A DNA stretch of 64,000 bases. Source: a virus. Position numbers and translations under genes: made by a program. The number at the start of each line of letters is the position of its first letter. Positions within the stretch are counted from its first letter, which is position 1. The notes beneath the pieces are model-generated. The model was given only the letters and a program-made list of their open reading frames with translations, ran no database searches and was not told where the DNA came from. Shown one piece after another: positions 1 to 64,000 of this stretch. The stretch is taken from IMG/VR virus record IMGVR_UViG_3300033273_000374, positions 64,001 through 128,000 of that record, one strand, 5' to 3'.

Positions 1-1005
1 TGCGTCAACTGATTGCTGAAGTTTTTTACGGTCTGCTGCTGGTAATGGAATTAGTCCTTTATCAATTGCAGTACCTTCGTCGCCAATAGTTCTTTCGCTA
101 ACAAACCATTGCACATATTGTTTTAGGTTTGGAATGCTGTTTAAGTGTTCTTTCTTTACATAAAAGTAAAGTGAACGGCTAACTTTGTACTTGCCACCTG
201 CAATGTTTTCAAATGTTGGTTGTGCACCTTCTACAGTTGCACCTTGAATCTTGTCAGTGTTGGCGTCTAGGAAACTAAAGCCAAACACGCCAAATGCTTT
301 TGGATTAGCCACTAGTTTTTGTACAATTAGGTTATCGTTTTCGCCTGCTTCAATAAAAGCACCATCTTCACGAAGTGTGTGTGCTATTGCTTTGAATGCT
401 TTTTTGTTGTCTTTGCGTAAGTCTTTTAGTTCTTTGATTTGTTTTGCTCCACCTTCCATTGCAATTTCTACAAATGCATCTCTTGTGCCTGATGTTGGTG
501 GCGGCCCTAAAACTTCAATCTGCTGGTTGGGGAGATCGCTACGCACGTCTTTCCATGTTTTGTATGGATTTGGTATCATTCCACCCTTACCATCTGGCAC
601 ATTCTTAGCTAGTGCTAGGAATACATCTTTAAGGGTCAGTGAAACCTTTTCACCCTGCTTTGAGTTAGCAATTACAATGCCGTCAAAACCAATTTTTACT
701 TCAAGTGGTGTAACGCCATTTGCCTTACATGTTTCAATTTCTTTTGCTTTTATTGCACGACTTGCATTTGTTAAGTCCGGGTGCTGTACGCCTATGCCAG
801 CACAAAATAGCTTCATGCCACCACCTGTGCCAGTCGATTCAATAATAGGTGCTTTGTTGCCGTTTTTGGCAAATGTTTCGGCAGCCACAGTTGCAAAAGG
901 AAAGACTGTAGATGAACCTACAGTCTTGATTTGTTCTCTTGCTACTGCTACTGTGGTTGTTGCAGCCAAAGTTAGTGCTGCTAATGTTACTAATAATTGT
1001 CTCAT
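1..1005 (-). CDS. pstS: Phosphate-binding periplasmic protein PstS (3' end beyond window)
   Basis: Substrate-binding protein of the PstSCAB phosphate ABC transporter. It would bind phosphate in the host periplasm and pass it to the host PstCA permease. The frame runs 335 codons from ATG at 1005 to the left edge without a stop, so the C-terminus is missing. Residues 1-22 form a Sec signal peptide ending AVA. GSSTVFPF (30-37), STGTGGG (57-63) and TSGTRDAF (171-178) are the family's phosphate-contact segments. An AGGGAG Shine-Dalgarno site precedes the ATG. The promoter region carries a Pho-box-like array (1051-1098), so induction by host PhoB under phosphate starvation is likely. Phage pstS genes are well known from marine T4-like phages. 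Confidence 0.95.
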   Translation of the reverse strand, partial: MRQLLVTLAALTLAATTTVAVAREQIKTVGSSTVFPFATVAAETFAKNGNKAPIIESTGTGGGMKLFCAGIGVQHPDLTNASRAIKAKEIETCKANGVTPLEVKIGFDGIVIANSKQGEKVSLTLKDVFLALAKNVPDGKGGMIPNPYKTWKDVRSDLPNQQIEVLGPPPTSGTRDAFVEIAMEGGAKQIKELKDLRKDNKKAFKAIAHTLREDGAFIEAGENDNLIVQKLVANPKAFGVFGFSFLDANTDKIQGATVEGAQPTFENIAGGKYKVSRSLYFYVKKEHLNSIPNLKQYVQWFVSERTIGDEGTAIDKGLIPLPAADRKKLQQSVDA

Positions 1006-1050
1006 ACCTGTGTCTCCCTTGTGTATGATGCAACTATTTAAACATAGGTA

Positions 1051-1098
1051 TGTTACAAACCTGTTACATTTTTGTTAAAGTTATGTTATTTTTTGTTA
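1051..1098 (-). promoter_or_regulatory. Pho-box-like array upstream of pstS
   Basis: On the plus strand the pentamer TGTTA begins at 1051, 1062, 1073, 1084 and 1094: five half-sites spaced 11, 11, 11 and 10 bp. Read toward pstS these are TAACA units. PhoB boxes are direct repeats of 7-bp half-sites at 11-bp pitch that replace the -35 element. The array ends 46 bp upstream of the pstS ATG, a suitable distance. It also lies between pstS and the divergent gene at 1129 and could act on both. Function is inferred from pattern and context. Confidence 0.75.
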
Positions 1099-1128
1099 GG
1101 TGTTTTCAAAAAACTTAAATAAAATATC

Positions 1129-3021
1129 ATGCATAATCTTTACCTTGTTCAAACTGTGGACAAATATGGTCCAAATAGTTTTCTACCATTGGCAATATCA
1201 TATCAATGGATGTTTGCACAAACCGACACCTGCGTTGCTGAAAATTTTGAAGTGGTAGATGTCTTAATTTCTAAAAAATCTCCGGCAAAATATGTACAAG
1301 AAATGCCATGCAAACCTGATGTAGTAGCTATGAGTTGTTATGTTTGGAATTGGTCATACAATCAACAGTTAGCCAAAGAAATAAAAAAAGTATACCCAGA
1401 CTGTTTAATTGTTGTAGGTGGACCAAATGTTGATAAACGTAATCATTTATTTTTCTCTGAATATCCAAATTTTGATATTGCAGTACTTGGCGAAGGTGAA
1501 CTAGCATTTAAGGAAATACTACTTAGATATCACCAAGGGCAAACCTATAAAAATATTCCACATGTATTTGTTAAGGGTGGAGAAATCTGCGAGCAACCGC
1601 AACGAATTTTAGATGTAAACAGTATTCCTAGTCCTATATTAAATGGTTTTTATGATAAAATTATAGAAAAAGTTGAACAGGAAATTGGTACACAACGCTG
1701 GCAAGTAACATATGAAACTCTAAGAGGCTGTCCGTATAGATGTAGTTTTTGTGATATTGGTGATACCTATTGGACTAAACTAACAAAATTTAATCTAGAC
1801 AGAGTGTTTGCAGAAATAGACTGGATGAGTGAAAAACAGATTGAGTATATAGGTGTTTGTGATAGTAATTGGGGCATGCTTGCAAGAGATAAAGAAATTA
1901 CAGAATATGTTATTCAAAAGAAATTAAGTACCGGTTACCCAATGGTATGGGATGTGACTTGGGCAAAATCTAATAGCAAACGAATCTACGAAATTGCGCA
2001 GGCTGATAAAAAGGCAAACACAAATCTATTCAAAGGTATTACTTTTGCTATGCAGAGTTTGAACAAACCCACGCAAGAAGCATCTCGCCGTACTAATCTA
2101 AAAAGCGACGAAGCTCTAGCCTATATGAAGTTATATGATAAAGAAAACATACCCACTTATAGTGAACTTATATGGCCTATGCCTAATGAAACCTACCAAA
2201 GTCTTAAGGAAAATATTCAAACATTAATTAGTATGGGACAGAAAAGTTTCCTAATGGTACATCCACTGGTACTCACTTATAACGCTGAAATGGGTGCAAA
2301 AGAATATCAAGACACTTATCATATGAAATGGAACGAAGTGCCTCTTGACACATATTACCTAAACATTGAAGATTTAGATGACTATATTATAGAAAAAACC
2401 ATGGCTGTCTATGAAACAAATACTGCTGACAGAGCGCAGTCTATACGTGGACACTTGTTTTCTTACTTGTTTATATTGATGTATTATTACGGATGGGGAC
2501 ATTTTATAATGGAATACATGTTTAACAAATATCAAGTAAAACATATAGATTTCATTGAAATTATGTTAAACTACTTTATAGCAAAAAATAGTCTCATAGG
2601 TAGTGAAATTAGACAAACTGAAAAAACTATGATTGATGTCTATCACGGTAATAGATTTTGGGGAAGGAAAGTTTTTAAGGACGATATTTTTTGGGAATAC
2701 AGAGGTGCAAGTAGTGTTGTTTTTCATAACCGTAGAAAGGAACTTGCAAAAGAGCTTAAAAAATTCTGCATTGATGTATTTAATATTAATATTTCAAATG
2801 TAGTAAAATTTAACATGGATATGTGTTTTGATAACACTATAGATTATCCAATCAGAAGAACTTACACCAACGATACACTAACCCATTGTGTTGGAGTTAA
2901 CAATAAAAAAACTGTTACAATTTCACACAGAAGTAAGAAACGTCTTAACGATAACGATTTCTACCACATCACTTATCATTATCAACGTAAAAACAGATAT
3001 TGGAAATGTGATATTATTTAG
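1129..3021 (+). CDS. B12-binding-domain radical SAM protein
   Basis: Likely a cobalamin-dependent radical SAM enzyme of 630 residues; the substrate cannot be read from sequence. The N-terminal third looks like a B12-binding fold, with VVGGPN near 95-100 and LGEGE near 120-124. The radical SAM cluster motif C201-x3-C205-x2-C208 sits in RGCPYRCSFCD. The long C-terminal part has no motif I recognise. It diverges from pstS across the Pho-like array and its 3' end overlaps the convergent gene at 3014 by 8 bp. A methyltransferase or another radical rearrangement enzyme are both possible. Confidence 0.85.
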   Translation: MHNLYLVQTVDKYGPNSFLPLAISYQWMFAQTDTCVAENFEVVDVLISKKSPAKYVQEMPCKPDVVAMSCYVWNWSYNQQLAKEIKKVYPDCLIVVGGPNVDKRNHLFFSEYPNFDIAVLGEGELAFKEILLRYHQGQTYKNIPHVFVKGGEICEQPQRILDVNSIPSPILNGFYDKIIEKVEQEIGTQRWQVTYETLRGCPYRCSFCDIGDTYWTKLTKFNLDRVFAEIDWMSEKQIEYIGVCDSNWGMLARDKEITEYVIQKKLSTGYPMVWDVTWAKSNSKRIYEIAQADKKANTNLFKGITFAMQSLNKPTQEASRRTNLKSDEALAYMKLYDKENIPTYSELIWPMPNETYQSLKENIQTLISMGQKSFLMVHPLVLTYNAEMGAKEYQDTYHMKWNEVPLDTYYLNIEDLDDYIIEKTMAVYETNTADRAQSIRGHLFSYLFILMYYYGWGHFIMEYMFNKYQVKHIDFIEIMLNYFIAKNSLIGSEIRQTEKTMIDVYHGNRFWGRKVFKDDIFWEYRGASSVVFHNRRKELAKELKKFCIDVFNINISNVVKFNMDMCFDNTIDYPIRRTYTNDTLTHCVGVNNKKTVTISHRSKKRLNDNDFYHITYHYQRKNRYWKCDII

Positions 3022-3289
3022 ATTCTAATTGTTTAATACGAGCTTCAAGCTCGTCAATCTTTGCTGTGATTCTAGGATACTTTAAACGCCAAGCATTTGG
3101 ATCATTTTGCAACCAAGTCCACCCCCAACGTATGGCCAATTGCTCTAGTATTCTATCAAATTTAGCAACTGCCCATATTGCCATCTTGGTGTCTTTGAAC
3201 CAAAACAAAAATGCAGCACCCAACAGTGAACCTGCTATCGCTGTGTAAATCCACAGCGTGTCAGCAAACATTTTACTGATCATTTCCAT
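3014..3289 (-). CDS. Small membrane protein with C-terminal coiled coil
   Basis: 91 residues, not recognised. One hydrophobic segment (about 13-31) is followed by a charged, Trp-rich region and a C-terminal helix of heptad type (KIDELEARIKQLES). It overlaps the preceding lipoprotein gene by 17 bp and closes the presumed lysis cluster, so a role at the envelope during lysis is possible. A short perfect inverted repeat (about 3040-3056) inside its 3' end may help terminate the convergent plus-strand transcript. Confidence 0.75.
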   Translation of the reverse strand: MEMISKMFADTLWIYTAIAGSLLGAAFLFWFKDTKMAIWAVAKFDRILEQLAIRWGWTWLQNDPNAWRLKYPRITAKIDELEARIKQLESK

Positions 3290-3695
3290 CAGTCTTCTTC
3301 TCCTCTGTTGGCTGTTTCATTGAGTCTTCGTAGTACACAATGATGTCATTTTGTTGGTTTATGTATCTACGTAAATCAGCAATGTTAAGTGCAAGATTTT
3401 CATAGCTGTCTATGCTCAATGAGACCACTGCAAACTCTCCATGCTTTGCAGTAAAGTCAGCAACAAACTGATCAATGTTGTCTTTGTTGACTACAAATAC
3501 CTGTACGTCAACTAGATCAATTGGCTTTGGTCTTGCTACTATTGGTACTGTTATCCGTTGAACCTGGGTTACTGTTTTGATCTCCGGCTCCGGTTTCTGC
3601 CAAAGGCTGCAACCACTCAGGATTAGGAGACTTGCTACCGGCAATGTTACCAGTTTCGCCCATGATTTCACGCCATAGTTTTGCTGTAGCGGCAT
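3273..3695 (-). CDS. Putative outer-membrane spanin lipoprotein (Rz1-like)
   Basis: 140 residues with a lipoprotein signal peptide: basic start, hydrophobic core VASLLIL and lipobox LSGC with the lipidated Cys at 29. A Pro-rich stretch follows, as in many o-spanins. The 5' part of the gene lies out of frame inside the 3' part of the coiled-coil membrane protein at 3517-4020, the classic nested Rz/Rz1 arrangement. Together they would join inner and outer membranes to finish lysis. The domain after about residue 60 is longer than in typical Rz1. Spanin function is inferred from architecture. Confidence 0.7.
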   Translation of the reverse strand: MPLQQNYGVKSWAKLVTLPVASLLILSGCSLWQKPEPEIKTVTQVQRITVPIVARPKPIDLVDVQVFVVNKDNIDQFVADFTAKHGEFAVVSLSIDSYENLALNIADLRRYINQQNDIIVYYEDSMKQPTEEKKTDGNDQ

Positions 3696-4020
3696 TCATA
3701 CGTCCTTCTAACTGTTTTGGATTTGCAAGTGCATCAGCATTCAAATCCAATTGTCTTAGTCTTTTGCGGAGATTGTCTCCGTATTGTTCTGCTGCCTGCA
3801 GTTTGCCTTGTAGTTCACTTGTAAGTTTTGCAGTTTGAACTGCTTGCTCCTGCAGTGCATTTATACTAGCTTCGCTGGTTTCGAGAGCTGTTTCTAATTT
3901 GGCATTGTTCTCTGCCAGTGTCTGTATTCTTTGCTGGGTATCTGTGTAGTATTTCCAAGCGCCAAGTCCTACGCCGCCTAGTAATCCAACTACCAACAAA
4001 AATATATAGACTCTTGTCAT
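3517..4020 (-). CDS. Putative inner-membrane spanin (Rz-like)
   Basis: 167 residues from ATG 4020: an N-terminal transmembrane anchor (IFLLVVGLLGGVGLGAW), then a periplasmic coiled coil to about residue 95 and a Ser/Thr/Asn-rich tail. This is the i-spanin plan, and the lipoprotein gene at 3273-3695 is nested in another frame over its end. I chose ATG 4020 over an upstream in-frame start at 4068 because it follows the preceding stop (4022-4024) by one base and places the anchor at the N-terminus. i-spanin is the best guess from architecture alone. Confidence 0.7.
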   Translation of the reverse strand: MTRVYIFLLVVGLLGGVGLGAWKYYTDTQQRIQTLAENNAKLETALETSEASINALQEQAVQTAKLTSELQGKLQAAEQYGDNLRKRLRQLDLNADALANPKQLEGRMNAATAKLWREIMGETGNIAGSKSPNPEWLQPLAETGAGDQNSNPGSTDNSTNSSKTKAN

Positions 4021-4021
4021 A

Positions 4022-4186
4022 TTAGTTTTCTCGTTTCCATAGTGTGTAAGCACCGTATGCAATTGCACCGTATGCTACAATACTTGCGATTGGTTTAAAG
4101 ATAAGAAACGCGATGCCTGCAGCAATTAGTACTGCACCATCTAGCGATGTGCGTTCGTTTAATCTGTCCATAATAAATTTTTTCAT
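4022..4186 (-). CDS. 54-residue membrane protein, holin-like context
   Basis: ATG 4186 to TAA 4022, preceded by a GGAGAG Shine-Dalgarno site. A charged N-terminus (MKKFIMDRLNER) leads into two hydrophobic stretches, AVLIAAGIAFLIF and IASIVAYGAIAYGAY, ending in WKREN. Two short membrane helices, a basic C-terminus and a position directly before the spanin pair fit a class II holin, but no family motif supports this. Translation is probably coupled to the next gene, whose ATG follows its stop by one base. Confidence 0.7.
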   Translation of the reverse strand: MKKFIMDRLNERTSLDGAVLIAAGIAFLIFKPIASIVAYGAIAYGAYTLWKREN

Positions 4187-4195
4187 AATACTCTC

Positions 4196-4348
4196 CTATT
4201 CACAATCATCACAACTACATAAATCACAGGATTTTATCTCATAAGATTCATGTTCATTAGAACGAACCTCCATCAAGTGAGGTGTTCCGCAGTGTTGTGG
4301 ATTACCACAATTTCTACATGTGTTTGATTGATAGTCTAATTGATTCAT
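4196..4348 (-). CDS. 50-residue Cys-rich protein, possible zinc binder
   Basis: ATG 4348 overlaps the stop of the upstream gene as ATGA, and the stop is at 4196. The short sequence carries CRNCGNPQHCG near the N-terminus and CDLCSCDDCE at the very end, eight Cys in 50 residues. A small zinc-ribbon or metal-binding protein is likely; no family is recognised. It sits in a run of overlapping small genes and is probably co-translated. Confidence 0.7.
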   Translation of the reverse strand: MNQLDYQSNTCRNCGNPQHCGTPHLMEVRSNEHESYEIKSCDLCSCDDCE

Positions 4349-4587
4349 GTCCAAGTTTTGTTAATGGTTGGCCCGCTAACTTTTAGATAATAACCGGTGC
4401 GAGCGTTATTAACACCCCATTTTACTGTGTGTCCCTTTGGCACACCAGGCATGATATAGGTGCGAATGTATCCATCTGCATCATCCCATCCGTGTTCCGC
4501 AGTTCTGTCTTTGCTTGCCCACCATGTGTCGATGGTAGATGTGTCTTGTGCTGTGATTGGGTTTACTGCTGCTCCTGCAAATGCCAT
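4345..4587 (-). CDS. Conserved-looking hypothetical protein, 80 aa
   Basis: Not recognised. A soluble, Trp-rich 80-residue protein with no signal peptide or membrane segment. Its ATG (4587) overlaps the upstream stop by one base and its stop overlaps the next ATG, so it belongs to the operon running from about 5643 to 3014. A minor virion component is possible from position only. Confidence 0.7.
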   Translation of the reverse strand: MAFAGAAVNPITAQDTSTIDTWWASKDRTAEHGWDDADGYIRTYIMPGVPKGHTVKWGVNNARTGYYLKVSGPTINKTWT

Positions 4588-5129
4588 TATGTTCTCTCCT
4601 TGGCCTTGTGTGTTTTAGCGACTGGCTTGAAAGGTACTCTAGCACTAATCATCATGCTCTCTAGAACATCACTTGCTGCTTTGCTGTCTCTGTATTTCTT
4701 TGGACTCAATGGTATACTTCTTGCGATGTTTTGTTCACTGAGTTCTACACTGTCTTCGTTGACAGCGTTTTTATAATACACCATGGTGTAATCACTTGGT
4801 TGTAGTCCTGTGAGGTTACTGATGTCTTCTACCATGCTTATGAACACACTAGGGAAACTGGTTCTACGTTCTGCTTCTACAAACACCACATAGTTGCCTT
4901 CACTGATTTCACCAGGTGATGTTTCTGCATCCAGTATCCAGTCGTAACCTTTTTCCATAAAGTTTTCTAAATCTTGTGCTGCAGTTTTACCATTTACTTT
5001 AAAACTAGCAACTATAACATTATCACTGTCGCCCATTTTAGGCACATATTCATCAAAGTGTACCACAGGTGTGACACGATCTTCTAGATCCATGTGTGAC
5101 AAACCTTCATCAAGTTGTTGCTTATTCAT
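4587..5129 (-). CDS. Hypothetical protein, possible virion component
   Basis: 180 residues from ATG 5129 (MNKQQLDEGLSHMD), which overlaps the end of the upstream gene by 8 bp. Soluble, mixed alpha/beta composition, with a Lys-rich tail (KTHKAKERT). No motif recognised. It lies behind the same late promoter as the gene at 5122-5643, which suggests late expression and perhaps a structural or assembly role. Confidence 0.75.
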   Translation of the reverse strand: MNKQQLDEGLSHMDLEDRVTPVVHFDEYVPKMGDSDNVIVASFKVNGKTAAQDLENFMEKGYDWILDAETSPGEISEGNYVVFVEAERRTSFPSVFISMVEDISNLTGLQPSDYTMVYYKNAVNEDSVELSEQNIARSIPLSPKKYRDSKAASDVLESMMISARVPFKPVAKTHKAKERT

Positions 5130-5643
5130 CTTCTTCACCTTCTGGAACGTTGTTGTTTGACGTAACATCACTTAGGTTTTGTTCATATGCATCGTCTAGA
5201 TCAGTCATGTCAATTTCACGACCTTCTAGTTCCATATAACCTTCGTTGACATCTTGGATAAGTTCTTTTGGCATACGGATTTCCAATACCCAAACATTAT
5301 CTTCACGGAGCTTCGGTTTGCGTGTGCCTGGACGGAAATCGTCGTAATCTTCTACTTTGACTGGTGTTGCTAGTTTTTCACGTTCGTACATGACTCTAGC
5401 ATTATATCCTAACAGTCTTTTTGCACCATCAGGATCTGGCATCAACTTGTGTGGCCACATAAATTTAGCAGTGACCCAGTGGCGGTCTACAATAGGACCT
5501 TCCACAAGTTCACCACGTTTCCAGTTTTCAAATGCATAGATATCTAGTTGATCTAGTACACGTTCAAAGTCAAGCAGCGTTTCAAGGCTACTTTCGCTCA
5601 TATAAATTTTCTTTGTATTTTTTACAATGTCTACAATATCCAT
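5122..5643 (-). CDS. Conserved hypothetical protein of marine T4-like phages
   Basis: 173 residues starting MDIVDIVKNTKKIY. From memory, similar proteins (FERVLDQLDIY, HWVTAKFMWP, MPDPDGAKRLLGY) occur widely in cyanophage and pelagiphage T4-like genomes, usually annotated only as hypothetical. No catalytic motif is visible and the C-terminus is acidic (EGEEDE). The late promoter at 5663-5669 lies 19 bp upstream of the ATG, so it is a late gene and probably a virion or assembly protein. Confidence 0.8.
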   Translation of the reverse strand: MDIVDIVKNTKKIYMSESSLETLLDFERVLDQLDIYAFENWKRGELVEGPIVDRHWVTAKFMWPHKLMPDPDGAKRLLGYNARVMYEREKLATPVKVEDYDDFRPGTRKPKLREDNVWVLEIRMPKELIQDVNEGYMELEGREIDMTDLDDAYEQNLSDVTSNNNVPEGEEDE

Positions 5644-5662
5644 GGATTACACCCTTATAGTG

Positions 5663-5669
5663 TATTTAT
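5663..5669 (-). promoter_or_regulatory. T4-type late promoter (ATAAATA)
   Basis: Minus-strand CATAAATAC lies 19 bp upstream of the ATG at 5643. It matches the T4 late promoter TATAAATA in seven of eight positions and leaves room for a short leader. Confidence 0.65.
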
Positions 5670-5890
5670 GGCCAGTACAACATTACCAGCATTGGAATGA
5701 TTATAAAGAACTGTGGCAAGAAGTTTAGTATGATTGCCTTTTCGTTCCAGCGCCAGCCTACATATATCCAGCCACTTGCACCCAGCATTTGTAGCATGCT
5801 GTTCCATGGAGTTATTCCTGCAACGTGCAGGACCATAGCACAAAGTATGGTCACTGCACTTGCATATTTTATAAAAATTATATGTTTCAT
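5666..5890 (-). CDS. Small membrane protein, 74 aa
   Basis: Three hydrophobic stretches: ASAVTILCAMVLHVAGI, SGWIYVGWRW and FLPQFFIIIPMLVMLYW. The middle motif followed by NEKAIILNF resembles small integral membrane proteins common in marine phages. Its start overlaps the stop of the upstream oxygenase gene by 4 bp, so it is co-transcribed with the tct genes. Function unknown. A second frame at 5655-5843 covers the same DNA but has no such topology. Confidence 0.7.
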   Translation of the reverse strand: MKHIIFIKYASAVTILCAMVLHVAGITPWNSMLQMLGASGWIYVGWRWNEKAIILNFLPQFFIIIPMLVMLYWP

Positions 5891-6552
5891 ATTTCTATCA
5901 CTTTGTTATAGGTTGAGAACAAACGCAGTGTTTGATCACTGGCAATGCCAGTTACTAGAAGTGTACAGCGTGGATTGTGTCCGGCATTTGCTGTACAATG
6001 AGGAACGTTGTACCAGTCAAAACTGTATATTTCTCCTGCACGATACCCTGTGTGAACAAAGTTTCCATACTGTATAAAATGTCCAGGTTCCCAGTCATTG
6101 AGCATTACCATAAAACGATATACACTGTGCGGATCATCCTTGTTCCATTTCTCAAGTTTATCTATGTGCAGATTCCATACCTGTCCAGGCAGTTGTATAT
6201 GCACACGACTTTGAATTGGTTTTTCAGTGTTAGACTTTAAACACAAAGCATCTGTCATTCGCTGAAATACTGGCAGTAAATCATATTCTAAATTAGTCAA
6301 TACTAAATTAGGATCAGCCCCACTACGAACTAAATCATACTCTTCAAGTTCTATTTCTAAACTTGTGCCGTCAATAGGATTGCGATTACGCCATGTAATT
6401 GCTTTACTACTTGAAATAGTTTGTGCTAGTTCTTTGCTCCAATCTCCTTTAAAGCGACCGGCATAGCGCATTGCATCATATGCCGGATCGCTCACAAAAG
6501 GATCAAAGTGATAGTCTGTCCTGGGCTTCAATTTGTCCCAGTTACTTTCCAT
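5887..6552 (-). CDS. 2-oxoglutarate/Fe(II)-dependent oxygenase-like protein
   Basis: 221 residues with a jelly-roll 2OG-Fe(II) signature: H129-x-D131 (LHIDK) and a distal H185 (NVPHCTANAG) followed by RCTLLVTG. YRFMVMLNDWEPGHF between them resembles JmjC or aspartyl-hydroxylase-like folds. Such enzymes hydroxylate proteins, nucleic acids or small molecules using Fe(II) and 2OG; the substrate is unknown. It is the last large gene of an operon with tctA and tctC (the start touches the tctC stop). The link to transported 2-oxoacids is only a suggestion. Confidence 0.75.
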   Translation of the reverse strand: MESNWDKLKPRTDYHFDPFVSDPAYDAMRYAGRFKGDWSKELAQTISSSKAITWRNRNPIDGTSLEIELEEYDLVRSGADPNLVLTNLEYDLLPVFQRMTDALCLKSNTEKPIQSRVHIQLPGQVWNLHIDKLEKWNKDDPHSVYRFMVMLNDWEPGHFIQYGNFVHTGYRAGEIYSFDWYNVPHCTANAGHNPRCTLLVTGIASDQTLRLFSTYNKVIEI

Positions 6553-7604
6553 TATTTTACTAGTTCTGGCTTATAAATGCTTTTTAGTCCTAGTGCTTCT
6601 TTGTTAAACTTAACTAGGTTTTTAAGTGCATCTTCTGTAACAAATGTCATTAGTGTATCACGCATTTGATCACCATCTACACCAATAAACCATTCATACT
6701 TGCCATTCTTTGCTTCAATAGCAGCCATTGATTCTGCATCATTTTTCATAGCATACATTGCTGCAATCATACGTTTGCGTAGTTTTTCATTGCCTTTGTT
6801 AACCCAGATAGCTTTTTGTAAGCCATCGCGGAAACTTTTTACAAGTTTGTATGCATCGTAAAACTCGCCACTTGGTTTCACATTCCAACGCTTTTCAAAG
6901 ATTTGTTCAACTTGATAACCAGCTGGATAGTTTGTATCATCTATGTGATTGCCTGTTTTTGGATCTAGTAGTCCGTGATGAAACCAAAGTTCTGCATTCT
7001 TGTCTGGCTCAACATGCTTTTGATATGTTGCTGGATTTTCACGAGTACCGTTTAAATCACCACGCTTGAATGCAAGGCGTCTTTCACTGCCGCTCATGCC
7101 TTTTACCCATGTAACCTTTTCTTTGAAACATGCAATGTATTCATCTACAGTTTTGTCTGGGCCGCACAACATCAGTGTTATTGCAAATGCTTCTGGTACC
7201 ATTCCTGATCCTGCTGGAAAACGTGGTTTGCTCATATCATCGCCAATGCGCTTGCCTGCAATGATGTTTAGATTCATAAGACCTACACTGTCATACTCAG
7301 CATAATTGTAGTCAACTTGCTCTTGCAAGAAACTTACACCATTACCGCCGTGTGTAACTACAATTGTATTTTCGTCAAATCGTAGTTTGTTGTGCCAGGC
7401 ATTGATTCCTGGAATGTCACGTGCGCCTGGAATAAGACGCAATGTAATTTTTTCACCGAGATGTTTTTCAAGTTCTTTTTTAACAATCTCAGCCCACACT
7501 GTGGTACCTTGTCCCGGCTTTTGCGGAACAACCATTGTCACTTCTGCCATTGCTGAAGTAAACATAAACAAGGATGCTACGATCCCTAGTACTAGATTTT
7601 TCAT
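6552..7604 (-). CDS. tctC: Tripartite tricarboxylate transporter receptor TctC
   Basis: Periplasmic substrate-binding protein of the TctC/Bug family, 350 residues. Residues 1-20 form a signal peptide (SLFMFTSAMAEV). VVPQKPGQGTTVWAEIV is the usual N-terminal binding strand and glycine loop of the family, and PGARDIPGINAWHN follows. It would capture a carboxylate in the periplasm for the TctA membrane subunit encoded just upstream (9-bp gap, Shine-Dalgarno GGAGAT). The small TctB subunit is missing here and might come from the host. The substrate (citrate, other carboxylates, terephthalate-like acids) is not predictable. Confidence 0.85.
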   Translation of the reverse strand: MKNLVLGIVASLFMFTSAMAEVTMVVPQKPGQGTTVWAEIVKKELEKHLGEKITLRLIPGARDIPGINAWHNKLRFDENTIVVTHGGNGVSFLQEQVDYNYAEYDSVGLMNLNIIAGKRIGDDMSKPRFPAGSGMVPEAFAITLMLCGPDKTVDEYIACFKEKVTWVKGMSGSERRLAFKRGDLNGTRENPATYQKHVEPDKNAELWFHHGLLDPKTGNHIDDTNYPAGYQVEQIFEKRWNVKPSGEFYDAYKLVKSFRDGLQKAIWVNKGNEKLRKRMIAAMYAMKNDAESMAAIEAKNGKYEWFIGVDGDQMRDTLMTFVTEDALKNLVKFNKEALGLKSIYKPELVK

Positions 7605-7613
7605 TTATATCTC

Positions 7614-9065
7614 CTAAACAAAATCTATTCTTGCTTTATTAAAAAATATTCCCCATATTGCAGCACAAACTGCCAAAGTTAGAAATATTAAAGGTAGTGG
7701 TTCAAGAAGCAAGTTACTCCAACCATAACCAAATGTGTTAAACTGAACCCAACTGGCTTCTAGTCTAGCACTTAAAATGTAGCCTATTAAAAAACTAACA
7801 CGGCTAAATTTAGTAAACTTTAATACCATACCTGCACAACAGCAAATTGCTAACATAGCATAATCGTTGAACATGCCTGTGTATTGTGTGCTTGCCCAAA
7901 TCAAACTAGCCAATATGGGCCAAAAGTAATAACGAAACGGAACGTTTGTTATGTAAACTGCATACTTGATAAAGCCATAACTTATAGGAAGTATGATTAA
8001 CAAACTCCATAGGTAACTACTAAGCAGTGTATCAAAAAATTGTTGATCTGCAAGTACACTTGGTGTACCTAGTTCAAGGCCCACATACATCAGCAGTCCC
8101 ATTACAATAACTTCAAAAGGTGCACCAGGTATACCAAACAACACTGTAGGAACATAACTGGTTGCTTTTTGTGCATTATTAGCACCTTCGCATCCAATAA
8201 CACCGCGGACATGTCCTTGGCCAACATTCTCGCCATCGCGTTTACCTAGTGCAACTGTTTGGCTGTATGCAAACCAATCTGCAATTGCACCGCCAATTCC
8301 AGGAATCAATCCAATGAAACCTCCAATAAAGCCGCCGCGCAATCCATCCCATTTATATTGCCAGGTATCCTTTACACCCTGTATTAACTGTGCTACAATA
8401 ACACCATTGGTGAGCTTTACACGTTCTGCCTTCATTTGGTATGCACTTAGTAATTCTGGAAATGCAAGAACACCTGCCATTATAGGAATTATCTGTACAC
8501 CATCACCTAGGTATTCCCATCCCATTGTCCAGCGTGGACTTGCTGTGTTAGGATCCATTCCTATGTGTCCTACAGCAACTCCTAATACAAGTGCAAGGGC
8601 GCCGCGAAACCAATACTTACTGCTAACGAATATCACACAAGTCATAGCAAATATCAAAAAGCTAAACATTTCTACTGTACCAAAATATAACACAATATTT
8701 GTATACCATGGCAAAAATAAGAACACCAACAGTCCCCATATTAGTCCATTAATCCAACTTGTGCTAATGGCTGCACTGAGTGCGCGAGCAGCTTCGCCAC
8801 GTCTGGACATTGGAAATCCATCTACCATGGTCGCTGCCGCTCCGCCTGCTCCTGGAATGTTCATTACAACACCACAGAAACTATCTCCTATGCTACTGGT
8901 CACAACAACTGCCGTGGTAAACACCACTAACATGTAAGGATCCTCAAAGTAGCCTACAAAACTGTAGATTGCAATAAGTCCTGTTGTAGCACCTGCTACG
9001 GGTATTAGTCCTACAAAGAAGCCGTAAAAGACTCCTAGTAGAAGTACAATGATATATGTGTCCAT
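7614..9065 (-). CDS. tctA: Tripartite tricarboxylate transporter permease TctA
   Basis: Large membrane subunit of a TctABC secondary transporter, 483 residues and full length for the family (about 500). Many hydrophobic helices are present. Diagnostic motifs are NIPGAGGAAATMVDGFPM with RRGEAARAL near residues 68-95, and the second repeat GLIPGIGGAIADW. I chose ATG 9065 because the frame upstream of it (to 9092) lacks a Shine-Dalgarno site and membrane character. It leads an operon tctA-tctC-oxygenase-membrane protein. A hairpin-forming region (9123-9166) lies upstream. Confidence 0.9.
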   Translation of the reverse strand: MDTYIIVLLLGVFYGFFVGLIPVAGATTGLIAIYSFVGYFEDPYMLVVFTTAVVVTSSIGDSFCGVVMNIPGAGGAAATMVDGFPMSRRGEAARALSAAISTSWINGLIWGLLVFLFLPWYTNIVLYFGTVEMFSFLIFAMTCVIFVSSKYWFRGALALVLGVAVGHIGMDPNTASPRWTMGWEYLGDGVQIIPIMAGVLAFPELLSAYQMKAERVKLTNGVIVAQLIQGVKDTWQYKWDGLRGGFIGGFIGLIPGIGGAIADWFAYSQTVALGKRDGENVGQGHVRGVIGCEGANNAQKATSYVPTVLFGIPGAPFEVIVMGLLMYVGLELGTPSVLADQQFFDTLLSSYLWSLLIILPISYGFIKYAVYITNVPFRYYFWPILASLIWASTQYTGMFNDYAMLAICCCAGMVLKFTKFSRVSFLIGYILSARLEASWVQFNTFGYGWSNLLLEPLPLIFLTLAVCAAIWGIFFNKARIDFV

Positions 9066-9122
9066 AGGAATACCGCAGGAGTACACCAGCACCCTGCGCC
9101 TTTTCTAGTTTTTTTAGGAAGT

Positions 9123-9166
9123 CAACAACTGAACTTACAGCATTCCGCTTTCACCGTTAGTTGTTG
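9123..9166 (-). promoter_or_regulatory. Hairpin-forming leader upstream of tctA
   Basis: An 8-bp perfect inverted repeat (CAACAACT / AGTTGTTG) closes a 28-nt loop; three further pairs form if one C is bulged, and an inner AGC/GCT stem is possible. No T-run follows, so it is not an ordinary terminator. It lies between the methyltransferase stop and the tctA start, in the expected 5' leader of the transporter operon. A regulatory role is only inferred. Confidence 0.4.
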
Positions 9167-9172
9167 TATGTT

Positions 9173-9874
9173 TTATTTAGTCCGCCAAACAAAGTACAAA
9201 CGATTTCTGTGTGTGTCTGTGCGTATATCCAGTATGTCAACACCCAATTGATCTGCACAATTCACAATAAAGTTACTGTCCCATGGATAAAAGTAAATCC
9301 AGCGACTGTGAGTTTTACCATCAGGTCTATCTGCTTCGTCATGTGCCAGTCCGGGGTTTGCCCTAAAGAACATAACAGCACCAGGATTACACAAACTCAC
9401 AGCATGTTCTAGTTCAGCAAAGATTTTGTCTGTGCTACCAAAGTTAATACTGCCAAGTGCAAGAGTAGCATCAAACTTTTCACTAGGCCTGTAGTCCAAT
9501 AGTTTTACTTCATAATCTGCAGCACTGTTGTAGGGATCAATGCCAACGATATTATCAATTTTGCCTTTGAACTCGTGATATCCGCAGCCAATGTCTAACA
9601 CACGACGTGGTTTTAAATTGTTAATCTCACCTATCAGTGCTGGTCCGCTGTACTTGTATTTGCTCATTTCGCCGTGCCAATGATGCCTAAAATATTTGTC
9701 CAGCACTTTATCGTCAATGCGGTCAACTAGTTCACCAATGTTGTTGTACTCAACATCATCAATTTCAATATCAAATGTGCCTTGTATAGCATGTCTAAGT
9801 TTTTGACTGTTACGCAACAGTTGTGGACTGGTGTGTAACATTTGCTCAAGTTTGTGAAGTATTTTATGATTCAT
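9173..9874 (-). CDS. SAM-dependent methyltransferase (class I-like)
   Basis: 233 residues from ATG 9874. RRVLDIGCGYHEFKG is a motif I SAM-binding loop, followed by an acidic strand end at IVGIDPYN and motif IV-like KFDATLALGSINFGS. Residues 1-75 form a separate helical region. The target is unknown. It overlaps the SGNH-type gene upstream by 11 bp and belongs to a set of genes that probably modify glycans, so methylation of a sugar is a reasonable guess. Confidence 0.75.
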   Translation of the reverse strand: MNHKILHKLEQMLHTSPQLLRNSQKLRHAIQGTFDIEIDDVEYNNIGELVDRIDDKVLDKYFRHHWHGEMSKYKYSGPALIGEINNLKPRRVLDIGCGYHEFKGKIDNIVGIDPYNSAADYEVKLLDYRPSEKFDATLALGSINFGSTDKIFAELEHAVSLCNPGAVMFFRANPGLAHDEADRPDGKTHSRWIYFYPWDSNFIVNCADQLGVDILDIRTDTHRNRLYFVWRTK

Positions 9875-10559
9875 TGTGTTGCTTCCATTGGTTATAAAAG
9901 TGGTCTGCATACCAACTGTTTGTTAGTTCATTCATGTGATGTCCATCTCTGTTGGTAAAAGTTTTACTGTCTTTTTTGCTACTAAAAAATGTCAACCCTT
10001 TCTGTTTGAAATATTCAATTTTGGTATTGCTATGACACCAATAAGGTATAATACTTTCGTATACATTGTCAAGTCTTTGTTGTTCAAAATATTCAAAATT
10101 TGTTGCATCATCATTGCCATCTACATAATTTGTAAACGTTCCATTTATATTTCTTCTGGCTAGGTAACTGTACATCACAAAACAATCTTGTACGTCAAAC
10201 ACGTTGCAGGCTCTTTTATATATAAGTCTTAGAGCATCATTGCCTGCGCCATTGAGTCCTAAATTTAGCACAGGATATTCAAAGTGTTTTGCTAGTTGTG
10301 ATGCCCAACTGTGTTTTATTGGACCCCCAAGGTTTACTGTAAAACTATCACCTAAACATATTATAACAGGTTTACCTATAAATTCGCTATATTCAGGTCC
10401 TCGAAATCCCCAATTATTAAAATTATAATCAAAGTTTTGTACAGGATACGAATGCCATTCGTGTACAGTAAGATTATTTTTACCAGGAGTATCAAATGCA
10501 AAAGTTTTATTCTTGAGATCTTTTACTCTCTCAAAGTACTTAAAATCTTCTATTAACAT
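9864..10559 (-). CDS. SGNH/GDSL-type hydrolase-like protein
   Basis: 231 residues. Block I is VIICLGDSFTVNLGG, with the nucleophile Ser in GDSFT, and block II-like NLGLNGAGNDALR follows. A late GHHMNE could supply the catalytic His. SGNH enzymes remove or transfer acyl groups on sugars and lipids. It sits between P-loop and methyltransferase genes and overlaps both neighbours, so the set is probably translated together. Another SGNH-type gene lies at 11844 on the opposite strand. Confidence 0.7.
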   Translation of the reverse strand: MLIEDFKYFERVKDLKNKTFAFDTPGKNNLTVHEWHSYPVQNFDYNFNNWGFRGPEYSEFIGKPVIICLGDSFTVNLGGPIKHSWASQLAKHFEYPVLNLGLNGAGNDALRLIYKRACNVFDVQDCFVMYSYLARRNINGTFTNYVDGNDDATNFEYFEQQRLDNVYESIIPYWCHSNTKIEYFKQKGLTFFSSKKDSKTFTNRDGHHMNELTNSWYADHFYNQWKQHNES

Positions 10560-11284
10560 TAAATCAAGCCTTGATTTATTTTTTTATAATGATTTGTAAA
10601 ATCTATACATTCTTTGTTTACACTGTAACCAAATGGTTCTAATAGACATTGTCCATTGGTGGCAATAATTTGTTTTAGATCACATGCTAAATCTGCAGCA
10701 TCGATATCAATATCTTTGCTGTTCTTGTAACCTCGATAAAGTTTTATACCATTCCAATCTACAGTTTGTGTACTTTGCCAAGTTTCTTCAAAGTCGTTAG
10801 ATATTTCTAATCCTGCACTAGCAAGTTCTTGTTTTTGAGTATCTTCTAAACTGGTTAACTGTTCGAATCTATCAATTATAGGCCAGTGATCTGCTGCAAT
10901 GTTGTTATAAATTCTAAGGATGTCAACAAACCTATCGTAATTATTTTCTCGCCATTTTCCTTGCCATGGGCCTGCTTGTTTTGCTCTTGCTAATTTGAAT
11001 TGTGTATCTATATCTGTATAAACAACCACTCGTGTGCCGGTTTGTTGATTCCAGTTTTGTGCATTAGGATTACAATGAAAATTTATATCTTTGCTGGCAT
11101 TATTGTCTGGCCATACCTCACTGTGTTTCCAGTGTTCTAGGTATTTAATATTCCAATTTTGATGGAAAATAGCATTACGATCTCTAGTATCGTTTTCAAA
11201 TACACAGTCTAAATCAGTGCCCAGCAGTAAAATCCATAAAGAATAAAATCCGCCAGCACCAAAGTAATAATTAAGATGAATCAT
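10559..11284 (-). CDS. Hypothetical protein, possibly sulfotransferase-like
   Basis: 241 residues, not securely recognised. The N-terminus (YYFGAGGFYSLWILLLG) could be a degenerate nucleotide-binding loop, and VVVYTDIDTQFKLARAKQ resembles a core strand of sulfotransferase-like P-loop folds. It overlaps the downstream SGNH gene by one base and the upstream P-loop gene by 4 bp. Its companions suggest work on glycans or phage-encoded surface polymers, but the assignment is weak. Confidence 0.55.
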   Translation of the reverse strand: MIHLNYYFGAGGFYSLWILLLGTDLDCVFENDTRDRNAIFHQNWNIKYLEHWKHSEVWPDNNASKDINFHCNPNAQNWNQQTGTRVVVYTDIDTQFKLARAKQAGPWQGKWRENNYDRFVDILRIYNNIAADHWPIIDRFEQLTSLEDTQKQELASAGLEISNDFEETWQSTQTVDWNGIKLYRGYKNSKDIDIDAADLACDLKQIIATNGQCLLEPFGYSVNKECIDFTNHYKKINQGLI

Positions 11285-11814
11285 GGTTTATAGATTGCTA
11301 TAAAAATATCTACATGTTTATAATGTTGTACCCATTGTAACATATGCTTCTGCCCAAAGTCAAGTATTAATTGATTTTGTTCTTGGATGCGTTGTTTCAT
11401 TCCAGCATCATCCTCGTACCAGTCATAGTTAGGATAGGTTATATCAAAACCACCTGCTTGCTTCCACCAATCAAAACTTGCTTCGTTGGGCCTATAAATT
11501 AGCTGAATCCATGCAGTAGGGTATCTTGCTATGATCTCATCAAAGTGGTAAGGCCATTCGTGACTCATAAGCAATTTGCATCCTGCATCCTGTGTAAATG
11601 GGCTGTCCAAATTAGCTTTGTCTAAACTGGTGTCAAACTCCATGCCTGTGCCAAAGTATGCATCACAGTGTCCGCTGTATTCTCCATGTTTGTAAATGCG
11701 ATGATCAGCTCTGTCTGAGGTGTTGTATGCACTGTCAAGTTTTATTTCTTGTGCAATACCACTCCAACGTGATCCTGGCACACCTGTAAAAAATATATAT
11801 TCTGGAAGTTTCAT
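11281..11814 (-). CDS. P-loop, sulfotransferase-like protein
   Basis: 177 residues from ATG 11814. FFTGVPGSRWSGIAQEI resembles the PAPS-binding loop of sulfotransferases, and WIQLIYRPNEASFDWWKQAGGF resembles the later 3'-phosphate binding strand and helix. The frame extends upstream to 11850, but a late promoter (11823-11830) occupies that stretch, so ATG 11814 is the better start and would give a nearly leaderless mRNA. It overlaps the next gene by 4 bp. Confidence 0.6.
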   Translation of the reverse strand: MKLPEYIFFTGVPGSRWSGIAQEIKLDSAYNTSDRADHRIYKHGEYSGHCDAYFGTGMEFDTSLDKANLDSPFTQDAGCKLLMSHEWPYHFDEIIARYPTAWIQLIYRPNEASFDWWKQAGGFDITYPNYDWYEDDAGMKQRIQEQNQLILDFGQKHMLQWVQHYKHVDIFIAIYKP

Positions 11815-11822
11815 ATCATAAG

Positions 11823-11830
11823 TATTTATA
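11823..11830 (-). promoter_or_regulatory. T4-type late promoter (TATAAATA)
   Basis: A perfect TATAAATA on the minus strand ends 8 bp before the ATG at 11814. The T4 start point is about 6 bp beyond this box, so the transcript would begin almost at the ATG. The box also decides the start of the gene. Confidence 0.7.
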
Positions 11831-11843
11831 AAGTACGCACATA

Positions 11844-12611
11844 ATGACAATATTAATTTCAGGCGGTGACAGTTTTACCTGGGGCAGTGAGCTTGCAGAC
11901 TGTGACACCAATCAACACAGTAACAACACATGGAGTGCATTACTTGCACAACAACTTGGCATGAGTTATGCTTGTGTGGCATTACCTGGGTCTAGCAACG
12001 GTAGCATTGCACGCCGTGTTATGAGAGCCTGCGAAAACAACAAACACAAGCATGATATTGCTGTGGCTGTGATGTGGACCTTTGCCAACAGATTTGAATT
12101 TAGGTTTAGACAAGACACAGGCGAACGTGACACACCATGGTATAGCATTACACCATGGACACACGAAAGTGCTGTGGATCGCATACTGTCACACTTTGTA
12201 AACAACAACGCAGAAATATTACAACATCATGTTGATCACAATCGCAAGATGCAACACAGTGGTATCAGTGACTTCGCAAAGAACTACTACATGCATGTTG
12301 GCGACAATGAAGTTTGGGAATACTACACCACCTACAAAGAAATATTGTTTTTACAACAGTATCTGGTGGCAAACAACATACCATATGTGTTCACACACGT
12401 TGAACCATTGTTTGTGGAACAAAGTGTTGATCCAGATCTAAGTGTGGTTCGTGATCAAATAGACCAAGAACGTTTCTATGCGTTTGATGGATTCTACAGA
12501 TGGGCCAGTGAAAACAACTATCAATTTGGCACAACCCATCCACTAGAGCCAGCACACATAGATTTTGCAAACAATCTTTTTTTACACTGTAAGACAAATA
12601 ACATACTATAA
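11844..12611 (+). CDS. SGNH/GDSL-type hydrolase-like protein
   Basis: 255 residues. The N-terminus ILISGGDSFTWGSEL is SGNH block I with its nucleophile Ser; ALPGSSNGSIARRV is block II/III-like and GTTHPLEPAHIDFA could hold the catalytic Asp/His. It is likely an acyl-esterase or transferase acting on glycans, parallel to the gene at 9864. It is transcribed divergently from the P-loop gene and has no clear Shine-Dalgarno site, so it may be translated from a leaderless or very short-leader mRNA. Confidence 0.75.
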   Translation: MTILISGGDSFTWGSELADCDTNQHSNNTWSALLAQQLGMSYACVALPGSSNGSIARRVMRACENNKHKHDIAVAVMWTFANRFEFRFRQDTGERDTPWYSITPWTHESAVDRILSHFVNNNAEILQHHVDHNRKMQHSGISDFAKNYYMHVGDNEVWEYYTTYKEILFLQQYLVANNIPYVFTHVEPLFVEQSVDPDLSVVRDQIDQERFYAFDGFYRWASENNYQFGTTHPLEPAHIDFANNLFLHCKTNNIL

Positions 12612-12612
12612 T
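12607..12612 (+). promoter_or_regulatory. TATAAT -10 element upstream of the phoH leader
   Basis: A consensus TATAAT lies at the end of the preceding gene, 44 bp before the leader peptide start. No good -35 element is seen at 17 bp, so it may be weak or need an activator. Confidence 0.4.
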
Positions 12613-12624
12613 GAATACACCACC

Positions 12625-12649
12625 TTTGTAAATAGCAGTAACAAAGGAG
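12625..12649 (+). promoter_or_regulatory. Hairpin masking the leader-peptide ribosome site
   Basis: CCTTTGT and ACAAAGG pair across an 11-nt loop. The 3' arm contains the Shine-Dalgarno site AAAGGAGG of the 19-codon ORF at 12656. It could limit translation of the leader peptide and, by coupling, of phoH. Seen by eye only. Confidence 0.4.
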
Positions 12650-12655
12650 GAGTGT

Positions 12656-12715
12656 ATGCTCCATAAAAAATTCTGGTTCACGTGCTCCTCATACATGCAA
12701 GGAGGCAGTGCATAA
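12656..12715 (+). CDS. Putative 19-residue leader peptide upstream of phoH
   Basis: ATG 12656 to TAA 12713-12715, encoding MLHKKFWFTCSSYMQGGSA, with a strong Shine-Dalgarno site (AAAGGAGG) inside a hairpin. Its stop is two bases before the phoH ATG. The phoH Shine-Dalgarno site (AAGGAGG, about 12699) lies inside this ORF, so translation of the two could be coupled. No similarity is known to me. It may instead be chance, but the ribosome site is better than that of most genes here. Confidence 0.45.
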   Translation: MLHKKFWFTCSSYMQGGSA

Positions 12716-12717
12716 AA

Positions 12718-13440
12718 ATGGGTCGGAAAGCAAGAAGACTAGCAAATCAAAATAACGTAGTTGAATTTTCCTTTAATGACAATAGGTACCGCAAAGAGGT
12801 ACTGTTAATACCCCGAAACTTAAATCAAGAAACTTACATAGAAAGACTTCTTAATCCAGAAGGCACCATTACATTTGGTGTAGGACCAGCAGGCACAGGT
12901 AAGACCATGTTAGCGGTGCTGGCAGCAATAAAATATCTCAAACAAGGTACCATAGATAAAATAATCGTCACACGCCCAGCAGTGGGTGTAGATGATGAAA
13001 AGCATGGCTTCTTGCCTGGAGATCTTAATGCGAAAATGGAGCCTTGGACCAAACCCATTTTTGACGTATTCTTAGAATACTACAATCCTAAAACCATACA
13101 ACAAATGATACAAGACAATGTGATTGAAATATCACCTTTGGCATTTATGCGTGGACGCACATTTAAAAAAGCCTACATCATAGCAGATGAAATGCAAAAT
13201 GCAACACCAAATCAAATGAAAATGTTGCTCACACGCATAGGAGATGGCTCACGCATGGCTGTAACAGGTGATATTGCACAAACAGACAAACGTGACAGAG
13301 ACAACGGACTGCTAGATTTTGAACACATATTCAACAGATACGAGCACAGTCGGTATGTTGATTTTGTTAAATTTAATCATGCAGACATTGAAAGACACCC
13401 TGCAGTTAGTGAAGTGCTAGACATGTATGGTGATAAATAA
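12718..13440 (+). CDS. phoH: PhoH-like P-loop ATPase
   Basis: 240 residues, the compact phage PhoH form. Walker A is GPAGTGKT (56-63) and Walker B is YIIADEMQN (D157, E158), followed by TGDIAQTD. The family has ATPase activity and has been linked to RNA metabolism; its role in phages is unsettled despite being a marker gene of marine phages. ATG 12718 is preferred to an in-frame start at 12682 because the basic MGRKARR N-terminus follows an AAGGAGG site. A late promoter for the next gene overlaps its stop codon. Confidence 0.92.
   Translation: MGRKARRLANQNNVVEFSFNDNRYRKEVLLIPRNLNQETYIERLLNPEGTITFGVGPAGTGKTMLAVLAAIKYLKQGTIDKIIVTRPAVGVDDEKHGFLPGDLNAKMEPWTKPIFDVFLEYYNPKTIQQMIQDNVIEISPLAFMRGRTFKKAYIIADEMQNATPNQMKMLLTRIGDGSRMAVTGDIAQTDKRDRDNGLLDFEHIFNRYEHSRYVDFVKFNHADIERHPAVSEVLDMYGDK
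13433..13439 (+). promoter_or_regulatory. T4-type late promoter (ATAAATA)
   Basis: GATAAATA overlaps the phoH stop and lies 28 bp upstream of the next ATG, which has its own CGGAG ribosome site. Confidence 0.65.
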
Positions 13441-13467
13441 AGTATAAGTTTATACGGAGAAGTTCAC

Positions 13468-14136
13468 ATGGCTGCAAAGACAAGTGTAGACTACTACTGG
13501 AGATTTGAATTCGTTCAAAGCCAAGCAGGTAGCGAAAACGCAAAAATTAAAATTGAACATTATCATTCACAGAGTGTTGATGATGGACAATGGGATATTG
13601 ATACACTAGTTGAAGAACTTGAAATCACAAGCACAGACAGTGCCAATCCAACTGTGTTCACACACATGTGTACAGGTTGCGATGCACCAGGTGTTAGAAG
13701 TTCAAGTGTGGATTCCTCATCAACAACTGCAAAGGCAGCCACTGCAGATACACAAGTACACAAATTCAAAGTCACACTATTAAATGATTACTATTTGGAC
13801 GCAGACAATGACCGTGCTGTAACATGGCAATGGGCAGGTTATGCTCCAAAGTGGATGTGGACCGGCGGCGATGGCGACGAAACCAAAGTGTACAAGGGTT
13901 CATTGAGTAATATTCCAAGCTCAACTGCAGATTATAACATTGGAAGTGATAGTAACTTTACAGCCTACACACCAGGCAGTGCTAAAGCAGATTATCAAGA
14001 GTGCTTTGGTGCTGCTTATGAAGGCGATTTTAATGGCACAGTCAACACCGAAGGTGGTTGGCATCCGTTGCTTATTAGCACAGACTATGTGTTGGCAAAT
14101 TTGCAAACACCTGCAGATGGTGTCTGGACTTACTAA
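13468..14136 (+). CDS. Putative virion structural protein
   Basis: 222 residues, acidic, rich in Ser, Thr, Asp and aromatic residues, with no signal peptide or membrane segment. This is the composition of many phage decoration or tail proteins, but no family is recognised. A late promoter lies just upstream and a strong bidirectional terminator downstream, so it is a single-gene late transcript, consistent with a highly expressed virion protein. Confidence 0.7.
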   Translation: MAAKTSVDYYWRFEFVQSQAGSENAKIKIEHYHSQSVDDGQWDIDTLVEELEITSTDSANPTVFTHMCTGCDAPGVRSSSVDSSSTTAKAATADTQVHKFKVTLLNDYYLDADNDRAVTWQWAGYAPKWMWTGGDGDETKVYKGSLSNIPSSTADYNIGSDSNFTAYTPGSAKADYQECFGAAYEGDFNGTVNTEGGWHPLLISTDYVLANLQTPADGVWTY

Positions 14137-14153
14137 CTAGGTTTTACATTGAC

Positions 14154-14183
14154 AAAAAAAGCAGCGGAAACGCTGCTTTTTTT
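14154..14183. terminator. Bidirectional intrinsic terminator
   Basis: GCAGCG-GAAA-CGCTGC forms a six-pair stem with a GNRA-type loop, flanked by seven A on the left and seven T on the right. It would end the plus-strand gene at 14136 and any minus-strand transcript running through the tRNA-Trp gene. Confidence 0.9.
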
Positions 14184-14189
14184 ATGAGT

Positions 14190-14263
14190 TGGCAGAGGAT
14201 GTAGGAGTCGAACCCACGCCTGCAGGGTTGGAGCCTGCTGTGCTACCATAACACTTATCCCCT
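14190..14263 (-). tRNA. tRNA-Trp (CCA)
   Basis: A full cloverleaf of 74 nt with encoded 3' CCA. The acceptor AGGGGAT pairs with ATCCTCT, the discriminator is G and the anticodon loop is CTCCAAC, giving CCA. The T loop is TTCGACT. It lies just downstream of the HAD-family gene on the same strand, ahead of the bidirectional terminator. Confidence 0.95.
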
Positions 14264-14331
14264 GAAGTACAGATCAATCATTATCATTGCACATGCAAGC
14301 CATACTGCTCTGTACATTATTTGTGTGCGAG

Positions 14332-14907
14332 TCATTGTGTGGACACCATTTCGTAAATTTCTTTCCAGTTTTTAGCAAGTGGAATGTCTGTGTTGTGCAT
14401 GTTAAACCCATGTTCCATCAGTATAGGTTTGAGCCCAATTTTTTGTCCAGCAATTGCATTCTCATATTTGTCTTCTACCCAATACAATCCACTGCCTGCA
14501 TATTTGGCTAGTGCTGCATCTTTGTTGGCACCTGTTGCTAAACACGTAACAGTTGCAAATGTACCTTTACCAAACAGTTTGTCCAAGTTCCTTCTGCGTA
14601 ACTTTTTAGCATATCTGTTTGTTGACAAACTAGTGATAGCGATGAATGTCCATCCTTCGTTTGCCATGCGAGTTACATATTCAATTGCATCACGCAGCGG
14701 AGGCAAATAACCAATTGCTGCACTTTCGTTAAAGATCCTAATCAGTTTACGACCTTGTTCTAGTGTGATGCCATAACGCTCGCCAATGTCGTAGATGCCA
14801 TTGTGTTCTTTTATTTTGGTAAATCCATGCTCTTCCATGAATATATCAAACGCATATTCCCAATTGAGAACTACACCATCACAGTCTACAAGTATCGTTT
14901 TTTTCAT
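14332..14907 (-). CDS. HAD-superfamily phosphatase, 5'(3')-nucleotidase-like
   Basis: 191 residues. Motif I is LVDCDGVVLNWE (nucleophile Asp in DCDGV), motif II is AITSLSTNRYA and motif III/IV is LYWVEDKYENA. The layout fits small HAD enzymes such as phage 5'-nucleotidases or polynucleotide phosphatases; the substrate is uncertain. A Shine-Dalgarno site AAGGAGAG precedes the ATG, and a TTGACA / TATATT promoter with a 16-bp spacer lies upstream. Confidence 0.8.
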   Translation of the reverse strand: MKKTILVDCDGVVLNWEYAFDIFMEEHGFTKIKEHNGIYDIGERYGITLEQGRKLIRIFNESAAIGYLPPLRDAIEYVTRMANEGWTFIAITSLSTNRYAKKLRRRNLDKLFGKGTFATVTCLATGANKDAALAKYAGSGLYWVEDKYENAIAGQKIGLKPILMEHGFNMHNTDIPLAKNWKEIYEMVSTQ

Positions 14908-14929
14908 TTTCTCTCCTTATTGTTTTATT

Positions 14930-14957
14930 AATATAGCACACAATTAAGGTTTGTCAA
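14930..14957 (-). promoter_or_regulatory. Sigma70-like promoter for the HAD gene
   Basis: -35 TTGACA at 14957-14952, -10 TATATT at 14935-14930, spacer 16 bp. It overlaps the end of the upstream coding region. The same box pair recurs at 15701, 32966 and 35660. Confidence 0.7.
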
Positions 14958-15663
14958 CCACTTTTACATAATTAAAAACAGTTTCTTTACCCTTGTGTTG
15001 ATTGCTAAGTTGATGTCTTTTGACTCTAGCACGAATGTTGTAGTTGTTACCTGATTCAAACAGTTCACCTTTGCCTGTGAAGAATACCACAAGATTGTTG
15101 TTTGTGTCCACAGCGTTTATAACATCACAACCAAGTTTGTTGATGTAGTTTTTACGCAACACATTGATCTGTAGATCAAGTGTGTCACCTACAGTGCCAA
15201 TAAAGTTGCTGTCATCACTGAGCGCACGTTGTTGTTTTTCCACACTGTCGCGTTCTATTGCCCGTTCATAACTTTTAGGTAATGCAGCAACCATACCAAA
15301 GTCAAAGGTTGGAACTTCTCCACTCCTAACAAAACTTAGTATTTTGCTTTCAAAATCGTTGATTTTGCTACCTAATGCTTTGATCATTAATCCTGTGTAG
15401 TATGTGATGATGTCTTTAGCACGTTGTACTTGTAACTCATCGGGTTCATTGTCAAACAAGTATATGCGATCTTCGTCTGCAGGAAAAGGCCTCAAATCCA
15501 TACTGTGCAGCATGATGTCTCGGTTGCTGTATGAAATTGGATTACCTCCGCCAACACGATAGGTGCTTTTGTTGTATCCTTCATTGAAATCATGTGCCAT
15601 TACAGCATATGCCATAACTGTTTGTAGGTCGTGAACTTGATGATAAGTATTTGTGTAAGACAT
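14944..15663 (-). CDS. Conserved-looking hypothetical protein, 239 aa
   Basis: Not recognised. The C-terminal half alternates strand-like segments (NNYNIRARVKRHQLSN), which could be an OB-like or other beta-rich fold; the N-terminal half is helical. Transcription would start at the near-consensus promoter 15701-15728. Early-type promoter and neighbours (clamp loader, HAD gene) suggest nucleic-acid metabolism, without direct evidence. Confidence 0.75.
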   Translation of the reverse strand: MSYTNTYHQVHDLQTVMAYAVMAHDFNEGYNKSTYRVGGGNPISYSNRDIMLHSMDLRPFPADEDRIYLFDNEPDELQVQRAKDIITYYTGLMIKALGSKINDFESKILSFVRSGEVPTFDFGMVAALPKSYERAIERDSVEKQQRALSDDSNFIGTVGDTLDLQINVLRKNYINKLGCDVINAVDTNNNLVVFFTGKGELFESGNNYNIRARVKRHQLSNQHKGKETVFNYVKVVDKP

Positions 15664-15700
15664 TTTTTTTGGGCCTTTGCCTTTTGTAAATTATGTATCT

Positions 15701-15728
15701 AATATAACACACATGCAAACATTGTCAA
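15701..15728 (-). promoter_or_regulatory. Sigma70-like promoter
   Basis: -35 TTGACA at 15728-15723, -10 TATATT at 15706-15701, spacer 16 bp. It reads toward the gene starting at 15663. The divergent plus-strand gene begins inside it (ATG 15713). Confidence 0.7.
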
Positions 15729-16345
15729 CTCCTAAATGGCTAGAATATAGACAATATACCATTGATTGCATACAGAGTGCAAGTGTGGTATGGGAACCTT
15801 ATTGGCATGTGCATCTACCACAAGTGTATCATCCAGAGCTGTTTGGACTCATAAACACACAATGGCCCAACTTTAACACTGTGTTGGCTGTGCATGAAAA
15901 CAGTGCAGAATTAAATCCTAACAGACGTTACATTATACCCAACAGAGAAGACTTGCCTTTTTGGAAACAGTTTAATGACAATATCATAGAGCACCCTGAC
16001 ATAATAGATGCAGTGTACAACCTAGAACAACTCAACAGAGAACACTGCACATGGGTCACTGCTAGTATATGGGAAGACTATAGAGGCTATGGCATTGGCA
16101 ATCACTATGACGCACACACCATTGACGTTGCTTGGCAAACCTACATCTATTGCGATGGAGGTGAACGTTGGGGGACAAGTCTAAACAATGAGCAAGGCGA
16201 ACTGAAAAAACGCATACCTTTTGTGCCCAATACAGGTTGGATAATGAATGTTGATGCTTACAGTTGGCACAGTGCAGACACCATAGAGTGTGACATGCGC
16301 CGCAGTGTAATGGTACGTTTTATGACACGTACTAGATCTGGCTAA
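15713..16345 (+). CDS. 2OG-Fe(II) oxygenase-like protein
   Basis: 210 residues from ATG 15713, chosen over an upstream in-frame start at 15677 because the latter lies in the divergent promoter region. NHYDAHTIDVAWQTYIYC holds a candidate H-x-D pair, and AYSWHSADTIECDMRRSVMVRF has the distal His and the Arg that binds 2-oxoglutarate. This is the pattern of prolyl-hydroxylase-like phage oxygenases. Target unknown. The 3' end overlaps the convergent clamp-loader gene by 14 bp. Confidence 0.7.
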   Translation: MQTLSTPKWLEYRQYTIDCIQSASVVWEPYWHVHLPQVYHPELFGLINTQWPNFNTVLAVHENSAELNPNRRYIIPNREDLPFWKQFNDNIIEHPDIIDAVYNLEQLNREHCTWVTASIWEDYRGYGIGNHYDAHTIDVAWQTYIYCDGGERWGTSLNNEQGELKKRIPFVPNTGWIMNVDAYSWHSADTIECDMRRSVMVRFMTRTRSG

Positions 16346-17249
16346 GTTCTACCAGTGTCGCTGCTAGATTGATCTCTTGATCTGCTACCATTGGAATGTT
16401 GCGTAAGCCTTTTGCAATGATTAAGATGGCAGCATCATGTTGTTCTTGTGTGCTGCCCCACAGTTCTAGGTTGTCATACATCCAACGAAACAGTTCATCC
16501 ATTTCTTCTGGACGCACTTGACTACACAACAGTTTGCGGGCATCCAGTATCTTGCCCTGTTTAAACAAGTCTACAACTGCTAACCTGTAGTCTGCTGTTG
16601 CACTGTCGCCTTCGTTTGGCTTTACAAGTTTGCCATCCACAGTGTTCATTTGCACCAAGTTCAAACACTTGCGCAGATCAGGATATGTTGCTTTTACATA
16701 ACTGTCAAGTGTTTCAAGATCTACGTCAACACCTTCTGTTACAAGCACAGTAGCAATACGGGCAGTGAACTCTGTGTGATCAATCTTTTCAATGTGAAAG
16801 CCTTGACATCTACTGTGCAGTGCTGGTATGATCTTGTTTGGATAGTTACAGGTTAGTATGAACCTTGCACTGGCATGATATGTTTCCATAACACCACGCA
16901 ATGCTGCTTGACCATTGGGTGAGATGTAGTCAGCTTCGTCAAGCAATACAACCTTAAACTCACCAAAGGGCATTGTTGCTACAAAGTTTGTAATCTTTTC
17001 TCTAACAGCGTCCACACTGTTTTCACGACTTGCGTTGATTTCAAGCACATCATACTCATTAACATCAAGCATGTTTATCAGCACTTTGGCCAATGTGGTC
17101 TTGCCTGTGCCAGGTGCACCACTAAACAACAGGTGTGGAATACTGCCGCTGTCTACCCATCCTTGCACTTGTTTGCGTTGTGCTTCATCACGGAACACAT
17201 AGTCAGTGATAGTTTTAGGTCTGTATTTTTCAGTCCAAAGTTCTTTCAT
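16332..17249 (-). CDS. 44: Sliding-clamp loader ATPase subunit (T4 gp44-like)
   Basis: 305 residues, AAA+ ATPase of the RFC/gp44 type. It opens the sliding clamp and loads it at primer junctions during phage DNA replication. Walker A GAPGTGKT (44-51), Walker B VVLLDEAD (D104, E105), sensor 1 TCN and the arginine-finger motif SRC (146-148) are all present. The N-terminus WTEKYRPK is characteristic of the family. Length is close to T4 gp44 (319). The small subunit (gp62) is not in this window. Confidence 0.93.
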   Translation of the reverse strand: MKELWTEKYRPKTITDYVFRDEAQRKQVQGWVDSGSIPHLLFSGAPGTGKTTLAKVLINMLDVNEYDVLEINASRENSVDAVREKITNFVATMPFGEFKVVLLDEADYISPNGQAALRGVMETYHASARFILTCNYPNKIIPALHSRCQGFHIEKIDHTEFTARIATVLVTEGVDVDLETLDSYVKATYPDLRKCLNLVQMNTVDGKLVKPNEGDSATADYRLAVVDLFKQGKILDARKLLCSQVRPEEMDELFRWMYDNLELWGSTQEQHDAAILIIAKGLRNIPMVADQEINLAATLVELSQI

Positions 17250-17260
17250 AGATTGCCCTT

Positions 17261-17701
17261 TTATAGACTATATTCATAGTTGTCAGTTGCAGTATTGTTC
17301 TGCAGTGTGACTGCTCCGTTGTTTAGATGAAATCGTCTTGCCATGTCAGTTTTTGGACTTAGTGTAACTAGGCGTTTGATGCCTTCTTTACCTCTGCAAA
17401 GATCAAGCAAACGGAAAACAATATCTCTACCTGCACGTGGTGCTTTACTCCAAACTGTATAAGCAATAGCAATGGAGCCATTGTCAACGCTCAATTGATC
17501 CAGTTCCTTTACAGTTGTAGGCACTTGATTGGTATAAGCTACACATATGGCTGCACGGTATTTGCCGTCTTGCTCTAGCACATAAATCTCTCGCCCAGCA
17601 TTTAATCTAAAGTCCAACGAAAGTTCCGGACGTACAGGATCATCACTCACATCAAATTCTAAAGAATCTGCATTTTCGTATGTCAGCTTAGTCAAGTTCA
17701 T
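17261..17701 (-). CDS. GNAT-type acetyltransferase-like protein
   Basis: 146 residues. IYVLEQDGKYRAAICVAY and the C-terminal RLVTLSPKTDMARRFHLNNGA follow the GNAT pattern (beta-strand, acetyl-CoA loop region, then a helix before the terminal strand). Only a weak CoA-binding motif is visible (SKAPRAGRDIVFRLL). The acceptor is unknown. It lies 11 bp upstream of the clamp-loader gene. Confidence 0.6.
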   Translation of the reverse strand: MNLTKLTYENADSLEFDVSDDPVRPELSLDFRLNAGREIYVLEQDGKYRAAICVAYTNQVPTTVKELDQLSVDNGSIAIAYTVWSKAPRAGRDIVFRLLDLCRGKEGIKRLVTLSPKTDMARRFHLNNGAVTLQNNTATDNYEYSL

Positions 17702-17785
17702 TTGTAACTTCCATCAATGTTGTAGTGTTTAGCATTGTACATGAAACAATTAGTTGCTGTCAATATTCCATATTGTTTGCGTAGT

Positions 17786-18523
17786 TTATTCCACCATGCC
17801 CAATAGTGTTTTATGTGTGTCACGCCAGTCTTTAACATGTATTGATTTTCCATTAACTATTGCATCTGCTAAGGGACGATCGTTTCCTGCAGGATCCATT
17901 TTGTCCCCAAAGAAGTAGATCATGTCTGTGTCTAAAAAGTCACGCAGTATCTGGCTTTTATCTCCGCCTTGTGGAAAAACGTCAATGCCAGTCTCGCCGC
18001 CAATTACTGCACAAACTTCTGGATAATGTGTTGTAATCATACGACTGAGTTTTTCACGTTCTTTATGCTCACAGTCCCATTCATAATAATTTTTGCGTTG
18101 TAGCCCAACTGCGCCACGACCTACAACACTAAAGTTTAGCATGCCAGTCCTTACTTCTACAGTTTTTCCATATTGGTAAGGGTATTGACTTAGATCAGCA
18201 ACTTGCATTAAAAAAGCTACCAGTTGCCCTGATGGTTTCCAATCACTGGTATAGGTATTTGTTTCGCCTTCCCACACCTCTGCACCGCTGCAGTTGTAAA
18301 CTCTTTTGCAAAGATTGTAAGTGTCTTCTCCAATTTGTTCAACTGTTTTGGGTTTATCGCTGCCAGTAACAAGGTAAACATTGTGTGACCGACAAAATGA
18401 GTTGAAGAAACTTTTAAATTCTTTGTCAATCTTACCTCTACTGGGTGTTAGAGTACCGTCAACATCAAATATATAATGAGTTTGCATGTTGTCAAAATGA
18501 TCTATGTCTTCTTGTGTGATCAT
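17786..18523 (-). CDS. Phosphomannomutase of the eukaryotic HAD type
   Basis: 245 residues. It should interconvert mannose-6-P and mannose-1-P for GDP-mannose synthesis. FDVDGTLTPSR (about 19-29) holds the nucleophile and acid Asp; VYNCSGAEVW, RTGMLNFSVVGR, IDVFPQGGDKSQ and FFGDKMDPAGNDRPL are the hallmark segments of PMM2-like enzymes (about 250 aa). The bacterial equivalent is usually the unrelated alpha-D-phosphohexomutase family. The ATG overlaps the stop of the cytidylyltransferase gene; a start at 18487 is also possible. Confidence 0.85.
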   Translation of the reverse strand: MITQEDIDHFDNMQTHYIFDVDGTLTPSRGKIDKEFKSFFNSFCRSHNVYLVTGSDKPKTVEQIGEDTYNLCKRVYNCSGAEVWEGETNTYTSDWKPSGQLVAFLMQVADLSQYPYQYGKTVEVRTGMLNFSVVGRGAVGLQRKNYYEWDCEHKEREKLSRMITTHYPEVCAVIGGETGIDVFPQGGDKSQILRDFLDTDMIYFFGDKMDPAGNDRPLADAIVNGKSIHVKDWRDTHKTLLGMVE

Positions 18524-18927
18524 TTTTCACACACTCTACGCCTAAGATCGCTGCTACTAAATCTGTGATCTCTTTTGTTAAAGTAGAGTTGTATGTCTCT
18601 TTTGCGACATATATCCTTGCCGGTAAACTCTTTGTCTCTGTATTCAACACCAAGTATACGCACATCAATATGATACATGCTGAGAATATCTTCTAGATCC
18701 TCTTCTGTAGCATAAGGAATAATTTCATCCACATAGCCAACTGCTTTAAGTTGTGTATAGCGTTCTACAATAGTTTGTATTGGGCTATTTTTTTCTGCCC
18801 TATCAACACTGGGATCAATTTGTAATCCGCATATGAGATAGTCACACTGTGCTTTTGCGTCTCGTAGCATTTGCACATGTCCAGCATGTAATAGATCAAA
18901 TGTGCTACATGTGAATCCTATTAACAA
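18520..18927 (-). CDS. Cytidylyltransferase-like nucleotidyltransferase
   Basis: 135 residues, the length of TagD-type glycerol-3-phosphate cytidylyltransferases. GFTCSTFDLLHAGHVQML contains the HAGH (HxGH) catalytic signature and HRFSSSDLRRR is the SSSxLR motif. It would join CTP or another NTP to a phosphorylated polyol or sugar. Translation is coupled to the phosphomannomutase gene by ATGA. Together they point to activated sugar or polyol precursors for surface glycans or modified DNA. Confidence 0.85.
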   Translation of the reverse strand: MLIGFTCSTFDLLHAGHVQMLRDAKAQCDYLICGLQIDPSVDRAEKNSPIQTIVERYTQLKAVGYVDEIIPYATEEDLEDILSMYHIDVRILGVEYRDKEFTGKDICRKRDIQLYFNKRDHRFSSSDLRRRVCEK

Positions 18928-18934
18928 TGTGCTT

Positions 18935-19330
18935 TTAAACCTCTAGTTTACCAACACTGACTTTGCCTTCGTAGGCACGAGTTTGGTGACCTGCAGTTGG
19001 ATTAAAGATTGTTGTTTCTGGTGCTTGATCTTGAACACCTAGCACATCATCTGGATCTACTGTGCGAACAGTTTCGCCATTTAGCTCAAAACCTCTGCTC
19101 CATCGTCCGTGTGCAACAAGCACATACTGTCCAACTACTACATCTTTTTGTTCGTTGCCAACAGCAATAACTTCGCCCCAGCGTGGATGAATGCCTGTGC
19201 TTTTACCATCATCGCTCATTACAATAAGTCCGCCGGCTGTGCGCTGCTCGCCAAACTCCATGTTGCGAACCAATATGCCTTTGCGCAACGGCTTGAAGGT
19301 TCCTGTTACTTTTGCGTTAAGTCCTGCCAT
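18935..19330 (-). CDS. GroES-like co-chaperonin (gp31 role)
   Basis: 131 residues, longer than bacterial GroES (about 97). GTFKPLRKGILVRNMEFGEQ is the N-terminal barrel strand and RTAGGLIVMSDD the mobile loop that contacts GroEL. GEVIAVGNE and DVLGVQ match the later barrel strands. In T4, gp31 replaces GroES so that the major capsid protein can fold; the same is expected here with the host GroEL. The ATG overlaps the stop of the upstream gene and a GGAGG site precedes it. Confidence 0.85.
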   Translation of the reverse strand: MAGLNAKVTGTFKPLRKGILVRNMEFGEQRTAGGLIVMSDDGKSTGIHPRWGEVIAVGNEQKDVVVGQYVLVAHGRWSRGFELNGETVRTVDPDDVLGVQDQAPETTIFNPTAGHQTRAYEGKVSVGKLEV

Positions 19331-19797
19331 TAAATCCTCCGTACACCATCTGCATCTTTGGTTGAAGTTGGGGTTTGTGCAGTGCTAGACACTGTCTGTT
19401 GCTGCTTTACTGCAGCAGCAAGACCACCACTTGGAGTTGCCTCTTCTTGTGTTGATTGTTCTTCAATCATGCGTCCAACATTAGTACCTTCTACTTTTGG
19501 TTCTTCTTTTGCTGGCTGAGGAACAGGTTCCCAATCTTGCCAATCATCTTCTTGAATCTGATTAGCACTGCTACCACCTTCAGGAATATCACCATCCTGT
19601 GGAACCATTGTGCTTAGATTGTGATACTCTTGCATGATTTGATTGCGGGTTTTTGTAATTGTGCCATCAGACAAAATTTCATCGCCACGTGCATTAACAC
19701 GCATGTTACCAATTGCTGGCACAGTTTCATTTTTAGTTAACATGGTGCTCATGTCTACTGTTGCACCTCTTGATGTTCTATAAACTCTTTTTGGCAT
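19330..19797 (-). CDS. Conserved hypothetical protein of marine T4-like phages
   Basis: 155 residues. The N-terminal half (RTSRGATVDMSTML, AIGNMRVNARGDEI) resembles, from memory, a hypothetical protein found beside groES in several marine myoviruses. The C-terminal half is low-complexity, rich in Gln, Glu and Thr, and probably disordered. An AGGAG site precedes the ATG. A scaffold or assembly role with the co-chaperonin is possible. Confidence 0.75.
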   Translation of the reverse strand: MPKRVYRTSRGATVDMSTMLTKNETVPAIGNMRVNARGDEILSDGTITKTRNQIMQEYHNLSTMVPQDGDIPEGGSSANQIQEDDWQDWEPVPQPAKEEPKVEGTNVGRMIEEQSTQEEATPSGGLAAAVKQQQTVSSTAQTPTSTKDADGVRRI

Positions 19798-19826
19798 TTC
19801 TTACTCCTATTAAGTGCGTATATTAC

Positions 19827-20354
19827 TTATCTTAAAAATTCTTCAATGTCTAAATCATAGTACATGCTATCAATTTTGTGTACACCTATCAAGTATAACA
19901 CATAACTGGCAACACTTGAACCTCTACCTACGCCCCATACTATGTTGTTTGAGCGCATTGTTTCTACAAAATAACGTAAAAAACACAGCAATGGCATCAT
20001 GTCACGTTCTTGATATAACAACAATTCTTTACCAACTCGTTGCAGTTGTGCATCTGTAGTACACTGCTTTAAGCACCATTCAGCAATATCAAACTGTGCA
20101 TACTCTGCAGGCATGTGCCAATTGTTTTGATTTTGTTTGTGGTAAACTTCAGGTGTACAATCCAGTGTTGTGCTTGTGCTCAATTGCAGATCAATGTGCA
20201 TCTCATAACAAGCACGGTTAAACTTTTCAACGTTGTCTAGTGTTAGGTTACTGACGTCTAAGCTAGGGTTACAGTACAACATTTGTACTGCATCTTGTTC
20301 AGTTAGTAACTGTCTGCTGTATTGGTCAAGATTCATCATCTTTATCGTTGTCAC
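19827..20354 (-). CDS. DnaE-like fragment (DNA polymerase III alpha, partial domain)
   Basis: 175 residues. The last third, VWGVGRGSSVASYVLYLIG followed by HKIDSMYYDLDIEEFL, resembles the start of the bacterial DnaE palm domain (GxGRGS...L.YDLxxERFL). Full DnaE is over 1,100 residues and the catalytic Asp triad lies beyond this point, so it cannot be a polymerase by itself. It overlaps the upstream gene by 29 bp. It may be a conserved phage module or a relic. Confidence 0.6.
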   Translation of the reverse strand: MTTIKMMNLDQYSRQLLTEQDAVQMLYCNPSLDVSNLTLDNVEKFNRACYEMHIDLQLSTSTTLDCTPEVYHKQNQNNWHMPAEYAQFDIAEWCLKQCTTDAQLQRVGKELLLYQERDMMPLLCFLRYFVETMRSNNIVWGVGRGSSVASYVLYLIGVHKIDSMYYDLDIEEFLR

Positions 20355-20943
20355 TTACCAATCTTGGCTTGAATCGTTTAGGTGCTTCGATGGCTTTGTG
20401 TTCGTACACCAAACCTTCTTTGTCCCAATTTTGTGTTTCAAATTTGATACCATTTGGGTGTAGTCTAATAAAGTTTACATTAGATGAGTACCAATAGTCA
20501 ACATATTCTTCTAGATCAGGATTGTCTATCAGTTCACGCAGTGTATCACCAGAGTCAGCAACATCTTCAAATGAGTGTGTGACACCTTGTCCTTGTGTGC
20601 TAGTAACACTCACACGTTCAACGATGAACACACCTTGTACCAGTGCTGTAATCTTTGTGTGTAATGCTATGGCCAACAAATGATCATATGGTTCGTCAGG
20701 TAATGTATGTATCACACCATTCAACCCCATGGCATTTTTGAACTTGCTTACACTGCTGGGCCCTATCAGTATGCTATCCTCAAACACATCTCTGAACACA
20801 ATGTTGATACGTTCGAGTGCAACAGTGTAATTCTTTTGTGTGCTGTTTGCAGGCTGTAGATTAATTTTTACATCAAATGTGTTTGGTAGCAGTTGTGTGT
20901 CAACAACTATACAACAACTGAATCTTTCTTCTATTGTTATCAT
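20326..20943 (-). CDS. Hypothetical protein, 205 aa
   Basis: Not recognised. A soluble protein with repeated beta-strand-like segments in the first 130 residues and a Lys/Asp-rich end. It is co-transcribed with the DnaE-like fragment (29-bp overlap) and a helical protein upstream (ATGA overlap). A replication-associated role is possible from context only. Confidence 0.7.
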   Translation of the reverse strand: MITIEERFSCCIVVDTQLLPNTFDVKINLQPANSTQKNYTVALERINIVFRDVFEDSILIGPSSVSKFKNAMGLNGVIHTLPDEPYDHLLAIALHTKITALVQGVFIVERVSVTSTQGQGVTHSFEDVADSGDTLRELIDNPDLEEYVDYWYSSNVNFIRLHPNGIKFETQNWDKEGLVYEHKAIEAPKRFKPRLVSDNDKDDES

Positions 20944-21191
20944 GATATGTCTATGCTATCCTTAAATTTGTCGTCGTCGCCATCAGATTGTTCTGCTAGT
21001 TTTTTGAGATGTTCTCTGTCTCGGCGAACTCGTTCTTCTTTCATTTCCTCTAACACCATGCCAACTTGTCTTATCAGTGCTGGATTTCCAAACCTATAAC
21101 TTTGGTTAAGTTTTTTTGTAAGTTCTGTTATTTTGTCTTGTAACTCGCCGTCTGTTAGACTGGTTACATCACCTAACAATGGATGGAACAT
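20940..21191 (-). CDS. Small helical hypothetical protein, 83 aa
   Basis: Predominantly charged helix (DKITELTKKLNQSYRFGNPALIRQV, shown in part), coiled-coil-like, with an acidic tail. Found from memory in T4-like marine phages without known function. ATG and stop codons overlap both neighbours. Confidence 0.7.
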   Translation of the reverse strand: MFHPLLGDVTSLTDGELQDKITELTKKLNQSYRFGNPALIRQVGMVLEEMKEERVRRDREHLKKLAEQSDGDDDKFKDSIDIS

Positions 21192-21388
21192 CAGTCATAA
21201 TCTCCTGCTGCTCGTTTGTGACAATATATATCAAAACTTTTCCAGTTTGACCAAACCAGGAACCAACCCAACATACTTAACCACATGTTTGGAGCAAATG
21301 CAAGGTTGATACTTAGCCAAATCAACAGTGCATAGATCATGACAACAACATGATCACGGGCTGTCATTTGTGGTCTAGAGGTCGCCAT
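21191..21388 (-). CDS. Small membrane protein, 65 aa
   Basis: ATG 21388 follows an AGAAAAG site inside the end of mazG. Two hydrophobic segments, VVVMIYALLIWLSINLAF and MWLSMLGWFLVW, form a hairpin with a charged tail. No family recognised. Its stop touches the next ATG. Confidence 0.65.
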   Translation of the reverse strand: MATSRPQMTARDHVVVMIYALLIWLSINLAFAPNMWLSMLGWFLVWSNWKSFDIYCHKRAAGDYD

Positions 21389-21779
21389 CTTTTCTGTTTT
21401 CGCTGTAGTAAGCATCAAACTCGCCACCTGGATAACGAGCTTTTAGTTTGTTAACATTTTCAGCAATAACGTCATTTGGGTCTAAGTTTAGTGCATGGCA
21501 TCCTTGGATCCAATACCATATGACATCGCCAAGTTCACGCTTCAGGTGAAAGATTGTTTCTTCATTCATAGGTTTGCCTTGGAACAAACACTTTTTTACA
21601 ATTTCACTGAATTCGCCTGTTTCGCTTGCAAGTCCAATACTTGCTGTAAGCAAACGTGGAACTATCACGTGTTTGGATAATTCACGCATACTTGCATCTA
21701 ATGCACTGCTACTTTTGCTTTCGTCACTGGTAACTGCAGTTACAAATTCTGCATATTTTTTAAGATCAATATTGTTCAT
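21375..21779 (-). CDS. mazG: MazG-like nucleotide pyrophosphohydrolase
   Basis: 134 residues, single MazG domain. GLASETGEFSEIVKK gives the ExxE metal site and HLKRELGDVIWYW the second acidic pair (ELGD). LKARYPGGEFD near the end is typical of the phage form. MazG enzymes hydrolyse (d)NTPs; in marine phages a role in nucleotide quality or ppGpp control has been proposed. The promoter at 21803-21831 has a consensus -10. Confidence 0.9.
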   Translation of the reverse strand: MNNIDLKKYAEFVTAVTSDESKSSSALDASMRELSKHVIVPRLLTASIGLASETGEFSEIVKKCLFQGKPMNEETIFHLKRELGDVIWYWIQGCHALNLDPNDVIAENVNKLKARYPGGEFDAYYSENRKDGDL

Positions 21780-21802
21780 GTTGCACCTTTAATGTTTCAT
21801 AC

Positions 21803-21831
21803 ATTATACGACAGGTAGATACAAAATGCAA
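21803..21831 (-). promoter_or_regulatory. Sigma70-like promoter for mazG
   Basis: -35 TTGCAT at 21831-21826, -10 TATAAT at 21808-21803, spacer 17 bp; the mazG ATG is 24 bp downstream. Confidence 0.7.
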
Positions 21832-21833
21832 TA

Positions 21834-22565
21834 TTAATATGCGGAGATTGCTGCTCTTTTCCAAATAACTGTTGAGCCATCGTATGTGCCAGTACAAACA
21901 TAAATGTAATTACTGTCCACAGCAACATTGCCTGCAACATCACCACTTTGTCCTGTGTTTGCAGGTGTGCGTACATCTGCTTTTACACGTGAACGTGTTA
22001 GATCATTTACAGCAACAGTTGTGCCTTGGTCGTCTGTAGTAAATTCAAAAATATAAGTACCAGTTGCATCAAAAGTAATAACTTTGGTTGCAGGTACAAT
22101 ACCTTGTAAACTGTCAGCACCAAGTGTAACAGCGGAAGGCAATGTCAATGTGTGCGATACACTAGCAATTGTTATTTCAAGTCGGATGGTGCCAACTTTT
22201 CCACTGGCTGGAAAGTTGCTAAATGCAAGAGTAATACTGCCACTTGTTGTAACAGTTTGATATGGACCTTCTGCATAGTTAAGAGTAACATTGCCTGATG
22301 TGGTACCTTTGGAAACTCGTGTACCACTCATGTCTTTTAATTCAAAGTCACTTAGTACACTACCACCACCTGAATTATCAAGTGTCTCGCCTGTTAAAGC
22401 ACTCTTTAGTACTGCCTTACTTTGTAGATCCTCGATCTCACTTTTTGCATTAGTGAAGTTGTTTTTGATGTTAGTGAAATTATCTCTAAAACCTTGACTG
22501 TCATTGTCTTGGCCTGCAATAGGATAAGTTCCATCAATATTGTTTGCATTGATATTACTTGCCAT
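21834..22565 (-). CDS. Tail-fibre-like structural protein
   Basis: 243 residues. The N-terminus (ANNIDGTYPIAGQDNDSQGF, DNFTNIKNNFTNAKSEIEDL) is an attachment-type head with a short coiled coil. The middle is beta-rich and the end (GDVAGNVAVDSNYIYVCTG, WKRAAISAY) matches the end of the gene at 25570. Such modular proteins form phage fibres or adhesins. It follows the 990-residue fibre gene directly (one-base overlap) and was probably produced by module duplication. Confidence 0.75.
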   Translation of the reverse strand: MASNINANNIDGTYPIAGQDNDSQGFRDNFTNIKNNFTNAKSEIEDLQSKAVLKSALTGETLDNSGGGSVLSDFELKDMSGTRVSKGTTSGNVTLNYAEGPYQTVTTSGSITLAFSNFPASGKVGTIRLEITIASVSHTLTLPSAVTLGADSLQGIVPATKVITFDATGTYIFEFTTDDQGTTVAVNDLTRSRVKADVRTPANTGQSGDVAGNVAVDSNYIYVCTGTYDGSTVIWKRAAISAY

Positions 22566-25537
22566 TATCTAAATACTCCGACCTGTGGAAACTTAATGTA
22601 TTTATCTTCATCGTCTTGGTACACAAATTTGTCTACACTTGCAAAGAAACGTGTGCTTTTTCCGTCAAAGTAAGTTTCGCCTATTATACTATCTTCAAGA
22701 TCTACTCTTAGATAGTTTGGTGCTGTTCTACCACCGCTTGGACGATTTTCGTAGAAATAGTCACCATTCAAGTATGTTACACGAACTTTCGCACCTAAGT
22801 CAATCTCTGTTTTGAATGTGCATACCAGCACACCGTTAACACTTTTTATATTCCATACACCACCACGTTGGTTTACACTTGCACTTCCTGCAAAGTACTT
22901 TTCAACATAGCCATCAATTGCTGTTGATTCGCTGAACGGTGTTCCGTCTTGGTCATACACATCACCAAAGTTTGCAGTTTCTAAGTTCCAACCATCATTG
23001 GTTTGTGTTGTAGCAGTGCTGCCAGTAAGTCCAGTTTGCTGTAGCCAGATAACATCTATACCATCACCTGCAAATTGGCTTATATCATTTACACCTTCTA
23101 TATAACCTGCTCTAACAATATCGCCTGCAATCTTGTTATTGATAGCATCAAACGCAATACCATCAACTGCAAAATCTACTGTGGCACTTATTCCTGTTGA
23201 TTTGTCAAGTTCACTGATATTAAGTGAATACAAGTCAAATGAGGTTTCTGCTGTTACTGTGTATTTTCCAGTTTCTTTGTTGTAGTATTTGCTAAGGTTG
23301 TTGTCAAGTATGTATCTGTCAACTTCAAAGCTAATGTTCTTAAGATCAATTGCTGTTCTTTGTTCTAGTAAATATTTGATCTTCTTGCTTGTCCCTGGTT
23401 TGCAGTACACAATTGGCACAGCCAGTGTCCAGCCAAGTATGCTGTTATCCTCTTGTTTACTTTGCATCCACTCAGGTAGTACCAAACGTTCAAGGATGAC
23501 TTCACCAATTGCACTTTTTAATCTGGCACGCATATTTTCAATTGCATTTGGATATGCAAGATAATCATTTCCAGAACTTGAACGATAGTTTCCACTATCA
23601 ACTGTGATGTAGTAATCCTCTCCTGCATCAACACTGAGAGGGTTGGTCCAATCATTGCTACTACGCAAGTCTACACGTTGACTTGCAGGTGCAGGTCTAT
23701 CAGTAGTTGGATCTGTTCCAACTGCTTTGTCAACCATTTCAATATACACCAGCTCGTAACGCACAGTGCCATCTGTGTTAAGAGCTCTTGCAGTTTTAAA
23801 ACTACCAAACCTTAACACATTGTTCCAATGATTTTGTGCAGCAGCTTCTACATAATCAGTTTCTGGTTTTGGATTCAATCCAGATGCTACTAGCATACGC
23901 ATATCTTTTTGTAGTCCAAAATTGAAGTCTGTGGGTCTATAGATATCTCGTTGTGGAATATCATCTGCGTTATAAATTAGACTATCGTATATTTCTCTTT
24001 GTGTCTGGTTAGGTAGTGCTTTAACATATAAACTTTCGTATGGTTTGATGCTGCTTGGTGTAACCTTTATAGTAAATGTTTCAAACGTGTCAATGGTTAA
24101 ATCTGAACTGAAGGCCCTTACTGTAAATGTGTAAGTTCTTTCCCAAACAGTTTCGTTATAGAATAGTGTTTCAACATCAAATGTGGTAGTGCCTGTATCA
24201 AACATCATTGTTTCAAAACTAACACGGCCTATAATCAAACCACTGCTATCTAGTGTAAGCCCTTGTGGCAAGGCTTGTGCATAACCTGCTTTAAGTTCAT
24301 ATTGTACACTTGCTCCACTACCAATTGTTGCTTTTACATCAAGTTCACTAACACTACCTGTTTCTATGGTTCCTAGGTCAGTGTTAGGCCAGGTAATTGT
24401 TTTGTCAACATCACCTTCAACTTTCATTGTAAAGTAAACCCAATCGCTTACACGATCCGTAGCATTCTTTTTCTTACAACGCACTGCCCAGTCATATTCT
24501 ACTGTAGTTGGAGTTAAACTTGGCAATGTTCCATAAAACCAGCCTGTGTCTGTGTCTAATACAAGTCCTGGAGGTGCATTGTACCCACTACCGCCATAGT
24601 CTACTGTATCAAATCCAACTCCATCTGCATCAAAACCTGATCCAACGTCGCTGGTAAGTTCAAAAACTATAGGATCATTGTCTAGATCTAATCCTTTGAA
24701 TTGGAATGCAAAATAGTTGTCGTGTTTGAATGTTCCAAGATCTTGTGATGGAGTTGTCATAAACGGATCACGCTGTGGAGTTTGATCTGCAGTTAATAGA
24801 ACATTAAGTTCACTGTCTGCTGCAAAGTTACTGGCTGAATCTGCTGTAAATACTTCATTATCAGCAGTAAGCAAGTTTCTACTGACCACAAACATTGTAT
24901 AAGTTCGTTGGTCAATTCTAAATCCATCACTTACTTGTGCAGTAAATTCATAGTTTTTGCTTACACTGCGAGTAGCAAAATCCCAAGCAGTTGTATCAAA
25001 CGCTTCTGCATCAAATCCTGGTGTGCTATTATCAGCAAGTTCTGGCAGTATATATCCACTGATTAATCCGCTTGTGCTTAATGTCAGGCCTGGTGGAAAA
25101 TTACCACCCACAATACTCCATGTAAGGTTTTGTCCTGGGTCTTCATCTGTAGCAGTGAGTTGTATGTTTATTATGCTTCCATCAAATACTGCACCTAATG
25201 CACTGGCAGGAAGTGTATCTATCACAGGATCATCTGGACCTGTAACAGTAATACTAAACACACGATCAGCAACTTGTCCGTCAACGCTGGTTGCTCTTAC
25301 TGTGAATTGATTAAATGTGTCTACAGCAACCTCTTGTGGAACACCTTGTATGTAGTCTGTGTTACTAGGATAGCCTTCTACTGATCCATCTGTTCTAATA
25401 ACAATACCATCAGGTAATCTACCACTATGGAACTTGTAGTTGGTTGCGTTTTCTGCACCCAGTTGTAGTTGGTAAAATTCACCTTCTACAATTGTCCCTA
25501 GGTCACCAGGTGGTGTTATCCACGATGGAGCGGCCAT
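22565..25537 (-). CDS. Large modular tail fibre with Ig-like domains
   Basis: 990 residues. At least four repeats of putative-Ig (He_PIG) type are visible, marked by LPDGIVIRTDGSVEGYPS, FPPGLTLSTSGLISGY, PPGLVLDTDTGWFYG and LPQGLTLDSSGLIIGR. The C-terminal half has unrelated beta-rich sequence. The N-terminus APSWITPPGDLGTIVEG opens the first domain. This is typical of long adhesive phage proteins and probably contributes to host binding. A late promoter (25558-25564) and an AGGAG site precede it. Confidence 0.85.
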   Translation of the reverse strand: MAAPSWITPPGDLGTIVEGEFYQLQLGAENATNYKFHSGRLPDGIVIRTDGSVEGYPSNTDYIQGVPQEVAVDTFNQFTVRATSVDGQVADRVFSITVTGPDDPVIDTLPASALGAVFDGSIINIQLTATDEDPGQNLTWSIVGGNFPPGLTLSTSGLISGYILPELADNSTPGFDAEAFDTTAWDFATRSVSKNYEFTAQVSDGFRIDQRTYTMFVVSRNLLTADNEVFTADSASNFAADSELNVLLTADQTPQRDPFMTTPSQDLGTFKHDNYFAFQFKGLDLDNDPIVFELTSDVGSGFDADGVGFDTVDYGGSGYNAPPGLVLDTDTGWFYGTLPSLTPTTVEYDWAVRCKKKNATDRVSDWVYFTMKVEGDVDKTITWPNTDLGTIETGSVSELDVKATIGSGASVQYELKAGYAQALPQGLTLDSSGLIIGRVSFETMMFDTGTTTFDVETLFYNETVWERTYTFTVRAFSSDLTIDTFETFTIKVTPSSIKPYESLYVKALPNQTQREIYDSLIYNADDIPQRDIYRPTDFNFGLQKDMRMLVASGLNPKPETDYVEAAAQNHWNNVLRFGSFKTARALNTDGTVRYELVYIEMVDKAVGTDPTTDRPAPASQRVDLRSSNDWTNPLSVDAGEDYYITVDSGNYRSSSGNDYLAYPNAIENMRARLKSAIGEVILERLVLPEWMQSKQEDNSILGWTLAVPIVYCKPGTSKKIKYLLEQRTAIDLKNISFEVDRYILDNNLSKYYNKETGKYTVTAETSFDLYSLNISELDKSTGISATVDFAVDGIAFDAINNKIAGDIVRAGYIEGVNDISQFAGDGIDVIWLQQTGLTGSTATTQTNDGWNLETANFGDVYDQDGTPFSESTAIDGYVEKYFAGSASVNQRGGVWNIKSVNGVLVCTFKTEIDLGAKVRVTYLNGDYFYENRPSGGRTAPNYLRVDLEDSIIGETYFDGKSTRFFASVDKFVYQDDEDKYIKFPQVGVFR

Positions 25538-25557
25538 TTAAATACTCCTCTTTGTAG

Positions 25558-25564
25558 TATTTAT
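25558..25564 (-). promoter_or_regulatory. T4-type late promoter (ATAAATA)
   Basis: GATAAATA on the minus strand, 20 bp upstream of the ATG at 25537, with an AGGAGT ribosome site between. Confidence 0.7.
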
Positions 25565-25569
25565 CGCTC

Positions 25570-26913
25570 TTACCAAGTTGCGATTGCTACACGCTTCCAT
25601 ACACTTGTGGCACCATCATAGTCTGCAGTGCAATAATAAATGTAACTAGAGTCAAAAGCAACATCACCTTGCTGATCGCCTGCAGCACCTATTGCACTTG
25701 CTGGTGTATATGTGTTTTCAACTCGTAATCTATCCCCTGAAACAACAACTTTGCCTGTACCTGCAGGATTTAGAATGATGTCTTCGTTGGTGCTAAGTGA
25801 TGAAATATTGTTATCTTCTAATCTTAAGCCGCTGGTTTCTAATTTGTCACCAGTTACTGTAGCAGTTGTGATGATCGTACTAGTAGCACTAATTGAAGTA
25901 GTGGTTAGTCCACCGTTAAACGCTGGAGCAGTTGTTGTGCTTGCTCCTCTACCTAATACACTGTCAATTGTGCTGGTGTTTGCAATAGTAAGCACATCAG
26001 CAGTGATGCTGGTGGTTATATCTGCTCCGCCAACAACACCTAATATTTCACCATTTTCAATAACATGAGCAGTGCTTGTATCATCAACTAGTGTTAGACT
26101 GTAGGTGTTTGAACTAATTTGTGTGTCAACATAGCCTTTGGTTGCTGCATCTTGAGTGTTGCTTGGATCACTGACATTAATAAGCAAATTACTATTGAAG
26201 TCAATGTTGCCTGCAGGATCAATCACAATGTTGCCGCTAGTGGTGCTGATAGTGTCAGCATCACCTATTGTGATGTTACCTCCTAGTGTGATGTTGCCTG
26301 TTACATCTACGTTACCACTAAAAGTACCATCTCTAGCACTAATATCTCTTGCATACAAATCACGCCATTTGAGTGTGGTACTACCTAGGTCGTTGTTTTG
26401 TGTAACACTAGGAACAATGCTGCTATCAACTCTACCAACAAAGGTAATAGTGTCTGCGCTACTATCACCTAAATCAACACTGCCGTTTGCTGTTAACAAT
26501 CCACCAATGGTAACAGCATTGGTTACTGTTAAATCACTAACAGTTGTGCTGCCTATAGTGATTGCACCAAACGTAGCAGCACCTGTTACAGACAGTGTGC
26601 CACCTATTTGTGCGTTGGCGTCTACTTGTAGATTGTTGCTACGGCTCTGGCCTGTGACAACAAGTGCGCCTCTGATCAGTGTATCAGCACTGATATCAAC
26701 TTCACCTGCACCACTTGGACTTAGCACAATGTCTTGGTTAGTGGTTTCTGTGCTGATTACATTTGCATTGAAACTTAAACTGCTTAGACTACTGCCACCA
26801 AGTTCGTTGTAGATTTCAGTAAAGTTTTCATTAACTTTATTGAAAGCGACCCTAAGGAGATCACCGGTGCCATCGTCTTGGTTAGTGCCAATGTTGATAG
26901 TTTGCTTAGCCAC
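25570..26913 (-). CDS. Tail-fibre-like protein, modular
   Basis: 447 residues. The N-terminus MAKQTINIGTNQDDGTGDLL with FNKVNENFTEIYNEL is shared with the gene at 26925. A long stretch of short beta repeats follows (GNITLGGNITIGDADTI, DAATKGYVDTQIS), as in long-tail-fibre shafts, and then an end module GDVAFDSSYIYYCTADYDG shared with the gene at 21834. It is probably a trimeric fibre component. Confidence 0.85.
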   Translation of the reverse strand: MAKQTINIGTNQDDGTGDLLRVAFNKVNENFTEIYNELGGSSLSSLSFNANVISTETTNQDIVLSPSGAGEVDISADTLIRGALVVTGQSRSNNLQVDANAQIGGTLSVTGAATFGAITIGSTTVSDLTVTNAVTIGGLLTANGSVDLGDSSADTITFVGRVDSSIVPSVTQNNDLGSTTLKWRDLYARDISARDGTFSGNVDVTGNITLGGNITIGDADTISTTSGNIVIDPAGNIDFNSNLLINVSDPSNTQDAATKGYVDTQISSNTYSLTLVDDTSTAHVIENGEILGVVGGADITTSITADVLTIANTSTIDSVLGRGASTTTAPAFNGGLTTTSISATSTIITTATVTGDKLETSGLRLEDNNISSLSTNEDIILNPAGTGKVVVSGDRLRVENTYTPASAIGAAGDQQGDVAFDSSYIYYCTADYDGATSVWKRVAIATW

Positions 26914-26924
26914 TGTAACTCTCC

Positions 26925-27494
26925 TTATGCGTTAGCGTAGTAAGGAATTACATACACACTGCCATCAATCTTTACTTTCATATACCCTGTTGGAGTTGCT
27001 GGTAGAGCATTTGCACCACCTGCTGCGCCTACAGTTGTTTGTGTAGATACATTGAAGTTAACTACACCAGTGCCACTTGGATCAAGTGTAATGTCTTGGT
27101 TACTGTTTGCTGTGCCAATTGTGCCAGCATGTATTGTAACATCTTCTGCTTGGAATGTTGAAGTAGTAGCATTCCAACTTAGTTTGCTGCTAAACTGGAT
27201 GTCACCGTCTGCATCGCTGTAAGCGATACCATTGTCTACATGATCAGTAAAACGTAGTTCAGCCGCAGTTGCAATAACAACTTTGCCTGTGCCGTTTGGA
27301 TCAAGTATGATGTTTCCGTTTGTGTTTTCACTGATTAAACTGTTGCCACTGATAGCAACATTGTTCCCGCTGCCTGCCGCAGAAACGCTGTACAACTCAG
27401 TGAAGTTGTCGTTAATTTTATCAAAAGCGGTACGAAGCGGATCGCCTGTACCGTCATTGGCGGCAGAACCAATGTTAATAGTTTGTTTTGCCAT
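26925..27494 (-). CDS. Tail-fibre-like protein, short paralogue
   Basis: 189 residues. Its first 40 residues closely match those of the neighbouring 447-residue protein (MAKQTINIG, DDGTGDPLR-like, NDNFTELY), and NGNIILDPNGTGKVVI is a repeat unit used in both. The C-terminus differs (VYVIPYYANA). A late promoter (27518-27525) and GGAGAT ribosome site precede it, making it first in the fibre operon. Confidence 0.8.
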   Translation of the reverse strand: MAKQTINIGSAANDGTGDPLRTAFDKINDNFTELYSVSAAGSGNNVAISGNSLISENTNGNIILDPNGTGKVVIATAAELRFTDHVDNGIAYSDADGDIQFSSKLSWNATTSTFQAEDVTIHAGTIGTANSNQDITLDPSGTGVVNFNVSTQTTVGAAGGANALPATPTGYMKVKIDGSVYVIPYYANA

Positions 27495-27517
27495 TTGAAT
27501 ATCTCCTTAGGACTGTG

Positions 27518-27525
27518 TATTTATA
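27518..27525 (-). promoter_or_regulatory. T4-type late promoter (TATAAATA)
   Basis: A perfect octamer 23 bp upstream of the ATG at 27494; likely drives the four-gene fibre operon. Confidence 0.75.
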
Positions 27526-27560
27526 GAACTTTTTTACTTAGCCTTGTGCTAAATATTTTT

Positions 27561-27824
27561 ATGATTTTGGATACCTCTAAGTTGCAAACTGTTTATTGGC
27601 GCAAACGCAATGGTAAAATGCACCAATGCTCAACCACTAAAACTGTATATCACATACGTTGTGATAGTTGTGAACAAGAGTTTACTAGAACAAGCAAGCA
27701 ATTGAATAAGAAAAGTGGTACTCATGTTTGTAGCAATTGCAATCAAAAAAGATTTGCTCAAACACAAAGCGCCACTTGGAAACGTTATAACAAACTTGAT
27801 GCTAGTGCAGGATATAAGTTGTGA
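27561..27824 (+). CDS. Zinc-ribbon protein, 87 aa
   Basis: ATG 27561 (MILDTSKLQTVYWRK). Two Cys pairs, CDSCEQEF and CSNCNQKR, 22 residues apart, form a zinc ribbon; the remainder is basic. Similar small proteins in phages are often nuclease-like or nucleic-acid-binding. TAAATA lies five bases before the ATG and could be a late promoter giving a leaderless mRNA. It ends where the convergent Fe-S carrier gene ends, with no gap. Confidence 0.65.
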   Translation: MILDTSKLQTVYWRKRNGKMHQCSTTKTVYHIRCDSCEQEFTRTSKQLNKKSGTHVCSNCNQKRFAQTQSATWKRYNKLDASAGYKL

Positions 27825-28130
27825 TTAGACTGCAAAACTTTCGCCACATCCACAACTAGATGCAGCATTTGGATTAATAACTTTTAGATATGAACCACCT
27901 AGTTCTGTAACGTAGTCTATGGTGCATCCTACCACAAACAATTCTGCCATTGGGTCAAGCACTAACACATCTTCATATGGCTCGCTCCAATTAACATCTG
28001 GCAGGTTCTTTTTAAAATCCCACACATAGGTAAAGCCGGAACAGCCACCACCCGACACTCCAAGTGTAACGTAATCGCCGTTCCGCACTTTATCTAGGTA
28101 TTTCTTTGCTTCTTCAGTTACGGTTATCAT
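27825..28130 (-). CDS. A-type Fe-S cluster carrier (IscA/ErpA/HesB-like)
   Basis: 101 residues from ATG 28130. Three conserved Cys are present: one in SGGGCSGFTYVW and two in SSCGCGESFAV at the end, the standard ligands. These carriers deliver 4Fe-4S or 2Fe-2S clusters to apo-enzymes. Two radical SAM enzymes in this window (1129 and 28242) need 4Fe-4S clusters, and the nearer one lies directly upstream, so supply to it is a reasonable inference. A late promoter lies at 28172-28178. Confidence 0.9.
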   Translation of the reverse strand: MITVTEEAKKYLDKVRNGDYVTLGVSGGGCSGFTYVWDFKKNLPDVNWSEPYEDVLVLDPMAELFVVGCTIDYVTELGGSYLKVINPNAASSCGCGESFAV

Positions 28131-28171
28131 GTTGACCCTCTTATACTTGTCTTGGCCCACTGTGTGTACTG

Positions 28172-28178
28172 TATTTAT
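28172..28178 (-). promoter_or_regulatory. T4-type late promoter (ATAAATA)
   Basis: CATAAATAC on the minus strand, between the tRNA-Glu 3' end and the Fe-S carrier gene (ATG at 28130). Confidence 0.6.
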
Positions 28179-28180
28179 GG

Positions 28181-28256
28181 TGGTGACCCCTACGGGACTC
28201 GAACCCGTGTTTCTGCCGTGAAAGGGCAGCGTCCTAGACCGCTAGACGAAGGGGCC
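28181..28256 (-). tRNA. tRNA-Glu (TTC)
   Basis: A 76-nt cloverleaf with encoded CCA. Acceptor GGCCCCT pairs with AGGGGTC, anticodon loop CTTTCAC gives TTC and the T loop is TTCGAGT. Its 5' end overlaps the last 15 bp of the radical SAM gene, whose stop codon lies inside the tRNA. Confidence 0.95.
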
Positions 28257-29624
28257 GGTGATTTCAGGAAGGTAATCCTGCAATTTGATATTTCTATTTA
28301 CGTCTAATTTATTGTTAAATTCAAAAAACATTTTCAATACATTGTAATCAATATCGTTATTTCTAACAGTGTCAAGTATGTGGTTTACACATGTGTTAAA
28401 ATTATGATCAGTTTTGTAACTAGACGTTGACACTAATTTTTCACAGTCTGTGATTACTGCAGTTTTGTTTGGGTGATTTCCAAACCACAAGTATGATGGT
28501 TCATCTACCCAGTTAATTAATACAGTGGCATTTGGATATTGTGTGTTTAAATAGTTAACCAATGGATATAGCCTAGCTACATTGTATATACTTACACTTA
28601 TATTGAAACAAACCACCCATTGACTGTTAAGTGTACGGACGTTTTTGGCTAGTTTATTCCAAGTTATTGGATAGCGTATGTAATACAGTGCATCTGCAAA
28701 TCCATCAACACTTACAATAAACTCAACATTAGTAAAGTGTTTAATTACATCCAAAAACTTTTTAGGTAAAACAAAGGCATTTGTGTTTATCTGCAATAAG
28801 AAATCAGTGCGGTTTTGTTCAATACATTCTTTTAAAAAGTTTATAAATTCATTGCTTATAACAGGCTCGCCTCCTGCAACATACAAACGTTTTACATTTG
28901 GTATATCTACAATTGCAAAATCTGTTGGAGGCGATAGTCCAACAAGAGTGTCTGTTAAGCCTAGGTTGTAAAACTCTTTGTCTAACATATGGCTATCGCC
29001 CGGGCAACAAATTCTGCACTGTGCATTACATCTATTGCCTGTGCGAATATCATAGTCTAACACAGTAGTGTTATCAATAAATTGCTCAACACTGCGAAAA
29101 CCTGTAAGTTCTACCATTTGTTTTGTTCTATGTTGACGTGGACTAGGTAAACTAGCAGTTTCTCGTGTGGTGCAAATTTCACAATGTGCAACAGGATTGC
29201 CTGCAATCATGTCCTGCCTAATACCATTCATTATATCATTGTTGTAGTTAAAACTTTTTGTTGTAAGCAGTTTGTTTTGATAGCAACAAAATCTGTATGC
29301 TTCTCCATCATGGTTTTGCACTAGAGCACCAAATGCTGCACCACAAAAACTTTTGTTTTCTTCAAGGTATTGCATCACAGGGTGCTGGCCTATGCTGGAC
29401 AAAAAAGCAGGATCAGCACTGTCAAGTTCAATCAACTGTGCATCACTTGCTATGTCAAGTAGTTCTTGACTAGTTATATCATAATGACTGGTATGATATA
29501 CACCTGCTTGTATTTTTGTGTGTGCATCGAGCACTCCACAATATTCTAAATTGTGACTATGTGCAATAGTTTGTGCAGAATAACCGGCTTGTTCACTGCC
29601 GTCACCTATACAAATTATTAGCAT
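28242..29624 (-). CDS. Radical SAM enzyme with extra Cys clusters
   Basis: 460 residues. The radical SAM motif C199-x3-C203-x2-C206 (RCNAQCRICC) and AGGEP (about 250-254) are clear. Before it lie C113-C114 and C148-x2-C151 (HCEIC), possible auxiliary-cluster ligands, as in SPASM/twitch peptide-modifying enzymes. The N-terminal 100 residues (IICIGDGSEQAGYSAQTIA) are unlike typical SPASM proteins. The substrate is unknown. An AGGAG site precedes the ATG, and the 3' end runs 15 bp into tRNA-Glu. Confidence 0.85.
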   Translation of the reverse strand: MLIICIGDGSEQAGYSAQTIAHSHNLEYCGVLDAHTKIQAGVYHTSHYDITSQELLDIASDAQLIELDSADPAFLSSIGQHPVMQYLEENKSFCGAAFGALVQNHDGEAYRFCCYQNKLLTTKSFNYNNDIMNGIRQDMIAGNPVAHCEICTTRETASLPSPRQHRTKQMVELTGFRSVEQFIDNTTVLDYDIRTGNRCNAQCRICCPGDSHMLDKEFYNLGLTDTLVGLSPPTDFAIVDIPNVKRLYVAGGEPVISNEFINFLKECIEQNRTDFLLQINTNAFVLPKKFLDVIKHFTNVEFIVSVDGFADALYYIRYPITWNKLAKNVRTLNSQWVVCFNISVSIYNVARLYPLVNYLNTQYPNATVLINWVDEPSYLWFGNHPNKTAVITDCEKLVSTSSYKTDHNFNTCVNHILDTVRNNDIDYNVLKMFFEFNNKLDVNRNIKLQDYLPEITGPFV

Positions 29625-29738
29625 TTATAGTTCTCCTGGGCACCATCCATTCAATTATTTTACCTGTTAAATGGAAAACAGGATTGTATTTAGTGGAAGT
29701 AAGCGAGATTAACTAACCTCTAGACAAAAGGGCTATTA

Positions 29739-29813
29739 TGGCTCCTCAAGATGGATTCGAACCACCGACCGGATGGTTAACAGCCGTCTGCTCTGCCACT
29801 GAGCTACTGAGGA
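29739..29813 (-). tRNA. tRNA-Asn (GTT)
   Basis: A 75-nt cloverleaf with encoded CCA. Acceptor TCCTCAG pairs with TTGAGGA, discriminator G, anticodon loop CTGTTAA gives GTT, T loop TTCGAAT. One A/C mismatch sits in the anticodon stem. Confidence 0.93.
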
Positions 29814-29821
29814 ATAAAACT

Positions 29822-29895
29822 TGGTGGAGAATAGGAGAGTCGAACTCCTGATTCTAGAATGCAAATCTAGCGTGATCCCACTTCACTAATTCCCC
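29822..29895 (-). tRNA. tRNA-Ala (TGC)
   Basis: A 74-nt cloverleaf with encoded CCA. Acceptor GGGGAAT pairs with ATTCTCC and contains the G3:U70 pair that defines alanine tRNAs. Anticodon loop TTTGCAT gives TGC. Confidence 0.92.
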
Positions 29896-29901
29896 ATTGT
29901 G

Positions 29902-30111
29902 TTATGTGTCTAGAGGAAGTTTGCTATGCTCATCAATCAAGGCTATAACTTCATCTAAACTGCCACAGATAATTTTTACACCTGCCCAATCTTCTTCACT
30001 GTTGCGACCACGTGCCTCAACAACGAAACCATTTGTTACACGCCTAACTTCAATGGTTTCATCTACTTTAACAAGGCCTTCTTGTTTAAGGCTGGTTGTG
30101 TTGTGTGACAT
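29902..30111 (-). CDS. Small hypothetical protein, 69 aa
   Basis: Soluble, acidic, beta-alpha-like pattern (VKVDETIEVRRVTNGFVVEARG, in part; LDEVIALIDEHSKL). No family recognised. A perfect late promoter (30122-30129) and a GGAG ribosome site precede the ATG. It is embedded in the tRNA cluster. Confidence 0.7.
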   Translation of the reverse strand: MSHNTTSLKQEGLVKVDETIEVRRVTNGFVVEARGRNSEEDWAGVKIICGSLDEVIALIDEHSKLPLDT

Positions 30112-30121
30112 TCGTTACTCC

Positions 30122-30129
30122 TATTTATA
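30122..30129 (-). promoter_or_regulatory. T4-type late promoter (TATAAATA)
   Basis: A perfect octamer 10 bp upstream of the ATG at 30111; starts immediately downstream of the tRNA-Asp 3' end. Confidence 0.7.
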
Positions 30130-30131
30130 TG

Positions 30132-30207
30132 TGGCGGGAATGACCGGGCTCGAACCGGCGACCTTTGGCGTGACAGGCCAACGCTCTAACCAATTCAGCA
30201 CACACCC
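30132..30207 (-). tRNA. tRNA-Asp (GTC), slightly irregular
   Basis: 76 nt with encoded CCA and the Asp discriminator G. Anticodon loop CTGTCAC gives GTC and the T loop is TTCGAGC. The acceptor GGGTGTG / CATTCCC has a T/T mismatch and a G/T wobble, and only one base joins the acceptor to the D stem. It may be functional but is less perfect than its neighbours. Confidence 0.85.
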
Positions 30208-30215
30208 ACAAATTG

Positions 30216-30293
30216 TGGTCTCGGTGGTAGGATTCGAACCTACGATCTCTTGCTCCCAAAGCAAGCGGATTAACCAGACTTTCCTACACCGAG
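30216..30293 (-). tRNA. tRNA-Pro (TGG)
   Basis: A 78-nt cloverleaf with encoded CCA and a perfect acceptor CTCGGTG / CACCGAG including the C1-G72 pair typical of Pro. Anticodon loop TTTGGGA gives TGG. Confidence 0.94.
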
Positions 30294-30295
30294 TT

Positions 30296-30388
30296 TGGCG
30301 GACAGGGAGGGATTCGAACCCTCGGAACGATTAACCATCGTTCAATGGATTAGCAATCCACCGCCTTCGACCACTCAGCCACCTATCC
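30296..30388 (-). tRNA. tRNA-Ser (GCT)
   Basis: 93 nt with the long variable arm of class II tRNAs. Acceptor GGATAGG / CCTGTCC, discriminator G, anticodon loop TTGCTAA gives GCT, CCA encoded. Confidence 0.94.
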
Positions 30389-30394
30389 TTGTTG

Positions 30395-30553
30395 TTAAGC
30401 CTTTGCTAGACTACGCAAAAGTTTATCTACTGCAGCCTGTGCTGTTTTACGATCTACACCTTCTGTGCGTTGTACAAATGCAACTGCTTTTTCAACACTC
30501 AATCGTAATCCGTATAGTGCTTCGTGTGCGGCATAATCAACATCTACGTGCAT
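30395..30553 (-). CDS. Small hypothetical protein, 52 aa
   Basis: ATG 30553 to TAA 30395, with a GGAGAT ribosome site. The sequence is helical and charged (HEALYGLRLSVEKAVAFVQ; ending RSLAKA). No family recognised. A TTGACA promoter lies upstream at 30580-30608 and the gene ends 7 bp before tRNA-Ser, so the tRNAs downstream may share its transcript. Confidence 0.7.
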   Translation of the reverse strand: MHVDVDYAAHEALYGLRLSVEKAVAFVQRTEGVDRKTAQAAVDKLLRSLAKA

Positions 30554-30579
30554 AACAATCTCCTAATGTTTATTGTATT

Positions 30580-30608
30580 ATAATACAACAGAAAGTAAGA
30601 GATGTCAA
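30580..30608 (-). promoter_or_regulatory. Sigma70-like promoter in the tRNA cluster
   Basis: -35 TTGACA at 30608-30603, -10 TATTAT at 30585-30580, spacer 17 bp. It would transcribe the 52-residue gene and then tRNA-Ser, Pro and Asp. Confidence 0.6.
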
Positions 30609-30618
30609 TAGAAAAATT

Positions 30619-30651
30619 TGGTGCCTGTAGAGAGGATCAAACTCTCACTCA
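30619..30651 (-). pseudogene. 3' fragment of a tRNA-Leu-like gene
   Basis: 33 nt matching the 3' end (T arm, acceptor strand, CCA) of the complete tRNA-Leu that begins 10 bp upstream on the same strand, with about six differences. It has a T stem (GAGAG / CTCTC) and a TACAGGC-A-CCA end but no D arm or anticodon arm. It looks like a partial tandem duplication or the scar of a recombination event. Confidence 0.75.
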
Positions 30652-30660
30652 AAGCAAATA

Positions 30661-30745
30661 TGGTGCCCGTAGAGAGAATTGAACTCCCACTCCGTAAGGA
30701 AACGGTACCTAAAACCGTCGCGTCTACCTATTCCGCCATACGGGC
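30661..30745 (-). tRNA. tRNA-Leu (TAG)
   Basis: 85 nt, class II with a long variable arm, encoded CCA. Acceptor GCCCGTA / TACGGGC, anticodon loop TTTAGGT gives TAG, discriminator A as expected for Leu. Confidence 0.94.
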
Positions 30746-30796
30746 ATGTGTGGTGTGTTTGACCCTAGTATAGTGTGGTTGGCCCTATTAAAATTA

Positions 30797-30873
30797 TGGT
30801 GCTGGTGGAGAGACTCGAACTCCCAACATTCTGATTACAAAACAGACGCTCTACCAATTGGAGCTACACCAGC
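30797..30873 (-). tRNA. tRNA-Thr (TGT)
   Basis: A 77-nt cloverleaf, encoded CCA, acceptor GCTGGTG / CACCAGC, anticodon loop TTTGTAA gives TGT, T loop TTCGAGT. It lies 6 bp downstream of the endolysin stop. Confidence 0.95.
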
Positions 30874-30878
30874 ATATG

Positions 30879-31391
30879 TTAAATCATATGTAATGCAGCC
30901 TCTGTGGTTTCGTCAACACGACGTGTCCAGCCTCGGCCAAATGTTTCAAATGTACTTAAACTTTCGTAATAGCTTTGACGTTCCGCTTGAAAGTTACGAA
31001 TAGTTTGCTTAATACCGTGCTCGTCAATGTATTCGCCTAACTTTTTAAGTGTATTAGGACCAATGCCGCCGTCAGCAACAGTACCAATCATAGACTGTAG
31101 ATACTTTGCACTCCTACCGGTACCGGCATTAACACCAAAATCAAAAACACAAAGGTCAAGTCCACTGGGCAAATTATCGCCTTTGAGACGGTCCCAGTAG
31201 TTCTTTTTATAAATTGGCTCAACATCTTCGCGTACAAGATCTTTCATGTCTTTGGTGCCACCAAAATCTTCATACACTCGTTTGGTTACACCTAGATTAG
31301 TTTCACCACCTGGATCTGCAGGATGGTTTACATAACCACCTTCGTGATGCAGAATCATTTCCAAACAGGTTACATAGTTTTCAGCAGCCAT
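30879..31391 (-). CDS. Endolysin, GH108 family muramidase
   Basis: 170 residues. ILHHEGGYVNHPADPGGETN then LGVT is the GH108 signature, with Glu17 as the catalytic acid. VFDFGVNAGTGRSAKYLQ and GGIGPNTL belong to the C-terminal peptidoglycan-binding part. It should cut peptidoglycan glycan strands during lysis. No signal peptide is visible, so export would need a holin. A late promoter lies at 31420-31426. Confidence 0.9.
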   Translation of the reverse strand: MAAENYVTCLEMILHHEGGYVNHPADPGGETNLGVTKRVYEDFGGTKDMKDLVREDVEPIYKKNYWDRLKGDNLPSGLDLCVFDFGVNAGTGRSAKYLQSMIGTVADGGIGPNTLKKLGEYIDEHGIKQTIRNFQAERQSYYESLSTFETFGRGWTRRVDETTEAALHMI

Positions 31392-31419
31392 TACAATTTC
31401 CCATTATGTGCGTATATTA

Positions 31420-31426
31420 TATTTAT
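31420..31426 (-). promoter_or_regulatory. T4-type late promoter (ATAAATA)
   Basis: CATAAATAT, 28 bp upstream of the endolysin ATG; followed by TATACGCACATAAT, a sequence also seen near other starts. Confidence 0.65.
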
Positions 31427-31428
31427 GA

Positions 31429-31632
31429 TCACCTAGCACTGTGGCTAGGCATTTTGGTCTCAACAAACCAAACATGCTCACGCTTACCTGGATGATACTT
31501 ACGCATACGCAACTTCCTGTCGTTGCGAATTTCATTTAGTGTTTTAGGATATACAAAGTGAAAACTAGCATTGCTGCGAGTCTCACCTTCTGGTATCATC
31601 AATACTTTGTTGTTTTTATTTTTCTTTGCCAT
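31429..31632 (-). CDS. Small basic protein, 67 aa
   Basis: Not recognised. Strongly basic (MAKKNKNNK; NEIRNDRKLRMRKYHPGKRE). Likely binds nucleic acid or an acidic partner. It overlaps the upstream small gene by 17 bp. Confidence 0.7.
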   Translation of the reverse strand: MAKKNKNNKVLMIPEGETRSNASFHFVYPKTLNEIRNDRKLRMRKYHPGKREHVWFVETKMPSHSAR

Positions 31633-31765
31633 TGGGGTCTTTGCCTTTATAAAAATATCCGAAGTGTTCTACTCCACCACCATAGGTATCATAATCAAAT
31701 ACATCTTTTTGTGGTACTTCTTTTTTAGACTCTTCTTCAAACTTTAGTGGCGTGTTGTTGTCCAT
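31616..31765 (-). CDS. Small acidic/basic protein, 49 aa
   Basis: ATG 31765 (MDNNTPLKFEEESKKEV) to TAA 31616, with a GGGGGAG ribosome site. Contains DVFDYDTYGGGVEHFGYFY. No family recognised. It overlaps the next gene by 17 bp and belongs to a run of small genes down from 32923. Confidence 0.65.
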   Translation of the reverse strand: MDNNTPLKFEEESKKEVPQKDVFDYDTYGGGVEHFGYFYKGKDPNGKEK

Positions 31766-31798
31766 TGTTTACTCCCCCTGTAAAAACTAAGATATCCG

Positions 31799-31960
31799 TT
31801 ACCCTCGGTCATTGTATATATCACCTGCTAGTGCCTGTATATCATCAATTTGGATTTGAACTTCTTGAGGTGACAAGTTGGCTTGCTCTTTTTCGAGCTG
31901 TTGTGCTTTTTGTTGCATGACGTTGATTTTATCTAGCACTTGTTGGATACTGTGATACAT
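31799..31960 (-). CDS. Small coiled-coil protein, 53 aa
   Basis: ATG 31960 overlaps the upstream stop by one base. Nearly all helix with heptad-like spacing (IQQVLDKINVMQQKAQQLEK). Function unknown. Confidence 0.7.
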   Translation of the reverse strand: MYHSIQQVLDKINVMQQKAQQLEKEQANLSPQEVQIQIDDIQALAGDIYNDRG

Positions 31961-32130
31961 TAGTAATCTCGGCTGGACAGCAGTTCTTTGATTCTAGAAC
32001 CAATCCATTTATCTACAGCTTCTGCTTCTTGTTCTGTTAGATCCCAACGCTTCTGTTTATCTGCAATTTGGTAATTATTGAGTTCCCATTGTAGGGCATG
32101 TAAAAGATGGATTCCAACAGTGTCTAACAA
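31960..32130 (-). CDS. Small helical protein, 56 aa, TTG start
   Basis: The frame has no ATG. TTG at 32130 follows GGAGG by five bases, and that Shine-Dalgarno site lies in the last codons of the upstream gene. The sequence is helical and acidic (LTEQEAEAVDKWIGSRIKEL). Its stop overlaps the next ATG as TAATG. Function unknown. Confidence 0.65.
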   Translation of the reverse strand: MLDTVGIHLLHALQWELNNYQIADKQKRWDLTEQEAEAVDKWIGSRIKELLSSRDY

Positions 32131-32132
32131 AG

Positions 32133-32504
32133 CTACCTCCGCATATGAGCAATTTCTATGGCTGCATTACTATCCTTGCGAATAGGTACAGCATTTGATT
32201 TGTGCATTGTGGCAATGCCAACTATTTCATCACCAGTGTACACATTTTGTTTTTTAGCAAAACCGTTACCAACACCATTACTTAGCATCGGAAGCTCAAC
32301 ATCGCTCTTGTAGCTAGGAATTTGATTCAAACTAGAACGTTTGCTTTTTGCCTTATCTGCTAGTTGGTCAGGGTGTACACCATGCTTGCGCAGAAACTTT
32401 GCGTGTTTTGCATCTGCGGCAATCTGGCTTTTACTTTTCTTCTTTGCCTTGCGCGGCTTGTAGTTGGTAGTGGTCATGTAAGGACCAACAAGATGCATAG
32501 TCAT
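32133..32504 (-). CDS. Basic hypothetical protein of marine phages
   Basis: 123 residues from ATG 32504, two bases after the upstream stop; ATG 32477 is an alternative. The N-terminus is very basic (KPRKAKKKSKSQIAADAKHA) and the end (YTGDEIVGIATMHKSNAVPI) resembles, from memory, a hypothetical protein shared by many marine phages. A DNA- or RNA-binding role is possible. Confidence 0.75.
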   Translation of the reverse strand: MTMHLVGPYMTTTNYKPRKAKKKSKSQIAADAKHAKFLRKHGVHPDQLADKAKSKRSSLNQIPSYKSDVELPMLSNGVGNGFAKKQNVYTGDEIVGIATMHKSNAVPIRKDSNAAIEIAHMRR

Positions 32505-32506
32505 TG

Positions 32507-32923
32507 TTAGTTAACTCGTTGTCCATTACCAATCCGGTATGCTCGCTCTTCAAGTATACGTTGCTCACGTGCAATACGGTCTGCAATACCTCTTTCACAT
32601 GCTGCTCTTGCTGCTGGATTGTAATCATATACAGAACATTCGTTTTGCACTCTACGTGGTGGTAACGTTGCTGCAGCAGGAGCTTGATGTACTACAACCT
32701 GTTGCGGACGATCCATGTTAGCACCAACTGCGCCACCAACAGCAGTACCAATCACTGCACCTACACCAGTGGCAACTAGCCTTCCTGTACCTTTACCAAT
32801 TGTAGCACCAAGCAAAGCACCAGATGCTCCGCCTACTACTGCACCAGTGTTCTGGTTAGTTGTGTTGCAAGCAGCAAGACCTGCTACTAACAATGGTACA
32901 AAGATTAAGTTGCGCTTTTTCAT
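32507..32923 (-). CDS. Glycine-zipper lipoprotein
   Basis: 138 residues. A lipoprotein signal peptide (VPLLVAGLAAC, lipidated Cys at 19) precedes a glycine-zipper region (VVGGASGALLGATIGKGTG and GVGAVIGTAVGGAVGANM), as in 17-kDa surface antigen-like proteins. The remainder is soluble. It would be anchored in the host outer membrane, perhaps to change surface properties or exclude other phages. The promoter at 32966-32993 is of the early type. Confidence 0.8.
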   Translation of the reverse strand: MKKRNLIFVPLLVAGLAACNTTNQNTGAVVGGASGALLGATIGKGTGRLVATGVGAVIGTAVGGAVGANMDRPQQVVVHQAPAAATLPPRRVQNECSVYDYNPAARAACERGIADRIAREQRILEERAYRIGNGQRVN

Positions 32924-32965
32924 AACTATTGATCCTTTGTGTTACTGTTGTCTAACTTATACATT

Positions 32966-32993
32966 AATATAACATGTTTACAGCGTGTGTCAA
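32966..32993 (-). promoter_or_regulatory. Sigma70-like promoter
   Basis: -35 TTGACA at 32993-32988, -10 TATATT at 32971-32966, spacer 16 bp; upstream of the lipoprotein gene. Confidence 0.7.
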
Positions 32994-33000
32994 CCTTTTT

Positions 33001-33282
33001 TTACACACCTTTCATTAAATCTTCAAATTCCCAATTAACATCTGCAATGGCAGCACTGTTTGATGATCTAATAACAAGCAGTGGTTGATTGGTATACATA
33101 AGGTGTGCGCTTTCGTGTCGCTCTAGTTTGTGAAGATGGTGTGGCAGTATGCCGTGTCGTTCAGTGAGGTTATGTATCTCTATATTAGGACTGTATTTAA
33201 GTTTTACCATTAGGCATTGTTCTTCTGTCATGACAACATTGTCATTTTTGCCCTTGATGGTTACACTATAAACCTGTTCCAT
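33001..33282 (-). CDS. Hypothetical protein, 93 aa
   Basis: Not recognised. Soluble; contains HGILPHHLHKLERHESAH, a His-rich stretch without a clear metal motif. Start and upstream stop overlap by one base. Part of the early cluster below the promoter at 33750-33777. Confidence 0.65.
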   Translation of the reverse strand: MEQVYSVTIKGKNDNVVMTEEQCLMVKLKYSPNIEIHNLTERHGILPHHLHKLERHESAHLMYTNQPLLVIRSSNSAAIADVNWEFEDLMKGV

Positions 33283-33566
33283 TAGTGCTTCAGTGTGGTG
33301 TCTATGCCCGAAAAAGGATCTTGATCCTCTTTAAAAGCCTCTAGCACATGATCTTGTATTTCTTCAACTTCGTCGCTGATGGTCTTTAGCAGTTTCTTAA
33401 CATCATCTGCGCCCAACAGTTGTGTATACAATACCATGCTCAGTTTCATCAGCACACTAGCAGCATACATAGCATCGTCTTCGTTTTGACTGTTGTTGCG
33501 CATGAACTCGTAGAGTTGTGACTCCATGTCCATGAGCTTTTCTTTTTGTACGTCGCCTTTACTCAT
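33282..33566 (-). CDS. Helical hypothetical protein, 94 aa
   Basis: ATG 33566 (MSKGDVQKEKLMDME) overlaps the upstream stop. Mostly helical and acidic; contains VLMKLSMVLYTQLLGADDVK. Function unknown. Confidence 0.65.
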   Translation of the reverse strand: MSKGDVQKEKLMDMESQLYEFMRNNSQNEDDAMYAASVLMKLSMVLYTQLLGADDVKKLLKTISDEVEEIQDHVLEAFKEDQDPFSGIDTTLKH

Positions 33567-33720
33567 TTGTCCAACCACTGGCTCCGGTTACCTTAGGCAA
33601 ACTCCACACTATCAAGGCAATACCAGCAGTGCCAAATCCTAGGATATTCCACGCACTTGCAGTTTCGCTTACACTCGCTGCTAAGATACACAACACTACA
33701 CCAATGCAAAAGCGAATCAT
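33559..33720 (-). CDS. Small membrane protein, 53 aa
   Basis: ATG 33720 with a CGGAG ribosome site. The frame extends upstream to 33777, but that stretch is the promoter 33750-33777. Hydrophobic segments FCIGVVLCILAASVS and ILGFGTAGIALIVW. Function unknown. Confidence 0.65.
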   Translation of the reverse strand: MIRFCIGVVLCILAASVSETASAWNILGFGTAGIALIVWSLPKVTGASGWTNE

Positions 33721-33749
33721 TGTCAACTCCGTGTTTTCTAACTGTACAC

Positions 33750-33777
33750 ATAATAACATGTTATGTGTTGTTGTCAA
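33750..33777 (-). promoter_or_regulatory. Sigma70-like promoter within a 34-bp repeat
   Basis: -35 TTGACA at 33777-33772, -10 TATTAT at 33755-33750, spacer 16 bp. The 34 bp at 33745-33778 are identical to 34326-34359. The spacer contains the palindrome TAACATGTTA, a possible operator. Confidence 0.7.
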
Positions 33778-33784
33778 CCAAAAG

Positions 33785-34309
33785 TTACTCTTTTAAACCT
33801 GCAAGTTCTCTCAGTCTGCTAATAAACCCATGATCATTGCGTTCAGATTCAAAAACAAAAGTATTTGCTTTTTTGTTATTTCTTAACTTGGTATATAATA
33901 CACCTAGTTTGCCAGGCTGTATTGGACCTAGTGCAAAGTCGCTACCATCATTGTTAATAATTCTAGTTCCAGAGCTGTCCTTGACTAATACAGCATCCTG
34001 ATCCCATTGATTACCTAGTTTATGAATGGTTTCTGCGAAAGAATCTGAACTAGAAGGAGCTATTACAAAAATGCTGTCTTCTGATACTTTGCGTTCGTTT
34101 TCAGTTCCTTGGTTTTCAATCCAATACCCATCAACATAAAAGAATCCATATCCTTTTTTGCGTAAATCTGCTGCAAGTGTTTTATTTCTAGCAACATTCT
34201 CTTCGTAGGTATACTCACCTCTGAACGCTGTTAATATAGCAACATTCCTGTCAGGATCGTTGAAGTGTTGCCATACTCTACTTAGGCTGGATTCATTAAT
34301 ATTAATCAT
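33785..34309 (-). CDS. Hypothetical protein, 174 aa
   Basis: Not securely recognised. NVAILTAFRGEYTYEENVAR, GYGFFYVDGYWIEN and SIFVIAPSSS suggest an alpha/beta fold that I recall from other phages without a known function. It is driven by the promoter at 34331-34358 and followed at once by another copy of that promoter. Confidence 0.7.
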   Translation of the reverse strand: MININESSLSRVWQHFNDPDRNVAILTAFRGEYTYEENVARNKTLAADLRKKGYGFFYVDGYWIENQGTENERKVSEDSIFVIAPSSSDSFAETIHKLGNQWDQDAVLVKDSSGTRIINNDGSDFALGPIQPGKLGVLYTKLRNNKKANTFVFESERNDHGFISRLRELAGLKE

Positions 34310-34330
34310 AATCTATTCCTTACTATACAC

Positions 34331-34358
34331 ATAATAACATGTTATGTGTTGTTGTCAA
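34331..34358 (-). promoter_or_regulatory. Sigma70-like promoter, second copy of the 34-bp repeat
   Basis: -35 TTGACA at 34358-34353, -10 TATTAT at 34336-34331, spacer 16 bp; 34 bp identical to the copy at 33745-33778. Confidence 0.7.
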
Positions 34359-34617
34359 CTCCTAACCGCGACATTTTTTTATTGATTTCGTTGATACGTT
34401 GCTGTTGTAGAGCAATTTTACGCTCAAGTGCTTGCACATAATGATAACTTGGTAGTTTGTTTTGAGTGCCATCTTCACCTAAGCTGATGAAATGATCAGC
34501 ACCTGCCCCTTTGATACCGCCAGCAACACGATTTGGATTCTTGTTGTTACTAGGCTGCTTTTGTGCTGGCTTCGTTGAGTATTGTCGTTGTATGTTGTTC
34601 ATAATCATATTTAGCAT
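34342..34617 (-). CDS. Hypothetical protein, about 86-91 aa
   Basis: Gln/Asn/Lys-rich N-terminus, a central SLGEDGTQNKLPSYHYVQAL and a C-terminal helix (RKIALQQQRINEINKKMSRL). In-frame ATGs at 34617, 34608 and 34602 are all possible; none has a clear Shine-Dalgarno site. The start lies inside the 3' end of uvdE. Function unknown. Confidence 0.6.
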   Translation of the reverse strand: MLNMIMNNIQRQYSTKPAQKQPSNNKNPNRVAGGIKGAGADHFISLGEDGTQNKLPSYHYVQALERKIALQQQRINEINKKMSRLGVDNNT

Positions 34618-35653
34618 TTACATTCTGTTGATACATTTGATTGTACAAACCAATGCTGGCAATCTGCTTGCATTTGCTTTCGCACATGATGTCAAACTGT
34701 TCGTTGAAACTCGTAGCCCATTCATTGACTGCATCATTCCAGAACATGTCACTGTGTGCTCTCAGTTTCTGCTTTTTGTAACCTTGTTCTAGTAGGTCTA
34801 CCAAAACCGGTCTATGGTCTTGTCTATAGCCGACGAGATAATCCTCACGACTGACGCTATAATGAATGACAGGCCTAACACCACGCCAACTGTCAATAAC
34901 ACGTCTAACACGATCATCCTCCACTTCTATGTATTCGCCACTGTTTATCCAATGGTGATGTATGTCCAGCACCAATGCTACATGTTCAGCAAGTTCTAGG
35001 CTTGCATCAAGCCCCCATTTGTTTTCGTCGTTCTCTATGGTAAGACAGTTGAGTGCTTCAGGTGATAGTTTGGGCAGTATGTGTTTGATACCTTCTGGCC
35101 CACGTCTACCTGATATGTGGACGTTGCATTTGAAGTCTTGCCAGTTTTTACCATAGCCCATCCACCTTGCAACATCAATATGGTATTCGTATTCTTCAAT
35201 GCTACGCTTTACAATATCATCATTGTCACTGGCAAGCACAACAAACTGGCCAGGGTGTGTACTAAGTCTCACATCGAGACGTCTAGCCAGTTCGCCAACC
35301 TTTGCGAAATGCTTTTCACAATAGTCAATCACATCAGGTAGGCGCCAAAAATAACTCCAGCTGGGCTCAGTATACACAGGAAGTACACCACTTCCAATTC
35401 TAACCATTCTAAGTTCATGAGGCAAACTACCTGTAAATTCTACCAAGTTGTAGTAGGCTTGGATATTGTATTCCATAATATCCCAAAGACGTTGCTCAGC
35501 AACTTCTCTAGTTTGTCTATTCAGCCACGTGACAGTTGTAGCACGACCATTGAGAGGTTGCTCAATCTCCTGCAACAGTTTTTTAGGACGCACCTCTTCT
35601 GGGTGCATGTACTTGCAGGCATAGCCTATGCGTTTTACATCTTGTCTAAACAT
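34550..35653 (-). CDS. uvdE: UV-damage endonuclease UvdE
   Basis: 367 residues, TIM-barrel UVDE. It nicks DNA 5' to UV photoproducts and other lesions using metal ions, starting repair. RIGYACKYM opens the barrel; RIGSGVLP, RLSTHPGQFVVLASDN, CLTIENDENKWG, ALVLDIHHHWIN and RAHSDMFWN carry metal-ligand His, Glu and Asp in family order. ATG 35653 is preferred to 35659, which lies in the -10 box of the promoter; the mRNA would then be leaderless. Confidence 0.92.
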   Translation of the reverse strand: MFRQDVKRIGYACKYMHPEEVRPKKLLQEIEQPLNGRATTVTWLNRQTREVAEQRLWDIMEYNIQAYYNLVEFTGSLPHELRMVRIGSGVLPVYTEPSWSYFWRLPDVIDYCEKHFAKVGELARRLDVRLSTHPGQFVVLASDNDDIVKRSIEEYEYHIDVARWMGYGKNWQDFKCNVHISGRRGPEGIKHILPKLSPEALNCLTIENDENKWGLDASLELAEHVALVLDIHHHWINSGEYIEVEDDRVRRVIDSWRGVRPVIHYSVSREDYLVGYRQDHRPVLVDLLEQGYKKQKLRAHSDMFWNDAVNEWATSFNEQFDIMCESKCKQIASIGLYNQMYQQNVNAKYDYEQHTTTILNEASTKAA

Positions 35654-35659
35654 ACACAC

Positions 35660-35687
35660 AATATAACAGGTTATAAACTGTTGTCAA
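35660..35687 (-). promoter_or_regulatory. Sigma70-like promoter for uvdE
   Basis: -35 TTGACA at 35687-35682, -10 TATATT at 35665-35660, spacer 16 bp. Six bases separate the -10 box from the ATG at 35653, so transcription would start at or next to the initiation codon. Confidence 0.7.
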
Positions 35688-35688
35688 C

Positions 35689-37065
35689 CTAGTATTTGCC
35701 TGTGTAGTTGCCTAGGAAATGCTGTAGGTCTTCTGGTGTGCCCAATCCCCACATGCCTGATCCTTCAATGTTTTTAACACGGATCTTACCGCCGTCTTCA
35801 ACTAATTCATTGAACACAGGACACACATAAAATTCGTTATTGGTGCGTATGTTCTTTTCAATCATACGTTCGGCACTAGAAACATATACACTACCATGTG
35901 CCCAATAATAGATACCAACAGTGGCATTAGTTGAGATGGGTTGTTTTTCAGCGACCTCACATACAAAACCATCTTCATCCAACTTGGCGTAACTCCACTT
36001 CGGATGCGTACTCTGGAAAGTGAGTATTCCTCCATCAACTCCTTCTGTGGTAAAAGCATAGAGAACTTCGTTTGAGTTCCATTCCACGAACTGGTCGCTG
36101 TTGGCAATGACAAGCGGTTCTTCATTGTTGATATACTCCTTTGCTAACAGTGTTGTACAGGCAGCACCTTCTGTGATGCCTTCAGTTTGCACAATGGTAC
36201 ATCCTGGTGCTACCATATTTAACACAGTTTCTAGATTGTATTTGTTGTAGTGTTCTTTCTGTACAATGAATATGTAGTTGGCGTCAATGTTCAAATTGTC
36301 CACAACTACCTGTATCATAGGTTTGTTGCCTACTTCTATCAATGGTTTGGGAAAGGTATATCCTTGTTCAGCAAAGCGACTGCCTGCGCCTGCCATTGGT
36401 ATTAGTACATTCATTGTTTTGCTCCGCCATGGTATACGTTGTTTGGGTTGTTCGTCATATTCTTCTATTGCATCCAGCACACGACTTAAACTTACATCAT
36501 GTGTGTCTGCTACTGCCAATAGGTGTGCACCTGCATCAAGCACAGCCTGTCTGCCTATGTGTGAATCCTCAATGATGAGTGTTTCACTGGGTTTAGCATT
36601 TGCTTTTAACATACATTCAAAGTACATTTCAAAGTGTGGCTTGGGTCTATTTACATCTTCGTTGCTGTACCAAAAGTCAAAGTATTCTATTATGCCTAGT
36701 TGTAGCAAACTCATTTTAACAGTGTCACGCACTGCGTTGCTGGCACACACCAATGTGTAGCCTCTGTCTTTGATTTCTCTACACATGTCCACAAAGTCTT
36801 GACGTGGTTGTACAGTTTCCTTTAGTATTTCAACAGTGTGCTTTTGCTTTGCTCTAGCAATTTCAGCATGACGGTCAGTGGGCAATCCTTTGCGCTCTGT
36901 GAGCATGTTCAGCTTGGACCTGGTGGGCAACCCGTCATAGGTGCTCAAATGTTCTTCTATTGTGATAGCATACTGTTTGCCCAATGCTCTGTTGAGTGCT
37001 TCATAGTGTGTTTGCTTGCTATCAATCAGCACGCCATCTAAATCAAATACTATCAGTTTGATCAT
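35689..37065 (-). CDS. Fusion of HAD phosphatase and sugar nucleotidyltransferase
   Basis: 458 residues, two domains. Residues 1-210 are a beta-phosphoglucomutase-like HAD enzyme: VFDLDGVLIDSK, VCASNA, RPKPHFEMY and IIEDSHIG. From about 228 a nucleotidyltransferase begins: NVLIPMAGAGSRFAEQGYTF with PKPLIEVGNKPM, then VIANSDQF and GIYYWAHG. It should remove or move a phosphate and activate a sugar-1-phosphate with an NTP. The neighbouring genes are glycan-related. Confidence 0.85.
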   Translation of the reverse strand: MIKLIVFDLDGVLIDSKQTHYEALNRALGKQYAITIEEHLSTYDGLPTRSKLNMLTERKGLPTDRHAEIARAKQKHTVEILKETVQPRQDFVDMCREIKDRGYTLVCASNAVRDTVKMSLLQLGIIEYFDFWYSNEDVNRPKPHFEMYFECMLKANAKPSETLIIEDSHIGRQAVLDAGAHLLAVADTHDVSLSRVLDAIEEYDEQPKQRIPWRSKTMNVLIPMAGAGSRFAEQGYTFPKPLIEVGNKPMIQVVVDNLNIDANYIFIVQKEHYNKYNLETVLNMVAPGCTIVQTEGITEGAACTTLLAKEYINNEEPLVIANSDQFVEWNSNEVLYAFTTEGVDGGILTFQSTHPKWSYAKLDEDGFVCEVAEKQPISTNATVGIYYWAHGSVYVSSAERMIEKNIRTNNEFYVCPVFNELVEDGGKIRVKNIEGSGMWGLGTPEDLQHFLGNYTGKY

Positions 37066-37492
37066 TCTTATACCGTTCTATATAATCACTGCATACACCA
37101 TCAAATGCATTTACGTCTATGTTGTCTATCTCTGGCATCACTGCTATAGTTCGTTTGTTTCCTATCTTGTTTGGGTATGCCCAAATCCAGCCTTTACTAG
37201 TTACTGTATAATCATCTTCCTGATGCCAAAAACAATGTATGTCCATGTTAAGTAATGCTTGTAATGCATCATAGTTTTTTGCATGACACCATAGTCTCTC
37301 ATCATGCAGGAAACTCCATTGCTTTACCAAGTATTGCGGTTCGTCATGTCCAAGGTAAAATTCTCTATCAATAAACCATAAATCTATTTCGCAATGGTAA
37401 CCTTTTGCCAGTGCTTGGTCTATGTATTCAATTGTGTTTTCACGTTCTGGCTGTTTTCCTGTGAGATTACCTCTGTGTGATATGTAGATCAT
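37043..37492 (-). CDS. Glycerophosphodiester phosphodiesterase-like protein
   Basis: 149 residues. ISHRGNLTGKQPERENT and CEIDLWFIDREFYLGHD reproduce the GDPD core (HRG...ENT...EID...HD). The domain is shorter than full GDPDs (about 240), so activity on glycerophosphodiesters is uncertain; a sugar-phosphate role is possible. The 3' end overlaps the HAD-transferase gene by 23 bp and the 5' end overlaps the upstream gene by 26 bp. Confidence 0.75.
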   Translation of the reverse strand: MIYISHRGNLTGKQPERENTIEYIDQALAKGYHCEIDLWFIDREFYLGHDEPQYLVKQWSFLHDERLWCHAKNYDALQALLNMDIHCFWHQEDDYTVTSKGWIWAYPNKIGNKRTIAVMPEIDNIDVNAFDGVCSDYIERYKNDQTDSI

Positions 37493-38093
37493 TTATCATG
37501 TCCTTTGTATCTTGAAACATCACTGTTGATATTTCGTCCCATGCCATTGGTTTTCTCCAGTCACTTATATTGGGCTGGCAAAACAAGAAAGTTGTTTTGA
37601 AAAAAGTTACAAACAACAGATTAAACTGCAGTATCCAAAAACTAGGATCTATTGCATGATGATCACTGCTCCAATAATTTGGTGTGTCTTTGTAAATATT
37701 ATTGTGTTTGCCTTCTGTGCTATAAAAGTCATGTCCAATCATGATGCATATGTCTGCACCTTGTTTGCAAGCAAGATGTACCGCATGCAATCCACTGCCC
37801 CAATGAAAATGTTTTGTCCATTTGTGCATTTGTTGATCCCACACAAAATCAGGTAGTTTTTTTACTTGGGGAGTTGCAAAATCTGCAAACCAGTCTGGTC
37901 GTGTGTGAATGTTTCCTGTGTAACCATTGTATAGTGCTTCTTGCACCATGCGTTTGTCACAACACACAAGTTCATCACATGTTATATCTCTGTGAATAGC
38001 ATTTGAACCATACAGTTTTCCGTATGATTTAAACTGTTCTAAATCTAAATCTTTTCTACTTTCGCCATTGCCAATACAAAATGCTATGTTCAT
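37467..38093 (-). CDS. Glycan-related protein, DUF115/glycosyltransferase-like
   Basis: 208 residues from ATG 38093 (MNIAFCIGNGESRKDLDLEQ), which overlaps the upstream stop as ATGA. The opening GNGESR followed by YGSNAIHRD resembles DUF115-type proteins linked to motility-associated glycosylation; GADICIMIGHDFYS follows. Substrate unknown. Confidence 0.6.
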   Translation of the reverse strand: MNIAFCIGNGESRKDLDLEQFKSYGKLYGSNAIHRDITCDELVCCDKRMVQEALYNGYTGNIHTRPDWFADFATPQVKKLPDFVWDQQMHKWTKHFHWGSGLHAVHLACKQGADICIMIGHDFYSTEGKHNNIYKDTPNYWSSDHHAIDPSFWILQFNLLFVTFFKTTFLFCQPNISDWRKPMAWDEISTVMFQDTKDMINDLHITQR

Positions 38094-39175
38094 TGCACAA
38101 CTCCAAAGCCACTCCAGCGTATACCATCCAAGCACACCCAACCAATTGGGTTGCCTTGTGTGGGTTTACTGTTGAGCACAATGTCTCCTTTCTTAGCGGC
38201 ATATCCAGGAACACTTGCACTTTCGCTGATGGTGCGTCCAAGTAGTTCTAGTTTGCTGATTGCCACACTACCATCACTGCGCACAGTAATACCCACTTTG
38301 TTGTTTGCTCCTATGTTGATGTCTTGTCGTCTACGTGTGCCAATGTACCCTTCTTGTGCTTTGTGTTTACCTATCACAACTTCAGTTTCTTGATCCCACA
38401 CTGTGAGTGCATCAGTAGGGTCCATGGTGTTGATACCAACCCTACGATTTCCTGGTGTAGTATACAGCACATCACTGAGCAGTGTTTCTCCACTAACTTC
38501 TAGTTCGTTGAAGTTTCCTGCTTTGGACTGTGATAGTTTTGTTTCTAATCTATTAATTTCTTCGTCATAACTACGTGGCACAGGAACACTAACCAATATG
38601 TCGTGTTTGATACTGTCGTATGTTTCTACATCAAGTTCCAAGTGCTTGACACTTAGATTGTTTACACTTATGCTGTCTGCAACCAGTTTATTTTCAACAA
38701 CAACATTATTATCAAGCACAGTCAGCTGAACATCTTTTGTAAAACTTTCAATACCGTCTATACGCAATTTGTCAACACCTTCAAGTCTGTTGATGTTGCA
38801 TCCTGTAAAATCTATTGCATCATGATTGATACTTGCTTGAGGAAATGTAAAACTTTTAACAAGTTGGTCTATGGTTTGTGTTAGTATTTTGTCTACTCTA
38901 TCACGCACATATTGTTGCATCTGTGGAGTATAACTGTTTACAGCCGCAGCACTGCGTTCTTCTAAACGTTTGCTGGCTGCATCGTTAATTGCAATAGCAT
39001 CAACTGCTTGACGTATCTGTGCATTGATATACTGTTGCAGACGAGGATCATCCATGCGCTGTTGCACCATGTTGCTTACAGCACCTGTGATATCATATGT
39101 TTCTAGTTCTGCTTGCAGTTGTTGTTGTATCAACTGCTCAATTTGTTCTTGAGCGGCTTCTCTTAGCCTATCCAT
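38090..39175 (-). CDS. Structural, fibre-like protein
   Basis: 361 residues. The N-terminal 120 residues are Gln-rich helix (coiled coil). A beta-rich middle uses terms seen in other phage fibres (NELEVSGETLLSDVLY; RRVGINTMDPTDALTVWD), and the end is SGFGVVQ. Probably a trimeric appendage protein. It lies downstream of a methyltransferase-like gene and upstream of the glycan genes. Confidence 0.75.
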   Translation of the reverse strand: MDRLREAAQEQIEQLIQQQLQAELETYDITGAVSNMVQQRMDDPRLQQYINAQIRQAVDAIAINDAASKRLEERSAAAVNSYTPQMQQYVRDRVDKILTQTIDQLVKSFTFPQASINHDAIDFTGCNINRLEGVDKLRIDGIESFTKDVQLTVLDNNVVVENKLVADSISVNNLSVKHLELDVETYDSIKHDILVSVPVPRSYDEEINRLETKLSQSKAGNFNELEVSGETLLSDVLYTTPGNRRVGINTMDPTDALTVWDQETEVVIGKHKAQEGYIGTRRRQDINIGANNKVGITVRSDGSVAISKLELLGRTISESASVPGYAAKKGDIVLNSKPTQGNPIGWVCLDGIRWSGFGVVQ

Positions 39176-39184
39176 TGATTTCTC

Positions 39185-39859
39185 CTAGAAGGAGATGTAA
39201 ACTATGTAGTCCTGATTCTTACTAAAGAGACTTTTGTACATCAACTTCTTTTCTACTTGAAAGTTTTTACTACCTAGGTCACTGGCAAACTTAGCCAGTT
39301 GCTTGAAATACATTGTACGTTTTGTCTGTTTGCTTACATGCACCAACTCATTGTCTTTGATTACGTGTGCTGTTTCTATCCACTGTTGTCTATCCTGTCC
39401 ATTCCACTGACGATGTTTTAATAGTATAGCATCACCATTTGAAATTTTCAACTGAAAAGGTTCATAAAATGTTCTTTGATTATAGGTCATGTTTTTGTAA
39501 TCTTTGATTGTGGTAAAGAAACCCATGCAGCAAAGTTTACTCAACATGGCCAACTTATCACGTTGCTCATCCTCTGTTTCGGCAACAGTTAGCCATTCGT
39601 CAGCAGCAATCACATAGTCAAAAGTTTCACCAGCAGCCAATAACTGTCCTGGATCACTTTCGCAGTCAACACAATCATAACCCAACTTGCGCAAGCCATG
39701 GCCCAAAAAATTTGTGCCTATGTTTAAAAACTTGCAATCTTTATCAAGTATCATAGTGCTTGGTCCAGCACTAAGAATTGTTTTGACTTTGACTTCGCTT
39801 GCTTCTGTCAATTGCTCAACATTGTCTACCATGCTGTAGACAAACTTATCAAAGTTCAT
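39185..39859 (-). CDS. SAM-methyltransferase-like protein
   Basis: 224 residues. CKFLNIGTNFLGHGLRKLG is a weak motif I, CVDCES a possible acidic strand and TFDYVIAADEWLT a motif IV-like strand. The GxGxG loop is degenerate, so activity is uncertain. The upstream region (39860-39969) carries the late promoter at 39899-39905. Confidence 0.6.
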   Translation of the reverse strand: MNFDKFVYSMVDNVEQLTEASEVKVKTILSAGPSTMILDKDCKFLNIGTNFLGHGLRKLGYDCVDCESDPGQLLAAGETFDYVIAADEWLTVAETEDEQRDKLAMLSKLCCMGFFTTIKDYKNMTYNQRTFYEPFQLKISNGDAILLKHRQWNGQDRQQWIETAHVIKDNELVHVSKQTKRTMYFKQLAKFASDLGSKNFQVEKKLMYKSLFSKNQDYIVYISF

Positions 39860-39898
39860 TCAATATTTTTCCAATTCGTATAGTAATATTCTTACACA

Positions 39899-39905
39899 TA
39901 TTTAT
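39899..39905 (-). promoter_or_regulatory. T4-type late promoter (ATAAATA)
   Basis: GATAAATA, 39 bp upstream of the ATG at 39859, in the divergent intergenic region. Confidence 0.6.
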
Positions 39906-39954
39906 CGTTATCTACAACTTATCATTCTAAATTTTATCCATCATTAAGTACGCA

Positions 39955-39962
39955 TATAAATA
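39955..39962 (+). promoter_or_regulatory. T4-type late promoter (TATAAATA)
   Basis: A perfect octamer that ends 7 bp before the ATG at 39970; the predicted start is one or two bases before the ATG. Confidence 0.7.
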
Positions 39963-39969
39963 TTCTACA

Positions 39970-41133
39970 ATGGATATTGAAACTTATCTCTCCTACAAAA
40001 TTTACAGCGAACACCTCAACAATAGAAGTCTAATACTAGATTTCCCTTCAGTTCAAAAAGACGGAACACAAACAGGACACAAGCCACACAACAATGGAGA
40101 ATCTGGCCCGGGTTTTTGGAGTGTACCGTATGTATATGGAAGATACAAACACACAACTATTACCGACAAATATTTTGCCACACAAGATTATAACAACTGG
40201 ATAAGTGTACAAAACAAAAAAATTTTTTTAAATCACAGTTACGAACCTGTTGACTATGTAAATGACCAGTTCTTCTGGAATCCAGATTTTATTAAACCAA
40301 AAGATCTATTTTGTAATGCAAATGAAGATACTAACGATCGGATATTTTTACTACACAGTGAAAAAAACAGCAAAGATGTTGAAATTGCTATAGAAAATGT
40401 TTCATCTAGTTTGCAAATAACACCTGTGCATTGGTGTGCAAATGGTTATGTGTGTGCAGAACATTGGTACAAAAACTTTGGTATAGATATGTTTGCAGAC
40501 TGGCGTAGGCCTATAAAACACAAGTATGTGTGTATGGCACGTCAGTTTAATTCAGCAAAAAAATACAGACTTGAATTTTTAAATATGATCGATACCACAA
40601 AAGGCTGTTATAGTTTGCTAGAACGTTGTCTAGAAACAGGCATGACACCCAATGATGTTTTACCCAGCAACACTGTTTCTCCTTACAGTTTTGACGATCA
40701 CGGCAACGACAGTGCCTACATTGAAATGCGATTTGAAACACCTGTTAACACAAGTTTTTTGCATGTGGTTATGGAGAGTGTGTTTGATTGTACCAAACAA
40801 TATCTCACAGAAAAAATATTTAAACCAATAGTGCTGCAACAACCGTTTGTGTTAGTTGGACCTGCACATAATCTTGAATATCTACGTGAGTATGGGTTTC
40901 AAACTTTTGACCAATGGTGGGACGAAAGTTATGATACTATAGAAGATCCGCAAGAAAGATTGCATGCTTGTGCTAAAATTGTAAATAACATTGCTAACAT
41001 GGACACAGCAGATCTATATGAACTGCGTGAAAAAATGAGTAGTGTGCTAGAACACAACAGACGTCATTTCTACACACAGTTTGGTGACATTGTTTGGAAA
41101 GAACTAGGCTCTAACCTTTCTGCTGTTCTTTAA
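39970..41133 (+). CDS. Glycosyltransferase-like protein (GT10-like C-terminus)
   Basis: 387 residues. The C-terminal SFLHVVMESVFDCTKQYLTE followed by KIFKPIVLQQPFVLVGP resembles the donor-binding motif of fucosyltransferase-like GT10 enzymes. The N-terminal half has no clear motif. It would add a sugar to a phage or host glycan. It has no Shine-Dalgarno site but starts next to a late promoter. The 3' end overlaps the convergent small gene by 23 bp. Confidence 0.7.
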   Translation: MDIETYLSYKIYSEHLNNRSLILDFPSVQKDGTQTGHKPHNNGESGPGFWSVPYVYGRYKHTTITDKYFATQDYNNWISVQNKKIFLNHSYEPVDYVNDQFFWNPDFIKPKDLFCNANEDTNDRIFLLHSEKNSKDVEIAIENVSSSLQITPVHWCANGYVCAEHWYKNFGIDMFADWRRPIKHKYVCMARQFNSAKKYRLEFLNMIDTTKGCYSLLERCLETGMTPNDVLPSNTVSPYSFDDHGNDSAYIEMRFETPVNTSFLHVVMESVFDCTKQYLTEKIFKPIVLQQPFVLVGPAHNLEYLREYGFQTFDQWWDESYDTIEDPQERLHACAKIVNNIANMDTADLYELREKMSSVLEHNRRHFYTQFGDIVWKELGSNLSAVL

Positions 41134-41287
41134 CTGTTTTCTTAGCAATACGATATGCAATCCGTGCTGCATTGCGTAGTGCGCCACGATACTCTGTGCT
41201 AGGACGACCTTTATCTGTAGGTGACTTGTAATAACGATCCATAAAGTCACTGATCTTGTTAAAATTCTTTGCAGGTCCTTGATACAT
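41111..41287 (-). CDS. Small basic protein, 58 aa
   Basis: ATG 41287 (MYQGPAKNFNKISDFMDRYY) to TAG 41111. Basic; ends RIAYRIAKKTVKEQQKG. No family recognised. It overlaps the end of the convergent glycosyltransferase gene and lies 2 bp downstream of the next minus-strand stop. Confidence 0.65.
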   Translation of the reverse strand: MYQGPAKNFNKISDFMDRYYKSPTDKGRPSTEYRGALRNAARIAYRIAKKTVKEQQKG

Positions 41288-41289
41288 GT

Positions 41290-41646
41290 TTAGTCCTTTT
41301 CTATGTAACCAGTCCAGTTGTCTGGCAGTTTTTGTTTTTTGAATTGTTGCGCTCTTGCATACAAGTCTATATAGAAACTTTCTAGTTCACCTCCCCAACG
41401 ATTGCGGCAGTGTTCTATCATTTGTTCTACAAACGCAAAGTTACGCTTGTGATAATTTTCTATAATTTTATTGTGATTGTTACGCCAATGATCCAACTGT
41501 GTTAACTCTTCCAGCGGAATGCTTTTGGCATCTAACATACAATAACTGGGTATTTCCATACCATTGATAACAAGAGTATCAAGTTTCAGCATTATGTACT
41601 GATCCTTGAAAGCTTCGTATTGTTCTTCGCCTAATATTATATTCAT
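41290..41646 (-). CDS. Hypothetical protein, 118 aa
   Basis: Soluble and helical, rich in Tyr, Trp and His (HWRNNHNKIIENYHKRNFAF). No family recognised. The -10 box of its promoter (41653-41658) is six bases from the ATG, predicting a leaderless mRNA. Confidence 0.7.
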   Translation of the reverse strand: MNIILGEEQYEAFKDQYIMLKLDTLVINGMEIPSYCMLDAKSIPLEELTQLDHWRNNHNKIIENYHKRNFAFVEQMIEHCRNRWGGELESFYIDLYARAQQFKKQKLPDNWTGYIEKD

Positions 41647-41652
41647 AGTGCT

Positions 41653-41682
41653 ATTATATATACACTTTAACGCATGGTCAAT
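41653..41682 (-). promoter_or_regulatory. Sigma70-like promoter with consensus -10
   Basis: -35 TTGACC at 41682-41677, -10 TATAAT at 41658-41653, spacer 18 bp. The ATG at 41646 is at the expected start point. Confidence 0.7.
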
Positions 41683-41689
41683 ATAAATA
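41682..41689 (+). promoter_or_regulatory. T4-type late promoter (TATAAATA)
   Basis: A perfect octamer 22 bp upstream of the 30-residue membrane protein, with GAGGGG as ribosome site. It shares bases with the divergent early promoter. Confidence 0.75.
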
Positions 41690-41711
41690 CACTATTGAGG
41701 GGACAAAATAA

Positions 41712-41804
41712 ATGAGTTGCATTCATCGTGTGAATATGATGGGAGCATTTTTGGTAGGCACTGTATTGGGAACAATGCTTGGTGCGATCTTTTGCGCACT
41801 ATAA
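41712..41804 (+). CDS. 30-residue membrane microprotein
   Basis: ATG 41712 to TAA 41802-41804. A short charged start (MSCIHRVNMM) leads into one transmembrane helix with glycine zipper (GAFLVGTVLGTMLGAIF). The perfect late promoter and good Shine-Dalgarno site argue that this small ORF is real. It heads a run of small membrane proteins. Confidence 0.65.
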   Translation: MSCIHRVNMMGAFLVGTVLGTMLGAIFCAL

Positions 41805-41816
41805 TATTATAATAGC

Positions 41817-41823
41817 ATAAATA
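41817..41823 (+). promoter_or_regulatory. T4-type late promoter (ATAAATA)
   Basis: CATAAATAG, 20 bp before the ATG at 41844, followed by the purine-rich ribosome site GAGAGAG. Confidence 0.6.
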
Positions 41824-41843
41824 GCTACGAAGAGAGAGAATCG

Positions 41844-42122
41844 ATGGACTTTTTGACTCTAGTAGCAGAGGTAGGCTTCCCAATTGCTGGCGCAATAGCA
41901 GCTGGTATATTTGTGTTTATCACACTAAAGTTTATCCTCGCAGGCGTTACAGACAGCGTAAACACACTTAAAAATATTATTGCACAACTAGATAATAGGG
42001 TGCAAACAATGAACAATGACTTGGTTAAGATTGATACTTTGCTAAGTTATGTGCTTAATGTTCGTCCAAACATTGATCGCATTGCAGCCAATGAAGGCAA
42101 GGAAGATGCAAGGAGAGATTAA
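41844..42122 (+). CDS. Membrane protein with coiled coil (paralogue A)
   Basis: 92 residues: one transmembrane segment (VGFPIAGAIAAGIFVFITLKF), then an amphipathic helix (TLKNIIAQLDNRVQTMNNDL). It shares this plan and the GFPI motif with the gene at 42387. I recall similar small proteins in marine T4-like phages. A role in lysis timing or virion-membrane contact is possible. Confidence 0.7.
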   Translation: MDFLTLVAEVGFPIAGAIAAGIFVFITLKFILAGVTDSVNTLKNIIAQLDNRVQTMNNDLVKIDTLLSYVLNVRPNIDRIAANEGKEDARRD

Positions 42123-42328
42123 TGAGTGGTCTTAAATCATGGATAGATTACACTATACAACAAGATCCAAATGGTGATTTAACTGTGGTGCCTGATACAA
42201 ACTGGCCCACTGAATTGTTAGATAAAAAGTTATTTGAAGTTGGAGACATTTTTGTAGTCAACGAAACTGGCAAACTTGTTAAGATGGACAAATTAACAAA
42301 ATGGTTTATTAAAGGACAGTGGAAATGA
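42122..42328 (+). CDS. Hypothetical protein, 68 aa
   Basis: Soluble (WIDYTIQQDPNGDLTVVPDT; ending WFIKGQWK). Not recognised. Its ATG overlaps the stop of the preceding gene, so the two are co-translated. Confidence 0.65.
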   Translation: MSGLKSWIDYTIQQDPNGDLTVVPDTNWPTELLDKKLFEVGDIFVVNETGKLVKMDKLTKWFIKGQWK

Positions 42329-42386
42329 AACGAGTCAAAAAAAGTTAGTAAGTTCGAGTAGATAATGTTGAGAGAGGGGCAACGAC

Positions 42387-42722
42387 GTGGAATTGGATAT
42401 CGTAGGAGCGATTAAGGACTATGGATTTCCTATTGTAGCAGCAATGGGAATGGGCTATTTTATTTTCTTCATATGGAAATGGGTAACTGAAACAATTGAT
42501 CCTGTTATAGGTGCGACAATGATGACACTGATTAAGTTGGTTGATCGTGTTCGCATGCTTGACAATGACTTAATCAGACTAAATCAAAAACTTGCAATGG
42601 TACTAGAGTACAAGGAAGAAATTTCTCAAAAACATCCCGAACTGGCTGAGAGTTTAGATAAAGTTCTCAAAGAAAATAGAACACACAGTTCTAGTTTTGA
42701 CAGCACAGGAGCAAACAAATGA
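42387..42722 (+). CDS. Membrane protein with coiled coil (paralogue B), GTG start
   Basis: 111 residues from GTG 42387, preceded by GAGAGGGG. YGFPIVAAMGMGYFIFFIWK is the membrane segment and LIKLVDRVRMLDNDLIRLNQ the helix; both align with paralogue A at 41844. A longer charged tail follows. Function unknown. Confidence 0.7.
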   Translation: MELDIVGAIKDYGFPIVAAMGMGYFIFFIWKWVTETIDPVIGATMMTLIKLVDRVRMLDNDLIRLNQKLAMVLEYKEEISQKHPELAESLDKVLKENRTHSSSFDSTGANK

Positions 42723-42880
42723 GTAATTTTACCAGTTGGCTTGACCAACAAAACTCAGCTACACAAGCATATTTTAGACAACATCCTGTATGGAGCAACG
42801 AACACATGTATTTTGGGATTAGTTGTGGTTTTGTATGTGGTGTACTTGTAACTTGGTTACTGATGTCTATTTTGAAGTAG
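42719..42880 (+). CDS. Small membrane protein, 53 aa
   Basis: ATG 42719 overlaps the upstream stop as ATGA. Polar N-terminal half (WLDQQNSATQAYFRQHPVW) and one C-terminal transmembrane helix (ISCGFVCGVLVTWLLMSIL). The 3' end overlaps the convergent cyclase gene by 14 bp. Function unknown. Confidence 0.65.
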   Translation: MSNFTSWLDQQNSATQAYFRQHPVWSNEHMYFGISCGFVCGVLVTWLLMSILK

Positions 42881-44879
42881 CGTGGTATACGCCTGACCAA
42901 TCTGCAGGTTTTCCAGCACTCATACGCTCAGTCATTTTGTCATAATACTCAGACATACTAGGTGCTGCTGACTTGTATTTTTCTACGTCACGGAACACTA
43001 CATCCCATTTGCCTGCATAATAGTTTTTGAGGAATTCCTTGTGCTGCTTGGTTTCTTTGTGCAGTGTGTAAATGCGCAGAGGAAGTTCTTTACCTTTAAC
43101 GGCAATATTATCTAACTCCCACCAATCAAAATCATCACTGGTCGCAGCAACAGTGTCTGGTCCTGCGATCATTAGCACACCATAACTTTTTGTTTGTGAT
43201 TCTAATCGTGCTGCTACACTAACTGGATCTCCCAAACAGTCATAGCCCATTTTACGGTCACTGCCAATGTTGCCCACAAGTATTAGTCCTGTGTTTATAC
43301 CTGCACCCATTCCAACCGGAGGCTTGCCGTCCTGTGCTAGTTCAAGATTAAATTGTTCAACTGCATCCAGCATGTCTTTGATTGTGCGCACACCATCATA
43401 GGCATGACGCTCATTGTCTAAAGGTGCACCGTGTATGTGCATACTAGCATCACCAATAAACTTGATAAGTGTGCCATTGTTATCAAGCACAGGGTTGGCA
43501 ATAGCAGTCATATAGCGATTCATTACAGTTGTAAATCCTTCAACGTCTGCACCATAACTTTCGCCAAGTCCTGTGAAGTTGCGCATGTCAGTCATTACAC
43601 AAGTGAGCATTTTTTCTTCGCCGCCCAGTCGTATTAGGCTTGGATCTTTTTGCAGTTGTTCAACCACTGTTGGATTTACATATGTTCCAAACTGCTTTTT
43701 GATCTGTTGCTTTTGGAAAAACTCTAATACAAATCTGTTGAACACTGCATGGAAGCCTGTGAGCACAGTTGTAACAAGTGGCATAGTGCCATCAATCAAA
43801 AACAGTTTGGTTGTCCAAGCATAGTAAGGTGCATATATTACACCTCCTGCAAACACAAGTATTGCGCCGCCTACAAACCAATATGGTGTAAAACGTGCAA
43901 GAATGACCAATAACAATCCTAGTATGCCTGTTGCTGCTAGTTCAGCGATGTTGCCCCACCATGGACGTGTGATTTGATCACCGTCTATCATAGTTTGCAG
44001 TGTGATTGCTGTTGGAATAAAACTAAACTTTTCACCTACAGGTGTTGCAACCAGTGTGGTTGTGCCTGCTGCAGTGGGTGCAATTATGACTGTGCGTCCA
44101 GCAAACGAACTAAAGTCATCATTGGCAGCACTGATTGTTTCAAAGTCTTTGTTGTAACGTAACCATATTCTAGTAAATGGATCTGTGTTAACAATAGGAT
44201 ATCCAGGTATGCGGATCTTTTCAACACCTGCTGGAGAACTTTTGATTTGATAACTTGGTGCACCTGTTGCAACACGAATAACTTCTACAGCCAATGAAGG
44301 ATATGTTTCTTCACCAATACGCATTATAAGAGGAACACGACGCACAACACCATCAATTTCAGATGCAGTGTTGGCAACACCAACACCTGGTGCGTTCAAC
44401 CCTAACAGTGGAATAGGACCTAACATACCATCCCATTCGTATAGGAAAGGCAATGGGTCACCTATTTTAGCAACACCACGTGGTACACCATTACGGTTTA
44501 TGTCTGTGCTGCCTGTTTGTGCAATAACAATTGCATTATCAACCAGTGCTTCTGCAAGTGCTTGGTCACCACCCAATCTATCTTCTTCACTCATTATAAC
44601 TGGTAGCACAATAACGCCTGCACCCTGTTCGCGCAACTTCCAAATTATGTCTGCCAGTTGACTACGATTCCAAGGCCATTGGCCATACTTTTCTATTGCT
44701 GCTTCGTCTATAGCAACAACGCCAATGTCTTTGCTTGTTTGTGGAGTATCTGTTTGTTGTAGTAAATCAAACTGTTTGAGTCTGAGTGTTTCTACTACTG
44801 TGCTGTCTTGATAGTGTACAAACAGTAGCAGCAACGCTGTGATTGCTGCTACTGTCCAGTGTGTGATTACTTTAAACAT
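42867..44879 (-). CDS. CHASE2-domain adenylate cyclase
   Basis: 670 residues. It would make cAMP from ATP in the host cytoplasm in response to a periplasmic signal. An N-terminal helix (about 10-24), a CHASE2 sensor (about 30-305) and three helices (about 312-385) precede a class III cyclase (about 422-610). Metal Asp431 (TDMRNFT) and Asp477 (KFIGDA) and both adenine-specifying residues, Lys473 and Asp547 (YDCLG), are present. Arg558 is kept, but the transition-state Asn is Ser554 (DPVSVAARLE). It is the last gene of the curli-like operon. Confidence 0.92.
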   Translation of the reverse strand: MFKVITHWTVAAITALLLLFVHYQDSTVVETLRLKQFDLLQQTDTPQTSKDIGVVAIDEAAIEKYGQWPWNRSQLADIIWKLREQGAGVIVLPVIMSEEDRLGGDQALAEALVDNAIVIAQTGSTDINRNGVPRGVAKIGDPLPFLYEWDGMLGPIPLLGLNAPGVGVANTASEIDGVVRRVPLIMRIGEETYPSLAVEVIRVATGAPSYQIKSSPAGVEKIRIPGYPIVNTDPFTRIWLRYNKDFETISAANDDFSSFAGRTVIIAPTAAGTTTLVATPVGEKFSFIPTAITLQTMIDGDQITRPWWGNIAELAATGILGLLLVILARFTPYWFVGGAILVFAGGVIYAPYYAWTTKLFLIDGTMPLVTTVLTGFHAVFNRFVLEFFQKQQIKKQFGTYVNPTVVEQLQKDPSLIRLGGEEKMLTCVMTDMRNFTGLGESYGADVEGFTTVMNRYMTAIANPVLDNNGTLIKFIGDASMHIHGAPLDNERHAYDGVRTIKDMLDAVEQFNLELAQDGKPPVGMGAGINTGLILVGNIGSDRKMGYDCLGDPVSVAARLESQTKSYGVLMIAGPDTVAATSDDFDWWELDNIAVKGKELPLRIYTLHKETKQHKEFLKNYYAGKWDVVFRDVEKYKSAAPSMSEYYDKMTERMSAGKPADWSGVYHATSK

Positions 44880-44889
44880 ACACTATTTA

Positions 44890-46914
44890 CTAGAATTTGA
44901 TGTTAATCCCTGCTGTAATTGAATTGCTTGAACCAAGATCAGTTTGTATTCTTGAAGCATTGACACCAATTGTACTACCATTATCCATAACAGTCTTGTT
45001 AATACCAACTGATGCTTCTGTTGTTCCATCTGTGTGATATAAACCAGTTATATCAACTAAATCAAATAGATTTGCAGTTGCACCAAATGTACCATAGTTG
45101 TACATGTCAGTATCGCCTGCAACAGTTCTTGCACTTTGTATTGATCCTGTTTCTGCGTATCCATCTAGTTTGGTGCGTCCTACTGTATACCCAACAATCG
45201 GTTGTATGATATAACCTTTTGCTTTGAACTGTAGGTTTACACTTGAATCTGTGCCACTGGTTGCTGCACTGTTATTGAAGTCACCAATGGTTCTAAGTGA
45301 TGTATAATCAGTCATAGCGTGAGTTGCTTTTAGAACAATATCAGCATTTGGAAAACTTTTACCAACCTTTAATTGTCCTGCACGAGTTGTTGCACTAGCA
45401 CGATCAGCACCATTTTTAATTTTGGTTTCAACTGCTGCAAAACCTGCACCAATGATAATACCACTTTCAGTTACTTTGGTTCCGCCTGCGGTAAAACCTT
45501 TACTGTCACCTTTCATGCCATTGTCAAACTTGTTCTTTTTACCAATAGCAGTAACACCATTAAAGTCAAGTCCTTTGATAGTGGCACTTACACTATCTTG
45601 CGCAGTTGCAATCTGATCAATGCGTCCTGTAAATGAACCAGGATCAGTTACAGTTGTTACGCTGTCATTGCGAACTACAGTCGTGCTTGTGCTTTCGCCA
45701 TCTGTAACAGTTTCACTACCATCACTATATGTTGTAGTTGTGCGATCAAAACTTGTAGTTGTTACATTAACTGGTGTTGTAACAGTTGTAGTTTTTTCTC
45801 TAGCAATAGTTTGTATAGCACCTGCTTCACTTGCTTCGTGGTGTGTAATGCTTGCTGTTAGTACAGGAAGTGTAGTACTTGTTGCTTCACTAGTGCTAGT
45901 AATAGTTTCTGTAGTTGTGCTAACAACTGTAGGTGTTGTACTACCAGTTGCACCACTTTCTGCTGCATCAGTAGCACTACCAACGTCCGACACTGTTCCC
46001 CAACTGTCTGTGGTTGTAGTGTCACCGCCACCAGCGCCGCCGTCAACAGCATCTTCTGCTGCATCAAATGCGCTTGGACCAAAAATGTATGCGTAACTTG
46101 CTGTTAGGATATCACCTGAGCTAACGCCTGTCCATGTCCAACTAATACCAATAGTATCGTCGCCGTTGCCGTATAATACATTGTTACCATCTGCGTCTGT
46201 ATAGTTTGTTCCGTTGTATGCATCAGCATCTGTTTCCCAACCATTGATACCTGCTGTTACGTTTGTATCTGTTGTGTAGATACCAAGTGCATAGCGGCTT
46301 TCAGTTGCTTCACTAAATGCAAGGTTTGTGCTTGGAATAACACCGTAGCCTAGCACGTTATCTGTGCTAGAACTGTCGCCAGGCATACCTTGGCTGTCTG
46401 GGTCAATGAACTTACCAAAACTTACACTGTCTGCATCTACACTCATTGTTATTGAACTTGTAACATCAATAAATGGCGTATTGTCTGCAAGACTGTAACT
46501 ATTGGTGATATCAAAAACACTTGATACTCCACCGGTCCAACTTAGTGTGTCAGTACCATCTGTAAGTCCATTACCATCGCCTGTAATACCTGTACTACCT
46601 GTGTTGTTGTTTGTGTAGTTAGTACCATCTACCTTAACACTAAAACCATCAAATGGTGATCCTGGTGTTAGATAGTCATAACTTGAATTAAATGTTCCTG
46701 TTCCATTTGGATCAAAAAGTAGTCCTGGGCTTGTGTTGCCCCCGGAACCAAATGTTCCCGTGTTACCGTTCACACCTGCTTTGACCCATTCGTTTTCAAG
46801 CACACCCATACCTGTTGCGGTTGTGCTCATACTACTAGTATCAGCCAACGATACGGTGGTCAGGCTGGTACTAGCAAGTAACGTCGCTAAAAGCGACACT
46901 TGCATGATTTTCAT
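44890..46914 (-). CDS. Putative outer-membrane beta-barrel surface protein
   Basis: 674 residues from ATG 46914, with a signal peptide (VSLLATLLASTSLTTVSLA). Residues 30-290 are Gly/Asn/Asp/Thr-rich beta sequence, then a Thr/Ser-rich linker (about 300-420). The C-terminal 230 residues alternate polar and hydrophobic residues and end in NIKF, the terminal-Phe signature of outer-membrane barrels. The plan resembles an autotransporter. It lies between a curlin-like gene and the cyclase (10-bp gap). Confidence 0.7.
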   Translation of the reverse strand: MKIMQVSLLATLLASTSLTTVSLADTSSMSTTATGMGVLENEWVKAGVNGNTGTFGSGGNTSPGLLFDPNGTGTFNSSYDYLTPGSPFDGFSVKVDGTNYTNNNTGSTGITGDGNGLTDGTDTLSWTGGVSSVFDITNSYSLADNTPFIDVTSSITMSVDADSVSFGKFIDPDSQGMPGDSSSTDNVLGYGVIPSTNLAFSEATESRYALGIYTTDTNVTAGINGWETDADAYNGTNYTDADGNNVLYGNGDDTIGISWTWTGVSSGDILTASYAYIFGPSAFDAAEDAVDGGAGGGDTTTTDSWGTVSDVGSATDAAESGATGSTTPTVVSTTTETITSTSEATSTTLPVLTASITHHEASEAGAIQTIAREKTTTVTTPVNVTTTSFDRTTTTYSDGSETVTDGESTSTTVVRNDSVTTVTDPGSFTGRIDQIATAQDSVSATIKGLDFNGVTAIGKKNKFDNGMKGDSKGFTAGGTKVTESGIIIGAGFAAVETKIKNGADRASATTRAGQLKVGKSFPNADIVLKATHAMTDYTSLRTIGDFNNSAATSGTDSSVNLQFKAKGYIIQPIVGYTVGRTKLDGYAETGSIQSARTVAGDTDMYNYGTFGATANLFDLVDITGLYHTDGTTEASVGINKTVMDNGSTIGVNASRIQTDLGSSNSITAGINIKF

Positions 46915-47041
46915 GTTCAATCTCTCTCTTCTTCCCTATCTCAGAGTGATTGAAAAAAAAACTATTTTATTTTTTAAGAGGTTATAAATTGAATGTTGGT
47001 ATGTTCCAGGATACGTCGCCTCTTATGCTTCGACTGTGTAT

Positions 47042-47380
47042 TTAGTTTTGTGTTACAGTTACTGAACATCCACCTTGCGTAGTGCAATATTGAGTTACTG
47101 TTGCACTAAAATTATCACCATTTTGGTAAACGTTAGTAGTTGTTGGTTGTGTTCCTGTTTGTTCTATTGTAAAAGTGTTATAATTGCCATCTTGTACTAC
47201 ATTAACTGTATTATAATTACCATTGACATAAACATCTAAATCGTTGTCTTGCCCATTTTTTTGTATAAGAGATAGTTCTATGCTATCTCCGTATGCCTCT
47301 AAGAATATATCATTGGCCCACACACTACCACCAAATAGTATTAGAACGATGCTACTGCTTTTGACGAATCGTGATAACAT
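47042..47380 (-). CDS. Curlin-repeat protein (CsgA/CsgB-like, short)
   Basis: 112 residues. Signal peptide (SSIVLILFGGSVWA), then curlin-type repeats of the S-x5-Q-x-G-x2-N kind: LSLIQKNGQDNDLDVYVNG, VVQDGNYNTFTIEQTG and NVYQNGDNFSATV. Curlins polymerise into amyloid fibres outside the cell after export through CsgG. It ends VTVTQN, and its start overlaps the end of the FecR-domain gene by 29 bp. A minor or nucleating subunit (CsgB role) is plausible. Confidence 0.8.
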   Translation of the reverse strand: MLSRFVKSSSIVLILFGGSVWANDIFLEAYGDSIELSLIQKNGQDNDLDVYVNGNYNTVNVVQDGNYNTFTIEQTGTQPTTTNVYQNGDNFSATVTQYCTTQGGCSVTVTQN

Positions 47381-48479
47381 TGTTTGGTGCTGCTCCTGTG
47401 TCTAAACTCAATGTATAGTTCTCAATTATACTACCATTTTGATCAATGTTAAGTGTATAATCATAACTTTGACTTAAGGTTAATCTAATATAGTTGCCTG
47501 TGCCATCATCACGTATGACCACAAAGTCTGGATCTTGATTGAGTATTGAAATGTTTTTGTCTGCTTTGTAGCCAAATATTTCCTCTTTGGCAATGTCTGC
47601 AAATTCGCTTTTTAAAAGTGCTGCTAGTTCAGCGTTGCTGCGATCTAGTGCATCAAACAAAAACTCCAATGCCAATGGATCATAATCTAATTCTGTATAC
47701 CAAGTTTCTTTTTCGTCAATACCCAGTAAATCTTGATCCAATCCATCAAACTCTAAAAAATCTAAACCCAATACATCTACTAAATCATTGACTCTTGCTC
47801 GTTCTTCTTCTTCATCTATATATACTGGTTTGCGTACAATAATCAAATTGCTAATAAATGTTTCATCTGGATCTAACAGCAAGGGTCTCTGTGGAGCCGA
47901 ATCAACGGCGGAAACGGTAGTGGCTTGGAAGGCTTGGTTGAGAACTACCTGTCCCACATCCGACTCCACAGAGATTTCTCCAACTGTACACAGAGCTTTG
48001 CTCCCTATTTGTGTACAACTGGGTAACAGTATGACAGTACTTTGACCAATCTCATCAACACTCATACTAAAGTCTGTGCCTCGCACAGCAATAGTTGCAG
48101 TGGGAGTTCTGATCTTAATGTTCTGTCTTGAATTCTTTGCTATTTGACCACTGGCATATCTCACAGTGCCAAGTGCTGCTTTGATACTAAGAGCACCAGT
48201 CTTAGTATTAGGATCGTAAACAAACTCGTCTATGAGCAGTTTACTGTGTTCAGTGACATCCACTCTTGTGTCATCAACAAACTGTATTGAAGTACGACCT
48301 CTTGCTGTTTTAACAGTATCATAACTTTCTACATCTGTGCCTTTGTCCACCGTCAAAGCCTCGCCTCCTTTGCGTTCAATCATGGTATTGCCCTTTTGTT
48401 CAATAACATCACCTATAGAGGCAAGGCTTTGCGTGGTTGAGAGAACTAACAATGCTAGGGTTATGAATACTTTATACAT
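47352..48479 (-). CDS. FecR-domain periplasmic protein
   Basis: 375 residues, signal peptide 1-20. Residues 25-150 form a FecR domain (VESYDTVKTARGRTSIQFVD; TPTATIAVRGTDFSMSV). The acidic C-terminal region (about 215-290) and the final LDTGAAPNNVITIRQ, rich in curlin-like Q/N strands, are unusual. FecR domains usually act in signalling or bind extracellular polymers. Lying between two curlin genes, it may bind fibre subunits or sense them for the cyclase. Confidence 0.82.
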   Translation of the reverse strand: MYKVFITLALLVLSTTQSLASIGDVIEQKGNTMIERKGGEALTVDKGTDVESYDTVKTARGRTSIQFVDDTRVDVTEHSKLLIDEFVYDPNTKTGALSIKAALGTVRYASGQIAKNSRQNIKIRTPTATIAVRGTDFSMSVDEIGQSTVILLPSCTQIGSKALCTVGEISVESDVGQVVLNQAFQATTVSAVDSAPQRPLLLDPDETFISNLIIVRKPVYIDEEEERARVNDLVDVLGLDFLEFDGLDQDLLGIDEKETWYTELDYDPLALEFLFDALDRSNAELAALLKSEFADIAKEEIFGYKADKNISILNQDPDFVVIRDDGTGNYIRLTLSQSYDYTLNIDQNGSIIENYTLSLDTGAAPNNVITIRQKQ

Positions 48480-48481
48480 TG

Positions 48482-49201
48482 TTAGTCGCTCTGTGTTATA
48501 TCAACATCAAAACTATCACCATTGATGGTTAGGTCAACAGTATTGTCATAGACACCACTTTGTGTGATATCAACAGTACCGCCGCCACCGGTGACATCTA
48601 AGTCAATGGTATGTCCTGCACTATCACCGTTGCCGTCTACATCGATTGTAACTGCAACACCTTCGTCGCTGTTTGCACTTGTTGTTGCTAGACTTGAACT
48701 GTTGTCAACAGCCACTGTGATATTAGCATTGGTACCATCTAAACTGGTGTTGATAATGTTGTTGTCGCCTGTGACTGTAAATGCCACAGTCGCACTATCA
48801 GCATCACTGGTTTCACCAATGTTGATTGTGTAATCGTTGTCACTACCGGTGTTTGTTACATTAAGTGTAACAGTATCACAGTTTCCTGCGGCTGAGCTAC
48901 TACACAACAATGCAATACTGTTGCTGTCACCTGTAATACTCCAAGTACCTGTGTAGGTTGCTCCTTTGATGGTTGCTGCTATGGTATTGTAACTACCTGT
49001 TTGGGTAATTGCAAATGTCATATTATCACCATTTAAGGTTACACCTGTAGTTGAAGTTCCGATTACGTTGTCCTGTCCATCTTGTGTGATATCTAAGTCC
49101 AAACTATCGCCACTTTGCGTAATGTATATGTCATTAGCAAATGTGACAGTTGCAAAAAATAGAATACTCAAGACAGCGAACAATTCTACTGCGCTTCTCA
49201 T
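48482..49201 (-). CDS. Curlin-repeat protein (CsgA-like, long)
   Basis: 239 residues. Signal peptide (ELFAVLSILFFATVTFA), then DIYITQSGDSLDLDITQDGQ and many further D/Q/N-G-N strands (MTFAITQTGSYNTIAATIKG; VDITQSGVYDNTVDLTING). This is the Q-x-G-x2-N curlin pattern, in about eight degenerate copies. It should be the main fibre subunit. It follows csgG with a 4-bp ATGA overlap and precedes the FecR gene by 2 bp. Confidence 0.82.
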   Translation of the reverse strand: MRSAVELFAVLSILFFATVTFANDIYITQSGDSLDLDITQDGQDNVIGTSTTGVTLNGDNMTFAITQTGSYNTIAATIKGATYTGTWSITGDSNSIALLCSSSAAGNCDTVTLNVTNTGSDNDYTINIGETSDADSATVAFTVTGDNNIINTSLDGTNANITVAVDNSSSLATTSANSDEGVAVTIDVDGNGDSAGHTIDLDVTGGGGTVDITQSGVYDNTVDLTINGDSFDVDITQSD

Positions 49202-50043
49202 TTTTTCTCTCCTGCAGTATTAGGCTTACCGTTAGGATAATATCCTATGACCTTGTTGCCATAGTATTTTCCTTTGAATTTCCAGAAGCCTTTAATTTCT
49301 CCCTGTTTTACTAGTTCTGCAACCGCTGCCTCGATTGCTGCTTTTACTGCATAACTAGTAGGTTCATTCACTGCATACCCTGCCTCAACCTCCAGGGCTT
49401 TAGTACCTAAATCAAGGAACCTAAATACATCTCCGCCAGTGCTATGGCTGAGAATTGTTTTTTGTGTGAGTACAGTGAGCAATATCTCACCTGTTTGCAC
49501 ACTTACAATGCGCATGGCTATTGTAATCTGATCTACTCTATATTGTGTGTTGGCACCAATGCCAAAGTACCTAGCACCAATACCACCTGATTGTGTGTTG
49601 CTGTCATACCCAACAACACCACCATCGATGAGCAGTCCAGCGTATTTTAATGCTTTGAGAGGACTTTTACCATCATTAAAGGTTTCTGCTGTACTGCGTA
49701 TGAGTTGTCGTTCTTTTGTAAGATTTTGTAGTCCACCACGTTCTAGCACTGTGAACCACGTTTCATTGCCTATGTTTTTTAAGGCCTCTATAACATAAAC
49801 TTCACTGCCTTGTGTAACAGCACTGCTCAGTTGACTAAAACGTTCGTTGGGTTTACGCTGTCCAGTTTTGTCTGTAAACTCGTAAACAGCAATAGGAATT
49901 TTTGGGCCATCTAGTTCTGGAATTTCTGCTATCACAGGAACAGGGGCTGGTGCTAGTTCGGGTTGTTTGTTCACGTCATTGTGTGCACCGCATCCTGCAA
50001 GTGCCAGACCAATGACGATGATTGGTAAAAGACGCTTGAACAT
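49198..50043 (-). CDS. csgG: Curli secretion channel CsgG
   Basis: 281 residues, full length (E. coli 277). The lipobox LAGC (Cys at 18) anchors it in the outer membrane, where nine subunits form the curlin export pore. Family segments are very clear: IAVYEFTDKTGQRKPNERFS, VLERGGLQNLTKERQLIR, GIGARYFGIGANTQYRVDQI, TKTILS-like TQKTILSHS and GYAVNEPTS. Upstream is csgF (3-bp gap), downstream curlin genes. It allows curlin secretion if CsgE-like help is not needed or is host-supplied. Confidence 0.95.
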   Translation of the reverse strand: MFKRLLPIIVIGLALAGCGAHNDVNKQPELAPAPVPVIAEIPELDGPKIPIAVYEFTDKTGQRKPNERFSQLSSAVTQGSEVYVIEALKNIGNETWFTVLERGGLQNLTKERQLIRSTAETFNDGKSPLKALKYAGLLIDGGVVGYDSNTQSGGIGARYFGIGANTQYRVDQITIAMRIVSVQTGEILLTVLTQKTILSHSTGGDVFRFLDLGTKALEVEAGYAVNEPTSYAVKAAIEAAVAELVKQGEIKGFWKFKGKYYGNKVIGYYPNGKPNTAGEKK

Positions 50044-50046
50044 TGT

Positions 50047-50493
50047 TTAAAATCCAAACCCTGACAGTGGAACTGTAAGTTCAGTCACTGTGCCATCTGC
50101 TTCTAAAATAGAAACTGTAATGGTGTCGGATGTTATGTCTTTGACCCAGTTAATGGTAGCACCTTCAATTTCTGCAGTGCCACTTGTAGCACCATCTTCT
50201 GTAAACATACCATCAACGAGACTTTTACTGATGTTAGCGTAGATTCTACTTTCCACGTTCTTAAGAAATTTTGCTAGTGTAGAATTCTCAGCTTCACGCT
50301 CTTCTTGACGCAATGCTGCTTCTTCTTTTTCTATTATTTCTTTTTTACGTGTGGTTTGTAATTGATCTATAGCAAGCACATGGTTACTGTAACCATTGCC
50401 GCTGAATGCAGGGTTCTTAAATCCAAACGTTACTTCGCTTGCTTGTGCCTGTCCAAATGCAAATACCCCCAACAATACAATGAGATATTTCAT
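50047..50493 (-). CDS. csgF: Curli assembly factor CsgF
   Basis: 148 residues, near the E. coli length of 138. Signal peptide ending AQA-S at about 18, then VTFGFKNPAFSGNGYSNHVL, the conserved CsgF N-terminus that plugs into the CsgG pore. A helical middle and C-terminal strand DTITVSILEADGTVTELTV follow. CsgF couples secretion to nucleation at the cell surface. First gene of the operon, with a GGAGAGGG site and a structured leader. Confidence 0.9.
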   Translation of the reverse strand: MKYLIVLLGVFAFGQAQASEVTFGFKNPAFSGNGYSNHVLAIDQLQTTRKKEIIEKEEAALRQEEREAENSTLAKFLKNVESRIYANISKSLVDGMFTEDGATSGTAEIEGATINWVKDITSDTITVSILEADGTVTELTVPLSGFGF

Positions 50494-50700
50494 AGTTTAG
50501 CCCTCTCCAAGAGCCTTACTAGTTAAACGCCCACTCTCACCTAGGCTTTAGACCCCTAATCGAGACATCACGAATGCCAGCTGAGAACTAGTCTACAACC
50601 GGAAAAGTGATATCTCGAAAACGCCTAACTAACTAGAAGTCTCTCCTCTTCCAGTAATATTTAGGTCAAATTGTAGTAGGATTAAAACTGTATATAATTA
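50494..50700 (-). promoter_or_regulatory. Structured 5' leader of the curli-like operon
   Basis: 207 bp without a gene. In the minus-strand RNA, 50607-50617 pairs with 50561-50571 (11 pairs, one G/U), enclosing a 35-nt loop with a further six-pair stem; 50630-50636 pairs with 50519-50525 (seven pairs) around the whole. A short CTCT/AGAG hairpin covers part of the csgF ribosome site. It does not match a riboswitch class known to me. Possible -10-like TATATA lies near 50692. Confidence 0.55.
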
Positions 50701-51786
50701 TTATTGAATTTTGGCTTTGTTGAGTGTGAGTTGAGCCCATTGCTCACGTCCAGCACCTGCTTGTGTTGGAACAATACTGATGCTGGTAGCATTGGCATGT
50801 CCACTGTTTCTAAATGCTGTAAGGTCTGCTGCATTCTTGATCATGCCTGATTTTAGATTTGGGAAGCTGATTAATAAAAGTGCATCAAAATCATCTCTGT
50901 CTTTATACCATGCAAAGTTTTGTTCTAGATATGCTTTTTCAATTACACCAGGATCTTCACTGTTTGCTATAGCATCAGCAACAGGTCCTGTAAAGCCTTC
51001 CATGTCCATTGTTAACAATTCAGTAGCAATCTGTTTGCGCAACTGTTTGTTTTCTGCAGCATTAGGTCCTGATATGGGTAAGTCTGCATTAAGTCCGTTA
51101 ATAAAACCTGAAAAACCTAAACTGCCACCTGTGCCGCCAATGTTTGCTACAACAGTTGGAATACGAGCTGCAAATTTATCTATCACATTACGTTTTGCTT
51201 TTTGTGAGCCACCACCATACCCAATGCGTCCACCTGCACTACCAAGTGCTGCTTTGAGTTCTACCTTGCCTATGCCGTCAATTTCTAAGTCACCTTCGCC
51301 ACTTGCAAGGCGTATTTTGTTACTGAGCATGGCAAGTGCAAACTCACCTGGGCCTTTTTGTTTTACACCTACTCCATAACGTGCAAGAGCAGTGAATGCT
51401 TTTACAGCAATTGGGTCGTTGTCAAATACAGCATTGAGGCTAGACAAAGGTTTGCTAAGAGCACCTATGTTTACAACACCGCCACCTTCTAGCCTTTTAA
51501 GGAATGCATTTAAACTTTTGTAGTCACTGTCTAGACCTGCAATGATCTTTGTTACTTCTTGTCTGTGTCTAGCAAGCTCTTGTTGGTTCATGTTTTCATC
51601 TGCACTAGGTGGTGTAAGTGCAGTTTCAATGTTTGCGCCAATTGTGCCTGTGTTTAGCAGTTTGTAGATACGATCCAACAGGGCAGCATCATCTGCATTA
51701 TCAGCACTGAGGCCAGAAATTTTAGCAATAATGTTTTGCTTTTCTTGTTCTAGATTGTCGTATTCAAACAGGTGCTTTAGTAACAT
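50701..51786 (-). CDS. Hypothetical protein, possible virion-packaged protein
   Basis: 361 residues. No motif recognised; Gly-rich middle (GGRIGYGGGSQKAKRN; NIGGTGGSLGFSGF). The N-terminus MLLKHLFE resembles that of the metallopeptidase at 58676 (MLLRELTE) and could be a shared targeting signal. A late promoter (51794-51800) ends 7 bp from its ATG. Confidence 0.7.
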   Translation of the reverse strand: MLLKHLFEYDNLEQEKQNIIAKISGLSADNADDAALLDRIYKLLNTGTIGANIETALTPPSADENMNQQELARHRQEVTKIIAGLDSDYKSLNAFLKRLEGGGVVNIGALSKPLSSLNAVFDNDPIAVKAFTALARYGVGVKQKGPGEFALAMLSNKIRLASGEGDLEIDGIGKVELKAALGSAGGRIGYGGGSQKAKRNVIDKFAARIPTVVANIGGTGGSLGFSGFINGLNADLPISGPNAAENKQLRKQIATELLTMDMEGFTGPVADAIANSEDPGVIEKAYLEQNFAWYKDRDDFDALLLISFPNLKSGMIKNAADLTAFRNSGHANATSISIVPTQAGAGREQWAQLTLNKAKIQ

Positions 51787-51792
51787 AGTATG

Positions 51793-52491
51793 TTATTTAT
51801 CGAGAATCTCAAACGTAGGCCAACTGTAAAAATTGATTTGATCTCGACTGTGTTCTGTGCGTGTGCCAACAACTGTGATTGTGTTTTGTATTAGGCTCTG
51901 CCAGATGTTGCGAAATGGATTGTCCATGTCCATTTCAATTAGGTTTGCTCTGTTATTTTCGTCTTCAAACCAATAGCACAAATATTCTTTTCTGTCTTTG
52001 CTTTTGCTTATGCGTCTTGTTTTTTTGACATGCATACCTAAGAATGTAAGCAATGAACGTGTATCACGTGGACGTGTTGTTTGCAATTGTTTGTTAGTAA
52101 ATTCTTCAGTGTTGCACTGATACTTGATATCTTCTAGTGTTTTATCTTCCATGTACATTCTCGGTAGACTCATCAATTGTCTTATTTCAGTGGTAACATA
52201 TGTTTGTTTATTTTCGCTCAACAGTGCCAGCAGATCACGTCTAAAGGTGGTGTTTAACACACCCTTTATGCTATACATCATGTATTTGTTTTTATAAAAC
52301 TTACGTATCTCTTTTGCTTGGTAAACAAAGTCAGGCATTTCCATGTCATGATGTTCGCACAATTGGTTACTTGCTTCATTATCAAATATCATACGTGCTG
52401 GTTCTAAATCTAAATAGTGCATCAGCAGTGCAACTGCAATTGGATCGTAATCGTATTCACCGGGTTGACTGTTTAGGTCAAACAGCATCAT
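51793..52491 (-). CDS. Hypothetical protein, 232 aa
   Basis: Soluble, Lys/Arg/Met-rich, with FDLNSQPGEYDYDPIAVALL at the N-terminus and a Lys-rich middle (HVKKTRRISKSKDRKEY). No family recognised; ATG 52488 is an alternative start. It overlaps the end of guaC by 4 bp and shares its early-type transcript. Confidence 0.7.
   Translation of the reverse strand: MMLFDLNSQPGEYDYDPIAVALLMHYLDLEPARMIFDNEASNQLCEHHDMEMPDFVYQAKEIRKFYKNKYMMYSIKGVLNTTFRRDLLALLSENKQTYVTTEIRQLMSLPRMYMEDKTLEDIKYQCNTEEFTNKQLQTTRPRDTRSLLTFLGMHVKKTRRISKSKDRKEYLCYWFEDENNRANLIEMDMDNPFRNIWQSLIQNTITVVGTRTEHSRDQINFYSWPTFEILDK
51794..51800 (-). promoter_or_regulatory. T4-type late promoter (ATAAATA)
   Basis: GATAAATA, 7 bp from the ATG at 51786 and overlapping the stop of the upstream gene; predicted mRNA nearly leaderless. 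Confidence 0.65.
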
Positions 52492-53573
52492 TCAAAAATC
52501 CTGTTGTGTGTATCTACACACCTAATAAATGTTGCGCACTTAGGCAGATGTTTTAGTTTTGCAGCACCTACATATGTACAACTACTTCGCACACCTCCCA
52601 ATAGATCTTGTACTGTTTTTGCAATATTACCCTTGAAAGGCACTAGTACTTCTCTACCTTCGCTGCTACGGTAATCTTTGAGACCGCCAAAGTGTTTTTT
52701 ATTAGCAGCATCAGAACTCATTCCATAGAACTGTACAAACTGCTTTCTCTCAATGACATTCTTTTCAGTGTCTTTGTCAATTTCGTTGGTTTGATAAAAT
52801 TTAGTAATTACTTCTCCGCCGCCTTCGAGGTGTCCTGCGAGCATTCCTCCGAGCATGACGAAGTCTGCACCGCCCGCAAATGCCTTAGCAACATCGCCAG
52901 GGCAAGTACAACCACCATCTGCAATAATGTGACCTCCCAAGCCGTGGGCGGCATCAGCGCACTCAATGACAGCAGATAACTGAGGATAACCCACGCCAGT
53001 TTGAATACGAGTAGTACATACACTACCGGGACCAATACCAACTTTAACAATGTCTGCTCCTCTTAGTATAAGTTCTTGTGTTTGGTCTGCTGTTACAACA
53101 TTACCTGCAATGATTGTAATCTTAGGATACTCTTCGCGAAATTGTGCAACAAAATTTAAGAAGCGTTCACTGTAGCCATTTGCTACATCAATGCACACAT
53201 ATTTTATGCTACGTGTACCTGCGTTAACTGCACGGAACTTTGCAGCATCTTCGTCTGTGATACCCATACTGTATGCTGCGTATTCTGCCCTTTGCGGGTG
53301 AAATTCCGTAAAAAAATCTACCAGTTCTGCAATACTGTAGGTTTTAACCAAACAGGTAAACAGTCCTAGTTTGCCCAATTCATCTGCTATTTCAAACGTA
53401 CCAACACCATCCATGTTTGCTGCCATGATTGGAATACGTTCAAATGTTTGTGTGCTGTTTCTAAATGAGTGCATGCGTTCTAATCGCACTTCTTTGCGTG
53501 AACTGAGTGTGCTACGTTTTGGGCGTAAAAGCACGCCACTGTAATCTAGTTTTACATCCTGTTCTATGTTCAT
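52488..53573 (-). CDS. guaC: GMP reductase
   Basis: 361 residues (E. coli GuaC 347). It converts GMP to IMP and ammonia with NADPH. Catalytic Cys186 lies in GIGPGSVCTTR at the same number as in E. coli, and GGCTCPGDVAKAFAGGADFV, MLGGMLAGH and FYGMSS are family segments. No CBS domain is present, and the sequence is closer to GuaC than to IMP dehydrogenase. In a phage it could rebalance purines from degraded host nucleic acid. Promoter at 53597-53625. Confidence 0.93.
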   Translation of the reverse strand: MNIEQDVKLDYSGVLLRPKRSTLSSRKEVRLERMHSFRNSTQTFERIPIMAANMDGVGTFEIADELGKLGLFTCLVKTYSIAELVDFFTEFHPQRAEYAAYSMGITDEDAAKFRAVNAGTRSIKYVCIDVANGYSERFLNFVAQFREEYPKITIIAGNVVTADQTQELILRGADIVKVGIGPGSVCTTRIQTGVGYPQLSAVIECADAAHGLGGHIIADGGCTCPGDVAKAFAGGADFVMLGGMLAGHLEGGGEVITKFYQTNEIDKDTEKNVIERKQFVQFYGMSSDAANKKHFGGLKDYRSSEGREVLVPFKGNIAKTVQDLLGGVRSSCTYVGAAKLKHLPKCATFIRCVDTHNRIFE

Positions 53574-53596
53574 TGATATGCCCTTATGCTATGTTG

Positions 53597-53625
53597 ATAA
53601 TAGCATCTCTTGAACGCTGTGTCAA
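53597..53625 (-). promoter_or_regulatory. Sigma70-like promoter for guaC
   Basis: -35 TTGACA at 53625-53620, -10 TATTAT at 53602-53597, spacer 17 bp; starts just after the clpS stop. Confidence 0.7.
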
Positions 53626-53627
53626 GT

Positions 53628-53939
53628 CTATTCAGATGGTTCTAGTCTAACTTCAAGCGGAAACCCTTCGTTACGAGCTCGCAACAGTACCTCTACACCT
53701 TTCTGTTCTGCTATTTCAAATGGCATAACAGCAACAACACCTGCACCACTTTCGCTTATTTCCATTGCTTTATCAACTGCTGGATCTTGCATGTAGTCAA
53801 ATGTTGTCTGTAAAGTATCAATTACAAACTCAAAAGTGGTTTGGTCATCATTGAGATAGATAACCTTGTAATCACTAGGTGGTTGTAATTCAATGCTGCG
53901 TTCTCTTACTTGGGTTTTCGTCAATTCTTGTTGACTCAT
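53628..53939 (-). CDS. clpS: ClpS-like Clp protease adaptor
   Basis: 103 residues from ATG 53939. ClpS docks on ClpA and delivers proteins with destabilising N-terminal residues. PPSDYKVIYLNDDQTTFEFV matches the family, with Asn30, Asp31 and Asp32 of the N-degron pocket. FEIAEQKGVEVLLRARNEGF follows. The His that contacts the substrate amino group (E. coli His66) is replaced by Ser62. It is preceded by an AGGAG site and a strong hairpin, downstream of hsp20. Confidence 0.9.
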   Translation of the reverse strand: MSQQELTKTQVRERSIELQPPSDYKVIYLNDDQTTFEFVIDTLQTTFDYMQDPAVDKAMEISESGAGVVAVMPFEIAEQKGVEVLLRARNEGFPLEVRLEPSE

Positions 53940-53955
53940 TTTCACTCCTGTTGTA

Positions 53956-53983
53956 ACAGTAGGAGAGTTTCCCCTCCTACTGT
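53956..53983 (-). promoter_or_regulatory. 10-bp hairpin in the hsp20-clpS gap
   Basis: ACAGTAGGAG and CTCCTACTGT pair perfectly across an 8-nt loop, immediately upstream of the clpS ribosome site. No T-run follows, so it may be an RNA-processing, stability or attenuation element. Confidence 0.55.
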
Positions 53984-53995
53984 ACTTATCAAAAA

Positions 53996-54424
53996 TTAGC
54001 CGTCAATTGCAATCTTGCGCGGTTTCTTTTCTTCAGGAATAATACGCTCTAGTGCAATATAGAGCATACCGTTCTCAAGTTTAGCACCGTTAACGACTAC
54101 ATCATCTGCTAGGGTAAAATTGCGCTTGAACTTGCGTTGTGCAATACCACGATGTATAAAGCCAATTTTTTCATCATTGTCTTGTGGTTCGTGAGTGATT
54201 GTTAACACGCCTTCTGCAACTTCAATTTCCAAGTCTTCCAGTTTTACACCTGCTAGTGCAATTTCAATTTGGAAATTGTTACCGTCTTTTACAATGTTGT
54301 AAGGTGGGTATCCACTGCTGGTGGCTTGATGTTCTAGATAACGATGCATGTTATCAAACATACGATCAAAGCCTACAGCGTAAGGTGTTAGTTTATTGAT
54401 GTCGAGTGAAGTTAATCTTGTCAT
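53996..54424 (-). CDS. Small heat-shock protein Hsp20/IbpA-like
   Basis: 142 residues. The alpha-crystallin domain (about 42-132) includes YNIVKDGNNFQIEIALAGV, VAEGVLTITHE, FIHRGIAQRKFKRNFTLAD and the conserved LENGMLYIALER. ATP-independent holdase that keeps unfolded proteins soluble. Its leader carries a ROSE-like thermometer hairpin at the ribosome site (54428-54455). Behind a late promoter (54539-54545) and downstream of rpsU. Confidence 0.93.
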   Translation of the reverse strand: MTRLTSLDINKLTPYAVGFDRMFDNMHRYLEHQATSSGYPPYNIVKDGNNFQIEIALAGVKLEDLEIEVAEGVLTITHEPQDNDEKIGFIHRGIAQRKFKRNFTLADDVVVNGAKLENGMLYIALERIIPEEKKPRKIAIDG

Positions 54425-54427
54425 TTG

Positions 54428-54455
54428 TATATCTCCTTATAAAGCAAGATTATAT
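54428..54455 (-). promoter_or_regulatory. ROSE-like RNA thermometer hairpin of hsp20
   Basis: In the RNA, ATCTTGCTT pairs with the Shine-Dalgarno arm AAGGAGAT around a UAU loop, with one G bulged and one U/G pair. The UUGCU opposite AGGA with a bulged G is the hallmark of ROSE elements that control small heat-shock genes in alphaproteobacteria. TAT/ATA extends the stem. A second hairpin (AGTGG/CCACT, about 54487-54506) lies upstream, as in multi-hairpin ROSE leaders. Confidence 0.75.
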
Positions 54456-54538
54456 GTTTTAGACCCCCTAAGGCAGTCCAGTGTTTAGTGGCTAACCGTT
54501 GACCACTGCGTGTGTATTAAGGCACAACCCTCCAGAAA

Positions 54539-54545
54539 TATTTAT
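54539..54545 (-). promoter_or_regulatory. T4-type late promoter (ATAAATA)
   Basis: GATAAATA just before the end of rpsU; gives hsp20 a leader of about 105 nt, enough for the thermometer. Confidence 0.6.
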
Positions 54546-54547
54546 CT

Positions 54548-54772
54548 CTATTGATTGTCAATTTGAGCTTTTTTCTTAAGCCAGCGTTTGCGACCTGCTG
54601 CTTTTGCACGTTTACGTTGTTCACTAGGCTTCACATAGTGCGTTCTATCACGCAATTCCTGCAACACGCCTTCGTCTTGTAAACGGCGTTTGAGCTTTCG
54701 CCACGCACGGTTGATGTCGTTGTTGCGAACTTCAACAGTCAACCCTTGCTTTGCTCTTGGTTCTCTAGCCAT
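54548..54772 (-). CDS. rpsU: Ribosomal protein bS21
   Basis: 74 residues, typical bS21 length. VRNNDINRAWRKLKRRLQDE and KPSEQRKRAKAAGRKRWLKK match the family. bS21 sits near the anti-Shine-Dalgarno region of 16S rRNA and affects initiation. Phage bS21 genes, including in pelagiphages, have been reported and may enter host ribosomes. A consensus promoter (54860-54888) lies in the upstream gene, 87 bp before the ATG, so rpsU can be expressed early and strongly. Confidence 0.93.
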   Translation of the reverse strand: MAREPRAKQGLTVEVRNNDINRAWRKLKRRLQDEGVLQELRDRTHYVKPSEQRKRAKAAGRKRWLKKKAQIDNQ

Positions 54773-55129
54773 TTATTCCTCGTTGTCCAGCAACTTTAAA
54801 ACAAAGTCACTAGCATTATATATCGTATTCACGTTTATACTCTTCAAATTGTTAACACTATTATAATAGAAAGTGTTGGGTTTGTCAATAAAAAAACCTG
54901 TAAAAAAGTCATTTTGTTGACAGTCTAATATTATATAGTCTGATTGTGAACCTACGTTACAAGTCCAGGCCACACTGCTTTGGCCAGTTGCCCAGTACAC
55001 AGTCCAAGTTTGTTTGCTTTTTGCAAACAATTCCATCACTAGATCAGCTTCTTTGCTGTCTGCAACAAACAGCACACGTTGTTGGTCAGCAACATACACA
55101 TCTGGCTCTGTGATCAGTATGTTATTCAT
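54773..55129 (-). CDS. Hypothetical protein, 118 aa
   Basis: ATG 55129 (MNNILITEPDVYVADQQRVL) overlaps the upstream stop by 8 bp. Mixed alpha/beta, with RVLFVADSKEADLVMELFAK and SDYIILDCQQND, strand patterns of a Rossmann-like fold but without a nucleotide loop. It contains the rpsU promoter. Function unknown. Confidence 0.7.
   Translation of the reverse strand: MNNILITEPDVYVADQQRVLFVADSKEADLVMELFAKSKQTWTVYWATGQSSVAWTCNVGSQSDYIILDCQQNDFFTGFFIDKPNTFYYNSVNNLKSINVNTIYNASDFVLKLLDNEE
54860..54888 (-). promoter_or_regulatory. Consensus sigma70 promoter for rpsU
   Basis: -35 TTGACA at 54888-54883, -10 TATAAT at 54865-54860, spacer 17 bp: a perfect match in both boxes and spacing, inside the coding region upstream of rpsU. 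Confidence 0.8.
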
Positions 55130-55322
55130 TATACAGTTCGGCTCTTTCGTCGTCAGTGAGATCGTCTGGATCAATTTTGCCAGTGGCAACATCACTGCGT
55201 AGTTTTTCTATATAACCATCATTGTCTAGATACACACTGGTTTGCTGTTTGTTTATTTCAAACCATTTGTCGCCATCATACCTAAATATTTTATGCGGCA
55301 ATACATCTACTCTTGTAAACAC
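55122..55322 (-). CDS. C-terminal domain ORF, GTG start or -1 frameshift extension
   Basis: 66 residues from GTG 55322, preceded by AAAGG. The same frame stays open upstream past the stop of the 654-residue membrane protein (55418), encoding protein-like sequence (NAHFGTSFPTHANKGDVFTR). So it may be translated alone or as a frameshift extension of that protein via the A7 run near 55433-55439. KGDVFTRVDVLPHKIFRYDG resembles tails of marine phage membrane proteins, from memory. Confidence 0.6.
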   Translation of the reverse strand: MFTRVDVLPHKIFRYDGDKWFEINKQQTSVYLDNDGYIEKLRSDVATGKIDPDDLTDDERAELYNE

Positions 55323-55417
55323 ATCACCTTTGTTTGCGTGGGTAGGAAAGCTGGTTCCAAAGTGTGCATTGGCTGCAATTATATTAGCAGAGTCCTCAAC
55401 AACAGCCGTGTTAGGAG

Positions 55418-57382
55418 TTAGGACTCGTTGTCTTTTTTTGGTTCTGTCTGCTGCACGGCAGCGTCTGCAACTAAATCAGCACCAAAACTGTCTTTTTCTA
55501 CCAGCTGATACTTTTCTGCCATTTTCATAACAACAGCATCGCGACGTTCAATTTCTTTTTCTAACTCGCTAATCTTGTTTAGTAATTCTTCAATGCGTGT
55601 GTGTTGGGCACCTACACCTGCTTCAATTTCATCTATTTTACACTTGTATTGATCACGCTCTGCTTCTGTAGCAACAACTTTATCTATAAGTGTGTCTGAC
55701 TCTTCTTTCATGCTTGCAACAGCAGCCGCTAGTTCATCACGCTCCACAAGTAGTCTATCACGTTCACTGACTATTTCACCGTGCTTGGCAGGATCAACGT
55801 TGGCAAGATTGCCATCCAATAGTTTTTCAATCTCTGCTAGTACCTCATTATGTTTTTGTAGTTCCATTTCTAGTTCCTCTAATCTTGGATCGTTTACCCT
55901 GATAATTTTTTGTTTAGGTTTGTTAAGTCCACGTTCTTGTCTATACCAACTTATGGTCATTGTGCCTGCAAGCACCAGACACACTGCTAATGGATCAAAC
56001 ACTGCAACAATAATCATTATAACCCAACGCACTGCAGTTTCTAATGCATTGCGATCAGCATCTTTGTAAATCAGTTCTGCAATATATTTAACAGGTCCTA
56101 CTTCTGCTTCCAGTGTGCGTTGTGTTGCTTGAAGTTTATATTTTTCATCTACCAACTTGTCTATTTCATTGTTGGCAGTGCGTATGCGCTGTTGCTGTTC
56201 ATCAATGATTGCTTGTGCATCTGCATCCTCACCTACTGTAATTTTACTACGCAATTGTGCAATAAGAGTTTGACTGTTTTGTACCTGCTGATTAGCACTT
56301 TCATTTAGTCTTTTGATTTCTGCTCTTGCATTAATTATGGTTGGCGATTCAGTTGCATTTACTTTTTCAATTTGTGCTAGTATTTCTTTTTTGCGTGTTT
56401 CTATACCAGCAACATCGTCACTGCGTATTTTGTTAATAAGCCCTCTGATGCGATCACGTTCTGTGTTCTGTTGCCCTTCCCATTCAGTGGTGATGCTGGT
56501 CATTTGACTGGCTAATTCACGTAATTTTCTATCATTGCCTTCACGCCATTCGGTGGTCTTCTTTGCAGTGTCAGATCCAAAGATGCCATCGCTCTTGATG
56601 CCTAGTTGTTTTTGGAATTCGCTGATTGCTTGTCTGTTGCCTGCACTTACCAATTGATCTAGTTTTGCAATTTCTGCATTTATCTGATCAACTTGGTTCT
56701 GATATGGTTTTAGTTTAGCAACCAAAGCACTGCGGTCTTTGCCAACTTCTAAAAGTTTGCCTTCATACTCATTGGCTTGTTTTGTTAGTTCAAGTATTTG
56801 TTCGTCTAGTTGTGCTATTTGATCCAAGTAAGGCTGTGCTTTGTTATTATCGTTGGCAGTTGCTTCTTGAATGATTTTGTTTTGTGCTGCAATTAAAGGT
56901 TGGATACGACTGTATGCACTGTCAATTCTGCCTTGTTCTTTGTCTATCTGTGCTTGGATGGTATCGTTGGCATTGCCCTGTGAACTTTCAGCACTTTCAA
57001 TTTTTAGTTCAGCACGTGCAATGTTTGCTTTGTTACGGGCAATTTCACTGTCTATGCGTTCAATCTGACTAGCACCTTCTACGCTGAGTGCAGTTTGTTC
57101 AATGTGTGCTTTTGACAAAAATCCAAACACGCCCATGCTGGTAATAAACATCAACACAATCACAGCCATGGTTAGATAAAATTTGATTATACCAGGTGCT
57201 CGATGCCAGTTTTGGTGTAGCCAAATTGTAGTAAAAATTTTACCTACTTCAAGCACACTGCCCATGAGCACAATAGGCAAAAATGCTGCAGCAAAAATTG
57301 CTACCAGTCCTAGTATACTATAGTAAGCAGCGATAGCACTAATACACAGTGCAACAAGAAGAGTTATAATTCCCAAAAACAT
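55418..57382 (-). CDS. Membrane protein with long coiled coils
   Basis: 654 residues. Four N-terminal hydrophobic segments (about 3-30, 32-52, 72-90 and one near 430) flank a long coiled coil (about 100-400), and a second coiled coil runs to 630. KQLGIKSDGIFGSDTAKK (near 250) looks like a peptidoglycan-binding insert. No exact family recognised. Function may be at the host inner membrane. The promoter (57389-57418) predicts a leaderless mRNA, and a possible -1 frameshift site lies at the 3' end. Confidence 0.8.
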   Translation of the reverse strand: MFLGIITLLVALCISAIAAYYSILGLVAIFAAAFLPIVLMGSVLEVGKIFTTIWLHQNWHRAPGIIKFYLTMAVIVLMFITSMGVFGFLSKAHIEQTALSVEGASQIERIDSEIARNKANIARAELKIESAESSQGNANDTIQAQIDKEQGRIDSAYSRIQPLIAAQNKIIQEATANDNNKAQPYLDQIAQLDEQILELTKQANEYEGKLLEVGKDRSALVAKLKPYQNQVDQINAEIAKLDQLVSAGNRQAISEFQKQLGIKSDGIFGSDTAKKTTEWREGNDRKLRELASQMTSITTEWEGQQNTERDRIRGLINKIRSDDVAGIETRKKEILAQIEKVNATESPTIINARAEIKRLNESANQQVQNSQTLIAQLRSKITVGEDADAQAIIDEQQQRIRTANNEIDKLVDEKYKLQATQRTLEAEVGPVKYIAELIYKDADRNALETAVRWVIMIIVAVFDPLAVCLVLAGTMTISWYRQERGLNKPKQKIIRVNDPRLEELEMELQKHNEVLAEIEKLLDGNLANVDPAKHGEIVSERDRLLVERDELAAAVASMKEESDTLIDKVVATEAERDQYKCKIDEIEAGVGAQHTRIEELLNKISELEKEIERRDAVVMKMAEKYQLVEKDSFGADLVADAAVQQTEPKKDNES

Positions 57383-57388
57383 CTGTGT

Positions 57389-57418
57389 ATTATACTACCT
57401 TTTAGACAGGATTGTCAA
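57389..57418 (-). promoter_or_regulatory. Sigma70-like promoter, ATG at the start point
   Basis: -35 TTGACA at 57418-57413, -10 TATAAT at 57394-57389, spacer 18 bp. Six bases follow before the ATG at 57382. Confidence 0.75.
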
Positions 57419-57453
57419 CTAATACTAGATCAAAGAAATACTTTTCACTCATG

Positions 57454-57909
57454 TTATGTCCAAGGACGACCTTGTGTGAGGTTGCCGCTATCGCCTGTGT
57501 TGTCTGTAACAGTGTCACCAACATAGCGTGTTGGCAACAGTGTTCTGTCATGTGTGTTTCCAGTGCGATAGTAAGGCTTTGTTGTATCACCACCGGCAGT
57601 TCGTTTTAATGCTGCAATGTCCAGCATCATAAGTTGACTGCGCTCACGTGTGGTTTGGCTTCTATCTGATGCTACAGTGATAACATCACCTGCTACTATG
57701 CCAGCACTTACTAGTGTAGTACTTGCACTGTCTGTACTATCCGTCACTGAGCCATTTTTATGAATACTAACACGACCGTAGTAGTAACTTTGTAAACCTT
57801 CATCTGCAATAATAGCAGTGCGAAGTTGTGCCATTGTTTGTCCATTGTCAATGGTCAAGTCATTTAACAGGCCTGTTAGACCTTTGTACTTAATCGTGAT
57901 GTTTGCCAC
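57454..57909 (-). CDS. Putative structural protein, ubiquitin-like N-terminus
   Basis: 151 residues. The first 80 residues (ANITIKYKGLTGLLNDLTID; AGIVAGDVITVASD) read as a beta-grasp-like domain. The last 60 are Thr/Arg-rich and end LTQGRPWT. Likely a virion component from context, without a known family. Overlaps the upstream gene by 20 bp. Confidence 0.65.
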   Translation of the reverse strand: MANITIKYKGLTGLLNDLTIDNGQTMAQLRTAIIADEGLQSYYYGRVSIHKNGSVTDSTDSASTTLVSAGIVAGDVITVASDRSQTTRERSQLMMLDIAALKRTAGGDTTKPYYRTGNTHDRTLLPTRYVGDTVTDNTGDSGNLTQGRPWT

Positions 57910-58213
57910 GTTCCCACTCCAATTGTGTTAGTGTGCTGTATAAGCTGTGACTTTGGTCTGTGCGGAGATCCGCTGGATGTTTTGGCCCATTCACACCCCC
58001 ACCTGCATGATCAGTCACAGCATCTATATCAGCATACTTTTCTTCTGGGGTGTTACTGTATTGTTTACCTGCACCACAGCCACAGCCACAATCATCACTG
58101 TGTAGATCTTCTATCTGCTTGAAGTGATTTTCATCAGCAGAATAGCTTTCGCCCTCTGATTGTATCTGGGCTAAAAACTGTTTTAGGTTTTGTAAAAGTT
58201 CTAATCCGTGCAT
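57890..58213 (-). CDS. Hypothetical protein with Cys-rich centre
   Basis: 107 residues from ATG 58213. An in-frame extension to 58255 is excluded because it runs through a late promoter and terminator. A helical N-terminus, then DDCGCGCGAGKQYSN and an acidic end. Function unknown; late expression. Confidence 0.7.
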   Translation of the reverse strand: MHGLELLQNLKQFLAQIQSEGESYSADENHFKQIEDLHSDDCGCGCGAGKQYSNTPEEKYADIDAVTDHAGGGVNGPKHPADLRTDQSHSLYSTLTQLEWERGKHHD

Positions 58214-58217
58214 AACA

Positions 58218-58225
58218 TATTTATA
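58218..58225 (-). promoter_or_regulatory. T4-type late promoter (TATAAATA)
   Basis: A perfect octamer with only 4 bp before the ATG at 58213, immediately after the T-run of the upstream terminator. Confidence 0.75.
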
Positions 58226-58226
58226 T

Positions 58227-58264
58227 AAAAAAAATGCAAGGGCGTCCGTCAACAAACCCTTGCA
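58227..58264 (-). terminator. Intrinsic terminator
   Basis: TGCAAGGG / CCCTTGCA, eight perfect pairs with a 14-nt loop followed by eight T on the minus strand. It ends the transcript of the small membrane protein at 58298. Confidence 0.9.
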
Positions 58265-58297
58265 TGAGTTGTTTTTATTATTATAATTTTTTAATTA

Positions 58298-58537
58298 TTA
58301 TTTTGCTTTATTTTTGAAAATGTGATATAAAATCCAAATAGCAACAAGGCCGATCAAACCCTGCTCACTGAAACCAGCGAGTATACCTTGTACATTGCCA
58401 ATCACTGAAATGTTTGGCCAGAACGGAATGCCCTGTCCATTGAAAAGCACCTCAGCGACAACACCTAAAGCAATAAGTGTAACACCAAGATCTGTAAGGC
58501 CTGCGGCCCAAGTTTTTATTGATTTTATAATATCCAT
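58298..58537 (-). CDS. Small two-helix membrane protein
   Basis: 79 residues. Two hydrophobic segments (GVTLIALGVVAEVLF and GLIGLVAIWILYHIF) with a short linker and Lys-rich end, the layout of a class II holin, but unassigned. It has its own structured leader (58538-58660) and its own terminator, so expression appears tightly framed. Confidence 0.7.
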   Translation of the reverse strand: MDIIKSIKTWAAGLTDLGVTLIALGVVAEVLFNGQGIPFWPNISVIGNVQGILAGFSEQGLIGLVAIWILYHIFKNKAK

Positions 58538-58660
58538 TTTTGGGTTCCTTTCTTGTTAAGAAAGCCGGCTATACAGTCCAAAATGTTGGACCGTGTGTTA
58601 TTTACAGCATGTAAATTATGCCATTAAAACACCACATTTGGTGCTAGATACCTTGTGAAG
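58538..58660 (-). promoter_or_regulatory. Structured leader with three hairpins
   Basis: A stretch without a gene. In the RNA, CACCA/TGGTG, GTCCAA/TTGGAC and CTTTCTT/AAGAAAG can form in order. The last (three-base loop) includes the start of the ribosome site AAGAAAGGA of the gene at 58537 and could limit its translation. Confidence 0.5.
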
Positions 58661-58675
58661 GGGTATTTTTTTTAA

Positions 58676-59374
58676 TTATATGCTACTATTATAATAATCT
58701 GCAGTGTATTTTAGCAGTTGACGCATCTCTTTTGAGTTTGGTTCAAACACTTCACGATAGCGTTGGTAGCTTGGTAAATCTTGTATGTGTGCTTCTGGAT
58801 TGCGCAAAACTTGCTCAGGATTGTCAAGGTCTTTGATTTCACTTGCAAGGTCACTGGCGTAAGCCATTAGTTCATGTGGATCAGCAAGGTAATCTCTCAG
58901 CCAGTCTTTTGGGTCACCAGTCTTGGCCATTTTCTCTTGACCTTTTTGATGTCCACTTTTAATAGTGTCTATCTTGTCAAGTCCAATCTTTTTGTATTGG
59001 TTCCAGTGTATGGTTTCGTGTGCCAGCATACGCATCACAATTTGTTTGAATGTTTTAGGACCATAACGTCCTTCTAAATTTTTAGAAAACAAATAAACTT
59101 CCATGAACGGACCTTTTTTGTCAATGCCAGCCATGGCACTGATCCATTCATTTGGGTCTTTTCTTTCTTGGTCACTGGCAATAAACTCTATAGGCAGGTC
59201 ATTGTCATTGTTGCTATTGAGTATTTCTTCAAGCTCAAAGATGTCATCTTCGTCATTGTTGTCTTCTAGATACTCAGCATATTCTTCGATGCTGGCATCA
59301 AGAATGTCCTCTACCTGATTCATAAATTCTACATCAGGTGATACTCTTGCTTCTGTGAGTTCTCTTAATAGCAT
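58676..59374 (-). CDS. HExxH zinc metallopeptidase-like protein
   Basis: 232 residues. MLAHETIHWNQYKK carries the HExxH zinc motif, with a possible third ligand Glu in DPHELMAYA, as in gluzincin-like peptidases. Very acidic N-terminal region (EYLEDNNDEDDIFELEE). The first residues MLLRELTEA resemble those of the gene at 50701. Target unknown; processing of a virion or host protein is possible. A late promoter lies 4 bp from the ATG. Confidence 0.75.
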   Translation of the reverse strand: MLLRELTEARVSPDVEFMNQVEDILDASIEEYAEYLEDNNDEDDIFELEEILNSNNDNDLPIEFIASDQERKDPNEWISAMAGIDKKGPFMEVYLFSKNLEGRYGPKTFKQIVMRMLAHETIHWNQYKKIGLDKIDTIKSGHQKGQEKMAKTGDPKDWLRDYLADPHELMAYASDLASEIKDLDNPEQVLRNPEAHIQDLPSYQRYREVFEPNSKEMRQLLKYTADYYNSSI

Positions 59375-59378
59375 ATGG

Positions 59379-59385
59379 TATTTAT
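59379..59385 (-). promoter_or_regulatory. T4-type late promoter (ATAAATA)
   Basis: AATAAATA with 4 bp before the ATG at 59374; overlaps the stop region of the upstream oxygenase gene. Confidence 0.65.
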
Positions 59386-60140
59386 TGCTGCACCGGACTT
59401 GGACCGTTGGTGTCTTTTTGATAAAACCAGCCTGCTAGGCTGTAACGAGGATACGGAGCAATGTAACTCACCGGTGAGATAAAATGTTTGTTAACACGTT
59501 TACCTGCTGTTTCACTGACATCCATTATGGCAAGTCTATTGCCAAAAGGCTCAATGCTGTCACGTATTGTGGTTTCATCTTCATTCATAATACACAACTG
59601 TCCGCCCCAATGCGCTTTCCAGTCTGGATTGAAGTAAAAGATATATGCACACCAACGGGCAGGATCATGGTGTGGATTGAGCCAATGGTCATGTGCATAG
59701 TAACTGTAACTGGGCTGTTTGGTTTCCATGTTGGTAAAGCCTGTGATGTCACTGACAATGTCGTGAAAGGTTACATCAGGTTTGCCCAAACTATAATCCT
59801 CACACACAACCCGAGTAAACTCTGTGCTCAATGGGTACTGTAGTGGAAATACACAGTCTTGTTCTGTGTGTATCCATTTGGCTCTGTGCCAATATCCAAA
59901 CTGCTTGCTGGCTTCCTCTTTGTATTCGTCACGTATAGCATCATGGTCCAGTGTGAGCATTTTTGCTTGTGATATTTTTTGATGGGTGTGCCCAGCACAA
60001 CCCCAATAGCCATAGTCAAGTTTACGCACACTGCGATACAGTTCTTTGATGTAACGTTCTTCTAGTATGTCGTCAACATAACAATAGCGATGTTGTTCAA
60101 AATGTTCTTTTGCACGTTGTACGTTTGCTGTATTAAACAT
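59382..60140 (-). CDS. 2OG-Fe(II) oxygenase (Ofd1/prolyl-hydroxylase type)
   Basis: 252 residues. The iron site H157-x-D159 region (LNPHHDPARWCAYIFYFNPD), WGGQLCIMNED and a distal H219 (VNKHFISPV) with R232 (PRYSLAGWFY) give the complete 2OG-Fe(II) set. Such phage oxygenases may hydroxylate proteins. The substrate is unknown. Co-transcribed with the cell-wall hydrolase upstream, whose stop it overlaps by one base. Confidence 0.82.
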   Translation of the reverse strand: MFNTANVQRAKEHFEQHRYCYVDDILEERYIKELYRSVRKLDYGYWGCAGHTHQKISQAKMLTLDHDAIRDEYKEEASKQFGYWHRAKWIHTEQDCVFPLQYPLSTEFTRVVCEDYSLGKPDVTFHDIVSDITGFTNMETKQPSYSYYAHDHWLNPHHDPARWCAYIFYFNPDWKAHWGGQLCIMNEDETTIRDSIEPFGNRLAIMDVSETAGKRVNKHFISPVSYIAPYPRYSLAGWFYQKDTNGPSPVQQ

Positions 60141-60685
60141 CAGTCCCAGCGATAAAAGATATGATCATCAACTTTGGTAACAAGTGTGATGCTTTTGTTC
60201 CATACAGGATCTACATAATCTGCATGATAGTGTGTAGCACCTTCTACAACACCAACATACTTATCTAGCACCAATACTTCAACTGCAACATCTTGGGCTA
60301 GTCGCCATGCAATGTTGTTTTCTTTGTTTGGAATCTCATCGCTTTTGCCATCACAGTACCAACTAAACTGACACTTGTTGCGTACCATAACCAACTTGTT
60401 TGGGTCTTTCCAACTTTGTCTAACAGGTCCTTCATAGATTACTTCGCACACAGTATCTGGAAAACGTGAGTCATACATACGGTTTACCACAACTCGTGCA
60501 ACAGCAATCATGCCTAGTTTGCTTTGATTCTTACTTTCGTGGTATATGTTTAGTGCCATACACCCAAGATCATCGTACACTGGCTCTGTTGTTGCTCTTT
60601 GATTGTTAGCATAGCTGATACCCATGCTTACAGCAACAGCAACAACTGCTATACCACAGTGCTTGACTAGTTTGACAAATCGCAT
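60140..60685 (-). CDS. Cell-wall hydrolase, SleB/CwlJ family
   Basis: 181 residues from ATG 60685, with AGGAATAAC as ribosome site; the frame reaches 60748 but through the promoter. Signal peptide (GIAVVAVAVSMGISYA), then the Hydrolase_2 domain: CMALNIYHESKNQSKLGMIA with the catalytic Glu, VVVNRM, QFSWYCDGK and ATHYHADYVDPVW. It should cut peptidoglycan from the periplasm, distinct from the GH108 endolysin. Confidence 0.9.
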   Translation of the reverse strand: MRFVKLVKHCGIAVVAVAVSMGISYANNQRATTEPVYDDLGCMALNIYHESKNQSKLGMIAVARVVVNRMYDSRFPDTVCEVIYEGPVRQSWKDPNKLVMVRNKCQFSWYCDGKSDEIPNKENNIAWRLAQDVAVEVLVLDKYVGVVEGATHYHADYVDPVWNKSITLVTKVDDHIFYRWD

Positions 60686-60720
60686 TGTTATTCCTGATAA
60701 AGTTTTGAGCAACTTTAGAC

Positions 60721-60748
60721 AGTATACACTGTTCATTGGATCTGTCAA
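60721..60748 (-). promoter_or_regulatory. Sigma70-like promoter
   Basis: -35 TTGACA at 60748-60743, -10 TATACT at 60726-60721, spacer 16 bp; upstream of the cell-wall hydrolase and overlapping the end of the nuclease gene. Confidence 0.7.
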
Positions 60749-61206
60749 CCGTTGATTAGTTTATCATACTCTGCTTTATTGACAACACCTTCGCGCAATA
60801 GTTTTTCTCTATTAACCATGTGCTTTGCTTGAATTTCTTCTTTTGATCCGCCAAAGTATGGTACACAATGGCCTTCTTCTATTAATATTTCTGTTACAAG
60901 ACGCCCATCTGCTACACGGAAATTGCCAAGGATACGTCCAAATTTGCCTTTCACATCCTCGCCACTTTTGTCTTCTGTGGTAATGAGTTTACCGCCTTTT
61001 TTGAGCAGTTCTTTGAGTCTGTTTTTGGCTGCTGTGCCAAACAGTTTCTCTACTTTATCACTGGTGCGTGATTCGGGTGTGTCTATGCCCATAATACGCA
61101 CACGTTCGTCTTTTAACCATATGCCAAAGCCTAGGTCAATGTCCACGTCTACAGTATCTCCGTCTACACATTTTAGTAGAACGACATCATATTCGTTTTG
61201 TTGCAT
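60745..61206 (-). CDS. Thermonuclease-like (SNase) nuclease
   Basis: 153 residues. CVDGDTVDVDIDLGFGIWLK, RVRIMGIDTPESR and GKFGRILGNF match the staphylococcal nuclease fold with its Arg/Asp/Glu active-site set (Arg in VRIMG, Glu in TPES, Arg in FGRILG). No signal peptide, so it would act in the cytoplasm, possibly on host DNA or RNA. Confidence 0.9.
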   Translation of the reverse strand: MQQNEYDVVLLKCVDGDTVDVDIDLGFGIWLKDERVRIMGIDTPESRTSDKVEKLFGTAAKNRLKELLKKGGKLITTEDKSGEDVKGKFGRILGNFRVADGRLVTEILIEEGHCVPYFGGSKEEIQAKHMVNREKLLREGVVNKAEYDKLING

Positions 61207-61243
61207 ATGGTTCTCTCTCCTCCAACTGCAAGTTAAGTTTTAA

Positions 61244-61396
61244 TTATTTTCCTTGTCCTCGATAACGTTTCCAACTGCGACGCTTGTGTTTGTTCATTGA
61301 TTTTAATGTAAATGTACCAAGACGGCGTTTGCGGCCTTGTGATGTTTTTTTGATTACGGCGATGTGTGGAACGAAGCCTTTGACTTTTTGTGCCAT
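61244..61396 (-). CDS. Small very basic protein beside the tmRNA
   Basis: 50 residues: ATG 61396 to TAA 61244, with a GAGGAG ribosome site and a perfect late promoter (61417-61424). About a third of the residues are Lys or Arg (KKTSQGRKRRLGTF; NKHKRRSWKRYRGQGK), like ribosomal or nucleic-acid-binding proteins. It directly follows the tmRNA terminator on the same strand. No family recognised. Confidence 0.75.
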   Translation of the reverse strand: MAQKVKGFVPHIAVIKKTSQGRKRRLGTFTLKSMNKHKRRSWKRYRGQGK

Positions 61397-61416
61397 ATTT
61401 GAAACTCCTCTAATGG

Positions 61417-61424
61417 TATTTATA
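61417..61424 (-). promoter_or_regulatory. T4-type late promoter (TATAAATA)
   Basis: A perfect octamer 20 bp upstream of the ATG at 61396. Confidence 0.7.
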
Positions 61425-61427
61425 AAG

Positions 61428-61452
61428 AAAAAGCACCCATTAAGGGTGCTTT
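61428..61452 (-). terminator. Intrinsic terminator of the tmRNA gene
   Basis: AAAGCACCC / GGGTGCTTT, nine pairs with a five-base loop; the 3' arm runs into five T on the minus strand. Confidence 0.9.
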
Positions 61453-61718
61453 AGGTGCCGGATTCTGTTTCGAGGCTCCGGCGGGCCCAGTGGATTATGC
61501 CGCTAAAGGCATATCCTCATCTGCAAAATTATCGTTTGCGTTTGTTTTGTTTGCTTGATTTACGGTCATCGCCTACCGGTAACTCCACGTTCTCTATTGC
61601 ATCAGTCGATCCCTATCACCCCCTCAAAGCACACTCAGCGAATGTGTTTTAAGTGAATGGTGGAGGTGGGGAGAATTGAACTCCCGTCCTGCCTGCCGTC
61701 AATTGGCTTCAACGTTAC
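61430..61718 (-). ncRNA. ssrA: Circularly permuted two-piece tmRNA
   Basis: The tRNA 3' part comes first: T arm GGGAG-TTCAATT-CTCCC, acceptor CACCTCC, A, CCA ending at 61658. After a 34-nt spacer (61624-61657) the coding piece begins at 61623 with GGGGGTG, which pairs with CACCTCC through a G3:U70 alanine pair. The tag frame ends TAA at 61495-61497 and encodes ANDNFADEDMPLAA (or five residues more if the first GCA, 61554, is the resume codon). The order is that of alphaproteobacterial permuted tmRNAs. It rescues stalled ribosomes and tags proteins for Clp proteases. Late promoter at 61724-61731, terminator at 61428. Confidence 0.93.
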
Positions 61719-61723
61719 AAGTA

Positions 61724-61731
61724 TATTTATA
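61724..61731 (-). promoter_or_regulatory. T4-type late promoter of the tmRNA
   Basis: A perfect TATAAATA; the start point would be near 61718, giving a precursor of about 290 nt. Confidence 0.7.
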
Positions 61732-61754
61732 GCAGATAATTACATCTTAGTCAA

Positions 61755-61761
61755 ATAAATA
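61755..61761 (+). promoter_or_regulatory. T4-type late promoter (ATAAATA)
   Basis: AATAAATA with 5 bp before the ATG at 61767; divergent from the tmRNA promoter. Confidence 0.65.
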
Positions 61762-61766
61762 TTTTG

Positions 61767-62153
61767 ATGTTACAGCGTATAAAGAAATGGTTCACCATAG
61801 ATCATGTGGTTGATCTCACAATTGATATACTGCTAATGGTATGGGATGTTATCACTAGTCCTGTGCTAATTGTGGTGCGCATACTGCGACACTTTATAGG
61901 TGAATACATCACAGATAAAATTAAAGCAGGTATACGTTGGATAGCACATTGGTTTGAACGCAAACGTGCTTACAGACTAGAACATGGACATGGAATATTT
62001 CGCACCTACTGGTGGCTTATAATAGGCAGTCCATTGCTCATTGTTGGTATTATTACCATTGTACTTGTGTTTGCAGGTTTTGCCACAGTTGTAGATTGGT
62101 TCATTGAAGAATTAGAAATTGAGTTTGGCTATGGTGAAGATGATGATTATTAA
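61767..62153 (+). CDS. Membrane protein, 128 aa
   Basis: ATG 61767; a TTG one codon earlier is less likely. A helical N-terminus (amphipathic, VDLTIDILLMVWDVITSPVL), a basic centre (FERKRAYRLEHGHG) and a C-terminal transmembrane segment (LLIVGIITIVLVFAGFATVV) with an acidic tail (GYGEDDDY). Function unknown; late expression and leaderless mRNA expected. Confidence 0.75.
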   Translation: MLQRIKKWFTIDHVVDLTIDILLMVWDVITSPVLIVVRILRHFIGEYITDKIKAGIRWIAHWFERKRAYRLEHGHGIFRTYWWLIIGSPLLIVGIITIVLVFAGFATVVDWFIEELEIEFGYGEDDDY

Positions 62154-62281
62154 AAATCTACATCTCTACCATTGATGCTGTATGTACTGCCGTTAAAACC
62201 TGCATCCATTTTTTCAATATCAGTCATATTTTCACTGTTTTTGCGAATGTGAGGTTTAGTCTTGTTGGTTAGTGCGGACAC
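62150..62281 (-). CDS. Small hypothetical protein, 43 aa, GTG start
   Basis: GTG 62281 inside the end of the zinc-ribbon gene, stop at 62150. The sequence (TKPHIRKNSENMTDIEKMDA; ending SINGRDVDF) resembles a short conserved phage protein from memory. A longer ATG start at 62353 would cover the zinc-ribbon gene and looks less protein-like. Convergent with the membrane protein gene (4-bp overlap). Confidence 0.55.
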   Translation of the reverse strand: MSALTNKTKPHIRKNSENMTDIEKMDAGFNGSTYSINGRDVDF

Positions 62282-62429
62282 TTTTCGTTTCAAAGTCCGT
62301 TTGATATTTTCCACAATGTGGACAATACATTTTTTTAGGCTTGTAATTTTCATGACTTTTAATACTCCACCATCCTAAACAACTGTCGCAACTAAAATTC
62401 CAAATGTATTCTATTGCTGCACGTATCAT
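62256..62429 (-). CDS. Small zinc-ribbon protein, 57 aa
   Basis: ATG 62429 overlaps the stop of the structural gene as ATGA; TAA at 62256. Two Cys pairs, CDSC and CPHC, form a zinc ribbon, with a Trp-rich spacer (LGWWSIKSHENYKPKKMY). Possibly nucleic-acid-binding. Confidence 0.7.
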   Translation of the reverse strand: MIRAAIEYIWNFSCDSCLGWWSIKSHENYKPKKMYCPHCGKYQTDFETKSVRTNQQD

Positions 62430-63997
62430 CTAGGCACGCCTCCGGAAAATTTTGCTTGGTTTTCAACTATGTGATGGTAGTTTGAACTTTCAGTTACATA
62501 TGCATGTATGTATTCACCAGTGCTGTCGCCTGTGTTCATTGCAGTATTTGCAAGTCCATACAAAAATTCTCTGTCTCTAGCATCAAGTGCCAGTGATCCT
62601 TCGATGCTGTTGATAAAACCTAGTGCATAATTTTTATCATTCATTCTATCATTGAGATATAAATCAAAGTTTGATTCAATACTTTTTTCCAATGCACACT
62701 TGGCTGCTACTGTTTCCCATGCCACAACAGCATCTGTTATTGTGCTGTTTATGTTTTCTTTGCTCATTAGACTGACCAACTCATCTGTAAAAGCATCTAA
62801 TTGAAGTTGAACCGCTGTGTTTTTTACAGCAGGTGCAACATACACATCTTGTGCAGCATCAATCACTGCCTGTGCAGCATTGTATAGTGCTGTGAGTTCA
62901 CCTGTGGTGTATAATTCATCAATTGCTGTTTTGTAAGCATCAACTGCATCTGATATACCAATACCAGCAACAGTGCCCATTAGATCATCTAGGTAGAGGC
63001 TTCTTCCTTGGTACAAGTATACATTTGCCACAGTGTCGTTGTTATTACCAAGCACTGGGTGTGTTTCATTGCCACGTGTAGGCATAGTAGGTATCAACAG
63101 TGTGTTTAGGAAGTTTCCAAACTGTAGTGGTGTTTCAAATGCACCAAGTTCTAGATCTTGCAGATCTTGTTGTAGTTCTGCTAATGTGTTTGCTACAAGC
63201 TCGCTGTTGTTAGGAAACAGTTTGTTAAAATCAGCAATTTCTGACAACTTGGTAATTTGTATATTTGTAATTTTGAGCATGTCTTTTGTGACACGCACTG
63301 CTTCTTGGTTTGTTATTTCTGCAAGTGCTGCAATCACCTGATCGTTATACTTGGGCAGATCCAGTTGATTTATAGGAACTCCAGCAAGTCCTTGATTTAT
63401 AAGTGCTACATCAAGTTGTATCAAACTTGCAAATTCTAAGTTATTGATTGCTTGACACAGTTGACCTGGGTTGCCAAAAGTTGCTGGTCTAGTCAAATCA
63501 AATGCATTGCCTAAACCTATAAAGTCATTGGCTGTGTTTGTAAAGTTGTTGTTGAAAACAATACTGTTATACCCATTAAGTGTCATATCAATGGGGTTGT
63601 TGATTGTGTTTCCTAAGTAGTAGTGTGAACTGTTGTAGGCTGTGACATCATTTTCAGCTGGATTACTGCCAAAAAATGTGTTACTGGCTTGGCTCAATAT
63701 TGGTTGCAATATACGACTGTTTTCTACAATACCTGTTGCATTTTGAATTGCCTGTGTCATAAACAATGCATTTGTTCCAAACAATCTACTGGTATGTGCT
63801 TGCACTGCGTTGTGTAAGTGTCCAGTGCCAATGCTGGTGCTTGGTCCAGGCACCACAGTTGAGAATGCACCACTACCAAATTCTCTGTTGTTGCCAAGTG
63901 TTTGTAATGTTTCTATTAATTCTCTATCTACATCAGTGAGTGCGTCATATCCGGGTGTTCCGGGATCGCCAACATTGTCTAGCAGAACGCTGTACAT
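62426..63997 (-). CDS. Large structural-type protein (5' end at window edge)
   Basis: 523 residues from the first ATG in the window (63997). The frame is open to the edge, so the true start may lie beyond. Asn/Thr/Ala-rich with alternating helices (AALAEITNQEAVRVTKDMLK; NTLAELQQDLQDLELGAF) and no motif recognised. The composition is that of virion proteins such as tail or neck components. Its stop overlaps the zinc-ribbon ATG. Confidence 0.6.
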   Translation of the reverse strand: MYSVLLDNVGDPGTPGYDALTDVDRELIETLQTLGNNREFGSGAFSTVVPGPSTSIGTGHLHNAVQAHTSRLFGTNALFMTQAIQNATGIVENSRILQPILSQASNTFFGSNPAENDVTAYNSSHYYLGNTINNPIDMTLNGYNSIVFNNNFTNTANDFIGLGNAFDLTRPATFGNPGQLCQAINNLEFASLIQLDVALINQGLAGVPINQLDLPKYNDQVIAALAEITNQEAVRVTKDMLKITNIQITKLSEIADFNKLFPNNSELVANTLAELQQDLQDLELGAFETPLQFGNFLNTLLIPTMPTRGNETHPVLGNNNDTVANVYLYQGRSLYLDDLMGTVAGIGISDAVDAYKTAIDELYTTGELTALYNAAQAVIDAAQDVYVAPAVKNTAVQLQLDAFTDELVSLMSKENINSTITDAVVAWETVAAKCALEKSIESNFDLYLNDRMNDKNYALGFINSIEGSLALDARDREFLYGLANTAMNTGDSTGEYIHAYVTESSNYHHIVENQAKFSGGVPR

Positions 63998-64000
63998 TTC

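Follow-up and report, generated by a model that had tools for sequence, protein, structure and literature searches.

In cyanophages, control of a phage-borne pstS gene by the host is established: pstS of P-SSM2 and of other T4-like cyanophages is under the control of the host's PhoBR system (PMC10976474, PMC3037559). These reports bear out one statement of an earlier sequence-only reading of the DNA analyzed here, namely that cyanophage pstS genes answer to host PhoB. A Pho box is composed of two 11-nt direct units (PMC4415409). The consensus in E. coli is CTGTCAT-A(AT)A(TA)-CTGT(CA)A(CT) (PMC3465305), and cyanobacterial Pho boxes have the form CTTA-N7-CTTA or PyTTAAPyPyT/A (PMC10976474, PMC3037559). 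Predicted phage Pho boxes are reported to be unreliable without binding assays and often to fail binding tests (PMC10976474). A search of the openly accessible literature, which includes few papers from subscription journals, turned up no report of a Pho box at pstS in a phage of a heterotrophic proteobacterium.

We analyzed a window of 64,000 nucleotides, which corresponds to bases 64,001-128,000 of a 202,913-bp virus record. The virus is a large phage of marine type. In this window, pstS (minus strand, start codon at 1005) and a gene for a radical SAM protein (plus strand, start at 1129) diverge from a gap of 123 bp. The pstS product matches the Pfam family PF12849 (E = 1.5e-43) and a phosphate-binding protein of known structure (PDB 9jwy, E = 6e-89); its match to TIGR02136 scores under the cut-off of that family. 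The features of the locus, in window coordinates, are as follows. (L008 is a related locus that is described below.)

1-1005, minus strand: pstS, which encodes the periplasmic phosphate-binding protein of a high-affinity phosphate transporter
1014-1020, minus strand: ribosome-binding site of pstS, AAGGGAG, read from the sequence
1035-1041, minus strand: TTAAATA, in which the putative -10 element TTAAAT (1041-1036) overlaps a T4-like late core, TAAATA (1040-1035)
1051-1057, minus strand: half-site 1, TGTAACA, the closest to pstS; kept in L008
1062-1068, minus strand: half-site 2, TGTAACA; kept in L008
1073-1079, minus strand: half-site 3, TTTAACA; kept in L008
1084-1090, minus strand: half-site 4, AATAACA, weak; kept in L008
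1094-1098, minus strand: half-site 5, TAACA, weak and after a 10-bp step; degenerate in L008 (TAAGA)
1063-1080, minus strand: best 18-bp candidate Pho box, CTTTAACAAAAATGTAAC, formed by half-sites 3 and 2; rank 1 with the mixed matrix
1116-1121, plus strand: TAAATA, a late-type core of the radical SAM gene, distinct from the Pho array
1129-3021, plus strand: gene for a B12-binding radical SAM protein (Pfam PF02310 and PF04055)

The sequence-only reading had reported five copies of TGTTA before pstS, and both their positions and their spacings are confirmed: on the plus strand, the copies start at 1051, 1062, 1073, 1084, and 1094, in steps of 11, 11, 11, and 10 bp. The repeat stands, but the strand does not, as TGTTA is written on the strand opposite pstS. 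On the pstS strand, the array reads TNTAAC; from distal to proximal, its half-sites are CTAACA, ATAACA, TTTAACA, TGTAACA, and TGTAACA. TGTAAC matches the form of a Pho half-site, TGT(C/A)A(C/T). The five copies form direct repeats of 7+4 nt in an 11-bp register, as in a Pho box. When every pentamer is considered over the full 202,913 bp of the record, this is the sole chain with at least four copies at 11±1 bp, and no such chain arose in 25 order-3 Markov genomes of equal size. We propose, with a probability of about 80%, that a host-type Pho promoter drives the phage's pstS and that the array is a PhoB site, as predicted from its sequence.

Matrix searches and a comparison with bacterial pstS promoters support the view, put forward in the sequence-only reading, that the array probably consists of Pho-box half-sites. 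Unseeded motif discovery on 70 non-redundant bacterial pstS upstream regions, from PstS relatives of the phage, yielded CTGTCATAAAACTGTCAt, which agrees with the published Pho consensus (PMC3465305). Of the 405,792 positions that this mixed matrix scored in the phage genome, the minus-strand site at 1063-1080 ranks first. When the best upstream scores of 271 ORFs are compared, pstS comes first with about 14.9, and the runner-up gene has 10.7. The Pho-matrix score of the pstS gap has p = 8e-4 within the gap. The mean maximum in shuffled genomes was 17.2 bits, which exceeds the observed score of about 14.8-14.9, so the score alone is unexceptional genome-wide; it counts by its location, not in itself. 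We also built an alphaproteobacteria-only matrix from 27 promoters, a check that the sequence-only reading had proposed; the Pho-box reading passed it, with a reservation about the strand. The gap between pstS and the radical SAM gene again heads the upstream list, but the minus-strand site is only at rank 14, and the plus-strand sequence TGTTACAAACCTGTTACA is at rank 3. The preference of this matrix for the plus-strand reading arises from the fact that TGTTACA is the reverse complement of TGTAACA.

The spacing between the array and the putative -10 element is also that of a Pho promoter. In bacterial pstS promoters, the offsets of TAnnnT peak at 16 and 27, measured from the TGT in the half-site nearest the gene. 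On the pstS strand of the phage, TTAAAT follows at an offset of 16 nt, counted from the T of the final TGTAAC. The hexamer itself is non-canonical, as it lacks the customary A at the second position of the -10 element. TTAAAT is found at the same offset in two diverged viral loci (L275 and L294) and is also conserved in L008, while another viral locus (L351) has TATAGT. Transcription of pstS is expected to start near 1029.

To see how other viral pstS genes compare, we used a set of 60 non-redundant pstS upstream regions from IMG/VR contigs, which are presumably viral; loci with detected pstC, pstA, or pstB neighbors were excluded. With the bacterial matrix, 17 of the 60 regions had p ≤ 0.01, where 0.6 would be expected. 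(Matches from Acinetobacter phage MD-2021a lie in a pst operon of the usual bacterial kind, and we counted them as bacterial. L053, or CAKLQF020000007.1, which is filed under this phage, carries a pst operon and genes for amino-acid metabolism and looks like bacterial chromosome.)

The sequence-only reading had also proposed a comparison with the pstS promoter of SAR11, and this came out in its favor. Small AT-rich alphaproteobacterial genomes, which are probably SAR11-like and resemble SAR11 in size and composition, have pstS boxes such as TTGTAACAAAAATGTAAC (L375), TTGTAACAAAACTTTAAC (L358), and similar sequences. The phage box, CTTTAACAAAAATGTAAC, is nearly the same as TTGTAACAAAAATGTAAC. 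Given this resemblance, the phage box is written in the dialect of the AT-rich alphaproteobacteria.

Among cellular proteins, the phage's PstS is closest to those of Kiloniella and other Rhodospirillales (66-69% identity). The phage terminase is 54% identical to that of Pseudomonas phage PA5oct and 51% identical to those of Sinorhizobium phage Phosso and Agrobacterium phage Atu_ph07. On its minus strand, the window contains a permuted tmRNA gene (61404-61752) with the tag ANDNFADEDMPLAA, which in our view resembles those of alphaproteobacteria. To judge from these sequences, the phage probably infects an alphaproteobacterium; the sequence-only reading had suggested the same kind of host, which is plausible given the PstS relatives and the tmRNA tag.

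The window also includes nine tRNA genes, and its minus strand carries several further genes. The gene at 42867-44879 combines a CHASE2 sensor with the catalytic domain of a nucleotide cyclase, so that the phage encodes a cyclase receptor of the membrane type. A curli-like cluster (47042-50043) encodes CsgG, two curlin-repeat proteins, and a FecR-domain protein. At 6552-9092, a protein of the TctA family (tripartite tricarboxylate transporters) is encoded beside a protein of 350 amino acids. This neighbor has a signal-like N-terminus and no match in Pfam, and it may be the binding protein of the TctA family transporter.

Could the array be an element of the phage instead of a PhoB site? It might be a repeat for terminase binding or replication, or it might be a set of phased A-tracts that curve the DNA. 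We searched viral contigs for the pattern TGTAAC-N5-TGTAAC-N5-TNTAAC, whose half-site order is reversed relative to the pstS locus, so that it cannot detect that locus, and we found at least 120 stretches. Among the matches listed, none had pstS in the surrounding DNA, and the gene after the array was often short. For instance, L059, L060, L069, L073, L123, and L137 have 11-bp TGTAAC arrays about 40-80 bp before short genes (about 150 amino acids). The product of the gene downstream of the array in L073 matches terminase small subunits. The TGTAAC arrays before terminase-type genes are possibly sites for packaging proteins that mimic Pho boxes. Also, the region before the phage's pstS is A-rich and is phased at about one helical turn. 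But the gene for the terminase large subunit is about 130 kb away from pstS in the record, the array is spaced from the -10 element as in bacterial Pho promoters, and diverged viral contigs have Pho boxes before pstS as well. We consider a phage element very improbable.

If the array is a regulatory site, which protein reads it? We considered a regulator encoded by the phage and dropped this idea, because the 202,913-bp phage record (which may be incomplete) encodes no OmpR-type Trans_reg_C domain (PF00486) and no Response_reg domain (PF00072). In the absence of an OmpR-family regulator from the phage, a host factor must read the array, and the simplest candidate is PhoB. Another candidate is CtrA, the OmpR-family cell-cycle regulator of alphaproteobacteria. 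The CtrA site, TTAA-N7-TTAAC, also has a spacing of 11 bp. The gap contains two overlapping 8/9 matches to this consensus, where about 0.04 would be expected from the 69 such sites in the genome; there are no 9/9 matches in the gap. However, the two half-sites that are proximal to pstS have GTAAC, not TTAAC, and GTAAC is used by other viral pstS promoters. Also, pstS is a classic gene of the Pho regulon. These observations make CtrA a very improbable reader, and we favor host PhoB.

The array lies between divergent genes, and the sequence-only reading had suggested that it could act on the radical SAM gene as well. This suggestion did not hold up. The plus-strand sequence TGTTACAAACCTGTTACA does fit the matrices: the mixed one places it at rank 27 and, as mentioned above, the alphaproteobacteria-only one places it at rank 3. 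But L008, whose PstS is 91% identical, has the same upstream neighbor gene with no radical SAM gene in between. The DNA homology between L008 and the window starts at the array (at half-site 5) and continues into pstS. Four half-sites are retained in L008, together with the -10 region and with the site for ribosome binding (sequence GGGAGACACA). Since the array is retained without the radical SAM gene, it belongs to pstS; it is upstream of, and conserved with, a Pho-regulon gene. Furthermore, in ten relatives of this radical SAM gene, no pstS is nearby and the upstream DNA lacks a convincing Pho site. In the plus-strand reading, the offsets of 16 and 27 from the proximal half-sites hold no -10 element, and a separate TAAATA core, at 1116, belongs to the radical SAM gene itself. 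It is highly improbable that the array serves the radical SAM gene or both genes.

Finally, although the half-sites are AT-rich and the distal end is degenerate, it is scarcely credible that TNTAAC repeats arose by chance in AT-rich intergenic DNA, given the lack of such chains in the 25 simulated genomes, the conservation of four half-sites along with pstS in L008, and the matrix score within the gap (p = 8e-4).

If the array is a PhoB site, the promoter would work as follows. When phosphate is low, phosphorylated PhoB from the host would bind the 11-bp half-sites head-to-tail, most strongly at 1051-1080. The bound PhoB would position the host's RNA polymerase at TTAAAT (1041-1036), which would turn pstS on. 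The additional PstS from the phage would supply the host's PstCAB transporter during infection. Thus, a starved host probably turns on the phage's pstS. The sequences show the repeat, its likeness to bacterial Pho boxes, its distance from the -10 element, its conservation alongside pstS, and the absence of an OmpR-type regulator from the phage record; the binding of PhoB, the response to phosphate, the identity of the host, and the benefit to the phage are what we infer.

The -10 region might have a second role. The sequence around it, TTTAAATA, matches the core of T4-type late promoters, TATAAATA, at 7 of 8 positions. Upstream of the phage's genes, TAAATA is strongly enriched: it occurs 55 times in the sense orientation and 18 times in the antisense orientation, and ATAAATA is enriched about 22-fold before genes. 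Such an enrichment of TAAATA is expected for T4-type late promoters. (TTGACA is likewise sense-enriched in the phage record, 33 versus 10.) Across viral pstS promoters, the phase between half-sites and TAAATA peaks where expected, with z = 2.4, but the signal is weak (z = 1.4) if the window and L008 are left out. A 7-sequence profile gave no convincing homolog of the late sigma factor gp55, in a record that may be incomplete and for a protein that diverges fast. The overlap of the putative -10 element with TAAATA suggests two regulatory inputs. We tentatively consider a hybrid promoter, in which host PhoB and sigma-70 would act early and the phage's late machinery would act later via TAAATA, with a shared start site; this is a possibility that we would not bet on.

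Together, this locus and the viral set suggest that phages of heterotrophic proteobacteria also sense phosphate via the PhoB of their hosts. They also suggest that a phage operator can be written in the host's own sequence dialect, and the dialect of the box may be of use in finding the hosts of phages that are uncultured.

Compared to the Pho promoters of bacterial pstS genes (E. coli and alphaproteobacteria), the phage's promoter shares the 11-bp direct half-sites, the form TGT(C/A)A(C/T), and the offset of 16 to the -10 element. It differs in that the array is more degenerate, is AT-rich, has TTAAAT in place of TAnnnT, and is carried by a phage. The likeness to T4-type late promoters (TATAAATA) lies in the presence of TTTAAATA before pstS and in the enrichment of TAAATA before the phage's genes. 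Classical T4-type late promoters require neither a -35 element nor an activator site, whereas the phage's pstS promoter bears a Pho array at the place of the -35 element or activator. The cyanophages offer the same arrangement of a phage pstS gene with a host Pho box upstream, in T4-related phages. In contrast to theirs, the box described here is of the proteobacterial TGTAAC type, has five half-sites, and belongs to a phage whose host is likely an alphaproteobacterium.

Follow-up and report, generated by a model that had tools for sequence, protein, structure and literature searches.

The window analyzed here, 64,000 nucleotides from the 203-kb record of a large marine bacteriophage (a record that may be a fragment), holds a seven-gene operon that, on balance, we take to be a phage-borne type VIII (curli) secretion system joined to an envelope-signalling pair, a FecR-domain protein and a CHASE2 cyclase, and to an autotransporter. 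The operon lies at 42867-50493 on the minus strand in the order csgF, csgG, curlin-1, FecR-domain gene, curlin-2, barrel gene and CHASE2-class III cyclase, and all seven ORFs that the first-pass annotation had placed on one strand were found in position. The first four gaps, from csgF/csgG to FecR/curlin-2, are +3, -4, +2 and -29 bases, so the earlier description of spacings of a few bases from csgF to curlin-2 holds for the first three but not for the 29-base overlap between the FecR-domain and curlin-2 genes. Curlin-2 and the barrel gene are separated by +121 bases, and the barrel gene and the cyclase are separated by +10. No T4-like late promoters were found near csgF, and TATAAATA occurred 8 times in the window versus 4.6 expected, which is no enrichment. 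Two small holin-like genes lie directly beyond the cyclase (phrog_4898 holin, E 0.0025).

The components that characterize a curli system, the CsgG pore, CsgF and curlin-repeat subunits, are all encoded in the window. CsgG (49198-50043, minus strand; Pfam CsgG, 2e-52) belongs to the outer-membrane lipoprotein pore family, its lipobox cysteine, Cys18, is invariant, and a profile of 18 CsgG sequences aligned with the solved E. coli CsgG at 5e-69 over 266 positions. In the CsgG tree, the window sequence falls inside the pelagiphage-module clade (27-row branch, 96/91), and common descent with the pelagiphage type VIII secretion system (T8SS) module is indicated by this placement. CsgF (50047-50493, minus strand; Pfam CsgF, 5e-14), the predicted secreted accessory factor of the pore, keeps the N-terminal segment F-x-NP-x-F-x-G, with F, P, F and G invariant in three phages, and aligns with the N terminus of E. 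coli CsgF at a subthreshold E of 0.05. Curlin-1 (48482-49201, minus strand) is a secreted curlin-repeat protein of 239 amino acids (Pfam Curlin_rpt, 7e-5, above the cut-off) whose length is conserved across phages in an alignment with HTVC008M and Melnitz. The short curlin-repeat protein curlin-2 (47042-47380, minus strand; Curlin_rpt, 3e-5, above the cut-off) also has sub-cut-off NCBIfam matches to CsgB (3e-8) and CsgA (3e-7), and its C terminus contains a conserved Cys-x5-Cys hairpin, with a Cys pair in relatives, and ends in VTVTQN. Pfam Curlin_rpt scores one or two repeats per curlin, the repeats being few and diverged. In HTVC008M and two further phages, curlin-2 carries a PA14 domain, which the curlin-2 of the window (112 amino acids) does not have. 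As the first-pass annotation had stated, csgE is absent: no CsgE match was found across the 203-kb record, while the E. coli control matched. CsgE is likewise absent from pelagiphage modules, and alphaproteobacterial modules have none of CsgC, CsgD and CsgE (PMC9599517), so CsgE is not required for T8SS membership.

The FecR-domain protein (47352-48479, minus strand; Pfam FecR [PF04773], 2e-10) consists in the AF2 model of a signal peptide, the FecR domain at about 23-190, a flexible linker and a C-terminal beta region. Its last strand, NVITIRQKQ, is curlin-like, and the ends of the three exported proteins are alike (DITQSD, TIRQKQ and TVTQN). The curlin-like C-terminal motif was present in 38/38 non-redundant phage FecR proteins, as against 5/603 of the remaining ORFs and 1.4% of ends after shuffling. 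With hhalign, the FecR end matched that of curlin-2 with 81% probability, and no control exceeded 0.5%. Where a FecR protein neighbours a CHASE2 cyclase in a locus without curli genes, this end is missing. Foldseek with the FecR model found the PupR signalling domain (6e-4) and no curli structure; the curlin-like end therefore rests on sequence and profile comparison, and the C-terminal part of the model is moderately confident (pLDDT about 50-80).

The last gene of the operon (42867-44879, minus strand) encodes a CHASE2-transmembrane-class III nucleotide cyclase (Pfam CHASE2, 5e-40; Guanylate_cyc, 3e-14) that matches the phage family phrog_35576 at 1.7e-215. Five of the six catalytic residues are present (two metal Asp residues, Lys, the adenine-site Asp and Arg), while the transition-state Asn is replaced by Ser (GDPVSVAAR), as it is in most phage cyclases (42 of 54 sequences). 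Because Ser stands in for the catalytic Asn, the enzyme may be weak or inactive. In Sinorhizobium meliloti, CyaD1 with its CHASE2 domain deleted makes cAMP constitutively (PMC5498481). Coupling of the operon to cAMP signalling is plausible but hypothetical; no cNMP-binding protein or cAMP receptor was found in the 203-kb record, itself a possible fragment.

The product of the barrel gene (44890-46920, minus strand) is, on the basis of its AF2 model and Foldseek, a predicted type Va autotransporter. The ORF starts at a TTG (46920), with an in-frame ATG at 46914, and encodes a signal peptide (read from the sequence), a passenger of about 400 amino acids, a helix (434-449 in the model) and a 12-strand barrel (strands at 456-673) ending in Phe. 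No match to Pfam or PHROG was found, and a cyanophage homologue is annotated as an autotransporter. The best Foldseek match was the NalP translocator (6e-9), followed by EstA, AaaA, BrkA, AIDA-I, Hbp and EspP. NalP, EstA and AaaA share the layout of passenger, helix, 12-strand barrel and terminal Phe, but unlike them, the window protein is encoded by a phage and inside a curli operon. The autotransporter recurs in operons of this kind without being a constant part of them, and its presence within a phage curli operon is previously unreported.

The first-pass annotation had proposed checking whether the FecR and cyclase genes always travel with csgG, at the risk of its own reading, and they do: where 2.2 kb or more of sequence follows csgG, FecR is present in 56/56 loci, and where 6 kb or more follows, the cyclase is present in 40/40. 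Once redundancy is removed, 22 csgG loci have downstream sequence of 6 kb or more, and both genes are present and the order recurs in all 22, a recurrence far beyond chance. The combination itself is not new. In 2022, CsgF, CsgG, CsgA/B, FecR, a second CsgA/B and an adenylate cyclase were described in podo- and myo-type pelagiphages (PMC9599517), and the six genes csgF-csgG-curlin-FecR-curlin-cyclase occur in the order of the window in two phages in culture, HTVC008M and Melnitz. We therefore abandoned the earlier suggestion that curli genes had not been described together with FecR and a cyclase, while its identification of phage-borne curli export genes, of a surface barrel and of the CHASE2 cyclase stands. 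The link to pelagimyophages applies to the operon but not to the phage, whose terminase is nearest to those of PA5oct-like jumbo phages; judged from the terminase, the phage backbone is jumbo-like. CsgG, FecR and the cyclase are 46-55% identical to those of the pelagiphage T8SS module of HTVC008M (KC465899), but the window, unlike that module, has an autotransporter between curlin-2 and the cyclase, and its cyclase has Ser instead of Asn. The cyclase of the Methylophilales phage Melnitz (MZ577097; PMC9004378) is 51% identical over its full length and also of the Ser type; Melnitz differs in having no autotransporter and a longer curlin-2 (338 amino acids).

Canonical curli operons (E. coli csg and alphaproteobacterial csgFG-curlin loci) have the CsgG and CsgF families and curlin repeats in common with the window, but those retrieved contain neither FecR nor a cyclase, their curlins have many repeats, and their CsgGs fall on the opposite side of a 100/96-supported branch. 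The full curli-FecR-cyclase operon was found on three bacterial contigs, which contradicts the view that bacterial T8SS operons contain neither FecR nor the cyclase; loci on short contigs or with phage genes such as UvsX (L093-L099, L111, L141, L144, L162 and L163) were regarded as phage loci or as ambiguous and were kept apart from the bacterial operons. Among alphaproteobacterial CHASE2-cyclase loci without curli genes (L259-L278), judged with flanks of about 6 kb, a FecR-domain gene lies within about 3 kb in 12/20, compared to 0/64 controls, and clustering of FecR with CHASE2 has been noted independently in Campylobacterota (PMC9239204). FecR and the CHASE2 cyclase are a general bacterial pair, in which a CHASE2 class III cyclase accompanies a secreted FecR-domain protein as in the window, but the transition-state Asn of these bacterial cyclases is intact in 20 of the 22 sequences (one Gln and one gap).

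From the identities, order, conservation and domain and residue content of the genes, we infer export, fibre formation, contact of FecR with the fibre, signalling between FecR and CHASE2 and any benefit to the phage. During infection, CsgG with CsgF would form an outer-membrane pore in the host, through which curlin-1 and curlin-2 would pass to form amyloid on the cell surface, curlin-2 being perhaps a variable, sometimes lectin-bearing, tip or linker of the fibre. The autotransporter would display a second, adhesin-like passenger at the surface. The secreted FecR-domain protein could contact the fibre or its subunits via its curlin-like strand, and CHASE2 could sense the state of FecR in the periplasm and adjust the cAMP made inside the cell. 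The infected cell would thereby acquire a new sticky, shielded surface, with the host cAMP level tied to export. A more specific version, tentative and rather unlikely in its entirety, is that FecR is a fibre-docked sensor that reports curli export to CHASE2 in an outside-in cAMP circuit tuned down by the Asn-to-Ser cyclase, with the autotransporter as the second adhesin of the programme.

Clumping was not seen in infections with Melnitz, although the operon is the same (PMC9004378), a result that counts against our reading. So do the few and diverged curlin repeats, the absence of CsgE and of a cAMP receptor from the record, the Ser of the cyclase, and the moderate confidence of the FecR C-terminal model, for which Foldseek gave no curli structure. 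The Melnitz study proposed, from modelled CsgGF and synteny, that the pore serves lysis, and a CsgG/CsgF channel for lysis timing, or one resembling a secretin or pinholin, would also suit the holin-like genes beyond the cyclase here. We nevertheless consider this improbable. The CsgF segment that lines the CsgG neck in E. coli is kept, and the pore is always accompanied by the curlins, FecR and the cyclase, for which a pore serving lysis alone would have no use; moreover, the text of PMC9004378 describes Melnitz as lacking csgA and csgB, whereas two proteins with curlin repeats are annotated within the operon in the GenBank entry of the phage. Even less credible is an open CsgG pore that takes up nutrients (siderophores or cobalamin) during infection under a FecR acting as an iron-citrate regulator. 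The FecR domain is so named in PMC9599517, where import is one option, but in the model the N terminus is just a signal peptide, with no cytoplasmic anti-sigma domain, which leaves only the periplasmic FecR domain. We rejected FecR as an iron regulator since only PF04773, and no anti-sigma domain, was matched; no sigma-70 region 2 was found in the record, leaving FecR without the partner ECF sigma factor of a FecI/FecR system, and the C terminus is curlin-like instead.

That the operon masks the surface of the infected cell, as a shield against protists or superinfection, rather than serving adhesion or aggregation, is a somewhat doubtful alternative that involves the same anatomy and is one option in PMC9599517. 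The curlin-2 and passenger domains are variable among relatives, which would suit a change of surface, but PA14 on some curlin-2 proteins fits binding better than simple masking. We favour export with signalling because csgG was never without FecR and the cyclase among the loci compared, because the curlin-like FecR end occurs only in curli operons and because the autotransporter is recurrent.

If this reading is right, the phage would remodel the surface of the infected cell with its own amyloid, a question on which the two published views, fibre export (PMC9599517) and a lysis pore (PMC9004378), disagree. It would also replace the label of "iron regulator" for FecR with the testable hypothesis that this protein is an envelope sensor.

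The seven-gene curli-like operon described in the first-pass annotation was borne out on the minus strand at 42867-50493, in a virus record of 202,913 bases of which the window is positions 64001-128000. The genes run csgF, csgG, a long curlin-repeat gene (curlin-1), a FecR-domain gene, a short curlin-repeat gene (curlin-2), a barrel gene and a cyclase gene, spaced in that order by +3, -4, +2, -29, +121 and +10 bases. Pfam matched CsgF, CsgG, both curlin-repeat proteins, the FecR domain and the CHASE2-plus-class III cyclase; the barrel gene had no match in Pfam or PHROGs, and no CsgE was detectable across the record. Directly upstream of csgF lies an open reading frame of 361 aa (50701-51786, minus strand) without a Pfam, PHROG or NCBIfam match. 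Podophages have a histidine kinase before csgF (PMC9599517), and none was seen there in the window. Also upstream of the operon is a GMP reductase/IMPDH-like gene (52488-53573, minus strand) with its nearest copies in large phages, e.g., XacN1. Two paralogous small proteins of PHROG 18771 (41844-42122 and 42387-42722, plus strand) are encoded convergently with the cyclase gene, and one of them has weak holin similarity.

The belief that the combination with FecR and a cyclase was unreported proved wrong, since the operon had already been shown in a 2022 paper and in the cultured phages HTVC008M and Melnitz. For pelagimyophages, csgF/csgG and a curli cluster were on record from 2020 (Zaragoza-Solas et al., PMC7029224). 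The 2022 paper deals with pelagiphages of the podo and myo types, lists CsgF, CsgG, CsgA/B, FecR, another CsgA/B and adenylate cyclase, and gives the global distribution and expression of the module (PMC9599517). HTVC008M has the same gene order as the window. Melnitz also has the operon, and although the text of its paper says that csgA/B is missing (PMC9004378), its GenBank entry lists two proteins with curlin repeats. Curli genes together with surface proteins have also been reported in a Bacteroidetes T4-like virus (PMC7198788).

FecR and the cyclase consistently accompany csgG among close relatives. A CsgG profile search of viral contigs gave 310 relatives, and among the best 80 of these FecR was present in 56/56 loci having at least 2.2 kb downstream of csgG and the cyclase in 40/40 having at least 6 kb, each being found in 22/22 loci after 90% redundancy removal; since this set holds the closest relatives only, remoter phage csgG loci could differ. 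A single genome scan with CsgG gave 80 loci, which either were canonical alphaproteobacterial ones lacking both FecR and cyclase or were of the FecR-cyclase kind. Most of the second kind were on phage contigs or short contigs from MAGs; bacterial flanks were present in three, one on a 705-kb Hyphomonas TMED17 contig (TonB plug, ALO, FAA hydrolase, and 2OG oxygenase) and the others in two MAGs from Caulobacteraceae (glycosyltransferases, S9 peptidase, and amidohydrolase). These three contigs correct the statement in the abstract of PMC9599517 that FecR and cyclase are not found within bacterial type VIII (curli) secretion operons. Such copies are rare, with the FecR family in 1/299 genomes of the order concerned; the Caulobacteraceae FecR copies have a curlin-like end (NVTQD), which the Hyphomonas copy lacks. 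A 100/96 branch of the CsgG tree separates canonical CsgGs from all FecR-type CsgGs, but because the tree is unrooted, it leaves the direction of transfer unsettled.

A FecR-domain gene lay within ~3 kb in 12/20 alphaproteobacterial CHASE2-cyclase loci without csgG, compared to 0/64 canonical curli loci (controls, 921 kb), and the same clustering in Campylobacterota has been suggested to reflect one pathway (PMC9239204). The C termini of the FecR proteins in the non-csgG loci are quite different from those of the phages. FecR-CHASE2 is a bacterial pair, and the phage operon therefore has the appearance of this pair combined with a curli exporter. CHASE2 is a control domain, given that Sinorhizobium meliloti CyaD1 without CHASE2 produces cAMP constitutively (PMC5498481).

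In the phage FecR protein, a signal peptide is followed by a FecR domain (nearest in Foldseek to the PupR cell-surface signaling domain, 6e-4), from which a flexible linker leads to the C-terminal beta region. The anti-sigma domain of standard FecR regulators was not seen in this protein, nor was their sigma partner seen in the record. All 38 nonredundant phage copies carry the C-terminal motif N/D/S-x-I/V-x-I/V/L-x-Q, found in 1.4% of shuffled ends and 5/603 other ORFs; because the motif was defined after viewing the ends, the shuffles measure how rare it is and do not test a prior hypothesis. By profile comparison, the last 70 residues matched the curlin-2 end (81% probability, 42 columns), against at most 0.5% for other operon domains compared with that target, and gave no alignment with curlin-1 (1%).

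The barrel gene (44890-46920) is a predicted autotransporter gene. Overall confidence was low (pLDDT 56) in an AlphaFold2 model built from eight relatives, but its C-terminal part was well predicted and comprises a helix (434-449) and twelve strands (456-673). Foldseek against the PDB matched the protein to the NalP translocator domain (6e-9) and also to EstA, AaaA, BrkA, AIDA-I, Hbp and EspP, and one cyanophage homologue carries an autotransporter annotation. A profile search for this gene matched 57 viral contigs; csgG was nearby in 20/29 full-flank loci, and the cyclase too in 19 of those 20. The usual position is between curlin-2 and the cyclase gene, but two contigs (L233, 6428-12279; L235, 1636-6467) have it between csgF and csgG. 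Four other contigs with csgG and the autotransporter gene exceed 200 kb (L206, L209, L229, and L230). Autotransporter-bearing phages are not one group on the CsgG tree, where supported branches force at least five changes; the operon therefore gains and loses this gene. The main text of PMC9599517 makes no mention of an autotransporter.

In the cyclase, the two metal Asp residues, the Lys, the adenine-site Asp and the Arg were present in 54/54 phage copies, a set that is not fully nonredundant. The transition-state Asn was replaced by Ser in 42/54, including the window's, and was retained in all three chromosomal FecR-type copies and in 20/22 non-curli alphaproteobacterial cyclases (the others being one Gln and one gap). 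Loss of this Asn strongly reduces turnover in class III cyclases; conservation of the other five residues argues against simple decay of the predicted enzyme. Part of the phages have a shorter, Asn-type form. This second form, ~620 aa with the canonical Asn, was seen in L002, L037, L055 and similar phage cyclases, where the CHASE2 protein is of the same type, and the catalytic domain thus appears to have been exchanged or to have diverged.

Curlin-2 ranges from ~110 to 500 residues and nearly always has a C-terminal Cys pair. In HTVC008M and two other phages, an N-terminal PA14 domain above the Pfam cutoff precedes the curlin repeats (L002, 10079-11404; L018, 11631-12935; L040, 11664-12956), suggestive of a ligand-binding tip. 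The window also encodes a tmRNA (61404-61752, minus strand; Rfam permuted, two-piece family, 110 bits), a type also found in Melnitz (PMC9004378), as well as eight clustered tRNA genes (28181-30873, minus strand) and a separate tRNA-Trp at 14190.

In conclusion, we find that the operon, whose function we infer, is real, well conserved and largely published and that what is new here is the autotransporter variant together with specific, testable hints on FecR and the cyclase. The terminase of the window phage is 54% identical to those of PA5oct-like jumbo phages, while its CsgG falls in a phage clade with HTVC008M and Melnitz, and a transfer of the module between unrelated phages is therefore probable, which adds to the cross-family transfer put forward earlier (PMC9599517).

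Follow-up and report, generated by a model that had tools for sequence, protein, structure and literature searches.

Organization of the hsp20 locus and its leader

The stretch of DNA analysed here (the window, 64 kb) covers bases 64001-128000 of the 202,913-base record of a large marine phage and encodes a small heat-shock chaperone, Hsp20. Based on the Pfam matches, the gene order on the minus strand is an rpsU-like gene for ribosomal protein bS21 (54548-54772; PF01165, E 1.7e-17), the leader, hsp20 (53996-54424, 142 aa; PF00011, E 3.6e-17; PHROG 432), clpS for the Clp protease adaptor (53628-53945; PF02617, E 5.6e-21) and an IMPDH-like gene. The AUG of hsp20 is at 54424-54422 and the leader occupies 54425-54547, next to the end of the bS21 gene at 54548, so the extent given by an earlier note, made from the sequence of this DNA alone, is correct. 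The window Hsp20 is placed in a fully supported (100%) clade comprising 11 phage rows, in a tree calculated from few columns, and no dnaK was found in the window's own record. A strong hairpin with no clear U run lies between hsp20 and clpS (53956-53983), and may represent an mRNA end or a processing site.

The leader ends in a ROSE-like element (54423-54483, minus strand, as are all features of the leader). Its hairpin I (54460-54480) is predicted to consist of a stem, a U-G pair, a bulged G, CC/GG and a short loop. In hairpin II the anti-Shine-Dalgarno strand AUCUUGCUU (54442-54450), which holds the ROSE UUGCU motif with its bulged G and reads UUGCUU in relatives, faces the Shine-Dalgarno AAGGAGAU (54431-54438), and the model structure pairs the two as U-A, C-G, U-A, U-G, bulged G, C-G, U-A and U-A. 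The earlier note had proposed this ROSE arrangement of the hsp20 ribosome site, opposite a strand with one bulged G, and an upstream hairpin; the former is confirmed in the sequence and the latter is found at 54480-54460, with covariation. The window combines three features of ROSE-type thermometers, i.e. U(U/C)GCU-Shine-Dalgarno pairing with a bulged G, an upstream hairpin and a small heat-shock gene downstream (Pfam HSP20). Comparison strongly supports the ROSE-like layout, its association with hsp20 and its origin from a phage. The core motif occurs only once in the 202,913-base record. The folding energy of the whole leader is unremarkable (z -0.85) and was discarded as uninformative.

Other features surround the element. 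Codons 2-5 of hsp20 include CAAGAUUA (54413-54420), a predicted competitor for the anti-Shine-Dalgarno strand (54452-54445) according to fold prediction. Just past the bS21 stop codon lies GATAAATA (54539-54546), a putative late promoter octamer of the T4/cyanophage type, proposed from its sequence and from octamer enrichment. The 5' part of the leader is occupied by a conserved two-hairpin motif (54487-54530), GGGU-hairpin-CG-hairpin with loops NNUAAUA and CAACGGUUA, recognized by sequence comparison.

Searches with Rfam and a phage covariance model

The element lies outside the Rfam ROSE families as they are curated. At the gathering cut-offs no ROSE was found in the 64-kb window or in 19 related loci, and the two families named for a check in the earlier note, ROSE (RF00435) and ROSE_2 (RF01832), were absent among the three Rfam matches up to E=10 in the 221 bases at 54380-54600. 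The same permissive scan ranked ROSE_3 first of 4227 families, at 16.3 bits (E 0.36) against a cut-off of 43, and its alignment on the window leader spans the full model with the AUG in register. Hence the assignment to the ROSE type stands for the architecture and the link to hsp20, which are supported by comparison, but not for Rfam membership at the curated cut-off.

ROSE_3 scores below the cut-off were also obtained among the 16 sources searched, e.g. 34.1 bits for Melnitz-3, 26.8 for C48C1, 33.6 for locus L152 and 26.1 for locus L109; the relative L204 scores 34.1 bits. One locus, L209 ('Pseudomonas phage Y7', OQ572409.1), reaches the gathering level with 69.2 bits and has the same layout as the window element. 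The record is marked UNVERIFIED and its Hsp20 groups with alphaproteobacteria in the protein tree; the sequence is probably not phage DNA.

We built a covariance model, R1, from 10 phage leaders with one loop and linker length (alignment A4), including L004, L061 and L076 of the 80-locus set described below and excluding the window. A4 was used because the first alignment and A2, A3 and A5 were faulty: RNAalifold recovered only five pairs from the first, since MAFFT had gapped the 3' arm, and the other three have faults of the same kind. No count rests on A2 or A3, which contain a chance match (L016:2935). Before alignment we dropped L194, which matches by chance within an ORF, as well as L057 and one L002 match, which overlap other matches.

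R1 was run over the window and 80 hsp20 loci (493,831 bases, both strands) and gave 80 matches up to E=1. The window has a single match, at 42.2 bits (E 5.8e-7), which is the element itself (54483-54423). The loci have one match each except L055, which is cut at its start, giving 79 of 80. By position all matches lie immediately ahead of either hsp20 or a phasin-like gene and none elsewhere. R1 detects such leaders where Rfam does not.

Conservation and compensatory changes

A protein search gave 80 viral relatives of hsp20. Among the 79 that have a start, 65 carry UUGCUU no more than 45 nt away from it and 14 do not; in these 14, hsp20 is the second gene after a short phasin-like gene and the element precedes the first gene. 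The phasin-like gene, named by eye, encodes 65 aa (L136:4207-4404) with no Pfam match, and is also seen in L005-L013, L015, L020-L022 and L024. Sister contigs of its carriers, L016-L018, have the element directly at hsp20.

The structure is maintained with strong compensatory changes. Among 46 distinct sequences it is 96.2% paired, with a covariation score of 0.42 compared to 0.12 for shuffled alignments (none of 500 reached it) and no more than 0.05 for slid ones. Both partners have changed in five of the six outer pairs of hairpin I, in this set and likewise in a set of 94 sequences, while five of the eight pairs of hairpin II are invariant among the 46. The larger set, which covers phages, isolates, bacteria and the leaders of dnaK and groES, is 94.5% paired and has 244 doubly changed cells vs 73 when shuffled. 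In its hairpin II the U-A adjoining C-G is replaced by A-U in seven sequences and by C-G in three, and the U-G by C-G in 10. Both alignments, A6 and A8, were fitted to the model and their pair counts therefore lean towards it. We also made a model-independent, anchor-based count over 96 unique elements, which still contain a few chance or overlapping matches (L194, L002, L057, L016:2935): the arms of hairpin I are paired at 0.80, compared to 0.52 shuffled (maximum 0.57 of 200) and 0.35-0.39 slid. Judged by this comparison of sequences, the leader is a real and conserved ROSE-like element of phages.

The element at dnaK, groES and other phage loci

A pattern scan of viral contigs gave at least 123 sites in at least 120 stretches. 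Among the matches listed, 74 are ahead of an open frame for Hsp20 and others ahead of one for DnaK or GroES, and the remainder look mostly like chance matches inside genes. We found that R1 marks the start of dnaK in 69 of 80 viral dnaK loci (hand-counted, among the matches listed); the 51 other R1 matches listed for these loci appear to lie just behind dnaK, where L150 has hsp20. By pattern the motif is present in 75 of the 80 among the matches listed, with a bulged G in 55 and a bulged A in 20. The A-bulge form UCUUACUU, e.g. in L324, L326, L348 and L357, shows that the ROSE bulge varies in nature. Of 80 groEL loci, 65 have a recognizable groES frame, and the motif is directly ahead of it in 38. 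The strict pattern misses the other 27, five of which (L413, L414, L424, L425 and L427) reflect a wrong upstream start, as R1 marks them. Overall, the element, which the earlier note proposed for one gene, serves generally as the leader of hsp20 and dnaK in phages and of groES in many cases.

Among 14 virus records behind the dnaK and groEL loci, five have a terminase and each of these is at least 340 kb long. Pfam identified ClpX, DnaK and ClpS in L150, and bS21, IMPDH, GroES, GroEL and ClpS in L166, with elements at two genes in each. Such proteostasis clusters, ClpX-DnaK-Hsp20-ClpS in L150 and GroES-GroEL-Hsp20-ClpS beside bS21 and IMPDH in L166, resemble the neighbourhood in the window.

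The element is widespread among phage isolates. Relatives of hsp20 were found by tblastn in 509 of 50,697 phage records, of which 24 were sampled; with the UNVERIFIED Y7 set apart, R1 matches 20 of the remaining 23 at the start of hsp20 (E<0.05). S-CAM1 has a weak match only (E 0.42), S-TIM5 and HTVC115P have none, and in S-SSM4 the AUG behind the match lies upstream of the start annotated for the gene. The isolates with hsp20 relatives that we examined include Pelagibacter, Methylophilales, Prochlorococcus and Synechococcus phages and a Pseudomonas jumbo phage, and carriers include the well-known marine isolates P-SSM4, HTVC008M and S-CRM01.

Bacterial relatives and promoters

The same element, as detected by R1, precedes hsp20 in SAR11 and other marine alphaproteobacteria. 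Of the best 80 bacterial hsp20 relatives, 68 are matched by R1 (E<=3e-4), and most of these 68 are of SAR11 type or from other alphaproteobacteria of the sea. Eleven bacterial genomes were searched whole with R1: in nine the strong match is the hsp20 leader, and two have no strong match. Three of the 68 matched loci, L210, L211 and L212 (binned as Parcubacteria, Flavobacteriales and Pelagibacter), have an hsp20 placed among phages by the protein tree; they are probably phage contigs in bacterial bins.

Phage and host copies differ in what lies upstream. Of 248 phage elements, 121 have the motif NATAAATA at a distance of 10-45 nt upstream of hairpin I, with a peak at 17-20, compared to 13 that have it in the adjoining interval. 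It is present in 3 of 201 control genes and in 1 of 47 host elements. Conversely, CTTG[A/T] is found upstream of 42 of 47 host elements and 35 of 248 phage elements. NATAAATA is described as the T4/cyanophage late promoter motif in the accessible text of two papers (PMC2984593, PMC2988020), and the host CTTG[A/T] resembles the -35 consensus of sigma-32 promoters as given in passages of a third (PMC3669281). About half of the phage copies appear to be at a T4-type late promoter, and the marine alphaproteobacterial copies behind heat-shock-type promoters, if these motifs function as such. In the window the octamer GATAAATA (54546-54539) is further upstream because the two-hairpin motif intervenes.

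Predicted masking of the Shine-Dalgarno

Whether folding hides the Shine-Dalgarno depends on where the RNA is made to end. When the leader was folded up to the AUG at 20 C, the median unpaired fraction of the Shine-Dalgarno was predicted to be 0.10 for 62 elements (L194 and L016:2935 dropped, both overlapping L002 matches kept), while the control genes (150 of 193) gave 0.51. Adding 15 nt of coding sequence changes the medians to 0.61 and 0.50, respectively, so that no clear excess of masking over control genes is predicted. The window copy behaves likewise: folding over temperature, which the earlier note had suggested as a check, leaves its Shine-Dalgarno masked when the RNA ends at the AUG (predicted unpaired 0.16 at 25 C, 0.25 at 42 C and 0.51 at 60 C) but predicted open, at 0.82-0.86 over 5-42 C, with 15 nt of coding sequence and hence codons 2-5 included. 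In this longer RNA at 20 C the anti-Shine-Dalgarno is predicted to pair at 0.69 with codons 2-5 and at 0.02 with the Shine-Dalgarno. L209 with 15 nt of its gene is predicted to open from 0.05 to 0.16 and 0.42 at 25, 42 and 60 C. The nearest-neighbour energy model lacks the special pairs reported for ROSE hairpins.

The effect of the coding start exceeds general A-richness in these predictions. The mean exposure of the Shine-Dalgarno is 0.57 with the elements' own coding starts and 0.29-0.36 (replicate means) with starts swapped in from other phage genes. With coding sequence, the predicted exposure is 0.31 on average for 13 host leaders and 0.63 for 60 phage dnaK leaders. Because the rows are related, we regard the coding-arm effect as a lead and not as proof.

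Proposed working of the leader

We consider it probable, at roughly 75%, that the leader is a ROSE-like RNA thermometer in which hairpin II represses translation of hsp20 and opens on warming; here we infer that the hairpin forms in the cell, represses, and melts within a useful range. The hsp20 leader would end in a cis-acting RNA of hairpin I followed by hairpin II, in which UCUUGCUU would pair with the Shine-Dalgarno AAGGAGA around the bulged G and the U-G pair. At low or normal growth temperature this weak hairpin would bar ribosomes from hsp20, and on warming it would open and the chaperone would be made. In many phages a T4-type late promoter appears to replace the bacterial heat-shock promoter, and translation would therefore be the thermosensitive step that was kept. 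If the leader works this way, the supply of chaperone during infection would be set at translation, by temperature or by misfolded protein, which could be tested in cultured isolates.

The closest known systems are ROSE_3 (RF02523) and the Pseudomonas ibpA thermometers. ROSE_3 likewise has two hairpins, the first with an unpaired G ahead of CC/GG as well as a U-G pair, and in both systems the U(U/C)GCU of hairpin II pairs with the Shine-Dalgarno ahead of a small heat-shock gene. The Pseudomonas ibpA leaders are 61-62 nt long in the available text (PMC3669281), similar to the phage element with about 60 nt. In contrast to these systems, the phage element also precedes dnaK and groES, often follows a late promoter, and has an A bulge in 20 of 75 dnaK leaders. 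Among phage mRNA leaders, lambda cIII and the fourU of SPbeta blyA are reported to respond to temperature (PMC4166951, PMC10586365, accessible parts); neither is of the ROSE type or on a chaperone gene, and lambda cIII works in the opposite sense, being less exposed when hot. The Synechocystis hsp17 and Anabaena thermometers are also in leaders of small heat-shock genes, and one Anabaena case is called ROSE-like in the part of PMC4166951 available. The Synechocystis hsp17 thermometer is a single short hairpin, however, unlike the two-hairpin layout of the cyanophage leaders.

An alternative hypothesis could be that the element is a translational operator read by a protein, chiefly the phage Hsp20, which would repress its own, the dnaK and the groES mRNAs until misfolded protein titrates it away, with temperature at most a second input. 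A common element on hsp20, dnaK and groES would suit one trans-acting reader, and IbpA of E. coli reportedly represses through its own leader. The strong conservation of hairpin I points in the same direction, as Pseudomonas ibpA needs no more than hairpin II for thermoregulation according to the text available (PMC3669281). Known ROSE leaders, on the other hand, function in reporters without their own gene product, as the same accessible text states, and we regard the operator as unlikely.

Quite improbable is a leader without repression at equilibrium, in which the anti-Shine-Dalgarno would pair with codons 2-6, the Shine-Dalgarno would be free, and the leader would permit or tune translation or stabilise the mRNA without sensing temperature. 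The higher exposure predicted with own than with swapped coding starts, and the window copy predicted open at 5-42 C, agree with it. However, pairing with the coding strand leaves the compensatory upkeep of the pairing between UCUUGCUU, with its bulge, and AAGGAGA unexplained, the competing helix would enclose the entire start region in its loop, the host leaders show no excess of exposure, and predictions made without the special ROSE pairs weaken the case for an open Shine-Dalgarno. Chance pairing or a translation enhancer acting by sequence only is hardly credible, for even if the nearly constant anti-Shine-Dalgarno strand leaves little room for covariation in hairpin II, the element stays with whichever gene comes first in the operon, as seen where that is the phasin-like gene, and chance pairing is ruled out by the compensatory changes in hairpin I, the R1 match and the pairing of the arms above shuffled.

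Beyond the thermometer itself, we speculate that large phages might own a heat-shock regulon, with hsp20, dnaK and groESL under the common element and late instead of heat-shock promoters, which would leave thermosensing entirely to translation. Codons 2-6 would have become an alternative partner for the anti-Shine-Dalgarno in phages, forming a one-way latch; this extended proposal is doubtful. The repressing hairpin would form first during transcription. Heat, or the loss of bound Hsp20, would open it, and the coding strand would then capture the anti-Shine-Dalgarno so that the gene stays on. Such a latch, if true, would suit a lytic cycle.

We found no paper on ROSE-like leaders in phages in the collection of open-access papers searched, which has few subscription papers and preprints, so that the result does not prove absence. 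Judging by their titles, the papers in it that contain both 'cyanophage' and 'RNA thermometer' deal with other matters, and the accessible portion of the paper on the S-ShM2 sHSP (PMC5028025) contains none of the words 'untranslated', 'thermosensor' and 'upstream'.

A second conserved motif and other RNA genes

The two-hairpin motif in the 5' part of the leader (54530-54487, minus strand) is found ahead of many phage genes and tRNAs, in the general form GGGU-stem-NNUAAUA-stem-CG-stem-CACGGUUA-stem; it is also in L136, L483, L509, L511, L517 and others. We collected 72 unique instances, in which the two pairs of arms are paired at 0.94 and 0.87, compared to 0.55 and 0.65 shuffled. No Rfam family matched it at E<=1 in seven loci. 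A U run follows some of the second hairpins. There is one copy in the 202,913-base record, and among 10 isolates it was found in one, Melnitz-3, before the gene of the late-transcription coactivator.

The window also encodes a permuted, two-piece tmRNA gene (61495-61718, minus strand; RF04321, 110.3 bits), a cluster of eight tRNA genes (28184-30873, minus strand) and a ninth tRNA at 14193-14263.
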